IMG/VR virus record: IMGVR_UViG_3300018476_000481
Coordinates: 1-50,102 of that record
DNA: 50,102 bases
From: a virus
Direction: 5' to 3' (one strand)
Positions 1 through 50,102 of the stretch are shown piece by piece (positions within the stretch are counted from its first letter, which is position 1; each line of letters opens with the position of its first letter). The notes beneath the pieces are model-generated. The model saw only the letters and a list, made by a program, of their open reading frames with translations, did not search any database and was not told the DNA's origin. The translations under genes were made by a program, and so were the position numbers.

Positions 1-255
1 ATGGACATGGACATCGTGTGGAGCGCGAAGGGCGTTGACGTCGACGCCCTGAACCCCATCTTCCTCGGCCCGGACGGGCTGCCCATCATCAAGGCCTCGT
101 TCGGCGCGGATATGTTCCCCTCGTTCCTAATCGAGGCCGCCACGGGCGAACCGTTCGTCGAGTTCTTCCAGCACACCCGCGACGGTCGCCGCGTCGGTGT
201 GGTGATTGTGGACCTGCTGACCATCGGAGAGGATGAGGACGATGATCACGACTGA
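1..255 (+). CDS. Small acidic protein of unknown function
   Basis: 84 residues, starting at the first base of the window, so the true start could lie upstream. I recognise no family. The C-terminus is strongly acidic (a run of Glu/Asp before the stop) and the body alternates hydrophobic and polar stretches like a small globular alpha/beta protein. It overlaps the start of the downstream XRE regulator gene by 14 bases, so the two are translationally coupled. A small gene coupled to an XRE gene is the usual layout of a toxin-antitoxin pair, but no toxin motif is visible. It may equally be cargo of unknown role. Confidence 0.6.
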   Translation: MDMDIVWSAKGVDVDALNPIFLGPDGLPIIKASFGADMFPSFLIEAATGEPFVEFFQHTRDGRRVGVVIVDLLTIGEDEDDDHD

Positions 256-727
256 GCGCGCCTACAAGATCACGCGCGCGGCCGCGGCGAAGTTCCGCAC
301 CGCCATTGCGGCCGCGGAGTCCGGCGCCAGGGCGCCGGCGTCGACGCCGGCGGCGGTAGTGAAGATGACGACCGCGGCGATGCGGGCCCAGCTCGCGGCG
401 CTCGAGCGCGAGCTCGAGGTGTACGACCGCATGAAGCGGGGCGACGCCGAGTTCCGCCCGGCGCCGCTCGAGGACCTCGGCGCGCTCCTGGTGCAGGCCC
501 GGATCGCCCGCGGCTGGACCCAAAAAGAGCTCGGCGATCAGGTCGGGGTGTTGATGCAGCAGATACAGAACTACGAGCAGACGGGCTACGCGCGCGCGAG
601 CCTGACCAGGTTGCGCGAGGTCGCCCTGGCGTTGGGGTCGACGATCACCACCACGCTCGAACTGACGTCGATCGTGAAGGAGCTCACGCGCGACAGAGCC
701 AAGCGGCGTAGAATCTCACCGCGATGA
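242..727 (+). CDS. XRE-family helix-turn-helix regulator (HigA-like)
   Basis: 161 residues. The C-terminal half (about residues 80-140) is an XRE helix-turn-helix: LLVQARIARGWTQKELGDQV followed by a recognition-helix region ending in YEQTGY. The N-terminal half is an Ala/Arg-rich helical region. The start at 242 is preferred over 233 because GGAGAGG ends nine bases before 242 and abuts 233. The probable role is DNA binding, either autoregulating this three-gene module or acting as the antitoxin of a pair. Its stop overlaps the ATG of the next gene. It is unrelated to the CI-like repressor at the other end of the window. Confidence 0.8.
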   Translation: MITTERAYKITRAAAAKFRTAIAAAESGARAPASTPAAVVKMTTAAMRAQLAALERELEVYDRMKRGDAEFRPAPLEDLGALLVQARIARGWTQKELGDQVGVLMQQIQNYEQTGYARASLTRLREVALALGSTITTTLELTSIVKELTRDRAKRRRISPR

Positions 728-942
728 AGCTAAACGGCTGGCAGCGGCTGTGGGTGGTCCTGTCCGCGCTCTGGACGGGCGTGGTGGCTTGCATGCTCGC
801 TCTCGCCGTCCAAGAGCATGACGACGGGTGGATTCACTGGACGCCCACGTTATTGGCATGGATCGCTCCCATCGCTTCGGTCTACGCCATAGGAGCTGGC
901 GTGGTATGGGTGAGACGGGGGTTTGCGAAGGACGGGCGGTAA
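724..942 (+). CDS. Small two-helix membrane protein
   Basis: 72 residues with two hydrophobic segments (about residues 10-29 and 42-62) and a short positively charged C-terminus. It is coupled to the XRE gene by an ATGA overlap and ends 9 bases before the end of the convergent gene on the other strand. No family is recognised. The position at the edge of a prophage suggests accessory cargo. A superinfection-exclusion or toxin role is possible but only guessed from size and topology. Confidence 0.6.
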   Translation: MKLNGWQRLWVVLSALWTGVVACMLALAVQEHDDGWIHWTPTLLAWIAPIASVYAIGAGVVWVRRGFAKDGR

Positions 943-951
943 CGGCACCGC

Positions 952-2781
952 TCACCACCAGTGAAAGATCTTGCTGAGGATCGCGAAGAGCCCGCCGCCG
1001 GCGGCCGCCGCGACCGCGATCTGCTTCTGCTTCTTCGTCATGGGCTTCGACGGGCCCGCGCTGGCGCCGCCGCGGCCGCCGTCAGCTGACGGCGCGGCCG
1101 GTACCTCATCAGGAACCGGGACGGGCGCCGGCGGCGCGGGCGGTTGATAGGCGCGCACCGCCGGCAGCGCGATCGCCGGCCGCGGCGTCTGCGTGACGAC
1201 GTCCTGCCAGGCGGCGCGCAGCCACGGGTACTTCTGCTGGCCGCTCGGCCGCACCCAGTCGAACGCCGCGACGACCTCCACGCCCGGATAGCGATCGACA
1301 AGCGCCGTCTGGAAGTGATGGAGCTGCGCGATCGTGCCGATCGGGTACGCGTCATGGCCGTCTGGCCCGACCGGGTTCCCGCAGAAGATCGGCACCCAGA
1401 GCATGACCGGCAGGCCGGCGCGCGCGTAGATCTCGAGGCCCCAGTGTTCAGTCCGCCAGACCGCGTCGAACGCGTCGAGGCAGACGTTGCCCTTCATCAC
1501 CGGATAGCCCTGGTGGCCGATGAGGGCGTCGATGCCCTCCTCACGCAGCGCGCGCACGAGCTGCACGTGCCGGAACGCCTCGAGGGGGATGTCGGTGACC
1601 GAAGGCTGGCCGTCCTCGCCGTAATCCAACAGCGCCAAGGCCTTGTTCGCATCGTGGTAACACGCGAGTCGCGCGCCCGAGAGCTGCGCCAGGCGCTTCA
1701 TCGAGCCGGCCCAGCGGCGTGTGACGACACCGTCGACAGTCTCTTCGCGGACGATGTGTTCCGCCGGCGGCTTCGGCCAGTCGAGCGGATAGACGGTCAA
1801 GTCGTCGATGCCGTCGCGCAGATCGTGAATCACGATCGCCGGCGGATGCCCGTTGAAGAAATCGCGCCACGCCCACGGGCCGCCTTCGACGTGCGGCTTC
1901 GCGCCGTCCGTGTACGACCAGTGAATGTGCCCCGGCCCCTGGACGACGCCGTCGCTGACCGCGACCATCCACCGCGGCCGCCGGCTGCCGGCGACACGGA
2001 CGGGCGGCAGCGGCTCGTAGGCCGGCCAGGCGGCGGTGGAATCCGGCGCCGGCGCGCTCTCGCAGCAGATGGACACGTACGGCTGGCCGGCGATGACGCT
2101 TAGCCGGGCTCGGTGCGGCGTGTACGTCGGCCACATGCGACGGTCGCCCGTCGCGGTGTTGACGAGCACCACGCCGCCCAGAAGGCCGACGCCGGCCTGG
2201 CCGGCCGCGAAGCCGGTCATCTCTTCTGGGAATGACAGCGTGACGCCGGCGACGGTGCGATCCGCGCGGACGGCCACGCCTGGCACCGGTGTGCCGTCGG
2301 GCGCGATGTGATGAATGCCTGACGCGGAGTCGTAGAGCATCGGCACGCGCAGCGGCGCGAACCGGCTGCCGGCGGCGTCGACCTCAACGGTCATATCCGG
2401 CGTGCCGTCGAGCCCGTAAACGTGCAGCACGTCGCTGTTGTCCTGCTGCAGGTACAGCCGATCGCCGGGCCCGAAGGCGTGCGCCCAGTTGCCGGCCGTG
2501 TCCTGCGGGACGCCCTGGAGGTCGATGACCGGCAGGACGGCGCCGGCGTCGGTCACGATCCAGACGCCCGGACCGTCGGCCCGCTTCACCGCGGCCACAC
2601 GTCGACCGTCACGGGCGATCATGAAGTCGAGATACAGGCCCCAGCTCCGCAGCGGCACTTCCACCGGCGGTCCGTCGCCGCGGAAGCGCACGCCCATGAA
2701 GCCGCCGCCGGCGTCCGACGTCGCCCAGTGCCGGGTCTGGTTCGGTCCTTCGACGACGACGCTCGTGTAGGTGAGCGGCAT
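952..2781 (-). CDS. Putative virion-associated protein with hydrophobic C-terminal tail
   Basis: 609 residues from the ATG at 2781; the frame stays open upstream, but that part overlaps the clearly coding next gene. The N-terminal half is beta-rich. The middle to C-terminal part (about residues 370-520) looks like an alpha/beta hydrolase-type or TIM-barrel fold, with segments such as GLEIYARAGLPVMLWVP. A Pro/Ala-rich linker follows, then a Lys cluster and a hydrophobic tail ending in FHWW, resembling a tail anchor. It is the last gene of the fibre/lysis operon. A glycan-degrading or receptor-binding role would fit its place, but no catalytic motif can be assigned. Confidence 0.6.
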   Translation of the reverse strand: MPLTYTSVVVEGPNQTRHWATSDAGGGFMGVRFRGDGPPVEVPLRSWGLYLDFMIARDGRRVAAVKRADGPGVWIVTDAGAVLPVIDLQGVPQDTAGNWAHAFGPGDRLYLQQDNSDVLHVYGLDGTPDMTVEVDAAGSRFAPLRVPMLYDSASGIHHIAPDGTPVPGVAVRADRTVAGVTLSFPEEMTGFAAGQAGVGLLGGVVLVNTATGDRRMWPTYTPHRARLSVIAGQPYVSICCESAPAPDSTAAWPAYEPLPPVRVAGSRRPRWMVAVSDGVVQGPGHIHWSYTDGAKPHVEGGPWAWRDFFNGHPPAIVIHDLRDGIDDLTVYPLDWPKPPAEHIVREETVDGVVTRRWAGSMKRLAQLSGARLACYHDANKALALLDYGEDGQPSVTDIPLEAFRHVQLVRALREEGIDALIGHQGYPVMKGNVCLDAFDAVWRTEHWGLEIYARAGLPVMLWVPIFCGNPVGPDGHDAYPIGTIAQLHHFQTALVDRYPGVEVVAAFDWVRPSGQQKYPWLRAAWQDVVTQTPRPAIALPAVRAYQPPAPPAPVPVPDEVPAAPSADGGRGGASAGPSKPMTKKQKQIAVAAAAGGGLFAILSKIFHWW

Positions 2782-2789
2782 GGCGGCCG

Positions 2790-3137
2790 TTACTTCTCGG
2801 CGACCTGGACGACGAAGGAGTGATCGTCGATCTGCGGCGGGGTTTCGGTCGTCGTGTACCGGAACGTCACGGTGTAGGCCACGCCTGCGGTGCCGTACCG
2901 CATGCGGAATTGCACGCCGCGATTCGCGACGCCGGAGGTTGGGGATGGCACAACATCGATCTGGTCGATTTCCAGAATCCCGTCGTCGTCCTCGAGCGGC
3001 GACGTGACCGTGAACTCGCCAGAGTCGAACTCGGCGCCCGCGGCCAAGTGGCGCGCGCCGTCGATGGTTCGAAACTTCTGCGCGTTCGGGTCCTTCCGAA
3101 TGACCGTCTCTTCGGTCCAATGAATCACGTCGCTCAT
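2790..3137 (-). CDS. Small beta-rich phage protein, possible fibre/tail adaptor
   Basis: 115 residues starting ATG with a good ribosome site (AAGGAG, 6 bases upstream). It is predicted beta-rich, with no signal peptide or membrane segment. The content and location between fibre genes resemble small fibre-tail adaptor or structural proteins of lambdoid phages. The family match is by general appearance only. It overlaps the upstream gene by 4 bases (ATGA). Confidence 0.55.
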   Translation of the reverse strand: MSDVIHWTEETVIRKDPNAQKFRTIDGARHLAAGAEFDSGEFTVTSPLEDDDGILEIDQIDVVPSPTSGVANRGVQFRMRYGTAGVAYTVTFRYTTTETPPQIDDHSFVVQVAEK

Positions 3138-3388
3138 GGCGCTCTCCTTGCCGGCAGCAGGATGACGGAGGGGTCAGCGGGTAACAGGATCGTGGTCCGC
3201 TCGGCCGGCAGAAGGATCACGTCGCCTTGCGGCGCGACGACGACCAGGTCGGCGAGGTCGTAGCGATAGGCGCTGAGGGCATGCCCGGCGCTTTCAACGG
3301 TTAGAGCGCCTTCCGCCGCCGGCAACACCAGCAGCGACGCCAGCCCGAAGCCGAGCGCCGCGGCCCGTTTGTTTCGGGTGTCGATCAT
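3134..3388 (-). CDS. Small protein with ILLPA-type tandem repeats
   Basis: 84 residues. An N-terminal hydrophobic stretch (about residues 10-25, GFGLASLLVLPAAEG) could be a weak signal or membrane segment. The C-terminus carries three nine-residue repeats: VILLPAERT, TILLPADPS and VILLPARRA. Short LPAE/LPAD repeats occur in small phage proteins next to tail fibres and are thought to form a regular beta strip. It is coupled by ATGA overlap to the fibre gene upstream and to the adaptor-like gene downstream. Confidence 0.5.
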   Translation of the reverse strand: MIDTRNKRAAALGFGLASLLVLPAAEGALTVESAGHALSAYRYDLADLVVVAPQGDVILLPAERTTILLPADPSVILLPARRAP

Positions 3389-5883
3389 CCGAGCTCGCCC
3401 TTGCGATAGACCGTCCCGTCGTCCGTGTCCGTCCGCGTGCCGATGTTCCCGCTGTCCGCGTCATTCCGCAGCCGCATCACGCCCGTGTCCTTGTCGAGGT
3501 CGGAGATGTTCCGCGCCAGGGCGAAGAGCAGGCCGACCTTCGCCGCCAGGGACGACGCCGCCGCGGGCACCAGGACGGGCTCCGCATACGTGTCGCCCGA
3601 GAGCGCGGCGACCATCTGCGTCTTGACCTCCGCGGCGCTGAGGTTGTTCAGCGCGGCGATAGCCGAGACGATGGCATTCGTGGCCGCGATCAGTAGCGAT
3701 TGATCGGCCGGGTCAGATGGCAGGTTATCCGTCTTCGCTTTGATGGCCGCGACCTCCGTGTCCAGGAAGTCGTCGACGACCGTCAGGGCCGCGGCTGTGG
3801 CCAGCGGCGATGTCGCGGCGGTGATGGCGGCTTCCACCGCAGACTGGTCGGCCGGATCCGACGGCAGGTTGTCCGTCTTCGCTTTGATGGCCGCGATCTC
3901 CGTGTCGAGGAAATCGTCAACGGTGGCCAGAGCCGCGGCCGTCGCCAGCGGAGACGTCGCCGCAGTGATGGCTGCTTCTACCGCGGACTGGTCGGCCGGG
4001 TCGCTCGGCAAGTTGTCGGTCTTGGCCTTGATGGCCGCGACTTCAGTATCCAGGAAGTCGTCGATGGTATCGACCTTCGCCGACACCGCCGCGATGAGGC
4101 CGGCCACCACGGACGCATCGGCCGGATCGCTGGGCAGGTTCGTGGTTTTGGCGTCGATGGATGCCAGCTTCGTGCTGTTGTTGTCCATCTCCTGCCGCAC
4201 TTCCACGGCAGTCGGCGCCGTCGCGCCGGGAATGGCCCCGAAGGGAATGAGATAGAACACGCTCGTGTTGTCAGGGTTCGTGACCCACGTCGCCACGCTC
4301 GCCACCTTCGTGGCGCCGACGTAATCGGACACGAACCGAGCCTGCCCGGCACCGGTCCCGGACGCGATGACAATGATCTGGTTGTTGTAGAAGTCGTCGA
4401 CGGCCGACGCGCCCGCATCCAGCGTGATGGCGCCGGCGGCGCCGGCTTGCGCGGTGTTCGTGCGCGTGTAGCCGGCCGCGATCAGGCTCAGCACCGCGGC
4501 CAGCGTTGCCGCCATTTCAGTGTCGAGGAAGTCATCCACCGTGGCCAGGGCCGCAGCCGTCGCCAGCGGAGACGTCGCCGCAGTGATGGCCGCTTCCACG
4601 GCGGACTGATCGGCGGGGTCCGACGGGAGATTGTCCGTCTTCGCTTTGATGGCCGCGATTTCCGTGTCGAGGAAGTCATCGACCACCGTCAGAGCGGCAG
4701 CCGTGGCCAGCGACGAGGTCGCCGCGGTGATGGCCGCCTCGACGGCCGACTGATCGGCCGGGTCGCTCGGCAGGTTGTCGGTCTTGGCCTTGATCGCGGC
4801 GATTTCCGTGTCGAGGAAGTCGTCGACGGTGGCCAGGGCCGCGGCCGTCGCCAGCGGAGACGTCGCTGCGGTGATGGCCGCCTCGACCGCGGACTGGTCG
4901 GCTGGGTCACTCGGCAGGTTGTCGGTCTTGGCTTTGATCGCGGCGATCTCTGTATCGAGGAAATCATCGACCACCGTCAGAGCTGCGGCTGTCGCGAGCG
5001 GCGAGGTCGCCGCGGTGATCGCTGCTTCGACCGCCGACTGGTCAGCGGGGTCACTCGGCAGGTTGTCGGTCTTGGCCTTGATCGCAGCGACCTCGGTGTC
5101 GAGGAAGTCGTCGATCGTGTCGAGCTTCGTGTTGACGGTGGAGAACGCGGCCGCGATGTCAGATGCGTCCGCGGGATCGGACGGCAGGTTGTCCGTTTTC
5201 GCCTTGATTGCGGCGACTTCCGTGTCGACGAAGTCATCGACCGCAGTAATCATCGCGGGAATGTCGCCAGCCGTCTGCGGCGTGCCAGCCACGTGCGTGA
5301 CGTTCACCTGGTGCACCTGCCGACCCTCGGGCAGCTTGATCACGAACGTGTCGTTGTTGTCCGGCGCCGTGTTGAAGTCGGGCACGACCGTCGCCTTCTT
5401 CGTGCTGCCGACGTAGTCGGAGATGACGCGAACCTCGACGACCGAGTCGATCGTGGCAATCACCACCATGCCGTTGTAGAAGTCGTCCTGGTCGCTGGCG
5501 CCGCTGTCGAGCACGATCCCGTCCGTGTCGCTGCCGCCCGAGGCGGAGGTGCCGCTGCGGAGCGTGACGAGCTTGCGCGGATAGAGCGACCAGGGCGTCG
5601 TCTTACCACCGCTGGTGGACGTCTTGGTAACCCCCGACAGGCAATCGCACGTCAGTTCCGCGCCCGTCAGCGAGAGGTAGTACTTGGCGGACGATCCGAT
5701 TTCCGTGGCTTCGTTGGTGCAGTCGGCCGGGGTGTCGCCGTTCTTGCTCACCTCGGAGTCGAGGCCCGTCGCGCCGGTGATCGGATCGCCATCGGCGTCC
5801 AGGATCACCAGGTCCAGCACGAAGGGCGCCCCATAAATGGGATACGGCAGGGCGTTGTTGCGGAACGCGGTGACTTCAGCCAT
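3385..5883 (-). CDS. Repeat-containing tail fibre protein
   Basis: 832 residues. Two copies of a beta domain (about residues 85-215 and 480-575, each with a DDFYN ... SDYVG signature) alternate with two blocks of 48-residue repeats built on AAIKAKTDNLPSDPADQSAV. I count eight full copies and one degenerate copy. The repeats are predicted helical with a regular proline hinge (LPSDPAD), giving a rod-like trimeric fibre shaft. This IKAKTDNLP motif is familiar from phage tail fibre and stabilisation proteins. It belongs to the minus-strand fibre operon; the ATG at 5883 has GGAGA upstream. The near-identical 144-base DNA repeats could let the fibre change length by recombination. Confidence 0.8.
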   Translation of the reverse strand: MAEVTAFRNNALPYPIYGAPFVLDLVILDADGDPITGATGLDSEVSKNGDTPADCTNEATEIGSSAKYYLSLTGAELTCDCLSGVTKTSTSGGKTTPWSLYPRKLVTLRSGTSASGGSDTDGIVLDSGASDQDDFYNGMVVIATIDSVVEVRVISDYVGSTKKATVVPDFNTAPDNNDTFVIKLPEGRQVHQVNVTHVAGTPQTAGDIPAMITAVDDFVDTEVAAIKAKTDNLPSDPADASDIAAAFSTVNTKLDTIDDFLDTEVAAIKAKTDNLPSDPADQSAVEAAITAATSPLATAAALTVVDDFLDTEIAAIKAKTDNLPSDPADQSAVEAAITAATSPLATAAALATVDDFLDTEIAAIKAKTDNLPSDPADQSAVEAAITAATSSLATAAALTVVDDFLDTEIAAIKAKTDNLPSDPADQSAVEAAITAATSPLATAAALATVDDFLDTEMAATLAAVLSLIAAGYTRTNTAQAGAAGAITLDAGASAVDDFYNNQIIVIASGTGAGQARFVSDYVGATKVASVATWVTNPDNTSVFYLIPFGAIPGATAPTAVEVRQEMDNNSTKLASIDAKTTNLPSDPADASVVAGLIAAVSAKVDTIDDFLDTEVAAIKAKTDNLPSDPADQSAVEAAITAATSPLATAAALATVDDFLDTEIAAIKAKTDNLPSDPADQSAVEAAITAATSPLATAAALTVVDDFLDTEVAAIKAKTDNLPSDPADQSLLIAATNAIVSAIAALNNLSAAEVKTQMVAALSGDTYAEPVLVPAAASSLAAKVGLLFALARNISDLDKDTGVMRLRNDADSGNIGTRTDTDDGTVYRKGELG
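3721..5235. repeat. Coding tandem repeats of 144 bases in the fibre gene
   Basis: A 144-base unit recurs in register, for example at 3721, 3865 and 4009, and again through about 4600-5235. The intervening stretch (about 4080-4500) encodes the second beta domain. All units are in the same reading frame and encode 48 residues each. The register and the partial divergence of third codon positions point to old duplication followed by selection or gene conversion. Confidence 0.85.
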
Positions 5884-5921
5884 GTGATCGAGTTCTCCAT
5901 CTCGTCGAGCAGGCGCGCGCT

Positions 5922-6212
5922 TTAGAGCACGCGGTTCATCAAATCGATCGCGTTGGCGTTCTGAAACGTCCCGTCGAGCACGCCGTGCGTGCCGTCGATC
6001 AGCGTGAACAGGGTCTGACCGTGCCCGGGTTCCAGCCCGCAGGCTTCCTCGAGCGCCGTGAAATCCGAGCCCTCGAAGAGGTGATACGCGCGGAGCCTCA
6101 ACGAGCCGGTCAATTCATAGAGTTCGCGCGCGAGGCGTACCGCCCGCAGCACGTCCGCCGCCATCTTCGCGTTGGTGTCCAGGTTGTTGACCTTGATTAC
6201 GTCTACTGCCAC
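5922..6212 (-). CDS. Hypothetical phage protein in fibre cluster
   Basis: 96 residues with a GTG start preceded by a strong GGAGGT. It is mixed alpha/beta with no membrane segment. No family is recognised. It sits between the repeat fibre gene and a lectin-domain gene, so it is probably a virion or fibre-associated component. The strong ribosome site suggests high expression. Confidence 0.6.
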   Translation of the reverse strand: MAVDVIKVNNLDTNAKMAADVLRAVRLARELYELTGSLRLRAYHLFEGSDFTALEEACGLEPGHGQTLFTLIDGTHGVLDGTFQNANAIDLMNRVL

Positions 6213-6224
6213 GGGTCACCTCCC

Positions 6225-6929
6225 TTACGCCGCGAGTCGCCGCGGCACGACTAGGCCCTCTCGCGAGCGGCCCCACATCCGCCCTGAGCCCTTGTTCCCG
6301 ATCCCTTGTCCGCCGATGTAGGGCATCGCGCCCCAGCGGCGCATCGTGGGCTGGCCACCGGCGGCCACCACATCACCGGCCTCAAAAAGCGAAATGTTTT
6401 GAGTAGGTCCGACGTTCCCGCCGTTGTAGCCTGCTAACCCAGGAGCCGATCCCGACTCAGGGACGTTCGCGTTCTCGGCCACGGTGTCAACTAGTGATGA
6501 GTTTTTCCAGTACTCGATGTTCGATCCATTGACGCGAAGCTCGAGGACGTCACCGGCCGTCACGCCGCTATATGTGCCGAGGAGTGCCGAGTTCGCTGCG
6601 CCATTCCAAAACGCGAAAAATTCAACTTGATCGGACCGGCACGCCAACTGGTACCCCGCCCATGACCCGCCAGTCCCAGATGAACGAAGCAACGGGCCGA
6701 GATAGCCGGTCCCGTAGTTGCCAGACGCGTTAATAAAATTGATCGTGATCCGCGAGTAGTGATCAGGACTAAACGACTCGACACGATGGGCGTACCCGCC
6801 TGAGTCTGGCGTTTGCGGTCCGCGACATTTGAGCGAGTCCACGGTCAGCCCAGAGCCGCCGAGCAGGCTGTTGACATAGTTGGCGCCGATCGCGCCGTTC
6901 GCCCGGTTGAAGTCGTCCGTGACCGTCAT
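6225..6929 (-). CDS. Concanavalin A-like lectin domain virion protein
   Basis: 234 residues. Residues 1-165 fit the concanavalin A-like jelly-roll domain common in phage decoration proteins: an opening DDFNRANG motif, followed by GGSWAGYQLA, GDVLELRVNGSNIEYW and GLAGYNGG. The C-terminal 45 residues are Gly/Arg-rich (IGGQGIGNKGSGRMWGRSREG) and may attach it to the virion. Likely function is weak binding to a cell-surface or environmental glycan. Base composition is visibly lower in GC than its neighbours, suggesting later acquisition. Confidence 0.7.
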   Translation of the reverse strand: MTVTDDFNRANGAIGANYVNSLLGGSGLTVDSLKCRGPQTPDSGGYAHRVESFSPDHYSRITINFINASGNYGTGYLGPLLRSSGTGGSWAGYQLACRSDQVEFFAFWNGAANSALLGTYSGVTAGDVLELRVNGSNIEYWKNSSLVDTVAENANVPESGSAPGLAGYNGGNVGPTQNISLFEAGDVVAAGGQPTMRRWGAMPYIGGQGIGNKGSGRMWGRSREGLVVPRRLAA

Positions 6930-6943
6930 CGCGATGTCGCCCG

Positions 6944-7675
6944 TTACGCGGCGAGCCCGAGCGGCGCGAGCTGCGCGGCCAATTTCCGAAACGCGCGCAC
7001 CTTTAGTTGAAAGACGCGCGAGCGGCTGATGCGCAGCGCAGCGGCCGCGTCGTCAATGCTGCGGTCGTCGACGTAGAACATCCACACGATCTGGCGTTCG
7101 CGCGGCTCCAGCGTCGCGAGCGCCGCGTTGAGATGCCGGCGGAGTTCCCGCGCCGCCGCGAACTGCTCCGGCGTCGTGGCGGTGGACGGCGGTGGGGCCT
7201 TCTTGAGACGGTTGACCGTCACGGCCGTCACCGGCGTCAGCCAGGCACCCACGTCGGTGCCGCGCGTGAGCGTCCGGAGGTGCTCGATCTGCTGCAGACA
7301 GCGCGTGACGTCGGCTTCGGGCCAGCGCAGCCGCTCGGCGAGTGCCGCCGCGGTCGGTGACAGGCCGAGTCCGACGAGCGCGTCTGCGGCCGCCTGCACC
7401 GCGCGCGCCTTTCGTCGCAGGCCACGCGGCCAACTCCCGCGGCGCAAGTCGTCAATCATGGCGCCGCGGACGCGCAGGTAGGCGAACTGTTCGAAGGTGA
7501 GCCCCTTCGCCGGGTCGTAGTCCGGCAACGTGGCCATGACGCCCAGCACCCCGCTTTGCACGACGTCGTCGAGGTTCACGTTGAGGCGACGATGCCGGCG
7601 CACGAGCCGGGTCGCGACGCGGCGAACAAAGGGCAGCGCGGCGAGTACGCGGGCGTCGTCGACGGGCATGCCCAT
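6944..7675 (-). CDS. Phage-encoded RNA polymerase sigma factor, FliA-like
   Basis: 243 residues. Region 2 (about 12-85) carries LNVNLDDVVQSGVLGVM, FEQFAYLRVRGAMIDDLRRG and then WPRGLRRKAR, the hallmark of FliA/WhiG/SigF-type sigma-70 factors. Region 3 (about 95-130) has SPTAAALAERLRW. Region 4 (about 180-240) has TLEPRERQIVWMFY and SIDDAAAALRISRSRVFQLKVRAFRKL, a complete promoter -35 binding helix-turn-helix. It should redirect host RNA polymerase. It lies in the operon that begins just downstream of the late-promoter-like element at 9616-9663, so it may amplify late transcription. Starts at 7675 and 7669 are both possible. Confidence 0.88.
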   Translation of the reverse strand: MGMPVDDARVLAALPFVRRVATRLVRRHRRLNVNLDDVVQSGVLGVMATLPDYDPAKGLTFEQFAYLRVRGAMIDDLRRGSWPRGLRRKARAVQAAADALVGLGLSPTAAALAERLRWPEADVTRCLQQIEHLRTLTRGTDVGAWLTPVTAVTVNRLKKAPPPSTATTPEQFAAARELRRHLNAALATLEPRERQIVWMFYVDDRSIDDAAAALRISRSRVFQLKVRAFRKLAAQLAPLGLAA

Positions 7676-7689
7676 GGTTCGCGTCGGCG

Positions 7690-8433
7690 TCAGCCGACGA
7701 TGACCGTCACCGCGGGGCCGACGACAGTCGAGCCATTACTGTCAGTCGCGCTGGGGCGGAGCGCGTATGCACCGGCAGGCCCCTGGTCGGCCCGAAGGGT
7801 CGCCGACCAGGCGTTCGGCCCGCCGCGGATTTCGCATTCACAGACCACATGCCCATCCGTCGCGGACAGCACCTCGAGCCGCACGCTTGCCACGGGCCCG
7901 GTCGTCGTTAACGTGACGAGCGTGGCCGTCGTCAGTGCCCCACTGGGCGGGTCAAGTAGCTCGGCAATGATCGACATCGGCGCGAGCTCGTTACAGCCCG
8001 TCGGGCACGCCGGCGCGCTGGGCGAGGCCGGCGCGGGCAGGAAGTCGATGGCTGTAATAGGGCCTTCGGTACAGCGCGTCTTCGCACCTTGCGTGTCGCA
8101 GATTTGCACCCGCGTCTGGTAGGTGCCCTTTGTGGCCGGCGGGAAGTCTGCCGTGCACGTCATGGTGGCGGTCCCGGTGCAGTCCAGGTTCACCGGCGCG
8201 ACGTAGGTGGTGCCGCCGTCGGTCGAGATCTTCTGGCCCGGGACATAGCTGTTCAGCACCGCGCTTGAGACCGGCACGGTCCACTGCAGCTGGGCCGGCG
8301 CGGCCGCACGGTACAGAAGCGTCGGGCGGCCAGGCACCGCGGCCTTGGGGGCCGCCATGGAGACGCAGCCGATCAGCCAGACCAGACAGAGTGTGAGGGC
8401 GAGTCGAGGTTTCATGGTCATGGGGAATCTCAT
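7690..8433 (-). CDS. Lipoprotein with Ig/fibronectin-like domains
   Basis: 247 residues. ATG at 8433 is chosen because AAGGAG lies 10 bases upstream and a lipoprotein signal follows directly: a basic start, hydrophobic core LALTLCLVWL and a lipobox L-I-G-C near residue 22. The mature part is beta-rich with paired cysteines (CTGTATMTC, CDTQGAKTRC, CPTGC, CECE), like extracellular Ig- or fibronectin-type modules. A lipoprotein in the lysis/fibre operon could block superinfection or adsorption, or take part in lysis. The sequence does not choose between these. Confidence 0.65.
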   Translation of the reverse strand: MRFPMTMKPRLALTLCLVWLIGCVSMAAPKAAVPGRPTLLYRAAAPAQLQWTVPVSSAVLNSYVPGQKISTDGGTTYVAPVNLDCTGTATMTCTADFPPATKGTYQTRVQICDTQGAKTRCTEGPITAIDFLPAPASPSAPACPTGCNELAPMSIIAELLDPPSGALTTATLVTLTTTGPVASVRLEVLSATDGHVVCECEIRGGPNAWSATLRADQGPAGAYALRPSATDSNGSTVVGPAVTVIVG

Positions 8434-8476
8434 GGGGTATCCACTCCTTGGGGAAAACAGGCGCCTTCGTGCCGCG

Positions 8477-8764
8477 CTAGGCGGGGTCGTCGTTGTCCGG
8501 CTGCCGACCGATGTCACCGGCCTGGGCGGCCTTCTCCGCGGCACCCTGCTCGACGAGAGCCGCGGCACTGTCGCTGAGCTTGTCGGCGGCCAGGCGAAGT
8601 CGGCCGAACGCGGCCTCGAACTCCGCGTCGGTCATGTCCGCGACATCAGGGCTGATCGCGGCCAGCTCGAGCCGGCGCTTTGCCCGCGCCTCCACGATCT
8701 GCGCGACGGACGTCACGCCGATCTGAATGAGCGCGATCCAGTCCGCCGTTTGCAGCTTCTTCAC
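8477..8764 (-). CDS. Small helical protein in lysis cassette
   Basis: 95 residues from GTG at 8764. The start is supported by GGAGGT five bases upstream and a GTGA overlap with the stop of the preceding gene. It is largely helical, with an N-terminal amphipathic segment (DWIALIQIGVTSVAQIV) and an acidic middle. No family is recognised. Tight coupling to the holin-like gene suggests a role in lysis timing or membrane association. Confidence 0.6.
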   Translation of the reverse strand: MKKLQTADWIALIQIGVTSVAQIVEARAKRRLELAAISPDVADMTDAEFEAAFGRLRLAADKLSDSAAALVEQGAAEKAAQAGDIGRQPDNDDPA

Positions 8765-9567
8765 GCAACACCTCCACACGTCGTCTGGACCGGGAGCAGG
8801 ACCAGGCGCAACGCGGCGCCGGCAATCTGCAGCGCGCGATCCGTCGACCGCTCGAGCCGTTCCCAGATGGGTTTCACCAGGTCGAACAGGACGGCGATGG
8901 TGTTCTGCCTCGAGGCGCACGTGGTGAGCGCCTGGGCGGCGTCCGAGGCTTTCTGGAACGGGGAGAGCGCGCGGGTCGGCAGCGCCCCACATTCCCGCGT
9001 GACCGCCGGCGTGGGCGCATCGCGGCCCACCACCTTGAGAATGCCGCAGCCGATCTCGGTCTTCACCGCCGGGGCGAGCGACGACGTCGTGAGGCTTTGC
9101 GTCACGCCGTCCGCCAGACCCAGCGCCGTGGTCAATCGGTCGACGACGTCAGCCGTCTGTTCGCGCGCGGTCGCCTGCTGCACCGGCGTGGGGTTCTTGA
9201 TCGTCAGCGCGCAGCTCGAGGAGACGAGCGCGCCCAGCACCAGCGCGATGAAGAGGGCGCCAGAACCGTTGCCGTTCCCGGTGCCCGTGCCGGTCCCCGA
9301 CTTCTGGGCCTCTTCGAGCCCGTGCCAGGCGCCGGCGGCAATGCCGAGGACGTTGACGAGCATGATGAGATACGGCCAGGCGGTCTCGCGCGCGAAATTG
9401 CCGGCGCTGTACCCGTAGACAAAGACAAACAGCACCGAGACCACGAGCGCGGCCAGCGAAGCCCAACGGCCGCGCAGCCCGGCATTGCTCAACCACCGGC
9501 AGGCCGCGCCCACGACGCCGCCGACCATGAGACTGGTCGCTTGAGTGTCCATCCCGGTTTCAGTCAT
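8761..9567 (-). CDS. Holin-like membrane protein with internal lipobox segment
   Basis: 268 residues. The first about 85 residues hold two or three transmembrane helices (about 12-25, 36-53 and 62-82), like phage holins. A SGTGTGTGNGNGSG linker follows, then a fresh hydrophobic segment ALFIALVLGALVSSSC that looks like a lipoprotein signal with cysteine at about residue 113. The last about 150 residues are helical with several cysteines. Gene position directly after the cell-wall hydrolase fits a holin, and the second half resembles an outer-membrane lipoprotein such as a spanin. AGGAG nine bases upstream supports the ATG at 9567. It is first gene downstream of the late-promoter-like element. 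Confidence 0.6.
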   Translation of the reverse strand: MTETGMDTQATSLMVGGVVGAACRWLSNAGLRGRWASLAALVVSVLFVFVYGYSAGNFARETAWPYLIMLVNVLGIAAGAWHGLEEAQKSGTGTGTGNGNGSGALFIALVLGALVSSSCALTIKNPTPVQQATAREQTADVVDRLTTALGLADGVTQSLTTSSLAPAVKTEIGCGILKVVGRDAPTPAVTRECGALPTRALSPFQKASDAAQALTTCASRQNTIAVLFDLVKPIWERLERSTDRALQIAGAALRLVLLPVQTTCGGVA

Positions 9568-9615
9568 ACGGAGGCGCTCCTGATGTGGGCGTTCACGCGC
9601 GCTGCAAGACCGGGC

Positions 9616-9663
9616 CAGTATCGTACTGAGGCGACGACGGCCGAGTTTTCTGGTTACAGAAAC
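9616..9663 (-). promoter_or_regulatory. Late-promoter-like bipartite element, copy 1
   Basis: Read on the minus strand: a 19-base block GTTTCTGTAACCAGAAAAC (9663-9645) with inverted arms TTTCTG/CAGAAA, then 18 bases, then GTACGATACTG (9626-9616). The same two blocks with the same 18-base spacing occur at 26739-26786, while the spacer differs, so the blocks are under constraint. TACGAT could serve as a -10 hexamer, giving a start near 9613 and a leader of about 45 bases to the holin-like gene. It lies in the 118-base gap 9568-9685, which holds no gene. Confidence 0.7.
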
Positions 9664-9685
9664 TCCGGCCCGACGGCGCGCAGAT

Positions 9686-10195
9686 TCAATACAGGCGGAA
9701 GAAGGTGTGATGACCGACGACGGCGATCGGTGTGGCCCGGCCTGGCTTCGCCCAGTCAGGCGGGTTGTGTTTCAGGAGTTCCGTCGTGAGGTACGAGTCG
9801 GCGCCATTCGTCAGATCGAGCAGGGCGCCCCCGATGATGCCCTCGGCGATCCACGCGAGCTGGTTGACGTTCGCACCCACCGGTTGCCGGGTCAGGAGCG
9901 CCTCGGCGAGCTGGTAGACGCGCCTGGTGTTGGGGGATAGTGGCTCCCACCAGCACGAAAACTGCCCGATGTCTCTGCCGGTTTTCACGACCGACTTCAG
10001 ACAAATCCCCCGGTAGGTTTCACCCCACCAGTCTGGCTTCTGATCGTGGCCAAGGTCGGCGGTCACTCGATTTCGAATGACACAACCGACGGCGATCTGC
10101 CCTTCGATCGGCTCACTCGCCGCCTCGCCGGACAGCGTACAGATCAGCGCGATCCGATCGGTGAGCGCCGCGCGGATCTGATCGGGTCGCATCAT
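9686..10195 (-). CDS. Endolysin-like cell-wall hydrolase (SleB/Hydrolase_2 type)
   Basis: 169 residues from the ATG pair at 10195/10192. The GEAASEPIEGQIAVGCVIRN segment (about residues 18-40), the following NRV and a later GQFSCWWE match the SleB/Hydrolase_2 family of peptidoglycan hydrolases; the Glu in GEA is the likely catalytic acid. There is no signal peptide, so release through a holin is expected. It is coupled to the PAS-domain gene by an ATGA overlap and is the last gene before the second late-promoter-like site. The frame extends upstream only inside the PAS gene. Confidence 0.8.
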   Translation of the reverse strand: MMRPDQIRAALTDRIALICTLSGEAASEPIEGQIAVGCVIRNRVTADLGHDQKPDWWGETYRGICLKSVVKTGRDIGQFSCWWEPLSPNTRRVYQLAEALLTRQPVGANVNQLAWIAEGIIGGALLDLTNGADSYLTTELLKHNPPDWAKPGRATPIAVVGHHTFFRLY

Positions 10196-10911
10196 GACGG
10201 CTGGTCCACGCTCGTGCTGCCGGCGGCCGCCACAGGAGCCGGAAAGAACTCCGGCGGCGGATCGACGGCGCCCATCCACGCCAGCACCGTATCCGTGCCG
10301 GGCTCGAGGATGGGCTGCATGCTCCAGCTGCAGAGCCCGCTGCGCAGCGCGCCAGGGCGCTGCGTCACGCACCGCGCCGTCGATCGGAAAGGCCGCTCGT
10401 CGGAGATGGCGTGATGCCACGCGCGCACAAACGGATCCCGATCTTGCGGAATGACCACGTTGATCCAGCCTCGGCCGCGCATGTCCTCACACGAGGTGTC
10501 GAAGGCGCGCTCGAACGCGGCATTGACGGACGTGATATCCCCCAAGGCGTTCGTCTCGAACATCGGGCGATCAACGACGATGTCGAACATCGTGGAGAGC
10601 CGCGCCTGGCTCATCACCGCGGCCTTGCCGGCGGTCGTCACCTTGTCGTACAGCGAGCTGCCGCCGTTCGGCCCCAGCAGCGCGCGAATCTGGGCGGTCT
10701 CGCCTTTGACGTCCGCGATCTGTTTCGAGCACGCGTGGAGTTGCGCCGGGTCGAACGCCGCGAGCTTGAGATTCGTGGCGCTCACGCCCCTAAAGAACGC
10801 GATCGAGGGCTTCAGCATGAACTTCCAGCCCAGCGAGAGCACGCCCGCCCCCGTGATGCCGAGCGCCGCCTCGAGCGCGTAGAGATTGTCGATCCAGGGT
10901 GCGGTCATCAT
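10192..10911 (-). CDS. Membrane-anchored PAS-domain protein in lysis module
   Basis: 239 residues. An N-terminal hydrophobic segment (about 10-32, LEAALGITGAGVLSLGWKFML) anchors it. A helical linker follows (about 45-95), then a PAS fold (about 105-200) with FDIVVDRPMFETNALGDITS, VNAAFERAF, MRGRGWINVVIPQDRD and a final beta-sheet region. There is no kinase, GGDEF or other output domain. PAS domains sense redox, light or small ligands, or mediate dimerisation. Here it directly precedes the hydrolase by ATGA overlap, which suggests a sensor that tunes holin or lysis timing. That role is inference. Confidence 0.7.
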   Translation of the reverse strand: MMTAPWIDNLYALEAALGITGAGVLSLGWKFMLKPSIAFFRGVSATNLKLAAFDPAQLHACSKQIADVKGETAQIRALLGPNGGSSLYDKVTTAGKAAVMSQARLSTMFDIVVDRPMFETNALGDITSVNAAFERAFDTSCEDMRGRGWINVVIPQDRDPFVRAWHHAISDERPFRSTARCVTQRPGALRSGLCSWSMQPILEPGTDTVLAWMGAVDPPPEFFPAPVAAAGSTSVDQPS

Positions 10912-12036
10912 CTACCCCTGCTTCCAGGACAGCAGCGTCACGCCGGCCGTGCGCGTCGTGTCCATGCTGGTCACAAAGAATCCGACCTCGTCAGCCGTTA
11001 GAAAGTTCGTCCGGCCGACCGAATAGATCGCCGTGAAGTGCTGGCCGTCACCGCTGACCGAATACACCCGGTTCGAGCCGTCGTCCGCCAGGCGAAGGAA
11101 GATCGGGGTGGTGGGATAGAGAAAATGATCCCCCACGACCGCAGCGTTGAACGACGTCGCGGTGTTGTATTGAAAAATGCCCACAGACATGCCGTTGTCG
11201 ACGCCCAGCACAAAGCCCTGCAGTTTGCCGTCCGACGACTGCCGAAACATCAGCCCGAACGTCGAGTTGTTGCCGAAGACCTGCCGGAACTGGGCGGTCG
11301 GCAAGAAGGCGGCGGTGATGGTGTAGGGCGTCGACGGCGCGGCCTTCTTTCGGATCCGCAGGCTGGCCCCGGATTGCGTGGGCGCCTCGAGGTAGATCCC
11401 GCCGTTCGTCGTGTCGACCGTCGCGCTGCCCTGGTTCACCCAGGCGAAGTCGCCATTGACCGGCGGCGTCATTGGGAAGAGGGGGCCCCACGGCACCCAG
11501 GCGGATCCCGAGTATCGCGACGCGTAGAAACTGTTCGTGTAGAACACCGCGTCGCCGGAACTCGGCGAGCCAGGCTCGCTGCCAAACGCGGTGGTTCCGA
11601 CGAGGTTGCCGCTGCCGCCGGCCGACCCGTTCGACGCCGCGGTAATCCGGCCCTTGGCGTCGACCGTCAGGTTGGTGTTCGTATAGCTACCGGGCGTGAC
11701 CGCGGTCGACGCGAGCGTCGCGGCCTGGGAACCGGTGCCGGGCCCGGCCGTCACGTCTCCCGTCAACTGATTCAGCCCACCGCCGCCGGTGTCGAACGCC
11801 ACCCACCCGGTGTTCCCACTCCCAGACGCCTTCTTGTAGACCGCGCCGTTCGTCCGGTGGTACGTCGACCCAGCCGGAGCCGTGGCGGCCCCTTCCGGAT
11901 CCGCCGTGCCGCTCAACACCTTCAGTCCGTTCGTGAACTGAAACACCTGCGCGATGCGCGTTTGGGCGGCCATCAGGCCACCGCACAGCAACACGATCAG
12001 GACCACCAGGTGCCGCGCCGTGAATCGTCGCTTCAT
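10912..12036 (-). CDS. Tail fibre-like protein with lectin-type C-terminal domain
   Basis: 374 residues from ATG at 12036, chosen because GGGAG lies eight bases upstream; another ATG at 12054 overlaps the preceding stop. The N-terminus has a hydrophobic segment (HLVVLIVLLCGGLMAAQ) resembling a signal peptide. The middle is Gly/Ser/Thr-rich, including NQLTGDVTAGPGTG and NLTVDAKGRITAASNG motifs typical of phage tail fibres. The last about 190 residues form a concanavalin A-like sandwich. An N-terminal signal on a fibre is odd for a virion part assembled in the cytoplasm. Confidence 0.7.
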   Translation of the reverse strand: MKRRFTARHLVVLIVLLCGGLMAAQTRIAQVFQFTNGLKVLSGTADPEGAATAPAGSTYHRTNGAVYKKASGSGNTGWVAFDTGGGGLNQLTGDVTAGPGTGSQAATLASTAVTPGSYTNTNLTVDAKGRITAASNGSAGGSGNLVGTTAFGSEPGSPSSGDAVFYTNSFYASRYSGSAWVPWGPLFPMTPPVNGDFAWVNQGSATVDTTNGGIYLEAPTQSGASLRIRKKAAPSTPYTITAAFLPTAQFRQVFGNNSTFGLMFRQSSDGKLQGFVLGVDNGMSVGIFQYNTATSFNAAVVGDHFLYPTTPIFLRLADDGSNRVYSVSGDGQHFTAIYSVGRTNFLTADEVGFFVTSMDTTRTAGVTLLSWKQG

Positions 12037-12050
12037 CGTTCGTTCTCCCG

Positions 12051-15000
12051 TCATATCCGATAGCCCTCGAGGAACCCGTACAGCTGCATGTCCGCGTCCG
12101 TCGCGCCGCCGCCGGCGATCGGCAACATCCAGTACTCGACCTCGCCCGTCGCGCGCGGAATCACCAGCACCTGTTCGTCGAAGACCGCGGTGGCGTTCGT
12201 CACGCCCTCGACCACGGACGTGTCGCCGCTCGGGTCTTCGCCGGCCAGGAAAATCGACGGCTTGACGGTCCCCGCGGCGGTCGCCGAGAAGATGCGGGCC
12301 CGCTGGCCATGCGTGCCTGGAATCTCGCCCCAGTTGATCCGAAACGGCCGCCAGTTGAACGGCACCGCGACGCCGCCGTCCGTCAAACACGTTTCGTGGC
12401 GCGAGCCACCAATCCATTGCTGCGACATGAAGGCCTCGTACTGGAAGAAGGAGAGCTCACCGACGCGCGTGCCCAGATCGAGCAGGGTCAGCCCCACGAC
12501 GAACCGTGAGAGCGCGATCTGCATCCCGAGCACCGCGTGCTTGCGCTGCGCATATCCGGTGGCGGTGGCGCCCTGCCGATGCGTCACGGCCACCACCTCC
12601 CCCGGCGACCGGCGGATGCTGTGCAGCATGGATTCGGCCCGCGCCGGCTGCGGCATGTACCGGCTCTCCCGCAGGTGCGCGAGTGCGACGCCGCGGGCCA
12701 TCCCCGCCGATCGGCGCCACGTCAGGGACATCGACTCGTCCGGCTCCCGGTCGTCATACCGATCGGCTGATTGCGAGACCGCGTCTTCCTCGGTGACCGC
12801 CGGCTGCAGCGTCACGTTGCCCAGCTCGTCGTACCGATCGGCGTACTCGTATGGCAACGCGTTCGCAAAGCCCTGGTCCGTGACTTGGATGCCGAAGGTC
12901 CGGTCGACGATGTCGAACCGCTCGTCGAGTTCGGCCGTCGCGTCGGCGTGGGGGTTGTGGACCGCGACGACCATTTGGCCGTTCGGCTTGATGCCAACCT
13001 TCAGCTTTCCGCTCGGACCGATGTCCTGGAAGAACTGATCGACGGTCATGTCGCCGGCCAGCCACCGCTGCGCGCCCGGCCCTTGTTCCATCACCTCGAG
13101 GCCATCAATCGCCGCCTGGTCCAGGCTGGCGTCGTCCAGCCTCGCCGTCCCGTCGGTGAAGACCGGTTCCTGATCGAAGTCGCCCGTGATGGACGGTACG
13201 TCGGTCAGCACGGCGTTCTTCGCGATCATCCGGAGCTGCTCGTAGAGCGACGTCTCCACGTCCGTGACCGCGACGTTCGCGTGCCCTTTGAGGTTGACGC
13301 GGAAGGCTTCCTGGTCGAAGCCGTCGACGCCGAGGATGCGGCCGGCCATCGGCCCGGTGACGAACATCATGCACGGCGTGTAGGCGCCGGCGGTGTACGG
13401 CAGCGCGCCGAAGCGCGCGGTGTAGCCCGGCTTCCCGGGCGCCAGGAGGTCACCGCCGTATTGGCCCTCGTCGACGCGGACGCCGTTCAGGTAGGCGGAG
13501 ATGTATTCCCAGCACGGCCGGCCCGACAGCAGGAATCCGTCCCACTCGAACCCGGTCAGGTCCTTAACCTTGCCGACGTGGACCGGCGTCACGACCCCGG
13601 ACGGCACGGGCGCGCCCGCGATGACCTCGTAGCCGCTCGAGGACCAGTCGTACGTCCAGTACACGTCGCTGTTTCCGTTGACCTGGCTCGTCGGCACGAT
13701 GAACCGCTTGTCGAAGGGGTTCGTCGGGTGCCGCCGGAAATAGAACTCGTAGTAGTCGACGCCGGCCAGCGGCGTGATCGCCAGGCGGACCGGACGCAGG
13801 TAGCCCGCGGAGAAGATCGACGCGACGTCCGGAAACTCGCCAGGAAAGAGCGCCGTCCGCGTTCCGTCGTCCATCACGGCGACGACCGCGACATAGGCGA
13901 ACGGATTGACGGCCAGCAGGCCGCCTGGCGTGATCGGCGTCGCGGCCTCGGAGGCGAGGGTCGGGAAGTGCGTGAAGCGCACGCCCGTAACCGGGTCGTT
14001 GGTTTCGAGATAGTGCGAGAACTTGACCTGCCCGGTGAGGATGCGGCCGATGTAGAACCGGTAGCTATCCGCCCCGTCGTTGTCGCACGCGGCGTCGATG
14101 GCCGCGTTGTCCGCGGTGATGACGACCGGCGTGATGCTCGACGGCAGGAACGGCATCGGGTCGCTCTCGACGCCGGCGACGACCCGCGCGACCTGGACGT
14201 AGTACGCGTCGCCCGGGTTGTCGCCGAGGTTGATGGCGCCCATGCCGACGGCTTCACTCGAGGTGAGGCCCGTCGGCGCCGCCGCGATGTCGCCATAGCT
14301 CGCGACCGGCGAGGCGCCGCCGTTCCCGCCGCGGCCCGCCTCGTCGTCGACGAACACGATCGGCCCAGCGTCCGAGCCTTCGTCTGAGAGCACACCGAAC
14401 GCGACCGGCACGGCCCGCTCCTGCGTCTCCGGCGGCGCCTCCGGAAAGATGTCGATGATCCGATCGTCCCAGAGCTTCTTCGACAGCCGCTTCGCAATCC
14501 AGCCCTTGGCGTGAATCACGAATTGGTAGTCCACCGACAGGTCGCAGCGATCGACGAACCCGCGAAAGACGATCAGCGGCTGGAGCTGCTGCCGGCGGGC
14601 CTCGTCCGTGATGCAATACAGCGTGAACTCTTTACCCCGCAGCGCGCGCTGCGCATCCCGGCCCAACATGCCCCGCAGCTGCATGAGCCCGTCGGCGCCA
14701 GGCAGATCCGAATAGGTCACGTCGCATGTCGGGACCTGGATGAGCCCGCGGCGGTCCGACAGCGGAAAGCTGATGTCCCCCACCGATAACATCAGCTCGT
14801 CCTTATAGCCGTCGTTGTAGCCGTCTGGGTCGGCGATCGAGATGGGCGACCACGGGAATCGCTTCGGCGTGCCGTCGACGTCGCGATGCGCGAGCACGGA
14901 CCAGTACAACGGGCCTTCGACCCCGAGCAGCGCGTTCAGATGCTCAAAGTCGACCGTGGAGACGTCGCCGAGCGCGAAGAACGCGGGGTCCGTGACGTTC

Positions 15001-15968
15001 GCGTAGTGCGTGTCCGTCTCGTCCTGGCTCCAGTCCAGCGTCGTGATGCGGACCTCATCCATGCGGCCCGGGATCGTCGGGGTCGGTGTCGCGTCAGCCC
15101 CGATGTAGAGCGGGTCCAGTCCGGTGTAGCCGCCGCTGTTATAGGCGGCGCCGGCGTTCGTGCGGACCTTGTTGAGCACGACGAAGTTCGGCTTGGCGTT
15201 GCCGGGCCCGCCGTCCCAGCCGGCCTCGAGCAGGTTCCACGCGTTGAGCGTCATCGGCACGCTCGACACCGCGGCCGCGAAGTCCCGCGTGTTCGCGCCG
15301 CCCACCAGATGCCCGGTGGCGTCCATCCCCATCTTGTAGTTGAGGAAGTTCGGGTCCTTGTGCAGGAGGTCGCCAGCGACGAAGCTCGTCGGGTAGAACC
15401 ACATCAACATCCGGAGCTTGCCGGTGACGCTGAGGAACGTCCCGCTCGCCGACAGGTATTGTGTCGACCCGTTCAGGCTCAGGCCGTCGCCGATCTGGCC
15501 GGCGATGTTCGGTGGCGCGCCCACCGCCGTGGCGTTGTAGCCGAAGTAGGCCGAGTCCTTCAGCTTGTTCGCGCCCGTCGGCAAGTGCAGCACGAAGCGA
15601 TACCCGCTGCCGAAGCCGTCGTTGTTCCAAATGCCGTGCGGGTTCGCCTGGTCGGTCGTGATGGCCGGGTTGCCGACGGCCACGTAAATGACCGTGTCGA
15701 CGCTATCCGACAGGGACGGGATGCGGATCCACGCCACGATCTCGCCGGTCGTCGAGTCCCACTTTTCGATCTCCCAATCGAGCTTCGTGGTGAGCGCGGC
15801 CTCCGCGTAGAACCCGATGTCATAGCCGGACGCGTTCCGCACGACGCCGCCGGCACCGACGGCACGCAAGAATGAAAACGTGCCGCGGAACAGGAACGCA
15901 AAGTCCGTCCGGGGCCCGGCGACCTTCGTGTGGTCAATCGTGATCGACCGTGAGTACGCGAACGCCAT
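12051..15968 (-). CDS. Large tail tip/hub protein with DUF2341 and LamG-type domains
   Basis: 1305 residues, the largest gene here. Residues about 1-115 match DUF2341 (SITIDHTKV ... YDIGFYAEAAL ... IYVAVGNP). About 130-325 is a LamG/concanavalin A-like lectin domain (GDGLSLNGSTQYL ... MDEVRI). The remainder resembles phage tail-tip or hub proteins, with fibronectin-like segments in the middle and a C-terminal part (LTWRRSAGMARGVALAHLRE onward) like baseplate hub domains. It follows the distal-tail gene and precedes a fibre gene, the position of lambda J. Carrying the lectin at the N-terminus is unusual for a J-like protein. Confidence 0.75.
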   Translation of the reverse strand: MAFAYSRSITIDHTKVAGPRTDFAFLFRGTFSFLRAVGAGGVVRNASGYDIGFYAEAALTTKLDWEIEKWDSTTGEIVAWIRIPSLSDSVDTVIYVAVGNPAITTDQANPHGIWNNDGFGSGYRFVLHLPTGANKLKDSAYFGYNATAVGAPPNIAGQIGDGLSLNGSTQYLSASGTFLSVTGKLRMLMWFYPTSFVAGDLLHKDPNFLNYKMGMDATGHLVGGANTRDFAAAVSSVPMTLNAWNLLEAGWDGGPGNAKPNFVVLNKVRTNAGAAYNSGGYTGLDPLYIGADATPTPTIPGRMDEVRITTLDWSQDETDTHYANVTDPAFFALGDVSTVDFEHLNALLGVEGPLYWSVLAHRDVDGTPKRFPWSPISIADPDGYNDGYKDELMLSVGDISFPLSDRRGLIQVPTCDVTYSDLPGADGLMQLRGMLGRDAQRALRGKEFTLYCITDEARRQQLQPLIVFRGFVDRCDLSVDYQFVIHAKGWIAKRLSKKLWDDRIIDIFPEAPPETQERAVPVAFGVLSDEGSDAGPIVFVDDEAGRGGNGGASPVASYGDIAAAPTGLTSSEAVGMGAINLGDNPGDAYYVQVARVVAGVESDPMPFLPSSITPVVITADNAAIDAACDNDGADSYRFYIGRILTGQVKFSHYLETNDPVTGVRFTHFPTLASEAATPITPGGLLAVNPFAYVAVVAVMDDGTRTALFPGEFPDVASIFSAGYLRPVRLAITPLAGVDYYEFYFRRHPTNPFDKRFIVPTSQVNGNSDVYWTYDWSSSGYEVIAGAPVPSGVVTPVHVGKVKDLTGFEWDGFLLSGRPCWEYISAYLNGVRVDEGQYGGDLLAPGKPGYTARFGALPYTAGAYTPCMMFVTGPMAGRILGVDGFDQEAFRVNLKGHANVAVTDVETSLYEQLRMIAKNAVLTDVPSITGDFDQEPVFTDGTARLDDASLDQAAIDGLEVMEQGPGAQRWLAGDMTVDQFFQDIGPSGKLKVGIKPNGQMVVAVHNPHADATAELDERFDIVDRTFGIQVTDQGFANALPYEYADRYDELGNVTLQPAVTEEDAVSQSADRYDDREPDESMSLTWRRSAGMARGVALAHLRESRYMPQPARAESMLHSIRRSPGEVVAVTHRQGATATGYAQRKHAVLGMQIALSRFVVGLTLLDLGTRVGELSFFQYEAFMSQQWIGGSRHETCLTDGGVAVPFNWRPFRINWGEIPGTHGQRARIFSATAAGTVKPSIFLAGEDPSGDTSVVEGVTNATAVFDEQVLVIPRATGEVEYWMLPIAGGGATDADMQLYGFLEGYRI

Positions 15969-15972
15969 CGGC

Positions 15973-16752
15973 CTACCAGGGCAATCCGCGCGAGAGTACC
16001 CGCACCGGCAACGGCACGGCCCAGCCGGCGGCGCCGAAGGGACGCCGCGTCAATCCGTCATCGCCCAGGCGGACGAGCCAGGCTTCGTTTACGACCGCAT
16101 TCGGCACAAACCAGATCGGCCGCGCCGATCCCTGGGCGGCCTGATGCAAGGCCTCGAGGTCCGCGAGCTGCGCCGCGGTCACGACGACGGCGCCGTCGAT
16201 CGCTTCGCGGCGGCCGGCCTGTTGATACACCAGCTCGATCCCGAACGCGGTCTCGAGCCGCACGTTCTTCCACCGCTGGGCCAGCACCGTGCTCGGGCTG
16301 AGCTCGTAGGTGGTGTCCAGCGTGCGGTACGTCGACCCGAGATGGAGCGCGCCCAGGATGATCGGCGCCGCGTTGCCGGTCACCCGCAGCCGCCAGTACT
16401 GCTTGGCGGAGAGGCCGGTGCCGGCGATGAATGGACTGGAATAGAACCCGTCAGCGCCGACCGTCGGCACCGCGAAGCTGGCGCTGACATCTGCGCCGCC
16501 TGGTGCCGCCCCGCCCTCGAGCACGGCCGCCACCGTGAGGTTGCTGTTACCCAGGATCGAGAAGGCCGGCAGCACTGGGGCCGAGAAGGCGAACCGCAGC
16601 TCGAGATTGACCTCCGCGATCTTGAACGGATACGCCCAGCTGCCGTTGTTCAGGCGCTCGACGTAATAACCCGTCAACGGGGTGCCTGACTGCACCGTGA
16701 TCGAGACGGCCTGGTCGATCAGGTTGTCGCCAGGGCGCGCGTAGACAATCAT
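15973..16752 (-). CDS. Distal tail / tail tip component
   Basis: 259 residues, beta-rich, with no signal peptide. It overlaps the tape-measure gene by 4 bases and sits between it and the large hub gene, the place of lambda M/L or Dit-type proteins. A jelly-roll-like middle (VSASFAVPTVGADGFYSSPF ... YWRLRVTG) could form the ring that joins tail tube and fibre. The family assignment rests mostly on synteny. Confidence 0.65.
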   Translation of the reverse strand: MIVYARPGDNLIDQAVSITVQSGTPLTGYYVERLNNGSWAYPFKIAEVNLELRFAFSAPVLPAFSILGNSNLTVAAVLEGGAAPGGADVSASFAVPTVGADGFYSSPFIAGTGLSAKQYWRLRVTGNAAPIILGALHLGSTYRTLDTTYELSPSTVLAQRWKNVRLETAFGIELVYQQAGRREAIDGAVVVTAAQLADLEALHQAAQGSARPIWFVPNAVVNEAWLVRLGDDGLTRRPFGAAGWAVPLPVRVLSRGLPW

Positions 16753-19568
16753 GCGTTCACCCGCCGGAGAGCGGCTGCGAGCCGCGTCGTGGGTCCGACC
16801 GGTTTCCCGGCACCCGCGTTGTTTTCAAACTTCCGCAGCATGTCCTCGAGCACGACGTCACCGAGGTGGTTGTCCCCGACGTACAGCGCGACGGTGCCGG
16901 AGTAGTTCTTCACCACCGCCGGCTCGCGGCCGCTCGCGCCACTGCCCGTCACCGGCGGCCCGGCCGGCACAGCTCGACCGAAACCGCCGTTCAACCCTTG
17001 CGCGACGTCGGCCTTCACACGTTCGAGGAAGCGCGCGGCATCCGCGCTGGGACTGAGCTGATGGCGCGCGTGCTGCAGGTCCGTCGAGAGCCCGCGCATA
17101 TGCCGACCGGCCACGACGCTCGCCTCCGGCACGGCCTGCGCCAGCAAGTCGCGGATCTCTTTGAGGTAGTCCGCCATCTGCTGGAACGACGACTTGATGT
17201 CATCCGTCCAGGAGAATCCGGACGGGTCGATCGGGTTCCCCAGCTCGTCCTTGAGCAGCTGGGCACGGGCCAACTCGTCGACCCACGGCTTCATAAACGT
17301 GGGGAGGGCCGCGCCCGTCTTCTTCGCGTCGACCAGCAGCGCGCTCATTTCATCCGCAAGACCGGCGAGCAGCGCGCTCCGGTTGCTGCCGGCCTGCTCG
17401 GTCGCCATCGTGAGGAAGTTGTTGATTTCGTCGAAGGACGCACCCAGGCGAGCGGTGTTGATGCCGGCGCCGAGCGCCTCGCGGGCGACGCCGAACTTCT
17501 CGGCGCCCTCGTCCAGATACTTCCACGAGGGCTTGCCGGCCAACGCCTCGAGCGACTCCCTGGCCTGGTCCGCCAACAGATTCCACTGGAGGATGTCGTC
17601 GAGCAGACCCTTCAGCGGCCGCGGCGCGACCACCCCATTCAGCCCGGACACGAAATTCGACAGGCGGTCGACGGCCGATCCGACCGCCTCCGCGTTGGCT
17701 TCCGCGTCGGCCAGGAAGGCCTTCATGTCGGCCGACACGTGCTTCAGCGAGCTGAAATCCGTGCCCATCCGAATCAGGTGCGCGTGGATCTGCTCCTGGG
17801 AATAACCCATCTCGACGAGCGTCGCGGTCGTTTCCTTGATGGACTTCTGGTATTCCCGATGCTTCATCACCAGCGTCATCAGCGCCTGGACACCCAGACT
17901 GATCCCGAAGGTCAACGCGGCGTTCGCCGCGGCGGACGCGGCCGCCCGCGCGTTCTCCGCCACGGCCGCGGCCTCGCTGGCGGTAATTAAGCCAGCCAGT
18001 GCCTGTTTCTCAGCGTCCCTGGAGGCGGCAGCTGCTTTCGACGCCAGAACGAACAGCCGCGTGATGTTGGTCGCCTGCAGGCCGTACTGGGAAATCAGCT
18101 GAAAGGTCCGTGAGCCGGTTTGTCCAATGGCGCCAAGGAGAAGCTGCGCGGTCGACAACAGGTTGCTGTACCGCTGCAGGGCTGAGATGTCCTCCGGCGG
18201 CGGCGCCAGGCGCACAGGCTTGATCGAACCCGCGCGCTCCATCGCGGCAAGCAGGTCCGTGAAGTCCTTGGCCGAGGTCTTGAACAACGCCCGATCAAGC
18301 GGAGCTGGCGCCAGATGCACGGGCTTGATGGAGCCGGCGCGTTCCATCAGGTCGAGCGTCTTTTGAAAATCCGTACTGGTGTCGATCTTGAAGCCGGCGA
18401 CCAGGTCAGACCACGCCGCCTTGAAATCCTTCAGCACCTTCGGGAGCGGGATGCCCGCCTGCTCGAAAGCCTTGATCTTCTCGAGTAGCCCAGGAATCTG
18501 GGAAAACAGAATGACGCTCTGCTTCTGCGCAAGCTCGAGCGTGCCCGCGAACTCGCGCATTTCCTTCGCGAGGCCACGCGAGGTCAACGCGTCGACGGAC
18601 CGTTGCAGCGACTCCGCTTGCCGCTGGCGCTCGTCGGCCTCTCGCTTGAGCTCTGCTTCGGACTTCGGCTTCGGCCCGTCCGGCGCCAGCGGAATGTCCC
18701 GGCCTGGCACCGTCTTCGGTTTCTTGTCTGCACCAACGCCGAACAATGCGGCGGTGTCCGATCCCATGATGGCCGTGGCCAGAATCGGATGGTCTTCCCA
18801 GAACTTGACGATGGAGCCGAGGCCTTCGATCGCCTTCGCCGTAGCGTTCGACTGAAACTGCGCCCATCGATCGCCCATGTCATCGATCCGGCGCACACTC
18901 TCATCCGTCGCGATCTGGGTCGCGGCTTTGATCTTGTCGATGTCCGCGACGACCCCTGGCGCGATCTCCGCCCACGCCTTCCCGTACAGCGCGACGCCGA
19001 TCCGGTTGCGCTCCCCGGTGTCGGTGATGTCGTGGAGTTTCTTGGCGATCAGCTCGAACTGCTGTTCCGGATTCAACGCCTTGACTTGCTGCAGACTGAG
19101 GCCGAGGTCGCGCAAGGCATCTTTCGTGGCGTTGCCGCCCTGCGCGATCGTGACGCCGAGTTTGAAAATCCCTTTCGCATAGGTCTCGATGTCGCCACCG
19201 GCCTGCTTCGCCACGGCACTGTAGAGCTGCACCGCGCGAATACTGAGACCGGTCTTGTCGGAAAGGTCGACGATGTTGCCGGCCGTTTCGACGGCCTGCT
19301 TGGCAAAATTGATGAGGGCGCCCGCGCCTTGCTGAACGAGGTTGGCGGCCGAGAAGGCACCAACCATCCCGATGAACGCGCCCTTGACGTCGAGGAACTT
19401 TTTGGCGGCCTCGGTGGCCTGGCCGGCCATCCCCTGGAAGCCGGTCTGGGTGGTCTTGGCGGTGGTGCGCGCCGTGCTGAGACGCGTAATGACCTCGTCC
19501 AGCCCACGCTTCATGGACTGAACGTCCGTCGAGAGCTCGAGGACGACCTTCTCGACTTCCGTACTCAT
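16749..19568 (-). CDS. Tail tape measure protein
   Basis: 939 residues, long and mostly helical. The N-terminal region has typical tape-measure features: coiled-coil start, hydrophobic Ala/Gly-rich segment (about 60-85), and ALRDLGLSLQQVKALNPEQQ followed by FELIAKKL. A second hydrophobic segment lies near residues 540-570. It sets tail length and takes part in DNA delivery. It is directly downstream of the tail assembly chaperone frame by ATGA overlap, as in lambda. Length would correspond to a tail of roughly 140 nm if the usual 0.15 nm per residue applies. An internal 35-residue duplication is listed separately. Confidence 0.9.
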   Translation of the reverse strand: MSTEVEKVVLELSTDVQSMKRGLDEVITRLSTARTTAKTTQTGFQGMAGQATEAAKKFLDVKGAFIGMVGAFSAANLVQQGAGALINFAKQAVETAGNIVDLSDKTGLSIRAVQLYSAVAKQAGGDIETYAKGIFKLGVTIAQGGNATKDALRDLGLSLQQVKALNPEQQFELIAKKLHDITDTGERNRIGVALYGKAWAEIAPGVVADIDKIKAATQIATDESVRRIDDMGDRWAQFQSNATAKAIEGLGSIVKFWEDHPILATAIMGSDTAALFGVGADKKPKTVPGRDIPLAPDGPKPKSEAELKREADERQRQAESLQRSVDALTSRGLAKEMREFAGTLELAQKQSVILFSQIPGLLEKIKAFEQAGIPLPKVLKDFKAAWSDLVAGFKIDTSTDFQKTLDLMERAGSIKPVHLAPAPLDRALFKTSAKDFTDLLAAMERAGSIKPVRLAPPPEDISALQRYSNLLSTAQLLLGAIGQTGSRTFQLISQYGLQATNITRLFVLASKAAAASRDAEKQALAGLITASEAAAVAENARAAASAAANAALTFGISLGVQALMTLVMKHREYQKSIKETTATLVEMGYSQEQIHAHLIRMGTDFSSLKHVSADMKAFLADAEANAEAVGSAVDRLSNFVSGLNGVVAPRPLKGLLDDILQWNLLADQARESLEALAGKPSWKYLDEGAEKFGVAREALGAGINTARLGASFDEINNFLTMATEQAGSNRSALLAGLADEMSALLVDAKKTGAALPTFMKPWVDELARAQLLKDELGNPIDPSGFSWTDDIKSSFQQMADYLKEIRDLLAQAVPEASVVAGRHMRGLSTDLQHARHQLSPSADAARFLERVKADVAQGLNGGFGRAVPAGPPVTGSGASGREPAVVKNYSGTVALYVGDNHLGDVVLEDMLRKFENNAGAGKPVGPTTRLAAALRRVNA
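18201..18348. repeat. Internal duplication in tape measure gene
   Basis: The segment encoding MERAGSIKPV(H/R)LAP occurs twice, 35 codons apart (DNA copies at about 18201-18243 and 18307-18348). One 35-residue step in a tape-measure helix would lengthen the tail by about 5 nm, so this looks like a recent in-frame length change. Confidence 0.75.
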
Positions 19569-19960
19569 CGCGGCACGTGACGCACGCCGATGCCCATGCC
19601 GCGCAGCTCCGCGTTCGTCGGCGCGGTGGACTGGTCAGGCGAGGCGAGACGATGCCAGCCGTCCAGAATCGCCTGGGCCGCATCGGGCGACGCGAACGAG
19701 CCGGTGCCCGAGGCGATCTGGAGCCGCGCGGCCAGGGACTCGCTGGCCTGCAGCTTGGGCACGCGAGCGGCGTAACTGCGCACCATGGCTAACGGGAACC
19801 GGACCCACCAGTCGAGCGGGTCGCCACCGTAGAACCGCGTGAGCTCGGGGATGAGGTCGATCCACTCTTGCGGCCGTCCGGCCGCAACCCGGCGAGCGCT
19901 TTCACTGCCTCGGCCGACGTCAGTGAAAGTCGAATAAAAACCGTGACGATGTCCCCGCAC
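19565..19960 (-). CDS. Tail assembly chaperone, frameshift (T-like) extension
   Basis: This frame is -1 relative to the upstream chaperone gene. Its convincing part starts near 19870 (EWIDLIPELTRFYGGDPLDW) and runs to 19565, where the stop overlaps the tape-measure ATG. It has no ribosome site, and its only in-frame start (19960) lies deep in the upstream gene. As in lambda G/GT, it is most likely read by -1 ribosomal frameshifting from 19789-20277. If slippage occurs at the T-run, the fusion would be about 237 residues. Confidence 0.7.
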   Translation of the reverse strand: MRGHRHGFYSTFTDVGRGSESARRVAAGRPQEWIDLIPELTRFYGGDPLDWWVRFPLAMVRSYAARVPKLQASESLAARLQIASGTGSFASPDAAQAILDGWHRLASPDQSTAPTNAELRGMGIGVRHVPR

Positions 19961-20277
19961 TGGTTCGCCGTCAGCTTGCGCACCAGCGCCGGCGGCGCCA
20001 CGAGGACGGCCTTGACGATCTTGAGGACGACCGCGTTGAACGCGTTCTCCGCGGCCTGCTGCGCCTGGCGCGACCGGCGCCGCTTTGGCGTCAGGGCCGC
20101 ATCGCCCAGCTCGAACATGCGCTGGATGTCGCGAATGACCTGTTGACTGTCAAGGATCGAGAAGTCGTCGAACCGCCGCAGCGTGTACGACTCGCCATCG
20201 ATCTTGATGACCAGGCGCGCGGGGGTTTCGGTCGACAGGTCAAGGAGTGGAGTGATCGGCTTCTGCGTGGGGGCCAT
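19789..20277 (-). CDS. Tail assembly chaperone (G-like)
   Basis: 162 residues. Residues 1-130 look natural: a beta-rich start (RLVIKIDGESYTLRRFDDFS) then helices ending in SLTSAEAVKALAGLRPDG. The last about 25 are Ser/Arg-rich and look like out-of-frame translation of the overlapping T-like reading frame. Location between the tail-tube gene and the tape measure is diagnostic of the chaperone that coats the tape measure before tube assembly. Confidence 0.75.
   Translation of the reverse strand: MAPTQKPITPLLDLSTETPARLVIKIDGESYTLRRFDDFSILDSQQVIRDIQRMFELGDAALTPKRRRSRQAQQAAENAFNAVVLKIVKAVLVAPPALVRKLTANQCGDIVTVFIRLSLTSAEAVKALAGLRPDGRKSGSTSSPSSRGSTVATRSTGGSGSR
19935..19942 (-). other. Candidate -1 frameshift site
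   Basis: On the minus strand the 0-frame reads ACG GTT TTT ATT; a five-T run lets the TTT codon re-pair perfectly one base back, moving into the T-like frame, which is open from there to 19565. The P-site GTT to GGT match is imperfect, so this is not a textbook heptamer. An alternative slip anywhere down to 19864 would also join the frames. Confidence 0.4.
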
Positions 20278-20286
20278 GGGTGTTCT

Positions 20287-20487
20287 CTACGCCTCCGGGA
20301 CGATGGATAGGAGTCCGACGGGAGTGCCGAGCCTCCGGCTGTCGTGTAAGAGCGCTTGAAGTTCCTCCGCCGCCACCGAGAGCGCTTCTCGGTGGCGGCG
20401 GATTTCGCGTTTGTGGGTGTCGATAGCCGTGCGTTGGGTCGCGAGCCGCGACCGCAGCTCATCTGCGCTACGTGCCGGGTTCCGCAT
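20287..20487 (-). CDS. Small coiled-coil protein between tail tube and chaperone genes
   Basis: 66 residues from ATG at 20487, overlapping the end of the tail-tube gene by 20 bases. Content is almost entirely helical and charged (ADELRSRLATQRTAIDTHKR and EIRRHREALSVAAEELQALL), typical of a short coiled coil. The frame upstream of this ATG looks non-coding. No clear ribosome site is present, so the start is tentative. Confidence 0.5.
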   Translation of the reverse strand: MRNPARSADELRSRLATQRTAIDTHKREIRRHREALSVAAEELQALLHDSRRLGTPVGLLSIVPEA

Positions 20488-21076
20488 TCTGCTGCAGCAG
20501 CCGACCGAACCGCTCGTCGACGCTGGCGGCGTTCGGATCCACGAGGGCCTTGAACTTGAACAGCAGGCCGAACGGATCGCTCCGGCGCGCGACGGGGTTC
20601 GGCTCACCGATCTGGACGACGCGGGGAATCTCGTACTGCGCGACATAGTCGTCGCCGTACGCCGAGGCCCGCGTGCCACGAACCAGGAGCGCGAACTCGC
20701 TGAGGATGATGCCGCGCGACAGGCCCATCTTCTTGTAGCCGGCCGACCCGACACCTGGCGCGACCGTGCTCACCGTGTTCTGGTTGAGCGCCTGCGCGTG
20801 GACCTCGAGGCGCCAGTCGGCCACCGTGACCTCGATCATCAGGTCCTCGGTGTCGATGAACTCCTTGAGCGTCCCGGGATCCCCGAGGCCGCGGAAGGGC
20901 TTCGTGGTCATCGGATGCGTGATCTTGATCCCGTCATCCATGTAGTTCAGGTCGCCGTTCTGGCCAAGCTTCGTCCAGGCGATGGGCGGCGTGGTGAGCA
21001 GCGCCGGGAACGTCGCGCCGACCGCGGCGTAATAGAGGGTCAGGGGCGCGGCATGAACTTCGTACGGTGGGGGCAT
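20468..21076 (-). CDS. Major tail tube protein (V-like)
   Basis: 202 residues, beta-rich, strong ribosome site (AAGGAG, 8 bases upstream of ATG). Position after the Z- and U-like genes and before the chaperone equals lambda gene V. The sequence has the features of siphophage tube proteins, including a long middle with DLMIEVTVADWRLEVH and a C-terminal region FGLLFKFKALVD. It polymerises into the tail tube around the tape measure. Confidence 0.75.
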   Translation of the reverse strand: MPPPYEVHAAPLTLYYAAVGATFPALLTTPPIAWTKLGQNGDLNYMDDGIKITHPMTTKPFRGLGDPGTLKEFIDTEDLMIEVTVADWRLEVHAQALNQNTVSTVAPGVGSAGYKKMGLSRGIILSEFALLVRGTRASAYGDDYVAQYEIPRVVQIGEPNPVARRSDPFGLLFKFKALVDPNAASVDERFGRLLQQNAEPGT

Positions 21077-21088
21077 ATGCGCTTCTCC

Positions 21089-21673
21089 TTATGAGCCAGA
21101 CCGACCGAAGCTCGATCGGATGGCGAACTTGAGTTCCGACGACATGGTTTTTGCGAGCTGCATCTCGCCGCGCGTGACTCCGGCGGAGGCGTACTTCACG
21201 GCCACGTGCGCGATCGACGGGCCGTGGAGCTCGACGATGGCCTGGCGCCGCGGCTGCCGGCGCATCCGCCGGTTCGGGTCACGCCGGAAGACGCCGCGGT
21301 GACCGCTCGGCATCTGCGCGATGAAGGCATGCGGGTAACGCTTGCGGCCGCCGCTCGACATCGCCGTGACGACTCCGCGGCCACGGCTGGGGTACGGTCC
21401 TCGGGCGGCAAACTTGATGAGCGGCAGGCGTTTGGCTCCAGCCGAGAGCTTGGCCGTCAATCGAGCCGGCAGGGCTTCGCGCTCGTACAACACCTTTCGC
21501 ACGTCGCCAACCGTCAGCCCGACGTCCTTCGCCGTCAGCCGCCCCACAACGACCTTGGCACTCCGCAAAGCCCTGTTGATCGCCCGGCTGGCGGCCACAG
21601 GCGCGTCGGCGCCGAGGTGCCGGAACGCGGCCTCCGCGACTTCGCTGTGCAATCGGCAGACGGTTCCAGCCAT
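21089..21673 (-). CDS. Minor tail protein, Z-like
   Basis: 194 residues from ATG at 21673 (GGAG five bases upstream; TAATG overlap with the previous gene). It is basic, with an N-terminal AAFRHLGADAPVAASRAINR and KVVVGRLTAKDVGLTVGDVR as in the lambda Z / minor tail protein family. A Lys/Arg-rich middle precedes a C-terminal helix. It probably helps complete the tail end that joins the head. The open frame continues upstream without coding character. Confidence 0.7.
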   Translation of the reverse strand: MAGTVCRLHSEVAEAAFRHLGADAPVAASRAINRALRSAKVVVGRLTAKDVGLTVGDVRKVLYEREALPARLTAKLSAGAKRLPLIKFAARGPYPSRGRGVVTAMSSGGRKRYPHAFIAQMPSGHRGVFRRDPNRRMRRQPRRQAIVELHGPSIAHVAVKYASAGVTRGEMQLAKTMSSELKFAIRSSFGRSGS

Positions 21674-22140
21674 TACGACTCCGGTGCTCCCCAGACTTCC
21701 GTGATGGGCACGAGATACGGCACCACCGCGCCGATCACTGAACTGCCCGCTTCCCGCTCGCGCGTCCGCACCGCGCCGCGCCGCATCCGTTCGTACGCCA
21801 GGTTGCCGAGGTACCGATCCTCGAGCTCGATCGCTTGCTTCACGTCGGCGATCCCCGCTTCGACGTTGAACCACGAACAGTCAGGCGCCGCGGGGACCAG
21901 CACGTGAATCTCGACCGGCAGATCGAGCTGCAACTTCTCCATCTGCCGGTTGCTCACTACCTCATCGCCGACGAGAATCGCGAGGACACCACCGGGGTCA
22001 TCCGGCCCAAGTTCGACAACCTCCTCCAAGTGCACGAAGTCGCCGAGGTTGGTCCGGAATCCGTTTGGAATTGTGATGCGCTCAAGGCGAGCCTTGATGG
22101 CCTCCAGGACGAGCTGTCGCTTTGGCGTCGTTGTGCTCAT
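21673..22140 (-). CDS. Tail terminator / completion protein, U-like
   Basis: 155 residues. The opening helix (QLVLEAIKARLERITI) and central strands (VLAILVGDEVV, LDLPVEIHVLVPA) followed by a helix (VEAGIADVKQAIELEDRYLG) match the phage tail terminator fold (lambda U / gp-U like). It should cap the tail tube. It overlaps the upstream connector gene by ATGA. Confidence 0.7.
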   Translation of the reverse strand: MSTTTPKRQLVLEAIKARLERITIPNGFRTNLGDFVHLEEVVELGPDDPGGVLAILVGDEVVSNRQMEKLQLDLPVEIHVLVPAAPDCSWFNVEAGIADVKQAIELEDRYLGNLAYERMRRGAVRTREREAGSSVIGAVVPYLVPITEVWGAPES

Positions 22141-22457
22141 CCCCTCACCACAAACACGCGATAGTGGTCGTCCTCAACCTGCACAGGTCCGTCGACGATC
22201 CACACCTCTGCCGTCCGTCCGGCCACCATCGGGGCCACCACTTTGGTACCCCTCGGCACTGCTTCGACCTCATCGAGCCGCAGCGCCAGAATCCGCCGTG
22301 GCTCCCTTTTTCCGAACTGCCCACCAGGCGGCTCGACATCCTGGAAGGGCGAGATCCAGACGACCGTGGTCTCGACGGCCGCTTGATCCGGGGGTGTGAC
22401 TGTGGCCGGCACCCCGAACGCGTCAAAGAACGACGCGACGGGCGGACGCGCATCCAT
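22137..22457 (-). CDS. Head-tail connector, FII-like
   Basis: 106 residues, beta-rich (TTVVWISPFQDVEPP, AEVWIVDGPVQVEDDHYRVF). Small size and its position between the major capsid gene and the Z-like gene fit the head-completion/joining protein FII of lambda. Another frame nearly as long overlaps it, but this one has natural residue composition and coupled ends. Confidence 0.65.
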   Translation of the reverse strand: MDARPPVASFFDAFGVPATVTPPDQAAVETTVVWISPFQDVEPPGGQFGKREPRRILALRLDEVEAVPRGTKVVAPMVAGRTAEVWIVDGPVQVEDDHYRVFVVRG

Positions 22458-22479
22458 GCCGTGTCCGCCCGTCCCTCGA

Positions 22480-23472
22480 CTAGCTGCCGATCGTGAGCTT
22501 CACGACCGCGCGCGGCCGCAGGCAGAGCGCGAGCGGGTTGCTCTGCGTGTGCACCTTGACCGAGCGGTTGAGCTCCTTGTCCTCGACGAGCTTCGCGTAA
22601 ATCGGCAGACCGACCGTGTTCACGGTCTCGATGAAGTCCGCCGGCGCGAAGTACGTCTTGAACAGGCCGGTGCCTTCAGGAACGACGTATGCCTCGTCGC
22701 TGTCGACGAAGTCCACGCCGCTGACCCGACCGCGGTATTCCTCCCAGGTGATGCCGCCGAAGTCGAACCCCTTACGGAGGTCCTGGCGGAGCACCTGCCC
22801 CTCGGAGACCGTGAACGACCGTTTGACCTCGGCATGCGCCACGAGCTGGTCGAAGAAATCGGCACCGCAGAAGGCCCGGTACCCCGACACCGACTCGTTG
22901 CCGAGCTCCGTCTCCACGAGCCGCTGGATGGCCACCGCTTCGTTCCGGATGTCGGCGCTCGAGTCCAGTAGCGCGATCGAGTACACCTGCTGCGACACGC
23001 CGAACTCGGTGAACAGGTCATAGATGACCGTCGAACCGTCGGCGTCCAGGATCTGACCCTTGATGGCGCCGATCCGGAGGTGCTCGAGCGTCACCTCGTG
23101 CATCGCGCGCAGGTCCGCCAGGCGTTCGTTCACGATTGCCTGTACAGTCGCGCTCGCGTCCTCGGATCCGAACGCCCGCACGCCCTGGACCTCGTCGGCT
23201 TTGATGACCGACTCCTTCTCGAGGTGCGGCACCAGGAAGCTGCGCGCGATGCGCTTCTGCTGGCCAATGGTCGTGGCTGGACCACCCCGCGGACTGATCG
23301 GAATCAGCTCGAGCCGACCATCCTTCAACTCGACAACGGCCGTGGTGTTGACGATGCCGCCGCTGCGGAACAGGCCCAACTGGCCAATCCGCCCCGGCTT
23401 GAAGGGCGCATTCAGAATGGCGTCCGTCAGCGATACGAGGCTGAAGGCATCGCCGCGAAACACATCGATCAT
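22480..23472 (-). CDS. Major capsid protein, phage E family
   Basis: 330 residues; ATG at 23472 has AAGGAG eight bases upstream. The sequence shows family features of lambda gpE-type (Phage_cap_E) coat proteins: N-terminal MIDVFRGDAFSLVSLTDAIL followed by P-F-K-P-G-R; ISPRGGPAT, then K-R-I-A-R; and a C-terminal FVDSDEAYVVPEGT region. It forms the icosahedral shell and is stabilised by the decoration protein encoded just upstream in the operon. Confidence 0.9.
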   Translation of the reverse strand: MIDVFRGDAFSLVSLTDAILNAPFKPGRIGQLGLFRSGGIVNTTAVVELKDGRLELIPISPRGGPATTIGQQKRIARSFLVPHLEKESVIKADEVQGVRAFGSEDASATVQAIVNERLADLRAMHEVTLEHLRIGAIKGQILDADGSTVIYDLFTEFGVSQQVYSIALLDSSADIRNEAVAIQRLVETELGNESVSGYRAFCGADFFDQLVAHAEVKRSFTVSEGQVLRQDLRKGFDFGGITWEEYRGRVSGVDFVDSDEAYVVPEGTGLFKTYFAPADFIETVNTVGLPIYAKLVEDKELNRSVKVHTQSNPLALCLRPRAVVKLTIGS

Positions 23473-23532
23473 GGTCGCGTCTCCTTGAAAAAGGTTCGGG
23501 GTCGATCGCTCTCGAAAGTCGAGGCGCGCGAA

Positions 23533-23919
23533 CTAGTCGCGCGCCTTGATGCCCAACGTCCGCAGGTCGACGTACGCGGCCGTCTTGTCCGCGTCGACGA
23601 GGCCGGACGCCCACTGCAGATCCGCCTTGCGGACCTCAGCGTTCAGGTTCACCACGACACCGGTCTTGTCCGCCGGCGAGACGGCCGCGTTGACCAGTTC
23701 GCCGTACAGGATGCCGGCGGCCGTTTCGCTGCCGTCCGATCCCGCGTTGTCGTACGGCACGTACTTGCCCGTGGCCGTGAGCTTGCCGAGAACCATGCCC
23801 GGCCGGAGCGTGGTCGCGGCCGCCACGGTCACCGTCACGGTGTCGTGGCTCAGGCGCCCGGGCGCCTCCGACAGGATGAACTCGCTGGGGTACTGGCCTT
23901 CCGTGAGAGGCGTCGTCAT
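23533..23919 (-). CDS. Head decoration protein, D-like
   Basis: 128 residues, matching the lambda gpD family: N-terminal ILSEAPGRLSHDTVTV, then TTLRPGMVLGKLTATGKYVP and GILYGELVNAAVSPADKTGV. It trimerises on the expanded capsid and stabilises it. The gene overlaps the end of the protease gene by ATGA; a 60-base gap (23473-23532) to the capsid gene carries only its ribosome site. Confidence 0.9.
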   Translation of the reverse strand: MTTPLTEGQYPSEFILSEAPGRLSHDTVTVTVAAATTLRPGMVLGKLTATGKYVPYDNAGSDGSETAAGILYGELVNAAVSPADKTGVVVNLNAEVRKADLQWASGLVDADKTAAYVDLRTLGIKARD

Positions 23920-24995
23920 GCGCTGGCTCCTTTGTTCATGGCCGCGTAGACCGCGGCCGGGTCGATCCGGGGTTTGGACTTCGTATTGCTTTCAGGACGG
24001 AGGCCGGTGTCGATTTCGACCTTGTCCAGCTTCGCGGTGATAGTGGTCAGGTGTCCCTTGACCGCCTCGACCGTCATGCCGCCGGCGATGTAGCCGGCCG
24101 CGAGCTCGGGCTGCTTCGCCTCGGCGCACACCGCGGTGATTGCGTCAGCGCGCTGTGCGGTCGCCACCTTGGCGGCTTTGGTCTCCGCGACCTTGGCTTG
24201 GACGGTCTCGAGCGTGGCGCCGGATTCCACGAGGCCCTGCGCAATCTCGAGGCAGCCAGCCGCGGTGCAGGCCTTCAGGACCTCAACGGCCGGTGCCGGC
24301 TGCGGCTTGGACGCTTCAGGCTTGAGCCAGCCGTCCACGCGCGCGCGGTATTTCTCCGGCACCGCGAGCGTCTTCGTGGCGCGCCGGTCAATCAGGGCGG
24401 CCGCCTTCAGACCTTCGGTCTTCGCCGTGGCAAAGCCGTTTGCGACCGCCTCGTCCGCGTCCATCCAGGTCTCGGCATCGAGCAGCGCGATGATTTCTTC
24501 GTCGCTCAGCTCTGAGTGCCACTTGTAGGTCGCCACGATGGCCGTCCGAACTTTGTCGAGGTCGTCCGCCGCCTTCCGCATGTCCTTGGCGGCGCCCATC
24601 GCGATCGTCCAGGGGTTGTGGATCATCACGAGGGCGTTGTCGGCCACCGTGACCGTGCTGCCGGCCATCATGATGATCGACGCGGCGCTGGCGGCGAGGC
24701 CGTCGACGAACGTCTCGACCGTTCGGCCCTTGGAGAGCTGCTGGTCGCGCAGCGCGTTCGCGATCGTGAGCGCGGCGAAGCAATCCCCGCCCGGGCTGTT
24801 GATGTGGACGCGAATCGTCTTGACCGACGCCGGCAGCTCGGCGAGCTGCTTGATGAAGGCCTTCGCGGTGAGCGTTATGTCGACGCCCCAGAACTGGTTG
24901 ATCATGTCGTCGACCCAATCGCCGATGATGTCGACGATGTGGATCTCCGCGACCGACGGATCCGACGATGCGACTTCCATGCGGAACCACTTCAT
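23916..24995 (-). CDS. ClpP-like head maturation protease with scaffold-like tail
   Basis: 359 residues. Residues 15-190 form a ClpP/S14-type protease: VHINSPGGDCFAALTI, then GLAAS with the likely nucleophile Ser103, and MIHNP with His126. The C-terminal 160 residues are helical, Ala/Lys/Glu-rich, consistent with an attached scaffold like lambda C/Nu3. It processes head proteins during assembly. It is coupled by ATGA to the portal gene. Confidence 0.85.
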   Translation of the reverse strand: MKWFRMEVASSDPSVAEIHIVDIIGDWVDDMINQFWGVDITLTAKAFIKQLAELPASVKTIRVHINSPGGDCFAALTIANALRDQQLSKGRTVETFVDGLAASAASIIMMAGSTVTVADNALVMIHNPWTIAMGAAKDMRKAADDLDKVRTAIVATYKWHSELSDEEIIALLDAETWMDADEAVANGFATAKTEGLKAAALIDRRATKTLAVPEKYRARVDGWLKPEASKPQPAPAVEVLKACTAAGCLEIAQGLVESGATLETVQAKVAETKAAKVATAQRADAITAVCAEAKQPELAAGYIAGGMTVEAVKGHLTTITAKLDKVEIDTGLRPESNTKSKPRIDPAAVYAAMNKGASA

Positions 24996-26515
24996 GCGGG
25001 TGCTCCAGTGGGTTCAGTGACCGGATCGGTCACCGGCTTGGCCGCGGCGTTCTTCGGCTGCCGGCCGTCCGAGTCGTATTTGAGATGCAGGTCGTCCGCG
25101 CGCTTGTTGTCCGACGCCTGTTCGGTATCAATCGACTGGGCGTCCTCGCCGCGCTCGCTCACGACCGAGCTACGCGACGTGAAGCCGGCGCGGATCGCCG
25201 CCTGGTCGGCTTCGACGTCCTGCACCGGGTGCAGGTACGGCCAGCCTTGCGGCATCCACTTCACGCGCGCCCACGGTTCCGGGTTTTCGACGTAGGCCAC
25301 GGGAATCGGAATGGCGCCGGACAGGAACACGCGGTCCATCCACGCCTGGTAGACACGCCGACAAAACTGAAACGCGATGATGTGGTGCTGCCAGGTCTGA
25401 ATGCGGCGGCGGAACTCGTGCAGCAGCACGCGCACGACCCGGTCGTTCACGTTCGACATATCACCCGTGAGCACTTCGTACGGCACGCCGGCGCCGGCAG
25501 CGACCGCCTGCAGCTGCTGGCGCATGAACGCCGGGTAGCTATCGGGCGCGGCCGGCGGCTCGGAGAACTCGAGCTCCTCGCCTGGCGCGAGCTCCTGGAA
25601 GAGACCGGGCTCCAGCGTCAGCATGGGACGGTCTCCCACTGAGCTCAGTGGTTGCCCCGTCAAAGGATGGATGGCCTCGGTCTCTCCCAGGGTCGTCGGC
25701 CTCTTCACGAACGCGACGAACAGGTTGGCCAGCTGCTGCCGGAGCAGCACGGCGTCGTCCATGCGGTCGATCTCATTCAGCCGAATCAGGACCGACGTCA
25801 AGTGCGGCACGCCGCGGAGCTGGCCCGCGCGCAACGGGTCGTACACGTGGATGACACTGTCCGCAGGAATGCGGCGGAGCTGTGAGAAGTCCGCATCATC
25901 AACGTCGCCCGGCCGCGATTGGAAGAACCAATACGCCACGCGCTGCCCGATGGCGTTGAACTCGATGCCGGCCTTGACCTTGTTGCCGCTGGTCGGCACG
26001 ACGAGGGAATGCGAGTACGGGCAGAGTTCCGGCTCGATCACCTGAATCTGCATCGGCACGGACAGCCCGTCGGAGGTCAGCCTCGGGCGAATCCGGACGA
26101 AAACTTCGCCAGCTTCCTTCCAGGTCCGCACGATCTGCGCCTGCTGGCCGTAGAAGTCGAGCAGGCCATCCGCGTCGCTCTCGTCCGTCCACTTGACCCA
26201 CAGGTCCGTCACCTGGCGCGCGAACGCCGCGTCGTCAGCCTTCGACAGCGGCTTGATCCCGGTCCCGACGATGTTGCTGACGAGCTTGTCAATCGCCTCT
26301 TTGCCGTAGCCGTTGTTGCGCACGGCCGCGCGCGATCGATCGCGGAGCGTGCCAAGCGAGCTGAGCACGCCGTTCGGACTGGTCGTCGGCGCCCGCCAGC
26401 CGAAGGTGCGACGCGTCTGGACCGCACCAGCTTCGAACGCGGAATTGCGAACCTTCGGGGCTGTGCCGCCGCTGGCGCGACGAGTCGTGCGCGTGGTGCG
26501 CGGTGCGGCTTTCAC
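24992..26515 (-). CDS. Portal protein, lambda B family
   Basis: 507 residues, GTG start in a GTGA overlap with the gpW-like gene. The AAVRNNGYGKEAIDKLVSNI segment and following VGTGIKP are the signature of the lambda-type portal family, with IQVIEPELCP and HVYDPLRAGQLRGVPHL later. It forms the dodecameric channel for DNA entry and exit. The N-terminal 30 residues are basic and variable. Confidence 0.9.
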   Translation of the reverse strand: MKAAPRTTRTTRRASGGTAPKVRNSAFEAGAVQTRRTFGWRAPTTSPNGVLSSLGTLRDRSRAAVRNNGYGKEAIDKLVSNIVGTGIKPLSKADDAAFARQVTDLWVKWTDESDADGLLDFYGQQAQIVRTWKEAGEVFVRIRPRLTSDGLSVPMQIQVIEPELCPYSHSLVVPTSGNKVKAGIEFNAIGQRVAYWFFQSRPGDVDDADFSQLRRIPADSVIHVYDPLRAGQLRGVPHLTSVLIRLNEIDRMDDAVLLRQQLANLFVAFVKRPTTLGETEAIHPLTGQPLSSVGDRPMLTLEPGLFQELAPGEELEFSEPPAAPDSYPAFMRQQLQAVAAGAGVPYEVLTGDMSNVNDRVVRVLLHEFRRRIQTWQHHIIAFQFCRRVYQAWMDRVFLSGAIPIPVAYVENPEPWARVKWMPQGWPYLHPVQDVEADQAAIRAGFTSRSSVVSERGEDAQSIDTEQASDNKRADDLHLKYDSDGRQPKNAAAKPVTDPVTEPTGAPA

Positions 26516-26730
26516 AGGCCGAAACCCTTGCTCGTGACGCCGAAGGCCTGCTTCGGCCGGGACTGCAACGCGTTCAGCTGCGTCTGGAAGTAGGCAATCT
26601 GATCGCGGATTTCTTCGAAAGATCGATAGGTCACGACACGATCGGCAAACTGCACCGACCGCTCGTGGCGTTCGAATGCTGCCTCGAGTGCAGTGATCTT
26701 TGCCTGAAGTTCGGTCGCGGTGTACGGCAC
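26512..26730 (-). CDS. Head-tail joining protein, gpW-like
   Basis: 72 residues from GTG at 26730. PYTATELQAKITALEAAF, then VQFADRVVTYRS and FEEIRDQIAYFQTQL, match the compact gpW fold that plugs the portal. GTG 26730 is chosen from this family pattern; an ATG at 26811 in frame would add 27 unlikely residues. There is no ribosome site, and the GTG lies only a few bases after the predicted start of transcription of the late-promoter-like element, so translation may be leaderless. Confidence 0.75.
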   Translation of the reverse strand: MPYTATELQAKITALEAAFERHERSVQFADRVVTYRSFEEIRDQIAYFQTQLNALQSRPKQAFGVTSKGFGL

Positions 26731-26738
26731 GCGGAAGA

Positions 26739-26786
26739 CAGTGTCGTACCGATCTCTGACGGCCGGGGTTTTCTGGTTACAGAAAC
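26739..26786 (-). promoter_or_regulatory. Late-promoter-like bipartite element, copy 2
   Basis: Minus strand: the same 19-base block as copy 1 (26786-26768), 18 bases, then GTACGACACTG (26749-26739). It lies directly ahead of the gpW-portal-head-tail operon and overlaps the last codons of the ribbon-helix-helix-like gene, whose TAA stop is inside the palindrome. A start of transcription near 26736 is inferred from TACGAC as -10. Confidence 0.7.
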
Positions 26787-27007
26787 GGGTCGCGAAGACG
26801 CGCCGCGTCATGCCCCGGTGTGGCGGTTTCAGCACCGCCGACGGCGGGTCTAGACCTGCTCGGCTGAGCTTTGGTCAGGGCCTCGAGCATGAGCGCATGG
26901 ATCGTCGTCCCCGTTCGAAGCGCATAGATCGCGTATGCGTCGTGGACAGACGCGGGCAGCCGAATCGTGACGCTGCTCATGGGCACGTTCTTCCGCGGCC
27001 GCGCCAT
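26777..27007 (-). CDS. Ribbon-helix-helix-like small protein
   Basis: 76 residues. MSSVTIRLPASVHDAYAIYA followed by LRTGTTIHALMLEAL fits the beta-helix-helix plan of CopG/Arc-type DNA-binding proteins. The last about 25 residues look disordered. It overlaps the glycosyltransferase gene upstream by TGATG. Its stop codon falls in the late-promoter-like palindrome, so it may be a regulator of that site, but no binding evidence exists. Confidence 0.6.
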   Translation of the reverse strand: MARPRKNVPMSSVTIRLPASVHDAYAIYALRTGTTIHALMLEALTKAQPSRSRPAVGGAETATPGHDAARLRDPFL

Positions 27008-27741
27008 CAGGCCACCGCCCGAGCGAGCGCCTCGGCCTCAAGGTTCCGCCAGATCCGCACCAGCTCGCGATGGTGCCAGGTCGGCTCCACGCAGAACACC
27101 ATCCGGCGCAGCGAGGTCTTGACGTGCACGATCCGCGTGACCGCGGCGTCGAAATCCGACCAGCTCGTGTCTTCGCAGTTCCACTCGAGACATGGCAGCT
27201 GCAGGAGCCGAAGGGACTCGCCGATCGGCGTCTCGAACACGGCGCCGAGCGCGGCCTGGTTGATGCCACCAAATCTCGAGCGCCAAGCCTGGTGATACAC
27301 GCGGTCAACGAGCATCAGCTCGTTCATGGCCAGCCAGGCCTCGACGAACCCGCGCGTGCGGGCGGTCACGCGCAGGAACACCACGCCGGCGTTGAACGGA
27401 TAGATCGCCGATCGGCGCACGGTGTAGGCAAGATCGAAATCGAGCGCCCACACGTCATCCAAGGGACGGAGGATGACGGTGTCCGAGTCGACGAGCGCGA
27501 GCAGCTGGCCGTCGCCGGCGGCGCGCACGGCGTCGACCCAGTGCCGCAGCTTTACGGTGTTGGCCAGACTGGCGTCGTCAACGCGCGGACTCGAGGGGCG
27601 AGTTGGCGTCGGCAGCGCGGAGATCTGCCGGTCCCACGTCGAGCAGTGCGTCTCGGCGGAGTGCGCGAGAACGCGCGCGAGCCGGTTCCACTGACCATCG
27701 CGGTCGTCGCCGAAGTAGCACGACACGAGCCGCGGAATCAC
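27007..27741 (-). CDS. Glycosyltransferase-like protein (GT-A fold, GT8-type)
   Basis: 244 residues. The central LLALVDSDTVILRPLDDVW supplies a DxD metal/nucleotide-sugar site; flanking regions (YPFNAGVVFLRVTART, NQAALGAVFE) match GT8-like enzymes that hold a UDP-sugar. The C-terminus carries WNCEDTSWSDF and HVKTS. It sits between terminase and gpW genes, an uncommon place for such an enzyme. Substrate is unknown; see the sugar-enzyme cluster at 30982-34454. Confidence 0.7.
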   Translation of the reverse strand: MIPRLVSCYFGDDRDGQWNRLARVLAHSAETHCSTWDRQISALPTPTRPSSPRVDDASLANTVKLRHWVDAVRAAGDGQLLALVDSDTVILRPLDDVWALDFDLAYTVRRSAIYPFNAGVVFLRVTARTRGFVEAWLAMNELMLVDRVYHQAWRSRFGGINQAALGAVFETPIGESLRLLQLPCLEWNCEDTSWSDFDAAVTRIVHVKTSLRRMVFCVEPTWHHRELVRIWRNLEAEALARAVA

Positions 27742-27789
27742 GTCGACCAGCGTCGCATGATCTCGACCGGTCGGCCGACCGTCGAGGGG

Positions 27790-28002
27790 TCATACTGCCA
27801 GTTTTTTTCGGCGGAGCGACGGCTTGTGTCGAAGGAAGCGCTCGAGCGGTAGATCGCAGACGTTCACCCACTCGTGATTGCAAGCCTGACACCATCGGTG
27901 ACGTGCAATCGTGAGCGTCTTCCGGTTGACGTCGGTCTTGGTGACGACGTTCCGAGTGGAGCGGCATGCCTGATTTGGGCACGTCACCGGTAAGTACACC
28001 AT
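27790..28002 (-). CDS. Small zinc-ribbon protein, possibly Ogr/Delta-like
   Basis: 70 residues. CPNQAC near the start and CQAC about 25 residues later form a four-cysteine zinc-binding pattern followed by NHEW, close to the pattern of Ogr/Delta-type late activators of P2-like phages. The spacing is not identical (CxxxxC then CxxC), so it is a tentative match. If a regulator, the paired late-promoter-like elements are natural targets. Confidence 0.5.
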   Translation of the reverse strand: MVYLPVTCPNQACRSTRNVVTKTDVNRKTLTIARHRWCQACNHEWVNVCDLPLERFLRHKPSLRRKKLAV

Positions 28003-28008
28003 CGACGT

Positions 28009-29931
28009 TCACCGGTCGAGATAGCCACTGCGCCCGACGCGCGGCCGCGGAGCCCACGCCGGAGCTGGCAGCGGCGTCGCCGGCGGCGCGCCGTCCGGTG
28101 GCGGCGGCTGCGGCATCGCCGCCCTCAGCGCGTCGAGCATCTGCCGAATGTTCGGATTGAACAGCCGCAGCGCGGCCAGGGCGAGCACGGAGGTATCGAG
28201 CGCCTCGTTTCGATCACGGTCCTGCACCCACACCACGTGCGTGGCCACACCCGCGCGGCTGTACCGCGTCTCGGGATGTTCCGCGCAGAGCTGGGCGAAG
28301 TACTCCTCGTCGACAGTGTCGAGGTGCAGCGGAAAGTGGATGTAGCCGGGCCCGGGCGCCGCGAGCGCAAGCGCCGCCATCACGTCGCTCTTCGCGTCGT
28401 CGACGTTGATGGGATACAGCCGCACCGGCCGGGCCGACCGGCCTGAGCGCTTCTCCGACGGTTTGCCGACGATCGGCTCACCGCTGCGGCCGGCAATGCC
28501 CTTTGTCGCGAAGATCCGCCGGCTCTGATAGGCCAGCACGAAGTCATAGACCTCGTCGGTCGCATACCCGGAGTCGATGCAGGTGGCGTGAATCGGCAGC
28601 TGCGCGCCGCACGCGTGGGTGTACTTCCGGCCGAGCGCCTCGAGCAACGCGGCCCGCGTCTCGGCGTGCTTCGGATTCCCAGGAATCGATCGGACGTCGA
28701 CGACCCAGCGCTCCATGGCTTGGCCCCACGCCACAACTTGCAGCTCGAAGCGGTCCTCCTGCACGTCTACGCCGGCGGTCAGCGCGACGGCCGAGGCCGG
28801 CACCTCCACGTTCTCGCCGCCGTACTCCTCGCGTCGCGTGACCAGGCTCTGCGGATTCATGCGCGACCCTCGGTTCTCCCAGCCTTCCGCCAGATAGGTG
28901 TTGATGAACACGCGCAGGCTCTCGGTGCCGCGCTCGCGGCCGGCGAGCCACCGCTCCACCAAGTCTGGAAGCGTGACGGCGCCGAGGGTGGACACCATCG
29001 CCGGCAGGTGAAACCCGATCAGTCCGGCTTCCTTCGCCGGCACCGTCGGCCGCCAGACGCCGCCAGCGACCATGGCGCGCCGCATCGGCTCGGTCAAGTG
29101 CGCGCCGCATCCGCCGTGCTCCGCATCTGGGCATTCGATCCGAGCCGAGGACGCGGCCTTCTCGTCGAACACCACGCGGAAGTGCTTCGGGTCTTTCCAG
29201 GTGATCCAGTCCTGGCGGCCGCAGCTCGGGCACGCCACGAAGTACCGGCGCTGATCGCTGCGCTTGTACATCGTGTCGATCCGGCCGTCGACGAGCGTGG
29301 GCGTCGAGACGAAGATCGTCAGCCCGTCGTAGAACGTGCGCGTCCGGTTCTCGAGCAGCTCGGCCGGGTCGCCTTCATCGCCGACGACCGCCGGAAAACG
29401 ATCAACGTCGTCCCCCATCGCGATGCGGACTGTGCGGCGTGCGAAGGTGTTGGGCGTATTCGCCCCACCCAGGGCGAGATACCCGTTTGGGAATAACTTC
29501 AGGGTCAGCGTGCTCTCCGCCTGGCGGCCGCCGCGGCGGGTTTTGCTTTCACTGACGATCGAGTCGAGCGCCGGCGTAGAACGCACCATGTCCTCGAGGC
29601 GCTCCTTCGACCACTCCTGCGCGACTTCCTTCGACGGGTGGACCATCAGCATCGGACACGGGTCGTGCTGAATGAAGTAGCCGAGGATGTTGTGCAGGCA
29701 TTCCGACCCGCCGACCTGCGCGCTCTTGATGAGCGCGATGCGCCGGACGGTCGGCTCGTGAACGGAGTCCATGATGCCACGCAGGTACGGCGTCGTCGCC
29801 GTCCGCCAACGCGCGCCCCTGGCCGCACTGGTTTCCGGCAGCCGGCGGTGCAGGTCCGCCCACTCACTGACGGTCAGGTTCGCCGGCGGAGCGGCCGCCT
29901 CCGACCAGGCGGCAATCAGACTCGTGCTCAT
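28009..29931 (-). CDS. Terminase large subunit, lambda gpA type
   Basis: 640 residues. The ATPase has a Walker-A-like region RIALIKSAQVGGSE and a Walker-B-like RIAMGDDVDRFP. Further GpA-family features are FARRTVRIAMG, YFVACPSCGRQDW with a zinc-type CPSCG, and the C-terminal nuclease region (LTAGVDVQEDRFELQV ... CIDSGYATDEVYDF). It packages DNA into the prohead and cuts it, with the small subunit at 30422-30985. It overlaps the DUF1643 gene by ATGA. Confidence 0.92.
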   Translation of the reverse strand: MSTSLIAAWSEAAAPPANLTVSEWADLHRRLPETSAARGARWRTATTPYLRGIMDSVHEPTVRRIALIKSAQVGGSECLHNILGYFIQHDPCPMLMVHPSKEVAQEWSKERLEDMVRSTPALDSIVSESKTRRGGRQAESTLTLKLFPNGYLALGGANTPNTFARRTVRIAMGDDVDRFPAVVGDEGDPAELLENRTRTFYDGLTIFVSTPTLVDGRIDTMYKRSDQRRYFVACPSCGRQDWITWKDPKHFRVVFDEKAASSARIECPDAEHGGCGAHLTEPMRRAMVAGGVWRPTVPAKEAGLIGFHLPAMVSTLGAVTLPDLVERWLAGRERGTESLRVFINTYLAEGWENRGSRMNPQSLVTRREEYGGENVEVPASAVALTAGVDVQEDRFELQVVAWGQAMERWVVDVRSIPGNPKHAETRAALLEALGRKYTHACGAQLPIHATCIDSGYATDEVYDFVLAYQSRRIFATKGIAGRSGEPIVGKPSEKRSGRSARPVRLYPINVDDAKSDVMAALALAAPGPGYIHFPLHLDTVDEEYFAQLCAEHPETRYSRAGVATHVVWVQDRDRNEALDTSVLALAALRLFNPNIRQMLDALRAAMPQPPPPDGAPPATPLPAPAWAPRPRVGRSGYLDR

Positions 29932-30425
29932 TCAGGCTTCACCAGTTCAACGGAATACGGAACGTACAGCGGGTGCTGGGGCTGGCCGTCTTTCAGTAGT
30001 CGCAGTGCCATCGTCCGCGGCGCCGCCAGGATGAGATCTGCTCTCGTCTTCGCGACCAGCGAGAGTTTCTGCGCGCCCCACGCCGCGACCACTAGGTCGC
30101 AGCGGTTCAAAATGTCGACAAGATACAAGCCGTTGTCAGGACCAACAGCCTGCGACTCCAGGCCGCTCCGGCACATCTGCGCGATTCGCTTCGGATCCTT
30201 GCTTCGCCACGCATACAGATTCAGCATGTAAAGCCAGTCAAAGCCCCATCGCCGCGCGAAGCCAACACACTTCCGAATCGTCGGGTCATCCTTCGCCGCA
30301 TCCGCCGTCGACGGGTTGAGACCCACAAACGCAACCGACCGCTCACCCATCGACAGGCGCCTGGCCAACCAGTAGCGGTACAACCCATCGCTGCTAACGA
30401 AGGCGTCAGTCGTCAGGTATTTCAT
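29928..30425 (-). CDS. DUF1643-family protein
   Basis: 165 residues. FVGLNPSTADA, DDPTIRKC and WGFDWLYMLNLYAWRSKDP are typical of DUF1643, a family seen in phages and bacteria; its biochemical function is unknown to me. It lies between the two terminase genes, overlapping each by 4 bases, so it is made with the packaging motor. Base composition is slightly lower in GC than its neighbours, which suggests insertion. Confidence 0.8.
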   Translation of the reverse strand: MKYLTTDAFVSSDGLYRYWLARRLSMGERSVAFVGLNPSTADAAKDDPTIRKCVGFARRWGFDWLYMLNLYAWRSKDPKRIAQMCRSGLESQAVGPDNGLYLVDILNRCDLVVAAWGAQKLSLVAKTRADLILAAPRTMALRLLKDGQPQHPLYVPYSVELVKPE

Positions 30426-30985
30426 CCGGCGTCCTCGTTTTGCTTACTCGCCGCACCCGCGTCCTTCACGGCCTTCCATCGGTTGATCTCGTCGCAGATG
30501 TCCCGACACAGCGCCGTCATTGGCGGTTCGAACTCTCGCGACACGATGCCGGCCTGCACCGCGCGCCGCGGCAGTGCCATCACCTGAGTCACCCAGCCCT
30601 TTATGTAGGCCTGCCCTTCGCGAACCACGACGGCGCGCGAGACCACCTCTCCGCGCTCGCGCTGCAGCTTCAGCTCGTTGAGCTTCGCGGAGGCCTCGTA
30701 CGCGCGCGTCTGCGCAGCCTCCTTCGCATTCTTCCCCTGGCCCTTCCGCCACCAGTCCATGCAGGCGATGGCGTCATACGTGCTCCGGCGCCCGTGGCCA
30801 CCCGTCGTCACTACCGGCATGCCCTTCGTCGTGAAGTCCGTAACCGTGTCCGGGTGCACGCCCATCAGCTTCGCGAGCTGCGCCCGATCGACGAATGGAA
30901 AGGCCAGCGCGGTCTTCTTCGACTTCTCCGGCTTCTCGCCGGCAGCTGGTTTCGCCGCGCCGTTGTCCGGCGGCTGGTCCGTCAT
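30422..30985 (-). CDS. Terminase small subunit, Nu1-like
   Basis: 187 residues. After a Pro/Lys-rich start, residues about 33-80 form the winged helix of Nu1 (DRAQLAKLMGVHPDTVTDFT ... GMPV). A helical region follows with RAYEASAKLNELKLQRERGE, which is the dimerisation/large-subunit contact region. It recognises cos sites in lambda-like phages. It precedes DUF1643 and TerL in one operon. Confidence 0.85.
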   Translation of the reverse strand: MTDQPPDNGAAKPAAGEKPEKSKKTALAFPFVDRAQLAKLMGVHPDTVTDFTTKGMPVVTTGGHGRRSTYDAIACMDWWRKGQGKNAKEAAQTRAYEASAKLNELKLQRERGEVVSRAVVVREGQAYIKGWVTQVMALPRRAVQAGIVSREFEPPMTALCRDICDEINRWKAVKDAGAASKQNEDAG

Positions 30986-31578
30986 GGCGAGGGCAGCTGG
31001 ATCCGGATCGACGGATTCTTCTCAGGCCCTCGACACGGACAGTTCGCCGCCCGCGGCGTGTCCTGTGGCAGCTCGTCACCGAAGGCGCGCCGCCAGTGGT
31101 AGACGTACAGACTCTCGAGCAGATAGACCCGCCGGCCGGCGCGGCGCAGCGCGAAGTGCATCTGGTGGTCGACACAGAACAGCCCGTCAACGAACCCGCC
31201 GGCTTCGCGCCAGGCTGACTTCGAGAGACAAAACAGCACGCCGCCGAACCCCTGCGTCATCGTGATGTCGAGCAACGTCCGCTGAGCGAGGCGGGCCCGG
31301 CCGATCTTCCGGTGATAGGCGATGTCGTGGTTATCGAGGTCGGCCTCCTGCGCGCGCTGCCAGGATGCTGCGATGCGGTTCGTGACCGCCACAAATGCGC
31401 CGGTGTCCGGGAACGCCGTGACCGCTTCCTCGAGCTGCCGGTACCACTCGCGCGTCGTCAGCATCATGTCGTGGTCGAGGAAACAGGCCCAGCCGTCTTC
31501 CGGGACGAGCGACATCGCCTGGTTGTATGCAGCGCCCAGATTGCGGTCGGACGAGAACGGCGTCATGGCGACGATCAC
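30982..31578 (-). CDS. Glycosyltransferase family 2-like protein
   Basis: 198 residues, GTG start at 31578 in a GTGA overlap (GGAG eight bases upstream). FLDHDMMLTTREWYRQLEEA supplies the acidic sugar-binding motif; GFGGVLFCLSKSAWREAGGF, then VDGLFCVDHQMHFALRRAG and YHWRRAFG match the C-terminal acceptor region of GT2 enzymes. Short for the family, so a compact GT-A core. The acceptor could be DNA, virion protein or surface glycan; nothing here decides. Confidence 0.75.
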   Translation of the reverse strand: MIVAMTPFSSDRNLGAAYNQAMSLVPEDGWACFLDHDMMLTTREWYRQLEEAVTAFPDTGAFVAVTNRIAASWQRAQEADLDNHDIAYHRKIGRARLAQRTLLDITMTQGFGGVLFCLSKSAWREAGGFVDGLFCVDHQMHFALRRAGRRVYLLESLYVYHWRRAFGDELPQDTPRAANCPCRGPEKNPSIRIQLPSP

Positions 31579-32312
31579 GACTGAAACTCCACGGCGGCCA
31601 CCGCAGCAGCCAAAGGCATCCAGTGGTCGCGGACCCATGGATAGCGGTGATCGTTCAAGACCTCGAGGTCCGCACTGCCCAGCACGACGATGCGGGCGCC
31701 GGCGCCCAGCTCGCGCCGAGATGGGCCGACGCCAAACCCCTCGAACCGCGCGTAGCCCGCGCCGTAATACGTGACGAATCCATCGTCCTCAGTCCAGAAG
31801 GGAATCGTCGGCTGCGAACGCAGCCAGTAGTTGAGCATCGCCTGGTCAGAACCCACACCGGTTGGCCAAGCGATGAAGGGGAATCCCTTTGGGTCAGCCT
31901 GATATCGGCGCCACGCACCGTCCAGCGCACCGACGTCACATAGAACAAAGCTGCCGCTGAAGACGCCGGCATGGCCGACGCGCCACCCGACAATCGGTTC
32001 TGGTCGGTCGACGATCGGCGTGATGTCGTCGACGAGCACGACGTCGAGGTCGATCGCCAGCATGCGCCGACCGAACTGGGCTGCCCACTCCCGGCTGTAT
32101 TGGAACATCCGGCGACGACACCGAAGATCGCCGTCCACCAGCGGCGCGGGCAACGCCACCGGCACAATGTCGCGGTGGAGTCCCGTTGCGTCGTCCGTCA
32201 CGCAAAACAGGCGATGCTCCAGATGGAGGTGCCGCTCGAGCGCCGCGCGCAGCACATTCACGTGAAGCGGACCGAATCGCGTGCCCCACTTCCAACACAC
32301 CACGCTCAACAT
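31575..32312 (-). CDS. Glycosyltransferase-like protein
   Basis: 245 residues from ATG at 32312. RRMLAIDLDVVLVDDITPIV gives a DxD-type motif; GVGSDQAMLNYWLRSQPT resembles the conserved acceptor region of GT8/GT32-type enzymes. It overlaps the hypothetical gene upstream by 7 bases and the next glycosyltransferase by GTGA. It probably acts in the same pathway as its neighbours. Confidence 0.7.
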   Translation of the reverse strand: MLSVVCWKWGTRFGPLHVNVLRAALERHLHLEHRLFCVTDDATGLHRDIVPVALPAPLVDGDLRCRRRMFQYSREWAAQFGRRMLAIDLDVVLVDDITPIVDRPEPIVGWRVGHAGVFSGSFVLCDVGALDGAWRRYQADPKGFPFIAWPTGVGSDQAMLNYWLRSQPTIPFWTEDDGFVTYYGAGYARFEGFGVGPSRRELGAGARIVVLGSADLEVLNDHRYPWVRDHWMPLAAAVAAVEFQS

Positions 32313-32623
32313 GACGCCGCCTCCGAGCTGACGTCTGCGCGGTGCCATTCGCCGGCGGCGTCGCGGTACTCGACCGCTGATTCGGTGTAGATCCAGATCG
32401 AGGCGTCGAACCGCGTGCCGCGGGCGTGCGCGCGCTCGACCCCCCATCCGTATTCGGTCCACGCAAGGCCGACGAAGCGCACCTGATGGACCTTCTTTTG
32501 CCAGCCCTGGCCGTCATCGGCACGGACTTCCGTGAGCACGATGACGGGATCCGGCGGACGGTTCGCCGCCATGTTGGCGCGGTGCACCAGGACGTCGACG
32601 CTGACCTGATAGCCCTTCGTCAT
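32306..32623 (-). CDS. Hypothetical protein in sugar-enzyme cluster
   Basis: 105 residues, mixed beta (VIVLTEVRADDGQGWQKKV, RFDASIWIYTESAVEYRD). No family is recognised. It lies between the deacetylase and a glycosyltransferase, coupled by overlaps, so it is probably part of their pathway or a carrier. Confidence 0.6.
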   Translation of the reverse strand: MTKGYQVSVDVLVHRANMAANRPPDPVIVLTEVRADDGQGWQKKVHQVRFVGLAWTEYGWGVERAHARGTRFDASIWIYTESAVEYRDAAGEWHRADVSSEAASC

Positions 32624-33243
32624 GCGACAAACTTTCGACCACGGCGGCGCCGCGGAGCATTCCGCGCTGGACGTCGAGACTGCGCAGGCGGCGCCGCAGC
32701 GGGCTGCGTGCCGCCGGCGTCACTCGCAACGTATTCATCGAGCTCGAACTGGTCTTCGTCGAAGAACATCCGCGCGCGCGGGTGCTGGCGCTGCGTCCGA
32801 TAGCACGACAGCGCCAGGCGCTTCAGCTCGGGCCACTCCGCATCGACCGGCACACGCTGCCCGAGGCGCACCTTTCCGGCCGCGTCGTACGTGTGGTACG
32901 CAACCAGCCGGTCGCCAAACACGGCGGCCGCGACCGTGGCCACCGTCACGTGGTCAGGATGGGAGGCGTTCGGGTCGGGCGCCCACACCCGGGTCGGCTG
33001 CAGCCTGGCGTCCACATCCCGCATTTCACGCTCGAGGTCTAGTGCGTCAGCGACGCACCACATGGCGACGTCCTCGACGCCAGCCATCCGCATCGCGGCG
33101 CAGCTCTCCTCTAGACGCTCCCCGGTCGAGCCGTAGTCCCGCACGCTGGGAAAACAGATCACGACGCCTGGGCGATGGCGCAGCACGGTGTAGAACGCGA
33201 AGAGCGTCTCGTCGTCAGAATGCGGAGCGAATAGGAGAGTCAC
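32620..33243 (-). CDS. PIG-L/LmbE-type deacetylase
   Basis: 207 residues; GTG start in a GTGA overlap. LLFAPHSDDETLF near the N-terminus and NASHPDHVTV (about residue 95-105) are the metal-binding motifs (PHxDDE and HPDH) of the PIG-L/LmbE family, which remove N-acetyl groups from GlcNAc-type substrates. The C-terminal 35 residues are Arg/Ala-rich and extra. With neighbouring glycosyltransferases, it suggests synthesis or editing of an amino-sugar product. Confidence 0.85.
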   Translation of the reverse strand: MTLLFAPHSDDETLFAFYTVLRHRPGVVICFPSVRDYGSTGERLEESCAAMRMAGVEDVAMWCVADALDLEREMRDVDARLQPTRVWAPDPNASHPDHVTVATVAAAVFGDRLVAYHTYDAAGKVRLGQRVPVDAEWPELKRLALSCYRTQRQHPRARMFFDEDQFELDEYVASDAGGTQPAAAPPAQSRRPARNAPRRRRGRKFVA

Positions 33244-34454
33244 CGTCTCAATCCCTCAATGAAAAACACGTCGGGCGGCGCGCCGTGCTGGGCCTGAATC
33301 AGCACGCCGCTCCGGAACATGCTCGACCTGGCGTTCAGGTCGTAGGCCACGAAGTCGGCCTCCTCGAGGAAATACCGGACGAACGCCGGACTGGTCATGG
33401 TCACGGCCGGCTCGGACCCGCGCCAGCCACCCCGCCGCGAACTCTTCGGGTGAACGGTGTCGTCCTCGGTGATACGCACAACGCCGGCGGGTTCTAAGAC
33501 CCGCGCGAGCTCCGCGAACAACGCCGGCCAGTCAGCCTCGTGGACGTACATCAGGGCGTGCGAAATGGAGATGCCTGCCACCGACCCCGTCGCGATCTGC
33601 GGCAGCCCGTCTTCGAAGACCCATCCGAGACTGCGGTCGAGGTTCACGAACCCGGGCATCGGGTGCCAGGACGGCGACCCCGGCGTGCCGCACCCGAGAT
33701 TCAGCAGCAGAGGGCCGGCGGCCGCCGGCGGCAGGGTGACCGGCAGCCCGGCGTGGTGGCGGCCGTCCCGCCGCTTGCGGTACGTGGCCAAGACATCAGG
33801 GATGTAGCGCACCCGGGCATGCGCAGCCAGGCGGTACAGGAAGTGCCAGTCTTCCGGCTGGTGGTCGCTGAACCGAATGTCGTCGGTCAGGACCGCGCGC
33901 CGAATGAGTGGCGCCATGATCGGAATGAAGTTGGCGACCGCCAACTGGTCTCGAATCCATCCGCCGAGGTTGCGGTCACCGTACCGGTACTGCTCGGACG
34001 CCAGGCGACGCCGGCCGCGGCTCTCGTCGTCGATCTGGACATCGCACAGCACCCAGCCGACGTCGTCGCTGAACGCGGCGAGCTGGCGCTCGACCTTGGT
34101 CGGGTCGATCACGTCGTCGGCATCCAGGAACATCACGAACTCGCCGGACGCTGCCGCGAGGCCAGCATTGCGCGCCGCGCTCGGTCCGCCGTGAGTGATG
34201 GACACCACTCGAATACGGTCGCCAAACAACGCCAACATCTCGGCGGTGCCGTCGGTCGAGCCGTCGTCGACCACAATGACCTCGCACCGGCAAGTCTGGG
34301 CCAGCGCGCTATACACGGCCTCCTTCAAGAACGCCGCGTGGTTGAACGTCGGGATGATGATGGTGGCGGCGGTAACCTGCTGAGCCACCGTACCTTCCGG
34401 CGGTGACGCTCCACCGTACCGTCCACCAATTGCGCGTTCGCCGGGCTGATTCAC
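33240..34454 (-). CDS. Fusion of GT2 glycosyltransferase and SAM methyltransferase
   Basis: 404 residues, GTG start with AGGGG six bases upstream. Residues about 30-255 are a GT2 domain (TIIIPTFNHAAFLKEAVYSA, VDDGSTDGT, FLDADDVIDP). Residues about 245-404 are a class I methyltransferase-like domain, with LLLNLGCGTPGSPSW as motif I, then IATGSVAGISISHALMYVH. The order is glycosyl transfer followed by methylation in one polypeptide. It is the first gene of the packaging/sugar operon and follows the largest intergenic gap. Confidence 0.8.
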   Translation of the reverse strand: MNQPGERAIGGRYGGASPPEGTVAQQVTAATIIIPTFNHAAFLKEAVYSALAQTCRCEVIVVDDGSTDGTAEMLALFGDRIRVVSITHGGPSAARNAGLAAASGEFVMFLDADDVIDPTKVERQLAAFSDDVGWVLCDVQIDDESRGRRRLASEQYRYGDRNLGGWIRDQLAVANFIPIMAPLIRRAVLTDDIRFSDHQPEDWHFLYRLAAHARVRYIPDVLATYRKRRDGRHHAGLPVTLPPAAAGPLLLNLGCGTPGSPSWHPMPGFVNLDRSLGWVFEDGLPQIATGSVAGISISHALMYVHEADWPALFAELARVLEPAGVVRITEDDTVHPKSSRRGGWRGSEPAVTMTSPAFVRYFLEEADFVAYDLNARSSMFRSGVLIQAQHGAPPDVFFIEGLRR

Positions 34455-34611
34455 CGCAGACCCCTGGCGACCTGACTTGTTGCTGCCCCTATGGACCCCT
34501 CAACGAGGTGTGCGAAACCTGCGCCGTCGCCCACCCGCTTTGCGTGGCAGAGTACAGGGTCCCTCGTTACGTAGAATGACATAACGTGATACGTCGATGC
34601 GCGTACCGACA
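34455..34611. promoter_or_regulatory. Largest intergenic gap, likely control region of the sugar/packaging operon
   Basis: 157 bases without a gene. An AT-richer stretch at about 34565-34595 carries inverted CGTTA/TAACG arms around 12 bases (34565-34586) and several ACGT tetramers. No convincing -35/-10 pair and no copy of the late-promoter-like element was found. It separates the early operon from the packaging operon, so a promoter or terminator is expected. Confidence 0.4.
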
Positions 34612-34917
34612 TCACCGACTCGATCGATCGCGCGGACCGTACTGATACGGACGCTCTGACTGCTCGCGCTCGCGCGCCACGTTGACGTTCAGCCGACGAT
34701 CCATGAACCGTTGACCGTTCAGGTCGCCTTCGGCTTTGCGCGCGTCGTCCGCGCTCTCAAACTCCACGAAGCCGAAGCCGCGCGACTTCCTCGTCTCACG
34801 ATCGAGTGGGATGCTCACACGCACCGGCGCGTGACCGGCGTCCTTGACGAAGTCGGTCAGGTCCTCTTCAGTCGCACTGAACGGCAGATTACCTACGAAC
34901 AGCTTCTTGTTCTCCAT
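34612..34917 (-). CDS. RNA recognition motif (RRM) protein
   Basis: 101 residues. A nearly complete single RRM: RNP2 KLFVGNLPF, helix SATEEDLTDFVKDAG, RNP1 KSRGFGFVEF and DDARKAEGDLNGQRFMDRRL. The C-terminal 20 residues are Arg-rich. RRM proteins bind single-stranded RNA. Similar short RRM proteins occur in cyanobacteria, proteobacteria and other bacteria, but a prophage copy is unusual. It is the last gene of the early operon, with a good ribosome site (AGGGGAAAC before ATG). Confidence 0.88.
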   Translation of the reverse strand: MENKKLFVGNLPFSATEEDLTDFVKDAGHAPVRVSIPLDRETRKSRGFGFVEFESADDARKAEGDLNGQRFMDRRLNVNVAREREQSERPYQYGPRDRSSR

Positions 34918-34929
34918 GTTTCCCCTTCC

Positions 34930-35436
34930 TCAGTCGACATCGTCAGCCACGATCACGTTCGCGAACTTCGGGAGCGACCAGCGGGCCGCACGACTCGCGC
35001 CGACGATGGTCACCTGGCCATCAGCCTTCAGCCGCTTCAGTTCTGCGGTGACGTCAGCCTCCCGCGCCTTCGCCGCGTCAACAATCGCGGACTTCTTCAT
35101 TGGCGCCTGGAAGGCCGTGAGCGTCGACACGATCCGCTCCGTGAGCGATCCGTCGGCCGGCGCCTTCTTCCGACCAGTCACCGTGCGCAGCGCACGTGCG
35201 GCCGACGCCGCGGCGCGCCGCACAGTCAGCCGCCCACGGTTGGCCGATTTCGGTGCGCGCTGATATGCGCGCACGATCCGCTCCGCCTCGGCCGGCGAGG
35301 CCTCGACCGTCAGTACGACCTGCGCCGGGTCGAACGCGGCGCGCACCGCCGTTAGCGCCGCTCGCTGGTGCTCGAGCCGCTGTGCCGTCTCAGCCACGGC
35401 AGCCTCGAGCGCCTGTACGATCTCGTCGGGCTTCAT
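34930..35436 (-). CDS. Hypothetical protein with C-terminal winged-helix-like domain
   Basis: 168 residues from ATG at 35436, preferred over GTG at 35445 because AGGGG lies eight bases upstream. N-terminal helices are charged (QALEAAVAETAQRLEHQRAA). Residues about 95-160 look like a winged helix (LTERIVSTLTAFQAPMKKSA ... KRLKADGQVTIVG). The gene is preceded directly by the nine-copy tetranucleotide repeat, which adjoins the ribosome site. Confidence 0.6.
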   Translation of the reverse strand: MKPDEIVQALEAAVAETAQRLEHQRAALTAVRAAFDPAQVVLTVEASPAEAERIVRAYQRAPKSANRGRLTVRRAAASAARALRTVTGRKKAPADGSLTERIVSTLTAFQAPMKKSAIVDAAKAREADVTAELKRLKADGQVTIVGASRAARWSLPKFANVIVADDVD

Positions 35437-35445
35437 GCCCGGCAC

Positions 35446-35693
<248 letters not shown>

Positions 35694-35712
<19 letters not shown>

Positions 35713-36638
35713 TTGATCCCTCTAATCTGGCCGAGCACGCGCTCACTGTCTGACCAGAGTGGCGGCTGCTGCATCTCAGGCGGCGGCGCGATCGAAGCGA
35801 TGACGTGCCCAAACACCACCTCCGGCTGGCTGACGTCGAAGTGCAGCCGCGGCGCCAGCACGAGCGTGCGCTTCATACCCTCCATCAACTGGCGCAGGAG
35901 ACTCGGGCTGCAGCCGCGCGAGGCCACGACGAGGATGTCGATCGCGTCATCATCCAAGTCGAACGGGTGCGCGTATTTGCGAAGGATGGCAAACCGTTCG
36001 TCAGCGCCGGGCAGGTCGACGGATATCTGAAGACCAAACCGGCGCCACATCGCTGGATCGAGCGTGTCCTTCGTGTTGGTTGCCGCGAGGCCGATCCCGC
36101 GATAGCTCTCAACCCTGCGGAGTAGGACCGTCAGCGCCTGGTTTTGATCATTCAACGCCGCGGCGCCGCGGCCACCCGACGGCGCAATGCGCTTCTGGCT
36201 GATAGCGTCGAACTCGTCGAGCAGTAACAGGCAATGCCGCTCGATCGGCTTTAAAATATCGAACAGACTCCCGATCGCCTTTCCGGTCTGGCCTAGATAC
36301 ATGCCAACGATCCGCTCCGATTGGACGGCAATTAGTGGCAGGCCCAACCGCGCGGCCAGGTGGTGCGCCAGCGTGGTCTTACCCGTTCCTGGTGGGCCGT
36401 AGAGGAGCGCAAGCCGCCGCGGCTCGATCTTGACCGCGGAGAGCTCGGCCGCGTTATTGATCTCGACCAGCCATTCGTGGATCGCATGTGCAACCGTCGG
36501 CGCCAGAATCGGTTCATCGACGTCCTCTGGTCGGAGCACCTCGGCGAACTCCGTGACCGCCTCGAGGGCGCGATCGATACCGTCCTGGCCCTCACTGACC
36601 GGTGGACGAGCCAACGATGACAATGGTGTTGGACGCAC
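35694..36638 (-). CDS. AAA+ ATPase
   Basis: 314 residues, GTG start (GGGAG eight bases upstream). LLYGPPGTGKTTLAHHLAAR is the Walker A, HCLLLLDEFDAI the Walker B, GLAATNTKDTLDPAMWRRF the sensor/arginine-finger region. The layout matches FtsH/CDC48-like AAA ATPases without a protease domain. It may unfold or remodel a phage or host protein, possibly in replication. No helicase features are seen. Confidence 0.85.
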
Positions 36639-37319
36639 TTACGCGGCTCCCTGCTGCTGGCTCGCGTTCGAACCGGCCTTGTCGTCCTGGTGACCCTTGT
36701 CCGGCGTCGGAGTACGCCGCTGGAACGCGGCCGGCGTATCCATCCCGTTCGACTGCCGCTGCGCACACCAGCCCTCATCCCACGCCGCGCGACACGGATC
36801 GCCGGCGCGATACGGGTTGTCGTAGACACGCTGGCCAGCGGCGGCAGCAGCGCCACCCTCTTTTCTGGCCTCCTCGGGGTCCTTGGGTGGAAGGAGCGGT
36901 GGCTGCTGCGGGAGCGAAGGCTGGTCCGCATCCGGCGCGTGTGGTGCGCCCTCGTCTCCGGGCGCGGAGCCAGGCGCCGGCGAATCCTGCGGCGGCTCTC
37001 CCGGACGAGAAGCTGGCGTCGCGGCCTTACTGTCGAGCCGGCGGCGCGCCTCATCCGTCAACGGATCCCCTTCAAGCATTCCAAGTGCGGCCAGGTAGAT
37101 CACTTCGAGCGCGCGTCGCTCCTGCCGCTGCTCCGGCGTCATCTTCCGCAGCTTCAGCACGACCTTCAGCGTCCCGGTGTCGTAGCCGTCAGCCTGAGCA
37201 TGGTCAAAGCGGGCTTTCAGCGCATCGGCAGCGTCCTGCTTCTTGTCCTCGAGCAGCTCGAGTTCTTGCACGTGATACACGAGCCGCTGGCGAGGCGTCC
37301 GCCTGTCGTAAATGCTCAT
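36639..37319 (-). CDS. GapR-like (DUF2312) DNA-binding protein with extended tail
   Basis: 226 residues from ATG at 37319 (AGGAG seven bases upstream). Residues about 10-85 match GapR: QELELLEDKKQDAADALKAR and DGYDTGTLKVVLKLRKMTPE, then RQERRALEVIYLAALG. GapR binds overtwisted DNA ahead of replication and transcription. A long Pro-rich region follows, then NPYRAGDPCRAAWDEGWCAQ, which resembles the ribosome modulation factor/CrpP-type motif. The combination is unusual. The upstream frame extension looks non-coding. Confidence 0.75.
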   Translation of the reverse strand: MSIYDRRTPRQRLVYHVQELELLEDKKQDAADALKARFDHAQADGYDTGTLKVVLKLRKMTPEQRQERRALEVIYLAALGMLEGDPLTDEARRRLDSKAATPASRPGEPPQDSPAPGSAPGDEGAPHAPDADQPSLPQQPPLLPPKDPEEARKEGGAAAAAGQRVYDNPYRAGDPCRAAWDEGWCAQRQSNGMDTPAAFQRRTPTPDKGHQDDKAGSNASQQQGAA

Positions 37320-37933
37320 CGTCGATCTCCTACGAGAAACCCGTGTTGAATCAGAAACGCCGTCAGCGCGTCGACGCCGCCCATGACGTGCGCGATCCCG
37401 CGGTTGAAACACTTCTGCTGAAACCGGAGCTGCGCCTCTGAGGGCACGCCGTCCTCGGCCTTCACTTCGTGCCAGACGCACGTCGGCGTGACGGCGCCGG
37501 GCTTCGCGAGCGGCGCGCAGGCCGGCAGGAAGACCCAGAGGTCGCAAATGCCGGGCGTCTGCATCGTCCCCTGGTGGTCGCCGCGGCGCCGGCGCGTGCC
37601 GAGCACGTAGATATCCGTTTCGTCCTTTGCGCTGTAATGGCAGCCGATGGCGACGTATAGGGCGATGCAGTCGCGCTGGACGACCTTCTCCGACGCGCAG
37701 GCGCGTGGCCGGGGCGCCTGGCCGCGCGCGCGGGCCTTCCGTCTCCCGTAGGCGGGCCGGCCGCAGAACTTGCAGCGGCCGCGCTCATAGAGACAGGGCG
37801 TCGTGCACTTCGGGCGCGGCGACGCGGGGGCGAGCGACGGGCGGATCCGTGTCCGGCCGACGACCGTGCGGCCGCGGCGAGGCTCGAGGCCGGCACCGGC
37901 GAGGATGGCCGCGAATGGGTTCTGGCGACTCAT
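37316..37933 (-). CDS. VRR-NUC-type nuclease with zinc-finger-like segment
   Basis: 205 residues from ATG at 37933. CTTPCLYERGRCKFCGRPAY (about residues 37-56) is a four-cysteine zinc-finger-like segment. Residues about 110-200 match VRR-NUC (PD-(D/E)XK): GICDLWVFLPA, CVWHEVKAEDGVPSEAQLRF and the following C-x-x-x-G-I-A helix. It may resolve branched DNA during replication or recombination. ATGA overlaps on both sides. Confidence 0.75.
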   Translation of the reverse strand: MSRQNPFAAILAGAGLEPRRGRTVVGRTRIRPSLAPASPRPKCTTPCLYERGRCKFCGRPAYGRRKARARGQAPRPRACASEKVVQRDCIALYVAIGCHYSAKDETDIYVLGTRRRRGDHQGTMQTPGICDLWVFLPACAPLAKPGAVTPTCVWHEVKAEDGVPSEAQLRFQQKCFNRGIAHVMGGVDALTAFLIQHGFLVGDRR

Positions 37934-38823
37934 GATTGCGCCTCGAGCCAGAAGCGATATTGCCCGGCGTCGATCCGCTTGCTGCGCACAATGACCGGCT
38001 GGTCGCGCCGGCGGTAATACTGACGCAGAGCCAGGAACGCGCGTGAGCGCTCGGATTCGGACAGCGCCATCTCGCCGTAGCCGCGGTCGAGGATGTCGCG
38101 CCGCAGCCCGTCGTAGCGGCCGCGCAGGTTCTTGTTCGCCGCGGCCTTTCCATGCAGCAGGATCGACACGGACTTCGCCGGGCTCGAGGTGCCGCGACAG
38201 AGCTGACAGTCCAGGCACGTGGCGCGGTGGCCACCCTCGTCGCTGGCCGGGCAGGCGAACTCATCCGCCCGGAGCGGAGCCGTCGACGGACGCGCGCGGA
38301 ATGTGCGCCAGCCGGCGGCATGCGCGCGATCCACTTCGCGTTCTGTTTCGCAGCTGGCCATCAGCAGGGATCGGAAGCGCTGGTCGCAGGTCTCCCACTG
38401 GTGCGTGTAGCCGACCCAGCCCGAGGCTTGGGCGAGCAGCTGCTCCCAGATCTCGAAGGGGACGAACGCCGGGTCGCCGTAGGCCGTGATGCGAACGGCC
38501 TGGTCTTTGAGCGCGGCCGCGCCGGCAGCCGGCTCGAGCTTGGGATAGAACCCGAGCAGGAACTTGCGATAGATACCGATCGGCCCGTTGAACATCGAGA
38601 CGTAGCAGGTGCGGGTCTCGCCCGATCGATGGACACAATCGCCGCACAACGCGCGGTCGGCGCCCGTCTTGAGCCCATCGAACGGCGTCATGTCGCGCAG
38701 CAGCAGCCAGGCCTGATACATCGGGCCTGTCTTCGCGTTCGAAGACAGGCCCGTCAGGATCAGGACCATCGCGTCGCCAGTCACCGGCGACGGGCCTTGC
38801 CACGCGATGAAGGCGCGCGTCAT
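37930..38823 (-). CDS. Conserved-type phage protein with cysteine pairs
   Basis: 297 residues from ATG at 38823. The start MTRAFIAWQGPSPVTGD, then LTGLSSNAKTGPMYQAW, CGDCVHRSGETRTCYV and CLDCQLCRG recur in phage proteins of unknown function that I have seen before. The cysteines (CGDC, CYV, CLDCQLC) suggest zinc or iron-sulfur binding. No enzyme family can be named. Coupled by ATGA to the regulator upstream and the nuclease downstream. Confidence 0.65.
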   Translation of the reverse strand: MTRAFIAWQGPSPVTGDAMVLILTGLSSNAKTGPMYQAWLLLRDMTPFDGLKTGADRALCGDCVHRSGETRTCYVSMFNGPIGIYRKFLLGFYPKLEPAAGAAALKDQAVRITAYGDPAFVPFEIWEQLLAQASGWVGYTHQWETCDQRFRSLLMASCETEREVDRAHAAGWRTFRARPSTAPLRADEFACPASDEGGHRATCLDCQLCRGTSSPAKSVSILLHGKAAANKNLRGRYDGLRRDILDRGYGEMALSESERSRAFLALRQYYRRRDQPVIVRSKRIDAGQYRFWLEAQS

Positions 38824-39092
38824 GACGCCAGCCCTCCTCGGAACCACGACGTCAACTGCTCGGGCGCCATGCGATAGGCGGCAACGGTCGGCGCATCGCT
38901 GGAGCCACAGATGTCGTGTTCGACCGGCACGCCGGCCTCGATGAGCGCATAGACGTCACGGCGCACCGTGCGCTGCGACACCTTCAGCCGGCGCGCCAGC
39001 CGGCGCCGCTCGTGCACCTGGCCATCGGCCAGGACACGCAGCAGCGCCAGACAGCGCTTCAGCCCACGCAACCGCAGCTCGCTGCCGTCCAT
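38820..39092 (-). CDS. Small DeoR-type helix-turn-helix protein
   Basis: 90 residues. LKRCLALLRVLADGQVHERR followed by RLARRLKVSQRTVRRDVYAL is a DeoR/HTH_11 type winged helix. It has no sensor domain, so it probably binds DNA as a phage regulator. It overlaps the ParB-like gene by TGATG. Confidence 0.75.
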   Translation of the reverse strand: MDGSELRLRGLKRCLALLRVLADGQVHERRRLARRLKVSQRTVRRDVYALIEAGVPVEHDICGSSDAPTVAAYRMAPEQLTSWFRGGLAS

Positions 39093-40570
39093 CAGCCGCG
39101 TTTGCCTTTCTTGGTCTTCTTCGAGGTGGCCGGTTTCGTCGCCGTCGTCTTTCGGCTGGACTTGGCCTTCGCGGCCGCCTTGGCCTTCTCGTGCTGGCGC
39201 GCGAACTTCGTCAGGTCGAACCCGAGCAGCTTCGAGGTCTTGGCAAAGCTGGTGCGGTTCCACGCTTCGTGCGCCACGTGACTCGCCAGCACGATCGCGG
39301 TGCAGGTCTTCTCACTCAGGGTCAACCCGAACCGCTGCGAAATATCCTTGAGCTCGTGCGGCTTCAGCATGTCGCGCACGATCGCGGGCGTCAGGCTGGC
39401 CTTCAGCAGCGCCGGCACGAGGGCGCGCATCGCCGGCCCCTTCAGCAGCGAATACTGGCGCTGCTGCGCCTGCTGGCGCTTCTGGGCGAGCTCCCATTTC
39501 GATGGCTTGCGGTTCTTCGCCGGCGTGGATTCGTCCGACACGTCGTCGTAGGTTGGATGATGCGTGGGGCACTTGCTGTCGCGGCAGATGTGCGTGAACT
39601 CGGTCGGGCCACCGTGCACGACCAGGACGCGTTCCATCGACTTGCACGCGGACGGCTTCCCCTCGGTGTATTCCTGTCGGCTGAGGATGCCACCGAGCGC
39701 CTTTTTCTCCGCCGGCTGGAGATACCACTCCCGCGAGATCTCAACGATCGGGGTGCCGGCTTTCGCCAGCGCTGGAGCGTCCGCGAGCTCGGGCAGTCGT
39801 GCCTGCAGATCCGGATCTGCCAGGTCAGCTCGCACGTGGTCATAGATCCAGTTCTGCAGGCCGGCCGGCGACGCGACATCCTCGCGCAGCGCAGCCCAGT
39901 TCTTCGCCTTCAGCCACTTGGGAATCTCGTGCCGGTGCAGATCGAGAAAACAGCCGCGCTCAAAGGCCATCGACTGGACGTCGCCCTTCAGCTTCGCCAA
40001 CTTCTCCGCGTGCGCGGCGGTGATGACGTCCTCGAGGAAGGCCTCACCCACGATCGGCGGCAACGTCAACAGGCTCAGCCGGCGCTTCACGTAGGACACG
40101 GGCTTGCCGAACTTGGCCGCCAGCGCCTCCGGCGTGTACACCTTGTCGACCGTCCGCAGGCGAGCGAAGGCCTCGGCCTCGTCGAGCGGATGGAGGTCGT
40201 GCCGGTTCAGGTTTTCGATGCAGGCGATCTCCTGGCACTGCGCATCGCTCAGACCGGCGCGAATGACGACTGGAATTGCAGCGAGGCCCGCGGTCACCGC
40301 AGCGGTGTAGCGCCGCTCGCCGGCGACCACGAGATAGCCATGACCGTTCGCCGTCGGCTTGACTAGGATCGGCATGAGGACGCCGTGCTGCGCCACGCTC
40401 GCGTTGAGTTCCTGCTGACGCGCATCATCGCGGTGCTTGCGCGGATTCCACGGACCCGGCTGAACCGCGGCCAGGGCGACATGAGCGAAATCGGCCGGCG
40501 TCGGCGCCGGGGCATCGGATGGCTCGGATTTCGCCGGCGGGTCTTTCGGGGCAGTAGCAGTTCTGGACAT
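39092..40570 (-). CDS. ParB/Spo0J-like protein
   Basis: 492 residues from ATG at 40570 (AGGAG five bases upstream). Residues about 28-130 carry ParB boxes: QPGPWNPRKH, VLMPILVKP, VVAGERRYTAA and IENLNRHDLHPLDEAEAF; a helix-turn-helix follows (TPEALAAKFGKPVSYVKRRL). The C-terminus is Lys-rich. No ParA homologue or parS-like repeat was found, so it may act as a regulator, nuclease or CTPase clamp rather than in partition. Confidence 0.85.
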   Translation of the reverse strand: MSRTATAPKDPPAKSEPSDAPAPTPADFAHVALAAVQPGPWNPRKHRDDARQQELNASVAQHGVLMPILVKPTANGHGYLVVAGERRYTAAVTAGLAAIPVVIRAGLSDAQCQEIACIENLNRHDLHPLDEAEAFARLRTVDKVYTPEALAAKFGKPVSYVKRRLSLLTLPPIVGEAFLEDVITAAHAEKLAKLKGDVQSMAFERGCFLDLHRHEIPKWLKAKNWAALREDVASPAGLQNWIYDHVRADLADPDLQARLPELADAPALAKAGTPIVEISREWYLQPAEKKALGGILSRQEYTEGKPSACKSMERVLVVHGGPTEFTHICRDSKCPTHHPTYDDVSDESTPAKNRKPSKWELAQKRQQAQQRQYSLLKGPAMRALVPALLKASLTPAIVRDMLKPHELKDISQRFGLTLSEKTCTAIVLASHVAHEAWNRTSFAKTSKLLGFDLTKFARQHEKAKAAAKAKSSRKTTATKPATSKKTKKGKRG

Positions 40571-40599
40571 GGGCACTCCTGAGAACACGGGTTAGTCGG

Positions 40600-40857
40600 T
40601 TAGTCGTTGCGATCGGCCGCGGCTGGGCACCATCGGCCGCGCCGACGCTCAGACTCCAGTCGCGCGAACTGCCGTTCGATTTGGGCCGTTTCGGCGACCG
40701 CGGCCGCAGACCTGACTGCCGCGCGCATTTCGCGGGCCTCCGCCCGCAGCGCTCGGGCTCTCGCGTGTTGCCGGCCGTCTCGGGCCGCGCGCGCGACGTG
40801 GCGACACGCGCGACAGAAACGGTTGAACGAGGCGTGGGCGCAGAGGATCGGCGCCAT
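40600..40857 (-). CDS. Small Arg/Ala-rich protein
   Basis: 85 residues (GTG at 40860 also possible, giving 86). Helical and very Arg-rich, with two early cysteines (CRAC near residue 17). It is coupled by GTGATG to the preceding zinc-ribbon gene. No family recognised. Perhaps RNA- or DNA-binding by charge alone. Confidence 0.5.
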   Translation of the reverse strand: MAPILCAHASFNRFCRACRHVARAARDGRQHARARALRAEAREMRAAVRSAAAVAETAQIERQFARLESERRRGRWCPAAADRND

Positions 40858-41198
40858 CACCGGTCGCCTCGGTCGCCGGCCGCGGCCGCGCGCGGATCGA
40901 ATCGCGTGGCCACGTCGCCGAGTTTCGAGAACGCGACGACGGGCCGCGGCGGCGTGACGTAGACGCGCTTACTCGCGACCGGCGGCGGCGCCGGCGTCTC
41001 GCGACGCAGGCGTTCCTGCTCGAGCCGAAACTGTTCGAGGTCGATCTCCGCGGCGTTCAATGGAAACCCCGCGAGCTCAGCGCAGCTGGCACACCGCTGC
41101 AGCTGGTGGGTGGTCATCAACGCCACCGGCGCACCCGCGGGCACGGGCTGCAGGCAGCGGCCACAGACCGTCTCCATGACCAGGACGGTCCAGGTCAT
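40857..41198 (-). CDS. Zinc-ribbon protein
   Basis: 113 residues from ATG at 41198 (GGAGG five bases upstream). CGRC (residue about 12) and CASC (about 37) make a two-pair zinc ribbon; the rest is charged helix and a Pro-rich region. ATGA overlap with the HNH fusion gene. Role unknown. Confidence 0.6.
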   Translation of the reverse strand: MTWTVLVMETVCGRCLQPVPAGAPVALMTTHQLQRCASCAELAGFPLNAAEIDLEQFRLEQERLRRETPAPPPVASKRVYVTPPRPVVAFSKLGDVATRFDPRAAAAGDRGDR

Positions 41199-42148
41199 CC
41201 CGCCCTCCGCGCACGCGCGCCGACGACGCTGTCGACAATCGTCCCGAGCTCCCGGGCGTGCTCCCACTCGATGCCGAGATCCCGCGCGGCGATGGTCTTC
41301 AGCTCGGTGAGCAGTTCCGAGTCCACCGGCCGCCCGTCGAGGTCGACATACGGCGGCCCGCTCTCGATGAGCGCGTGCACGGCGGCGAGCAGGTGCGTGC
41401 GCCCTTGCCCGAGGCTCATCTGCGCGACACGGGCGCGGCGCGCGCCGCGCGGCTCTTCTGGCTCTACGTTCTTCATGGGGACGGGCCGGGTCGGGTCGGG
41501 ATACTGCAGGTCGAGACTAGATAGAAACTGGCTACCGACGTGGTCGGAACTAGTTCCAATCACGTCTTTCTTCACAGCCGGAAGGAGGGGCATCCCCGCC
41601 TCAATGGGCGTCCGGCTCCCTTTCCGATTGTTGCAACGCAGGCAACACACGACCACGTTCTCAAAGCTGTTCGCGCCGCGCGGCTGAACATGGTCGTAGG
41701 TGCCGCCCTGCTCGCTGCGACGGTCTTTCCAATTCACCACGCGCCCGCAGTACCGACACTGATTCCCGTCTCGCTCCCGGATGGCCTCAATGAGGCCAGG
41801 GATGCTGTAGAGCTGCTTCCGTCGGACGTCCCACTCGCGCTTGGCTTTGATGTCCGCCGCGGCGGGGTTCCACTGCGTGAAGTCGTGGAGCCGGATGCCA
41901 TCAGCCTCCTGGTGGGCCAGGCCGGCCGAGACGAGGGCGGCGATCACCTCGCGGGGCTTCGGCTCGACCCTGCTGTGATCGATCTCGAAATCAGGAAAGA
42001 ACCCGTCGGTGAGTTGATCGGCGGAATACAACGCCACCTCAAGCCACAGGGCAACCACGCGCCCGAGGGCACGTCGACCGCCCAACGTCGACGCCGCGGC
42101 CCTGACCTTCGGGTGCCGAATGAACCGGTCGTCGACCTTGAGCCACAT
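41195..42148 (-). CDS. Replication-type winged-helix protein fused to HNH endonuclease
   Basis: 317 residues from ATG at 42148. Residues 1-105 resemble N-terminal domains of phage replication/replisome organiser proteins: MWLKVDDRFIRHPKVRAAAS ... DGFFPDFEIDHS ... IRLHDFTQWNP. About 120-190 is an HNH nuclease: CRYCGRVVNW, TYDHVQPRGANSFENVV and CLRCNNRKGSRTP. The C-terminal 120 residues are helical. Joining a nicking or cutting domain to a replication-type domain is unusual. Confidence 0.7.
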   Translation of the reverse strand: MWLKVDDRFIRHPKVRAAASTLGGRRALGRVVALWLEVALYSADQLTDGFFPDFEIDHSRVEPKPREVIAALVSAGLAHQEADGIRLHDFTQWNPAAADIKAKREWDVRRKQLYSIPGLIEAIRERDGNQCRYCGRVVNWKDRRSEQGGTYDHVQPRGANSFENVVVCCLRCNNRKGSRTPIEAGMPLLPAVKKDVIGTSSDHVGSQFLSSLDLQYPDPTRPVPMKNVEPEEPRGARRARVAQMSLGQGRTHLLAAVHALIESGPPYVDLDGRPVDSELLTELKTIAARDLGIEWEHARELGTIVDSVVGARARRAG

Positions 42149-42723
42149 CAGCCGCGCTCCGAACGGGTATTCACAATCTGGTGGAACCGCTGCAGGAAGA
42201 GATGCCGCGCCAGCTCGGGCCGGTGCGCCGGGATGGCTGGATGCGTGCCGGCGGCGACCGCGTGCGCGGGGTCGCTGTTGAGGACCAGGTCGCGCAGCTC
42301 GACGTGCAGCGCGAGCATGTCGGCCTCCTTCACCGCCGGCGGCTCGATCGGGTCGAGCCCGAAGCGGCGGTAGATCAGCGCCTGCAGCCGGGCCTCCGCG
42401 GCCCGGTACTGCTCGAACGCGACGGTGTGCTTGATGGGCCGCGCGACGTCGCCCAGGTAAGCCTCGGCCGCGTCGTGTAGCAGCCCGTACAGCGCGAGCG
42501 GCGCCGGGCACAGGCGCGAGACCACGACCGAGTGCTGCGCCACCGAGTAGAACCACCGCGTGTGGCCGGTGAAGCGGCAAAGGTGCGAGAGCCCGTGGGC
42601 GATGTCCTCGAGCTGGATCTCTGTCTCGAGCGGATCGAGCGGCCAGAAGAGCTGGCCGGAGGCGACGCGGATCGCTTGGAGAGGCGGACGGCGATCGATG
42701 ACCGCTGCGGCGACCGTCTTCAT
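42148..42723 (-). CDS. HD-domain phosphohydrolase (YfbR-like)
   Basis: 191 residues. HSVVVSRLCPAPLALYGLLH followed by DAAEAYLGDVARPIKH gives H...HD...D, the metal site of HD hydrolases related to nucleotidases such as YfbR. It probably acts on nucleotides, for example to adjust dNTP pools, or it counters host nucleotide signals. Coupled to neighbours by 4-base overlaps. Confidence 0.8.
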   Translation of the reverse strand: MKTVAAAVIDRRPPLQAIRVASGQLFWPLDPLETEIQLEDIAHGLSHLCRFTGHTRWFYSVAQHSVVVSRLCPAPLALYGLLHDAAEAYLGDVARPIKHTVAFEQYRAAEARLQALIYRRFGLDPIEPPAVKEADMLALHVELRDLVLNSDPAHAVAAGTHPAIPAHRPELARHLFLQRFHQIVNTRSERG

Positions 42724-43109
42724 CGCGCATCTCCTGCCACGGCGGAAGCCTTGTGGTGTGCCGGTGGTGCCGACAGCGCGGCGTGGACCGCTCGCACAGC
42801 AGCCTCGACCGCCTGACGCCGCGCGAGTTTGTGTTCAGGAGCGTCACTCGGTTTCAGGAGCTGGGCCTTCCGCAGGCGGTCTCGCACGTCGTCGGGCACC
42901 CAGCGCCAGTGCTGCGCGCACATGAACTCGACAGGCGCGTCGTCACGCACGCGGAAGCTGACGGCGCACGCACCGATGGCGCGCATCAAACACGGCCGGA
43001 CGGTGATGACGTTCCGGTGGACGTGAGGATCCTGGGCGAGATCCTTCGGCCGTCGCTGGGCCTGCTGGATCCGGTCCGTCAATGAGCCACGACACTTCGC
43101 TGCGCCCAT
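42720..43109 (-). CDS. Small hypothetical protein with cysteine/histidine motifs
   Basis: 129 residues from ATG at 43109. HVHRNVITVRPCLMRAIGAC, VEFMCAQHWRWVPDDVRDRL and a helical Ala-rich tail. The cysteines and CAQHW suggest metal binding, resembling small phage proteins I cannot name. The upstream extension of the frame is non-coding in character. Confidence 0.55.
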   Translation of the reverse strand: MGAAKCRGSLTDRIQQAQRRPKDLAQDPHVHRNVITVRPCLMRAIGACAVSFRVRDDAPVEFMCAQHWRWVPDDVRDRLRKAQLLKPSDAPEHKLARRQAVEAAVRAVHAALSAPPAHHKASAVAGDAR

Positions 43110-43534
43110 CACGCCACCTGCCGTTCGAGCGAGCCGGCCTCGCGAATGGCCACCGGGTGCGCCTTCGCGCCGGTCACGCGACACGCACGCACTGGCAGGA
43201 GCGTGAGCACCCCGCCGCCGCGGCGCACCTTCGTGCCGTCCGCCAGGCGCACCACCTTGCCGCGCACAAGCTCGGTCAGACGGGGCGCCACCAGGCGGGG
43301 ATCGTTGCGGGTGATGCGCTGGCGTTTGAACATGAACTCTGTGAGCTCCGCCGGCGTCGGCCAGGCCATCGATTTGTTCCGGTAGTACGCGAGCGCGGTG
43401 ACGACTTTCCAGGTGCGGCGATTCGCCGAGCCCGAGGCGCGCAGGCGTGCGTAGACCTGACGGGACACACGACGCACGACCTTCCACGGGCGTTCTTCGC
43501 GCGCGACGTCGACGAGCAGAGAGAGCTGCGTCAT
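43109..43534 (-). CDS. Hypothetical protein with winged-helix-like features
   Basis: 141 residues. An N-terminal helical part (EERPWKVVRRVSRQVYARLR) is followed by PTPAELTEFMFKRQRI, RLTELVRGKVVRLADGT and a beta-hairpin, consistent with a winged helix. A DNA-binding role is possible. ATGA overlaps on both sides. Confidence 0.6.
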   Translation of the reverse strand: MTQLSLLVDVAREERPWKVVRRVSRQVYARLRASGSANRRTWKVVTALAYYRNKSMAWPTPAELTEFMFKRQRITRNDPRLVAPRLTELVRGKVVRLADGTKVRRGGGVLTLLPVRACRVTGAKAHPVAIREAGSLERQVA

Positions 43535-43857
43535 CGGCCGCCCTCGCCGGTTCTGGCACCGCCCGCGCGGCGACGGACGTTGATGTCGACGAGTTCTCCG
43601 GGCCCGGCGGACGCCTTACGCCCGCGCATCCGACTGGCGGCCGTCCCGATCGAGGTCACGCGCTTCTGGTCCTTCACCGCGCGGTCGACCATTGGCTGCG
43701 CGTGGCCGCACCGGTCGCAGACCAGGTGCAGGACCTCGAGCTTCGTGCCGGGTAGCCGACGGCGTTCGCGATACATGCGCGATGCGCCGGTCCGATCGGT
43801 GTGCCGGCACGGCAGCACGCGCGCGGCGAGCCGGCGAAGCCAGGCCCAGCCGATCAC
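43531..43857 (-). CDS. Small basic protein with CxxC motif
   Basis: 108 residues, GTG start in a GTGA overlap. LPCRHTDRTGASRMYRERRR, CDRCGHAQPMV and an Arg-rich C-terminus; possibly a zinc finger of the type C...H...CxxC seen in short phage proteins. Function unknown. Confidence 0.55.
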   Translation of the reverse strand: MIGWAWLRRLAARVLPCRHTDRTGASRMYRERRRLPGTKLEVLHLVCDRCGHAQPMVDRAVKDQKRVTSIGTAASRMRGRKASAGPGELVDINVRRRAGGARTGEGGR

Positions 43858-44342
43858 GCGTCCCTCCGAGCCGGCGCGAACCGTAGGGCGGCGTGGTAGA
43901 CCTCGAGCGCGTCAGTGAAACCCGGCAGCACGCTCTCCGCGGCCGCGGCCGCGCGGGCGTGCGCCGCTTCGTCGAGGCGCTGGATCGCGACTTCGGAGGC
44001 CTCGTAGTAGGCCTGACGCGCCGGCACGGACAGCGCTTTGAACAGCGGCTCGAGGTCCTCCTCGCGTGCGACCTGCCCCGGCAGCTGCAGGAGCCGGGTG
44101 TGGAAGAGCGCGACGGCGATCAGGTGCGCTTCGAACGACAGCCGCAGGCCCACGGCGATCCCCGAGGTGGGGGCGGCGGTGGAGTCCCCGCGAGCCGCGG
44201 ACGTCACCTCCACCGCCGGCGCGTCGGGCTGGGGACGTGCGGGGGCACTCGGGCGGCCGCTGATGGGCGCCGGCAGTGTGCCGGACGTGATCGGCTGACG
44301 GGCCGCGCGCAAGGGCGTAGGGACAAAGGTGAGCAACGACAT
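43854..44342 (-). CDS. Hypothetical helical protein
   Basis: 162 residues. The first 50 residues are Pro/Ala-rich and disordered; the rest is helical (GLRLSFEAHLIAVALFHTRL, REEDLEPLFKALSVPARQAY). No family recognised. Part of the early operon. Confidence 0.55.
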   Translation of the reverse strand: MSLLTFVPTPLRAARQPITSGTLPAPISGRPSAPARPQPDAPAVEVTSAARGDSTAAPTSGIAVGLRLSFEAHLIAVALFHTRLLQLPGQVAREEDLEPLFKALSVPARQAYYEASEVAIQRLDEAAHARAAAAAESVLPGFTDALEVYHAALRFAPARRDA

Positions 44343-44350
44343 TGGAGGCC

Positions 44351-44527
44351 TTACCGGACAGTGCGTGACGGTGGCAGCGGCAGCAGACGATCCGAGAGGC
44401 GCGCGAGCGCGCCCGGGAAGAAGAACTCCCAGGCCGGCGCGACGACGTAGAGCCAGAGCAGCCAGGCGGTCAGGCCCGCACCGGTGATAGCCCAGAGGAC
44501 GATCACGATCTCAAGGACGTTTTGCAC
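44351..44527 (-). CDS. Small membrane protein
   Basis: 58 residues from GTG at 44527 (GGAGG just upstream). One or two hydrophobic segments (VLEIVIVLWAITGAGLTAWL then LWLYVVAPAWEFFF). Size and topology resemble small phage membrane proteins with host-takeover or exclusion roles, but nothing specific is seen. It overlaps the next gene by 17 bases. Confidence 0.55.
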   Translation of the reverse strand: MQNVLEIVIVLWAITGAGLTAWLLWLYVVAPAWEFFFPGALARLSDRLLPLPPSRTVR

Positions 44528-44738
44528 ACGGCCTCCAGTCGCTCGAGCCCAGTGGGCGCTCGAAGCAGCCATTGCGAATGACGCGGCTCTCGGACTGCAG
44601 CTCGATGACCTCGACCTTGCGCGCCTCGTCGCGCAAGACCGCGAGCACGAATGGGCCGCCGTTGTTGAGCTCCCCGTTCAGCTCGAGCAGCCGCTGGACG
44701 AAGCGGGGGGTCAGGAAGAGTTGGTAGTCGCCAATCAT
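44511..44738 (-). CDS. Small hypothetical protein
   Basis: 75 residues from ATG at 44738. RFVQRLLELNGELNNGGPFV and LRDEARKVEVIELQSESRV; a helix-strand mix. No family. Coupled by ATGA to the excisionase-like gene upstream. Confidence 0.55.
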   Translation of the reverse strand: MIGDYQLFLTPRFVQRLLELNGELNNGGPFVLAVLRDEARKVEVIELQSESRVIRNGCFERPLGSSDWRPCAKRP

Positions 44739-45013
44739 CGGGAACTCCGAACAGGCAGCAACTGAGGTTGGGCCGCGGCGGGTGCGCTGGCGCGCGCCTG
44801 CATCCAGCGGGTGTTCGACTTCACCGCCTCCACGCTCGCGCCGGTGAACCGGCGCTGGCGGCCGAGGCGCGGCAGCTCCACAATCGCCAGCTCGCGGGCC
44901 GCCATCAGCCGCTCGAACGTTCGCCGGCTGATATTCAAGTGCCGCAGCACGTCGGAGACGTGACACGTCGCCGGCACCGGCTCGCCCACGATCGCGGGCG
45001 TGAGGGCGCTCAT
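44735..45013 (-). CDS. Excisionase/MerR-like helix-turn-helix protein
   Basis: 92 residues. VSDVLRHLNISRRTFERLMA followed by ELAIVELPRLGRQRRFTGASVEA is the compact winged helix of the MerR/excisionase (HTH_17) type. Possible roles are regulation or excision of the prophage; the integrase lies about 4 kb away on the other strand. Confidence 0.7.
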   Translation of the reverse strand: MSALTPAIVGEPVPATCHVSDVLRHLNISRRTFERLMAARELAIVELPRLGRQRRFTGASVEAVKSNTRWMQARASAPAAAQPQLLPVRSSR

Positions 45014-45225
45014 GAGCGAACCTCGCCGTCAGTCGGACGGCCCATGTGCGCGACGTGCTCGCAGTCGCACGGCCGCGGCGGATCGAGGATCGACAGTTGC
45101 GTCAGCGCGGTCCCAGGCCTGGCGCAGCCGGCATGGCTGGCAGTGACGCAGGCCGAGCACAGGAAGAACGTGCCGTAGCTCGTCTTCGCTTGATGCGTCG
45201 CGGTGCGGCCAAGGTAGATATGCAT
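45010..45225 (-). CDS. Small cysteine-rich protein
   Basis: 71 residues from ATG at 45225. CSAC, C and CDCEHVAH give a possible zinc-binding set. It lies between two DNA-binding genes; function unknown. Confidence 0.5.
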   Translation of the reverse strand: MHIYLGRTATHQAKTSYGTFFLCSACVTASHAGCARPGTALTQLSILDPPRPCDCEHVAHMGRPTDGEVRS

Positions 45226-45680
45226 CAGCCGATGTCCTTGATCCGCAGCGCGAACTGCTCGACCAGATCGCCGAGCGATCGGGCCGCGCGCGCCCGCTTC
45301 GCTTCTGGCGTGTTGCCGCGCTTCTCGTCGACGACCTGGTTGTAGGTGTGTTCGAACTCCGGACACGCGAGGCTGAGAGCGGTGAGCCAATGCCCCGCGA
45401 AGTTCCGGCCTTCCTTGCCGTTCAGCGCGTCCGACATCGCCGACGCGGCCGTGCCGCAGATCTCCGCCATCGCGTCGACCGACAGCCCGATCCGCGCGCG
45501 GGTCTCCTTGATGTTCGCGAGGAACTCCTTTTTCACATCGATTCGCAGGGGACGTGAATCGGTGTGAACCGGCAGCCCATCGACGCGGCGCGCGTGTGAA
45601 TCGCTGCGAACGCTTTTCTCGGGCGTTCGCTGATCCAGATCAACAACGATGTCAGTAGCGCGACGCTGCGGATGAGCCAT
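45225..45680 (-). CDS. Putative DNA-binding protein in CII position
   Basis: 151 residues. About 45-100 contains LANIKETRARIGLSVDAMAE followed by ICGTAASAMSDALNG, which fits a helix-turn-helix. The place, second after the Cro-like gene, is that of CII in lambdoid phages. Sequence similarity to CII itself is not visible. Ribosome site GAGG about ten bases upstream. Confidence 0.6.
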   Translation of the reverse strand: MAHPQRRATDIVVDLDQRTPEKSVRSDSHARRVDGLPVHTDSRPLRIDVKKEFLANIKETRARIGLSVDAMAEICGTAASAMSDALNGKEGRNFAGHWLTALSLACPEFEHTYNQVVDEKRGNTPEAKRARAARSLGDLVEQFALRIKDIG

Positions 45681-45682
45681 GG

Positions 45683-45949
45683 CTAGGCAACCTCAGCAGA
45701 CTGTCGAGATGGAAAGAGGTCCTCAATCGAGCAGCCGAAGAAATCGGCGAGTGAATGAGCGAGATCTGTCGAGACTGACTTGTAGTCGCCGCGGACCAGT
45801 GCGCTCATGCGCGGTGCAGCGATGCCGGTTGTTTCGCAGGCTTCCACTTGTTTCGAGGTGGTCAACGCAAACGCAACGCGGAGGCGGTTCGGAACTGACT
45901 CGGCAGGGATGGCCCGGAGGGCGGCGAGTTGTTCGACCGTCAACTTCAT
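45683..45949 (-). CDS. Cro-like XRE repressor
   Basis: 88 residues from ATG at 45949. LRVAFALTTSKQVEACETTG followed by IAAPRMSALVRGDYKS and FGCSIEDLFPS is an XRE helix-turn-helix with the dimer tail typical of Cro/CI-type proteins. It diverges from the CI-like gene across 45950-46050. GTG at 45970 in frame falls within the predicted promoter, so ATG 45949 is preferred; the transcript would be nearly leaderless. Confidence 0.8.
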   Translation of the reverse strand: MKLTVEQLAALRAIPAESVPNRLRVAFALTTSKQVEACETTGIAAPRMSALVRGDYKSVSTDLAHSLADFFGCSIEDLFPSRQSAEVA

Positions 45950-45959
45950 GTTGAAGCCA

Positions 45960-46016
45960 ACTCTAGGCACCCAAAAGTGTCATGTCAAGCTATTTATTAG
46001 CTTGAACTGCACTATA
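45960..46016 (-). promoter_or_regulatory. Divergent immunity control region with early promoter
   Basis: Minus strand: a perfect -35 TTGACA (45988-45983), 17-base spacer and -10 TAGAGT (45965-45960). The predicted start near 45953 is about 4 bases before the Cro-like ATG. A second -10-like TATAGT (46016-46011) with a weak -35 lies upstream. A perfect inverted repeat (8-base arms TCAAGCTA/TAGCTTGA, 5-base centre, 45985-46005) overlaps the -35, as an operator would. Confidence 0.7.
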
Positions 46017-46050
46017 CAAGAGCAGTTTCTTGCTAACTAGTTGAAGCTCA

Positions 46051-46791
46051 ATGACTTTAGAGCTTGAAAAAATATCGTCAGGGACTATCTTTCAGGCGGT
46101 GCCAAGCTTCGGAGAGAACGTCCGTGCGCTCAGGCAGAAGCGCGGGCTGAAGGCCAAGGACCTGGCCGATGCCGTTGACGTCAGTCCTTCCGTGGTTTCT
46201 GCGTGGGAGAACGATCGCAGCGGCCTTCCAGAGACGCCCACGCTCTTTAGGCTCGCGAAGGCGCTGCGCGTCTCGATCGACGAGTTACTTTCCGGCCTGG
46301 ACGCGGAGTATGACCTGATCCGTCACACGGGTACGGGACAAGAACATGAACCCGAACTGATCGACCGCGACATCACGCGCGGGTACAAAAAGAACGACGT
46401 GCCGGTGGTCGGCGACGCCGAAGCTTCGACGAATGGAATCATCCAGTGGGACAACGTGGGACTGGTCCGAGCAGAGATTGAAGCCTGGGTCTCGCGGGCC
46501 TTCAGCGACGGGGATCCAAAGGCCTACGCGCTGCGCGTGCGTGGCGACTCGATGGTGCCGCGCTACTTTCCAGGTGAAATCGTCATCGCGCAGCCGAGGA
46601 TCCAGCCGCGAGACGGCGACTTCGCGTGCGTGCAGCTCGCGAACGGCGAGCGCCTGGTGAAGCGCGTGTTCCGAACATCGAGCGGCTGGGTGCTGCGATC
46701 AATGAACGAGGCCTATCCGCCGCGCGAGGTCTCGAACGAAGAAGTGCACGCGGTGCACGTGATTCGGCACAGCGTGGCGCGGATGTCTTGA
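46051..46791 (+). CDS. CI/LexA-like phage repressor with S24 peptidase domain
   Basis: 246 residues. N-terminal XRE domain (about 20-80: VRALRQKRGLKAKDLADAVD, VSPSVVSAWENDRSGLP). C-terminal S24 domain (about 110-240) with VPVVGDAEAS, GDSMVPRYFPGEIV for the catalytic Ser and GERLVKRVF for the Lys. Such repressors keep the lysogen and self-cleave on RecA activation. The usual Ala-Gly cleavage pair is not evident (EAS at that place). It faces the Cro-like gene. Confidence 0.9.
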   Translation: MTLELEKISSGTIFQAVPSFGENVRALRQKRGLKAKDLADAVDVSPSVVSAWENDRSGLPETPTLFRLAKALRVSIDELLSGLDAEYDLIRHTGTGQEHEPELIDRDITRGYKKNDVPVVGDAEASTNGIIQWDNVGLVRAEIEAWVSRAFSDGDPKAYALRVRGDSMVPRYFPGEIVIAQPRIQPRDGDFACVQLANGERLVKRVFRTSSGWVLRSMNEAYPPREVSNEEVHAVHVIRHSVARMS

Positions 46792-46819
46792 GCTGCCAGG
46801 AAACAACGGAGGCGCACTA

Positions 46820-47125
46820 GTGGGTTTCTTGATGGCGATGTGCCTACTCGGCGCGCTGCTGCTGGGCGGCGCGGCGCTCGTATTGAGTTCACAGGCCACG
46901 CTCGGCGCGACGCTCGCCGGGCTCGCGTGCCTGGCCGCGATTCTGGCCAGGATTGCGCAAGCTGAATCCCAAGCCTCAGAAGCCAAACAGCGCGCCACTG
47001 GTGTCAGCGCCGAGCAAATCCGGTGCCTGGCCTGCGGCGAAGTCTCCGCGCAAGGTCCACGCAACTGCCCAAAGTGCGGCCACGAGTACTTCACACCAGT
47101 AACGAAACCAGGAGCTATCGCATGA
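46820..47125 (+). CDS. Membrane protein with zinc-ribbon tail
   Basis: 101 residues, GTG start with GGAGG seven bases upstream. Two hydrophobic segments (about 3-24 and 28-47), helical linker, then a zinc ribbon CLAC...CPKCGHEYF. It follows the repressor gene on the same strand and overlaps the next gene by ATGA; probably expressed in the lysogen. Role unknown. Confidence 0.65.
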   Translation: MGFLMAMCLLGALLLGGAALVLSSQATLGATLAGLACLAAILARIAQAESQASEAKQRATGVSAEQIRCLACGEVSAQGPRNCPKCGHEYFTPVTKPGAIA

Positions 47126-47901
47126 GAACGATCGGATTGTTGTTCGTTACGCTCGTTGCGGCCGTGCCAACCCTCGCGTGGCAGGATCCGCGGCCGTCGA
47201 CGACCGTTGCCGTCCCGGGATCGGTCAAAGGCACCCTCGACGACAAGGACGAGCGGATGCCGATCGACATCGACAAGGGCGCCAAAGGTGGCCCGGTGGA
47301 CTCAATCGCCTTCCGCCTGAATCAGCCATCGCGCGTGTATCTGATGCTCGAGTGCGAGCAGTGTCTCCCACGCCTCGTGCTCATGGACGGGGACGGGGTC
47401 GCGCTCAAGAAGGACACCCTGCAAACGTCAAGGCCAGCACGCGTCAAAGCCGACCTGAAAACTGGCGACTACGTCGTGAAGGTCGGCAGTGTCGTCGCCC
47501 GCGGCGGATCGTACGCGCTCACTGTCAGCAACACGGCGGAACCGGAAGCCACGTTACTCGTGTTCAACTATGTGAAGGCCGGGATCGTCAAGGGCGGCAA
47601 GTCGGTCCAGACCCGCGTCACCGTCCGCGTCGGGTGGAGCGGCGTCACGCTCCAAGAGGCCGACCACCCAGAAAAGGTCCTGAGGACGATCCCCTTCGCT
47701 GACGTCGTCGGCATCGATTCCGCGACGACGTCGACCTCGAACATGACAGCCGCGGTGTTGTTCGGGCCCGCCTTCGCGCAATCCGGCCACCAGCAGTGGA
47801 TCACGATGCGCACCAGCGCCGAGACCGTCACGCTGCAGGTCGAGGCCAAGGACTATCCGCTGGTGCTGTCCGAGCTCCAGAGACTGACCGCCAAGAAGTA
47901 G
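47122..47901 (+). CDS. Secreted protein with PPC-like domain
   Basis: 259 residues from ATG at 47122 (AGGAG upstream). Sec signal: MRTIGLLFVTLVAAVPTLA. Residues about 45-140 resemble the bacterial pre-peptidase C-terminal (PPC) beta sandwich (SIAFRLNQPSRVYLMLECEQ ... LKTGDYVVKVGS). The last 110 residues are another beta-rich region. It is cargo made with the repressor. It could change the host envelope or block other phages. Confidence 0.6.
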   Translation: MRTIGLLFVTLVAAVPTLAWQDPRPSTTVAVPGSVKGTLDDKDERMPIDIDKGAKGGPVDSIAFRLNQPSRVYLMLECEQCLPRLVLMDGDGVALKKDTLQTSRPARVKADLKTGDYVVKVGSVVARGGSYALTVSNTAEPEATLLVFNYVKAGIVKGGKSVQTRVTVRVGWSGVTLQEADHPEKVLRTIPFADVVGIDSATTSTSNMTAAVLFGPAFAQSGHQQWITMRTSAETVTLQVEAKDYPLVLSELQRLTAKK

Positions 47902-48270
47902 ATGACCGCCTACGTCTTCACGATCAGCTCGCTCGAGACGGGCCGGACACTGGGCGCCGCGGTGGTGGCGCCGCAGGCGCGGTACGCGTCGATCGCCTGG
48001 CGAGGGGCGGCGCGGATCGAGCGCTGGTTCCTGCCGCCGGCGAGCTGGCTGGCGGTCGAACGGGCCGGCGCTGAGCAGCTCGAGGCCGGGCCGCTGCCGC
48101 ACGACTCACCCTTCGTCCAGGCGCTCCGGCTGCCCAACGACCAGGTGCTGCAATACCTGAGCGTCGAGCCGGTCGGCGCCGCCGGCGGGCTCATCCACGT
48201 CGAGGTGCTCGACGCGCGCCTGCGGGCGGCGGCCGCGGCGTTCGGGGCGCGGGTGGAGCTGGTGCCGTGA
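47902..48270 (+). CDS. Hypothetical protein
   Basis: 122 residues starting directly after the previous stop (TAG then ATG). Mixed alpha/beta with a C-terminal VELVP, no signal peptide or membrane segment. No family recognised. Its GC is higher than the genes around it. Confidence 0.55.
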   Translation: MTAYVFTISSLETGRTLGAAVVAPQARYASIAWRGAARIERWFLPPASWLAVERAGAEQLEAGPLPHDSPFVQALRLPNDQVLQYLSVEPVGAAGGLIHVEVLDARLRAAAAAFGARVELVP

Positions 48271-48434
48271 GCGACTTCGTGGTTTCACTGCTCGTGAGCA
48301 TGGCCGGAGGAGCATTCGTGGCGCTCATTCTGATGGCCAAGCGACTCGATCAGATCCACGCGATTCTGGTCCGGATGCTCGAGCAGCTACCCGAACGCAG
48401 GCCGACCGAACAGGAGTTGGGAAGAAAAAAATAA
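48267..48434 (+). CDS. Small single-helix membrane protein
   Basis: 55 residues, GTG start overlapping the previous stop (GTGA). One hydrophobic segment (about 4-24, FVVSLLVSMAGGAFVALILM), then a charged helix (AKRLDQIHAILVRMLEQLPE) and basic end. Short but in a coupled series of genes. May be a membrane anchor or exclusion factor; function unknown. Confidence 0.5.
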   Translation: MSDFVVSLLVSMAGGAFVALILMAKRLDQIHAILVRMLEQLPERRPTEQELGRKK

Positions 48435-48459
48435 TGGCAGCTGAATCGAAGGTTCGACG

Positions 48460-48975
48460 GTGAGCGAGAATCCGCAACTGGACCAGGAGACCAGGTCCAG
48501 AATCCTGCGCGAGGTGGCGGCCGAATGCAGCCTGCTGATCGATCCGCAGATCAAGCTGCAGGCCTCCCTGTTTGACAAGGCAAAAACCTACTCGAACGTG
48601 GTGCTCGCTGTGGGATACGCGGGGTACTTCGGCGTCTGGTCCTATACCAAGCCATTCCTTTCACGCCGCCAGTCGATCTGGACGGCGATCCTACTGCTCG
48701 CGTCATTGACGACCTATGTCCTGTTCGAAGTCCTTGTCATGTTCGTGACCTCACGGTCAATGCGATACAAGGCGAATGAGCTCTTCAAAATAGATCCAGC
48801 CACCACCGATCCATGGGATCTGCCGGGCCGGTTTGCGGCCTTTGAAACCGAAGGCAACCGGGCGCTCTTACGGTTCGCGCCGATGTGGTCGACCGTGTAT
48901 GTCGTCGCGGTCGGGACCGGCCTCGGCGGAGTGCTCGTCATGCTGTCAGGGCTGTTTTGGCAGCTGACCCACTGA
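48460..48975 (+). CDS. Membrane protein with three predicted helices
   Basis: 171 residues, GTG start with GAAGG upstream. Hydrophobic segments about 45-65, 72-97 and 142-165 with a cytoplasmic helical N-terminus. No family recognised. It precedes the integrase by 8 bases, so it lies at the right edge of the prophage and is likely lysogen-expressed cargo. Confidence 0.6.
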   Translation: MSENPQLDQETRSRILREVAAECSLLIDPQIKLQASLFDKAKTYSNVVLAVGYAGYFGVWSYTKPFLSRRQSIWTAILLLASLTTYVLFEVLVMFVTSRSMRYKANELFKIDPATTDPWDLPGRFAAFETEGNRALLRFAPMWSTVYVVAVGTGLGGVLVMLSGLFWQLTH

Positions 48976-48983
48976 GACGAGCC

Positions 48984-50102
48984 GTGACCACCGAAAGAGG
49001 AAACGCGCAGGTCAAGATCGTCGCCCGCTCGAGCGCGCCGGGGATTGTCCGCGAGGGCAAGGGCTGGCGCGTGTTCGTCCGCGTCCGCGTGCCCGGCACG
49101 AAGACCGGGTCGAAGCTGCTCTCGATGCGGTTCAAGCGCAGCGCGACGCTGACAGAAATGAAGCAGTGGCGCGAGGCCCAGCGGGTCAAGGCGCGCGAGC
49201 AGGCCGGGCCCGCACCGGACCCAGGGACGTTCGCCGCAGACATCGAACGCTATCTAAAGCAGGTCGCGGCGATGCCCACGATCACCTGGCGTCGGCGGGA
49301 CCTCGAGGCGTGGCGCGAGGCGTGGGGCGATCTGGCGCGGTCGGAGATCACGCGGGACATGATCCGTGGGCAGCTGCAGGCATGGCGGGCGTTCGGACCA
49401 GTTGTCCGGTACGTGCCGCGTAAGAAGGAGTGGCGGAAGCTGCAGAAGCCGCTGTCGGCCTCCGCGTGCAACCACCGCCGGACGGCCCTGCTTCACCTGT
49501 GGAACGTGCTCGACGGCGACGGCGCCGCGAACCCGGTGCGCGAGGTTCCACCGTTTGAGGAGCCAGCGGCGGCGCCGCGGGCCAGAGACATCGGGTTCCT
49601 CGAGGCGGCGATCGCGCGGATGCGTAACTCAAAGGACCGGGCGCGCGCCGGCGTCCTGCTGTGGACCGGGATCCGGGGCAACAGTGAGTTGGGGAAGATG
49701 ACGGCCGAGCACGTGAAGCTCTCGGCCGCGGAGTGCCACGTCCCGACGGGCAAGGGTGGGAAGCGGTTCCGGTTCGTCCCGCTCAACGCGAAGGGCATCG
49801 CCGCCTGGGAGGCCTTCGCCGCGGCGAAGGCGTGGGGCGAGTACAACAAGAACCTGCTCCGGAAGTCGTTCCAGCGCGCGTGCCGCGCTGAGGCTCGAGC
49901 TCGTGACCCAGAGAACAAGACACCGGAGCGCGTGCGGCCATACGACCTGCGGCACTCGGTAGCCACCGCCTACCTGCGCGCCGGCGCCGACCTGGCCGAC
50001 GTGCAGGACCTGCTCGGTCACACGACGCCCCGGATGACCCGGCGCTACGCGCCGCTGCAGCGGGCGAAGCTCGTCAGCGCGGCGAAGGCGCTCGAAACGT
50101 AA
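48984..50102 (+). CDS. Tyrosine recombinase integrase
   Basis: 372 residues from GTG at 48984. N-terminal DNA-binding region, then a catalytic domain (about 185-372): LLWTGIRGNSELGKM holds the first Arg, GKGGKRFRFVPL the Lys, RPYDLRHSVATAYL the second Arg in a YxxR pattern (His replaced by Tyr), LGHTTPRMTRRY the final His and Tyr nucleophile. It integrates and excises the prophage. The stop codon is the last base of the window, so attP is not seen. The frame extends upstream inside the membrane protein gene. Confidence 0.92.
   Translation: MTTERGNAQVKIVARSSAPGIVREGKGWRVFVRVRVPGTKTGSKLLSMRFKRSATLTEMKQWREAQRVKAREQAGPAPDPGTFAADIERYLKQVAAMPTITWRRRDLEAWREAWGDLARSEITRDMIRGQLQAWRAFGPVVRYVPRKKEWRKLQKPLSASACNHRRTALLHLWNVLDGDGAANPVREVPPFEEPAAAPRARDIGFLEAAIARMRNSKDRARAGVLLWTGIRGNSELGKMTAEHVKLSAAECHVPTGKGGKRFRFVPLNAKGIAAWEAFAAAKAWGEYNKNLLRKSFQRACRAEARARDPENKTPERVRPYDLRHSVATAYLRAGADLADVQDLLGHTTPRMTRRYAPLQRAKLVSAAKALET

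Follow-up and report, generated by a model that had tools for sequence, protein, structure and literature searches.

What does a phage gain from carrying four glycosyltransferase-like genes and a sugar deacetylase among the genes that package its DNA? We addressed this question in IMG/VR virus record IMGVR_UViG_3300018476_000481, of which positions 1 to 50,102 were analyzed (50,102 nucleotides; referred to here as the window). A preliminary description of the locus had left three targets open, namely virion proteins, host surface sugars, and DNA. An open reading frame check of the window found every gene of the set to be open on the minus strand. With their neighbors, the genes are listed here in order from GT1-MT:

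33240..34454, minus strand: GT1-MT, a GT2-family glycosyltransferase (Pfam PF00535) fused to a class I SAM-methyltransferase-like domain
32620..33243, minus strand: PIG-L/LmbE-type sugar de-N-acetylase (Pfam PF02585, 1e-8)
32306..32623, minus strand: 105-aa hypothetical protein, whose counterpart in record G002 (L016) is 73% identical
31575..32309, minus strand: GT2, a predicted GT-A fold glycosyltransferase with a DLD motif (AlphaFold model, alignment of relatives)
30982..31578, minus strand: GT3, a glycosyltransferase with a DHD motif and a C-terminal CPCRG motif (phrog_14179, 1.6e-20; alignment of relatives)
30422..30985, minus strand: terminase small subunit terS (Nu1-like; Pfam/PHROGs), a context gene
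29928..30425, minus strand: DUF1643 gene (DUF1643 match, 1e-33), a passenger
28009..29931, minus strand: terminase large subunit terL (gpA; Pfam/PHROGs), a context gene
27790..28002, minus strand: 70-aa zinc-ribbon-like protein, also in L019 (77% identity)
27007..27741, minus strand: GT4, a predicted GT8/glycogenin-like GT-A fold glycosyltransferase with a DSD motif and a conserved CLEWNCED motif (AlphaFold)
26777..27007, minus strand: 76-aa hypothetical protein, overlapping GT4

The genes had been described as interleaved through 4-base overlaps. This held exactly at the seven successive junctions from GT1-MT through terL, but GT4 lies outside the chain: terL and the zinc-ribbon gene are separated by 6 bp, the zinc-ribbon gene and GT4 are separated by 48 bp, and GT4 overlaps the 76-aa gene by 1 bp. 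Two starts needed attention. GT2 most likely begins at TTG 32309, and GT3 most likely begins at GTG 31578, where the junction reads GTGA, with the listed frame running on to 31638. GC content at the third codon position was 77 to 87% for the set, and codon-position GC marks these as real genes of this genome. A scan of the operon for sigma-70 promoters found none.

The presence of four glycosyltransferase-like genes and a PIG-L deacetylase in the packaging operon was confirmed by Pfam, PHROGs, and fold matches of AlphaFold models. In GT1-MT, the transferase part spans residues 31 to 226, carries a DADD motif, and matches Glycos_transf_2 (PF00535) at 3.6e-34. Its C-terminal methyltransferase-like domain (residues ~249 to 404, with the motif LNLGCGT / VNLD) has only weak matches to Methyltransf_25/11 (0.007 to 0.013, below the Pfam cut-off), but methyltransferase motif I is intact and invariant in five aligned sequences. 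The metal motifs of the deacetylase are also intact: PHSDDE and SHPDH agree with the (P/A)HxDDE and HxxH required in the family, and residues H8, D10, D11, E12, H95, and H98 are invariant in an alignment of five sequences. In the PDB, the deacetylase profile matches the LmbE-related structure 2ixd and BshB (6p2t). GT2 and GT4, for which neither Pfam nor PHROGs returned a match, have clear GT-A folds in their predicted structures. The GT2 model (pLDDT 86) best matches the ABO transferases GTA/GTB and UGGT in the PDB (E ~3e-8), and the GT4 model (pLDDT 93) matches glycogenin (E 6e-9). Sequence searches of the PDB returned nothing for GT3 or for DUF1643. With four glycosyltransferases of GT-A type, the locus has several adjacent glycosyltransferase genes, as phage virion-glycosylation sets do.

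Comparison of the operon among related records showed that the set recurs at the same place, the interval between terL and portal, in some ten distinct records of uncultivated phages. These phages have heads of two unrelated types. One is lambda-type (Phage_cap_E with decoration protein D), and the other is HK97-like (Phage_capsid_4 protease fusion). GT4 sometimes lies just after portal in relatives, and of 60 viral loci with GT4, 52 had it no more than 3.4 kb from a portal gene. In most relatives (L004/L019, L017, L018, and L104-L109), GT1-MT and PIG-L form a single polypeptide. The fusion, the conserved location, and the overlaps together support the earlier reading of these genes as a set for sugar modification within the packaging operon, as well as the late co-expression that had been predicted for it. 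DUF1643, which the preliminary description had counted as a member, was absent from all eight related records tested, so that among nine records only the window has it, and we rejected it as part of the set.

Between head types, GT1-MT, PIG-L, GT2, and GT3 are 46 to 65% identical, while terL and portal are only 31 to 36% identical. A tree of the set rejected the split by head type (p-AU 0.002), whereas the portal tree showed that split with support of 100/100. From this we conclude that the set has moved between heads, always beside the packaging genes. The counts of related records are lower bounds. A short-pattern scan of viral contigs with the 105-aa protein gave no confirmed match despite the 73% identical copy in L016, and such scans therefore miss relatives.

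Relatives whose heads are of an unrelated type keep the same set in the same place, so its most likely role is to cover the virus particle in a decorated sugar. Our favored explanation, which we regard as probable, is that these genes are a horizontally exchanged virion-glycosylation set made late with the packaging and head proteins. Host nucleotide sugars would serve as donors. One transferase may place a sugar onto a Ser, Thr, or Tyr side chain of a virion protein, and the remaining transferases may extend it. The GT1-MT-PIG-L unit would add an N-acetylhexosamine, strip its acetyl group to leave a free amine, and methylate the sugar. The acceptor could be the tail tube, which phages of either head type share, the capsid shell, or both, yielding a particle with an altered surface. 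A single shell acceptor shared by both lineages was excluded, because their shell proteins differ. A candidate common acceptor is encoded elsewhere in the window:

20468..21076, minus strand: major tail protein, whose homologues in L104 and L109 match phrog_117

The protein is common to both head lineages (G001, G002, G003, G006, G007, G009, and G010) and is a concrete, testable candidate. A more specific version of virion glycosylation, which we put forward tentatively and hold to be possible, is that of a mobile cassette with a three-domain transferase-methyltransferase-deacetylase enzyme at its core, which would decorate a tail protein that phages with unrelated heads have in common. On the particle it would build an amino sugar that is methylated and carries a free amine. 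To our knowledge, such a sugar on a phage particle is a surface chemistry that has no description.

Could the set instead act on the infected cell? It might alter the lipopolysaccharide or capsular glycans of a cell or lysogen, thereby blocking superinfection or re-adsorption of progeny. Polysaccharide synthesis does use GT2-family enzymes, PIG-L, and methyltransferases alike, and GtrB-like families of O-antigen conversion are among the PHROGs hits of GT1 (E 2e-9). However, none of the set's proteins contains a membrane segment (maximum 19-residue hydropathy, 1.55), and scans of the set and window revealed neither a GtrA-like membrane flippase nor a polyprenyl-phosphate glycosyltransferase nor membrane-anchored GtrB/GtrC. 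Moreover, the genes sit with packaging and head genes rather than beside the integrase/repressor region, a placement kept in relatives, and we consider modification of the host surface unlikely. A second cellular role, in which a glycosyltransferase and PIG-L make an amino-sugar compound of use to the phage inside the cell, by a route like that of bacillithiol or mycothiol synthesis, is suggested by the match of the deacetylase profile to BshB, a GlcNAc-malate deacetylase (6p2t, 5e-5). Yet such a pathway needs fewer enzymes than four glycosyltransferases and a putative methyltransferase, the scans found no ligase or acyltransferase partner, and a late packaging location leaves it little time to act, all of which makes it highly improbable.

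The closeness of terminase, together with the glycosylated DNA of other phages (the T4 group), raises the idea that the set adds sugar to a modified base, either ahead of packaging or while it is under way. Two relatives of the window even have a C5-cytosine methylase, but neither the window nor the other six of the eight relatives does. The thymidylate-synthase/pyrimidine-hydroxymethylase family was missing from the window and all eight related records in searches that detected their positive controls. Pfam scans of the window found no base-hydroxylating family, and TET/JBP was not found in a search run without a positive control. DNA decoration therefore seems very unlikely to us. Finally, the terL-portal interval may tolerate the insertion of late cargo of any kind and be a hot spot in which unrelated glycosyltransferases gather with no shared function. 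Composition does vary among relatives: L007 has only GT4, L021 and L110 have GT3 copies and GT4, and some carry additional methyltransferase or glycosyltransferase genes. But GT1-MT, PIG-L, GT2, and GT3 recur together across head types, with the first two fused, and we judge unrelated cargo to be very improbable. Among the three targets left open earlier, a virion protein is favored, because both head lineages retain the location, the arrangement matches that of mycobacteriophage Corndog, and no base-hydroxylating or membrane/flippase gene was found; the host envelope is less likely than a virion protein, and DNA is very unlikely.

Whole-cluster blastn against cultured phages gave no match beyond one of 109 bases in terL, and tblastn of 50,697 phage records gave none for GT4, PIG-L, or the methyltransferase domain. 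In phage records, GT2 had only a marginal match (E 0.01, Tetraselmis virus records), and GT3 matched only distant glycosyltransferases (about 28%). Database searches for a host identified none. In genome contigs, the hits of the GT1-MT profile were overwhelmingly common GT2-family enzymes, with no set or prophage among them. The GT3 profile found nothing in 385 genomes from the class of a Bradyrhizobiaceae bin or in 95 genomes from the phylum of a Rokubacteria bin.

Similar arrangements are nevertheless known. In Corndog (cluster O), gp35-gp38 comprise an O-methyltransferase and three glycosyltransferases between portal and protease, and none of them turned up among the components of the virion (PMC4351075). 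Such enzymes reportedly act on both the capsid and the tail tube (PMC11600133, citing Freeman 2023). Compared by description, both loci have several glycosyltransferases in tandem within the virion structural operon, by portal, accompanied by a methyltransferase in Corndog and by a methyltransferase-like domain here; Corndog differs in its actinobacterial host, and PIG-L is not mentioned. Che8, a capsid-glycosylating cluster F1 mycobacteriophage, has a fusion of GT2-family transferase and methyltransferase (gp108), the layout predicted for GT1-MT, followed by two glycosyltransferases, likewise in a row with 4-base overlaps. In contrast, its methyltransferase is TylF/Methyltransf_24, gp110 is a GT25, and gp108-gp110 lie at the right end of the genome, not by terminase, with no PIG-L among their neighbors. 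Profiles of GT1-GT4 showed no convincing homology to gp108-gp110 (hhalign probability ≤58%, over 57 columns). In Stenotrophomonas phage DLP3, genes for a PIG-L deacetylase, a methyltransferase, and a glycosyltransferase lie close together (PIG-L / WcaG / WecE / methyltransferase cluster, genes 96-102). DLP3 also carries DUF1643, and the authors of that study suggest lipopolysaccharide modification by the glycosyltransferase (PMC7326821). Unlike the present set, that cluster is far from the portal gene (gp1) and encodes the nucleotide-sugar enzymes WcaG/WecE. The capsid glycosyltransferase of Chlorella virus PBCV-1 (2p72/2p73), encoded by the very virus whose capsid it serves, matches the GT-A fold of GT4 (TM-score 0.65 by target length), a fold-level likeness only, at 10 to 12% identity and from a eukaryotic algal virus.

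Virion glycans can change particle surface properties and antibody recognition. As far as the literature we found shows, the tailed phages with proven glycosylation of the virion are mycobacteriophages. The present set suggests that it also occurs in uncultivated temperate phages, that it can be exchanged between unrelated heads, and that it can include sugar deacetylation and methylation. The GT1-MT-PIG-L fusion and the CLEWNCED motif of GT4 offer signatures for finding more such sets. By analogy, our best reading is that the set would work like those of Corndog and Che8, with no detectable homology to the Che8 enzymes.

The window, a 50,102-base IMG/VR virus record, derives from a temperate tailed phage, with an integrase-family gene at 48885-50102 (+) and an S24-type repressor gene at 46051-46791 (+). 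Its head is lambda-type, comprising gpA terminase, portal, ClpP-like protease, decoration protein D (PF02924, 1.6e-28), and capsid protein E (PF03864, 9.5e-95). The sugar enzymes lie among the packaging genes, listed here in order of transcription.

33240-34454 (-), GT1-MT, GT2-family glycosyltransferase with a methyltransferase-like domain
32620-33243 (-), PIG-L
32306-32623 (-), unknown, 105 aa
31575-32309 (-), GT2
30982-31578 (-), GT3
30422-30985 (-), terS
29928-30425 (-), DUF1643
28009-29931 (-), terL
27790-28002 (-), zinc-ribbon-like protein
27007-27741 (-), GT4
After GT4, in this order: 76-aa unknown, gpW-like, portal (the last two from ORF reading and conservation)

The preliminary description had joined the sugar and terminase genes by 4-base overlaps. 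Overlaps of exactly this length occur at seven successive junctions from GT1-MT through terL, but GT4 falls outside the chain, preceded by gaps of 6 and 48 bases. DUF1643, previously grouped with the sugar enzymes, does not belong with them: eight related records were tested, and all of them lack it. GC content is 0.60 in the DUF1643 gene and 0.57 in the zinc-ribbon gene versus 0.667 in the genome, suggesting that they may have been acquired separately. Directly upstream of the sugar operon, an RRM RNA-binding protein (34612-34917, -; PF00076, 3.7e-20), unusual for a phage, had no match among seven related records compared. The ORF at 36639-37547 (-) encodes a GapR-like DNA-binding domain (4.4e-13) and also weakly matches a ribosome-modulation factor. 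In the late region, a sigma-70-type factor (6944-7675, -; region 2, E = 4.5e-14; region 4, E = 5e-12) could drive the late transcription of the phage.

Four glycosyltransferase-like genes and a PIG-L deacetylase, as originally described, were borne out by family matches for PIG-L, GT1 (Pfam Glycos_transf_2, 3.6e-34), and GT3 (PHROGs phrog_14179, 1.6e-20) and by predicted GT-A folds for GT2 and GT4, neither of which matched Pfam or PHROGs. AlphaFold models built on alignments of relatives (mean pLDDT of 86 for GT2 and 93 for GT4) resembled ABO blood-group transferases and UGGT (GT2, E ~3e-8) and glycogenin (GT4, E = 5.7e-9). All four glycosyltransferases carry a DXD-like motif (DADD, DLD, DHD, and DSD in GT1 to GT4). 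Both PIG-L metal motifs, PHSDDE and SHPDH, are invariant across five sequences, and the PIG-L profile led to LmbE-type structures and BshB. The methyltransferase domain, with motif I (LNLGCGT) invariant across five sequences, is the least certain part of the set because its Pfam scores fell below the cut-off.

Using scans of viral contigs followed by gene maps, we compared the operon among relatives, as had been proposed. The same set (GT1-MT, PIG-L, GT2, GT3, and usually GT4) recurs by terL and portal in about ten distinct viral records besides the window (L019, L016, L017, L018, L104, L105, L108, L109, L203, and L225, plus near-copies). Its place is between terL and portal, although in some records GT4 comes after the portal. 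In a frame comparison of the window and eight of these records, GT1-MT and PIG-L formed a single uninterrupted reading frame in L019, L017, L018, L104, L105, L108, and L109, whereas the window and L016 encode them as two genes; the fusion argues for action on one product. GT4 is the most widespread member, with a portal gene ≤3.4 kb away in 52 of 60 loci; the other eight are on short contigs or have no detectable portal. Interval content varies, from GT4 alone (L007) to two GT3 copies plus GT4 (L021 and L110), and some phages carry additional methyltransferase or glycosyltransferase genes; the region upstream of the portal is a hot spot for sugar-modifying genes. Such extras lie at L007:3703-4452, L006:1005-1874, L009:1616-2404, and L117:8747-9286. 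A different phage group (L118, L119, L120, and L122) carries three consecutive genes, one GT2-like, then GT3, then another GT2-like one; no terL or portal of the kinds found with the set lies nearby.

Records carrying the set have two head types: lambda-type (window, L018, and L019) and HK97-like with a protease-capsid fusion (Phage_capsid_4, phrog_4523; L104, L105, L108, L109, and L016), the latter joined by L017 on its portal only. Between the window and HK-type G002 (the same as L016), G003, and G006, portal and terL share 31-36% identity, versus 46-65% for GT1-MT, PIG-L, GT2, and GT3 and 44-48% for GT4; the window's capsid, protein D, and protease had no match in these three. The portal tree splits by head type at 100/100. 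No such split is seen in a tree built from the concatenated set (nine records, 1,011 columns), and forcing the lambda-type rows together there was rejected (p-AU = 0.0024). Exchange of the set between head types has therefore taken place, and each time the set lies beside the packaging genes.

What the analysis shows directly is family or fold, gene fusion, overlaps, conserved linkage, and exchange; virion glycosylation, whichever protein is the acceptor, is the probable function. The set would be expressed late, alongside the head genes, and would decorate a virion protein with a deacetylated, methylated sugar. The virion proteins common to both head types are the portal and those of the connector/tail genes at 16749-22457; among the latter is the major tail protein at 20468-21076, whose homologues match phrog_117. 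A single acceptor for both could not be the shell protein, and the major tail protein would be the natural candidate, which we put forward tentatively and with some doubt.

Modification of DNA would fit the C5-cytosine methylases of two set-carrying relatives (G003:C1:9615-10301 and G004:C1:29004-31046), but the window has no C5-methylase. Consistent with the earlier remark that base-hydroxylating and nucleotide-synthesizing genes are missing, thymidylate-synthase-family genes were absent from the window and eight relatives in searches with positive controls; a TET/JBP search, run without such a control, found none. GtrB-like matches of GT1 would suit modification of the host surface, but the set includes no membrane protein or flippase, and hydropathy gave no membrane segment in its proteins. 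A small-molecule pathway and unrelated cargo with no common function both have low probability.

Tandem glycosyltransferase sets for virion glycosylation are already known. Our literature search returned no description of a deacetylase in such sets, of a deacetylase fused to a glycosyltransferase-methyltransferase, or of movement between head types. Among 50,697 phage records, GT4, PIG-L, and the methyltransferase domain had no relative at E ≤ 0.01 and GT2 had a marginal match only, so the set is unknown there. Virion glycosylation has supporting precedents: mycobacteriophage Corndog encodes an O-methyltransferase and three glycosyltransferases between portal and protease (PMC4351075), enzymes described as modifying capsid and tail tube (PMC11600133; see also PMC12363180). 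In the window, several glycosyltransferases, one with a putative methyltransferase domain, likewise lie in the structural operon. The capsid glycosyltransferase of PBCV-1 is among the structure matches of the GT4 model. In Che8, another glycosylated mycobacteriophage, gp108 is a GT2-methyltransferase fusion followed by two glycosyltransferases. Because the Che8 enzymes have no convincing sequence homology to those of the window, we suggest by analogy that the set may work like them and claim no membership of the same family.
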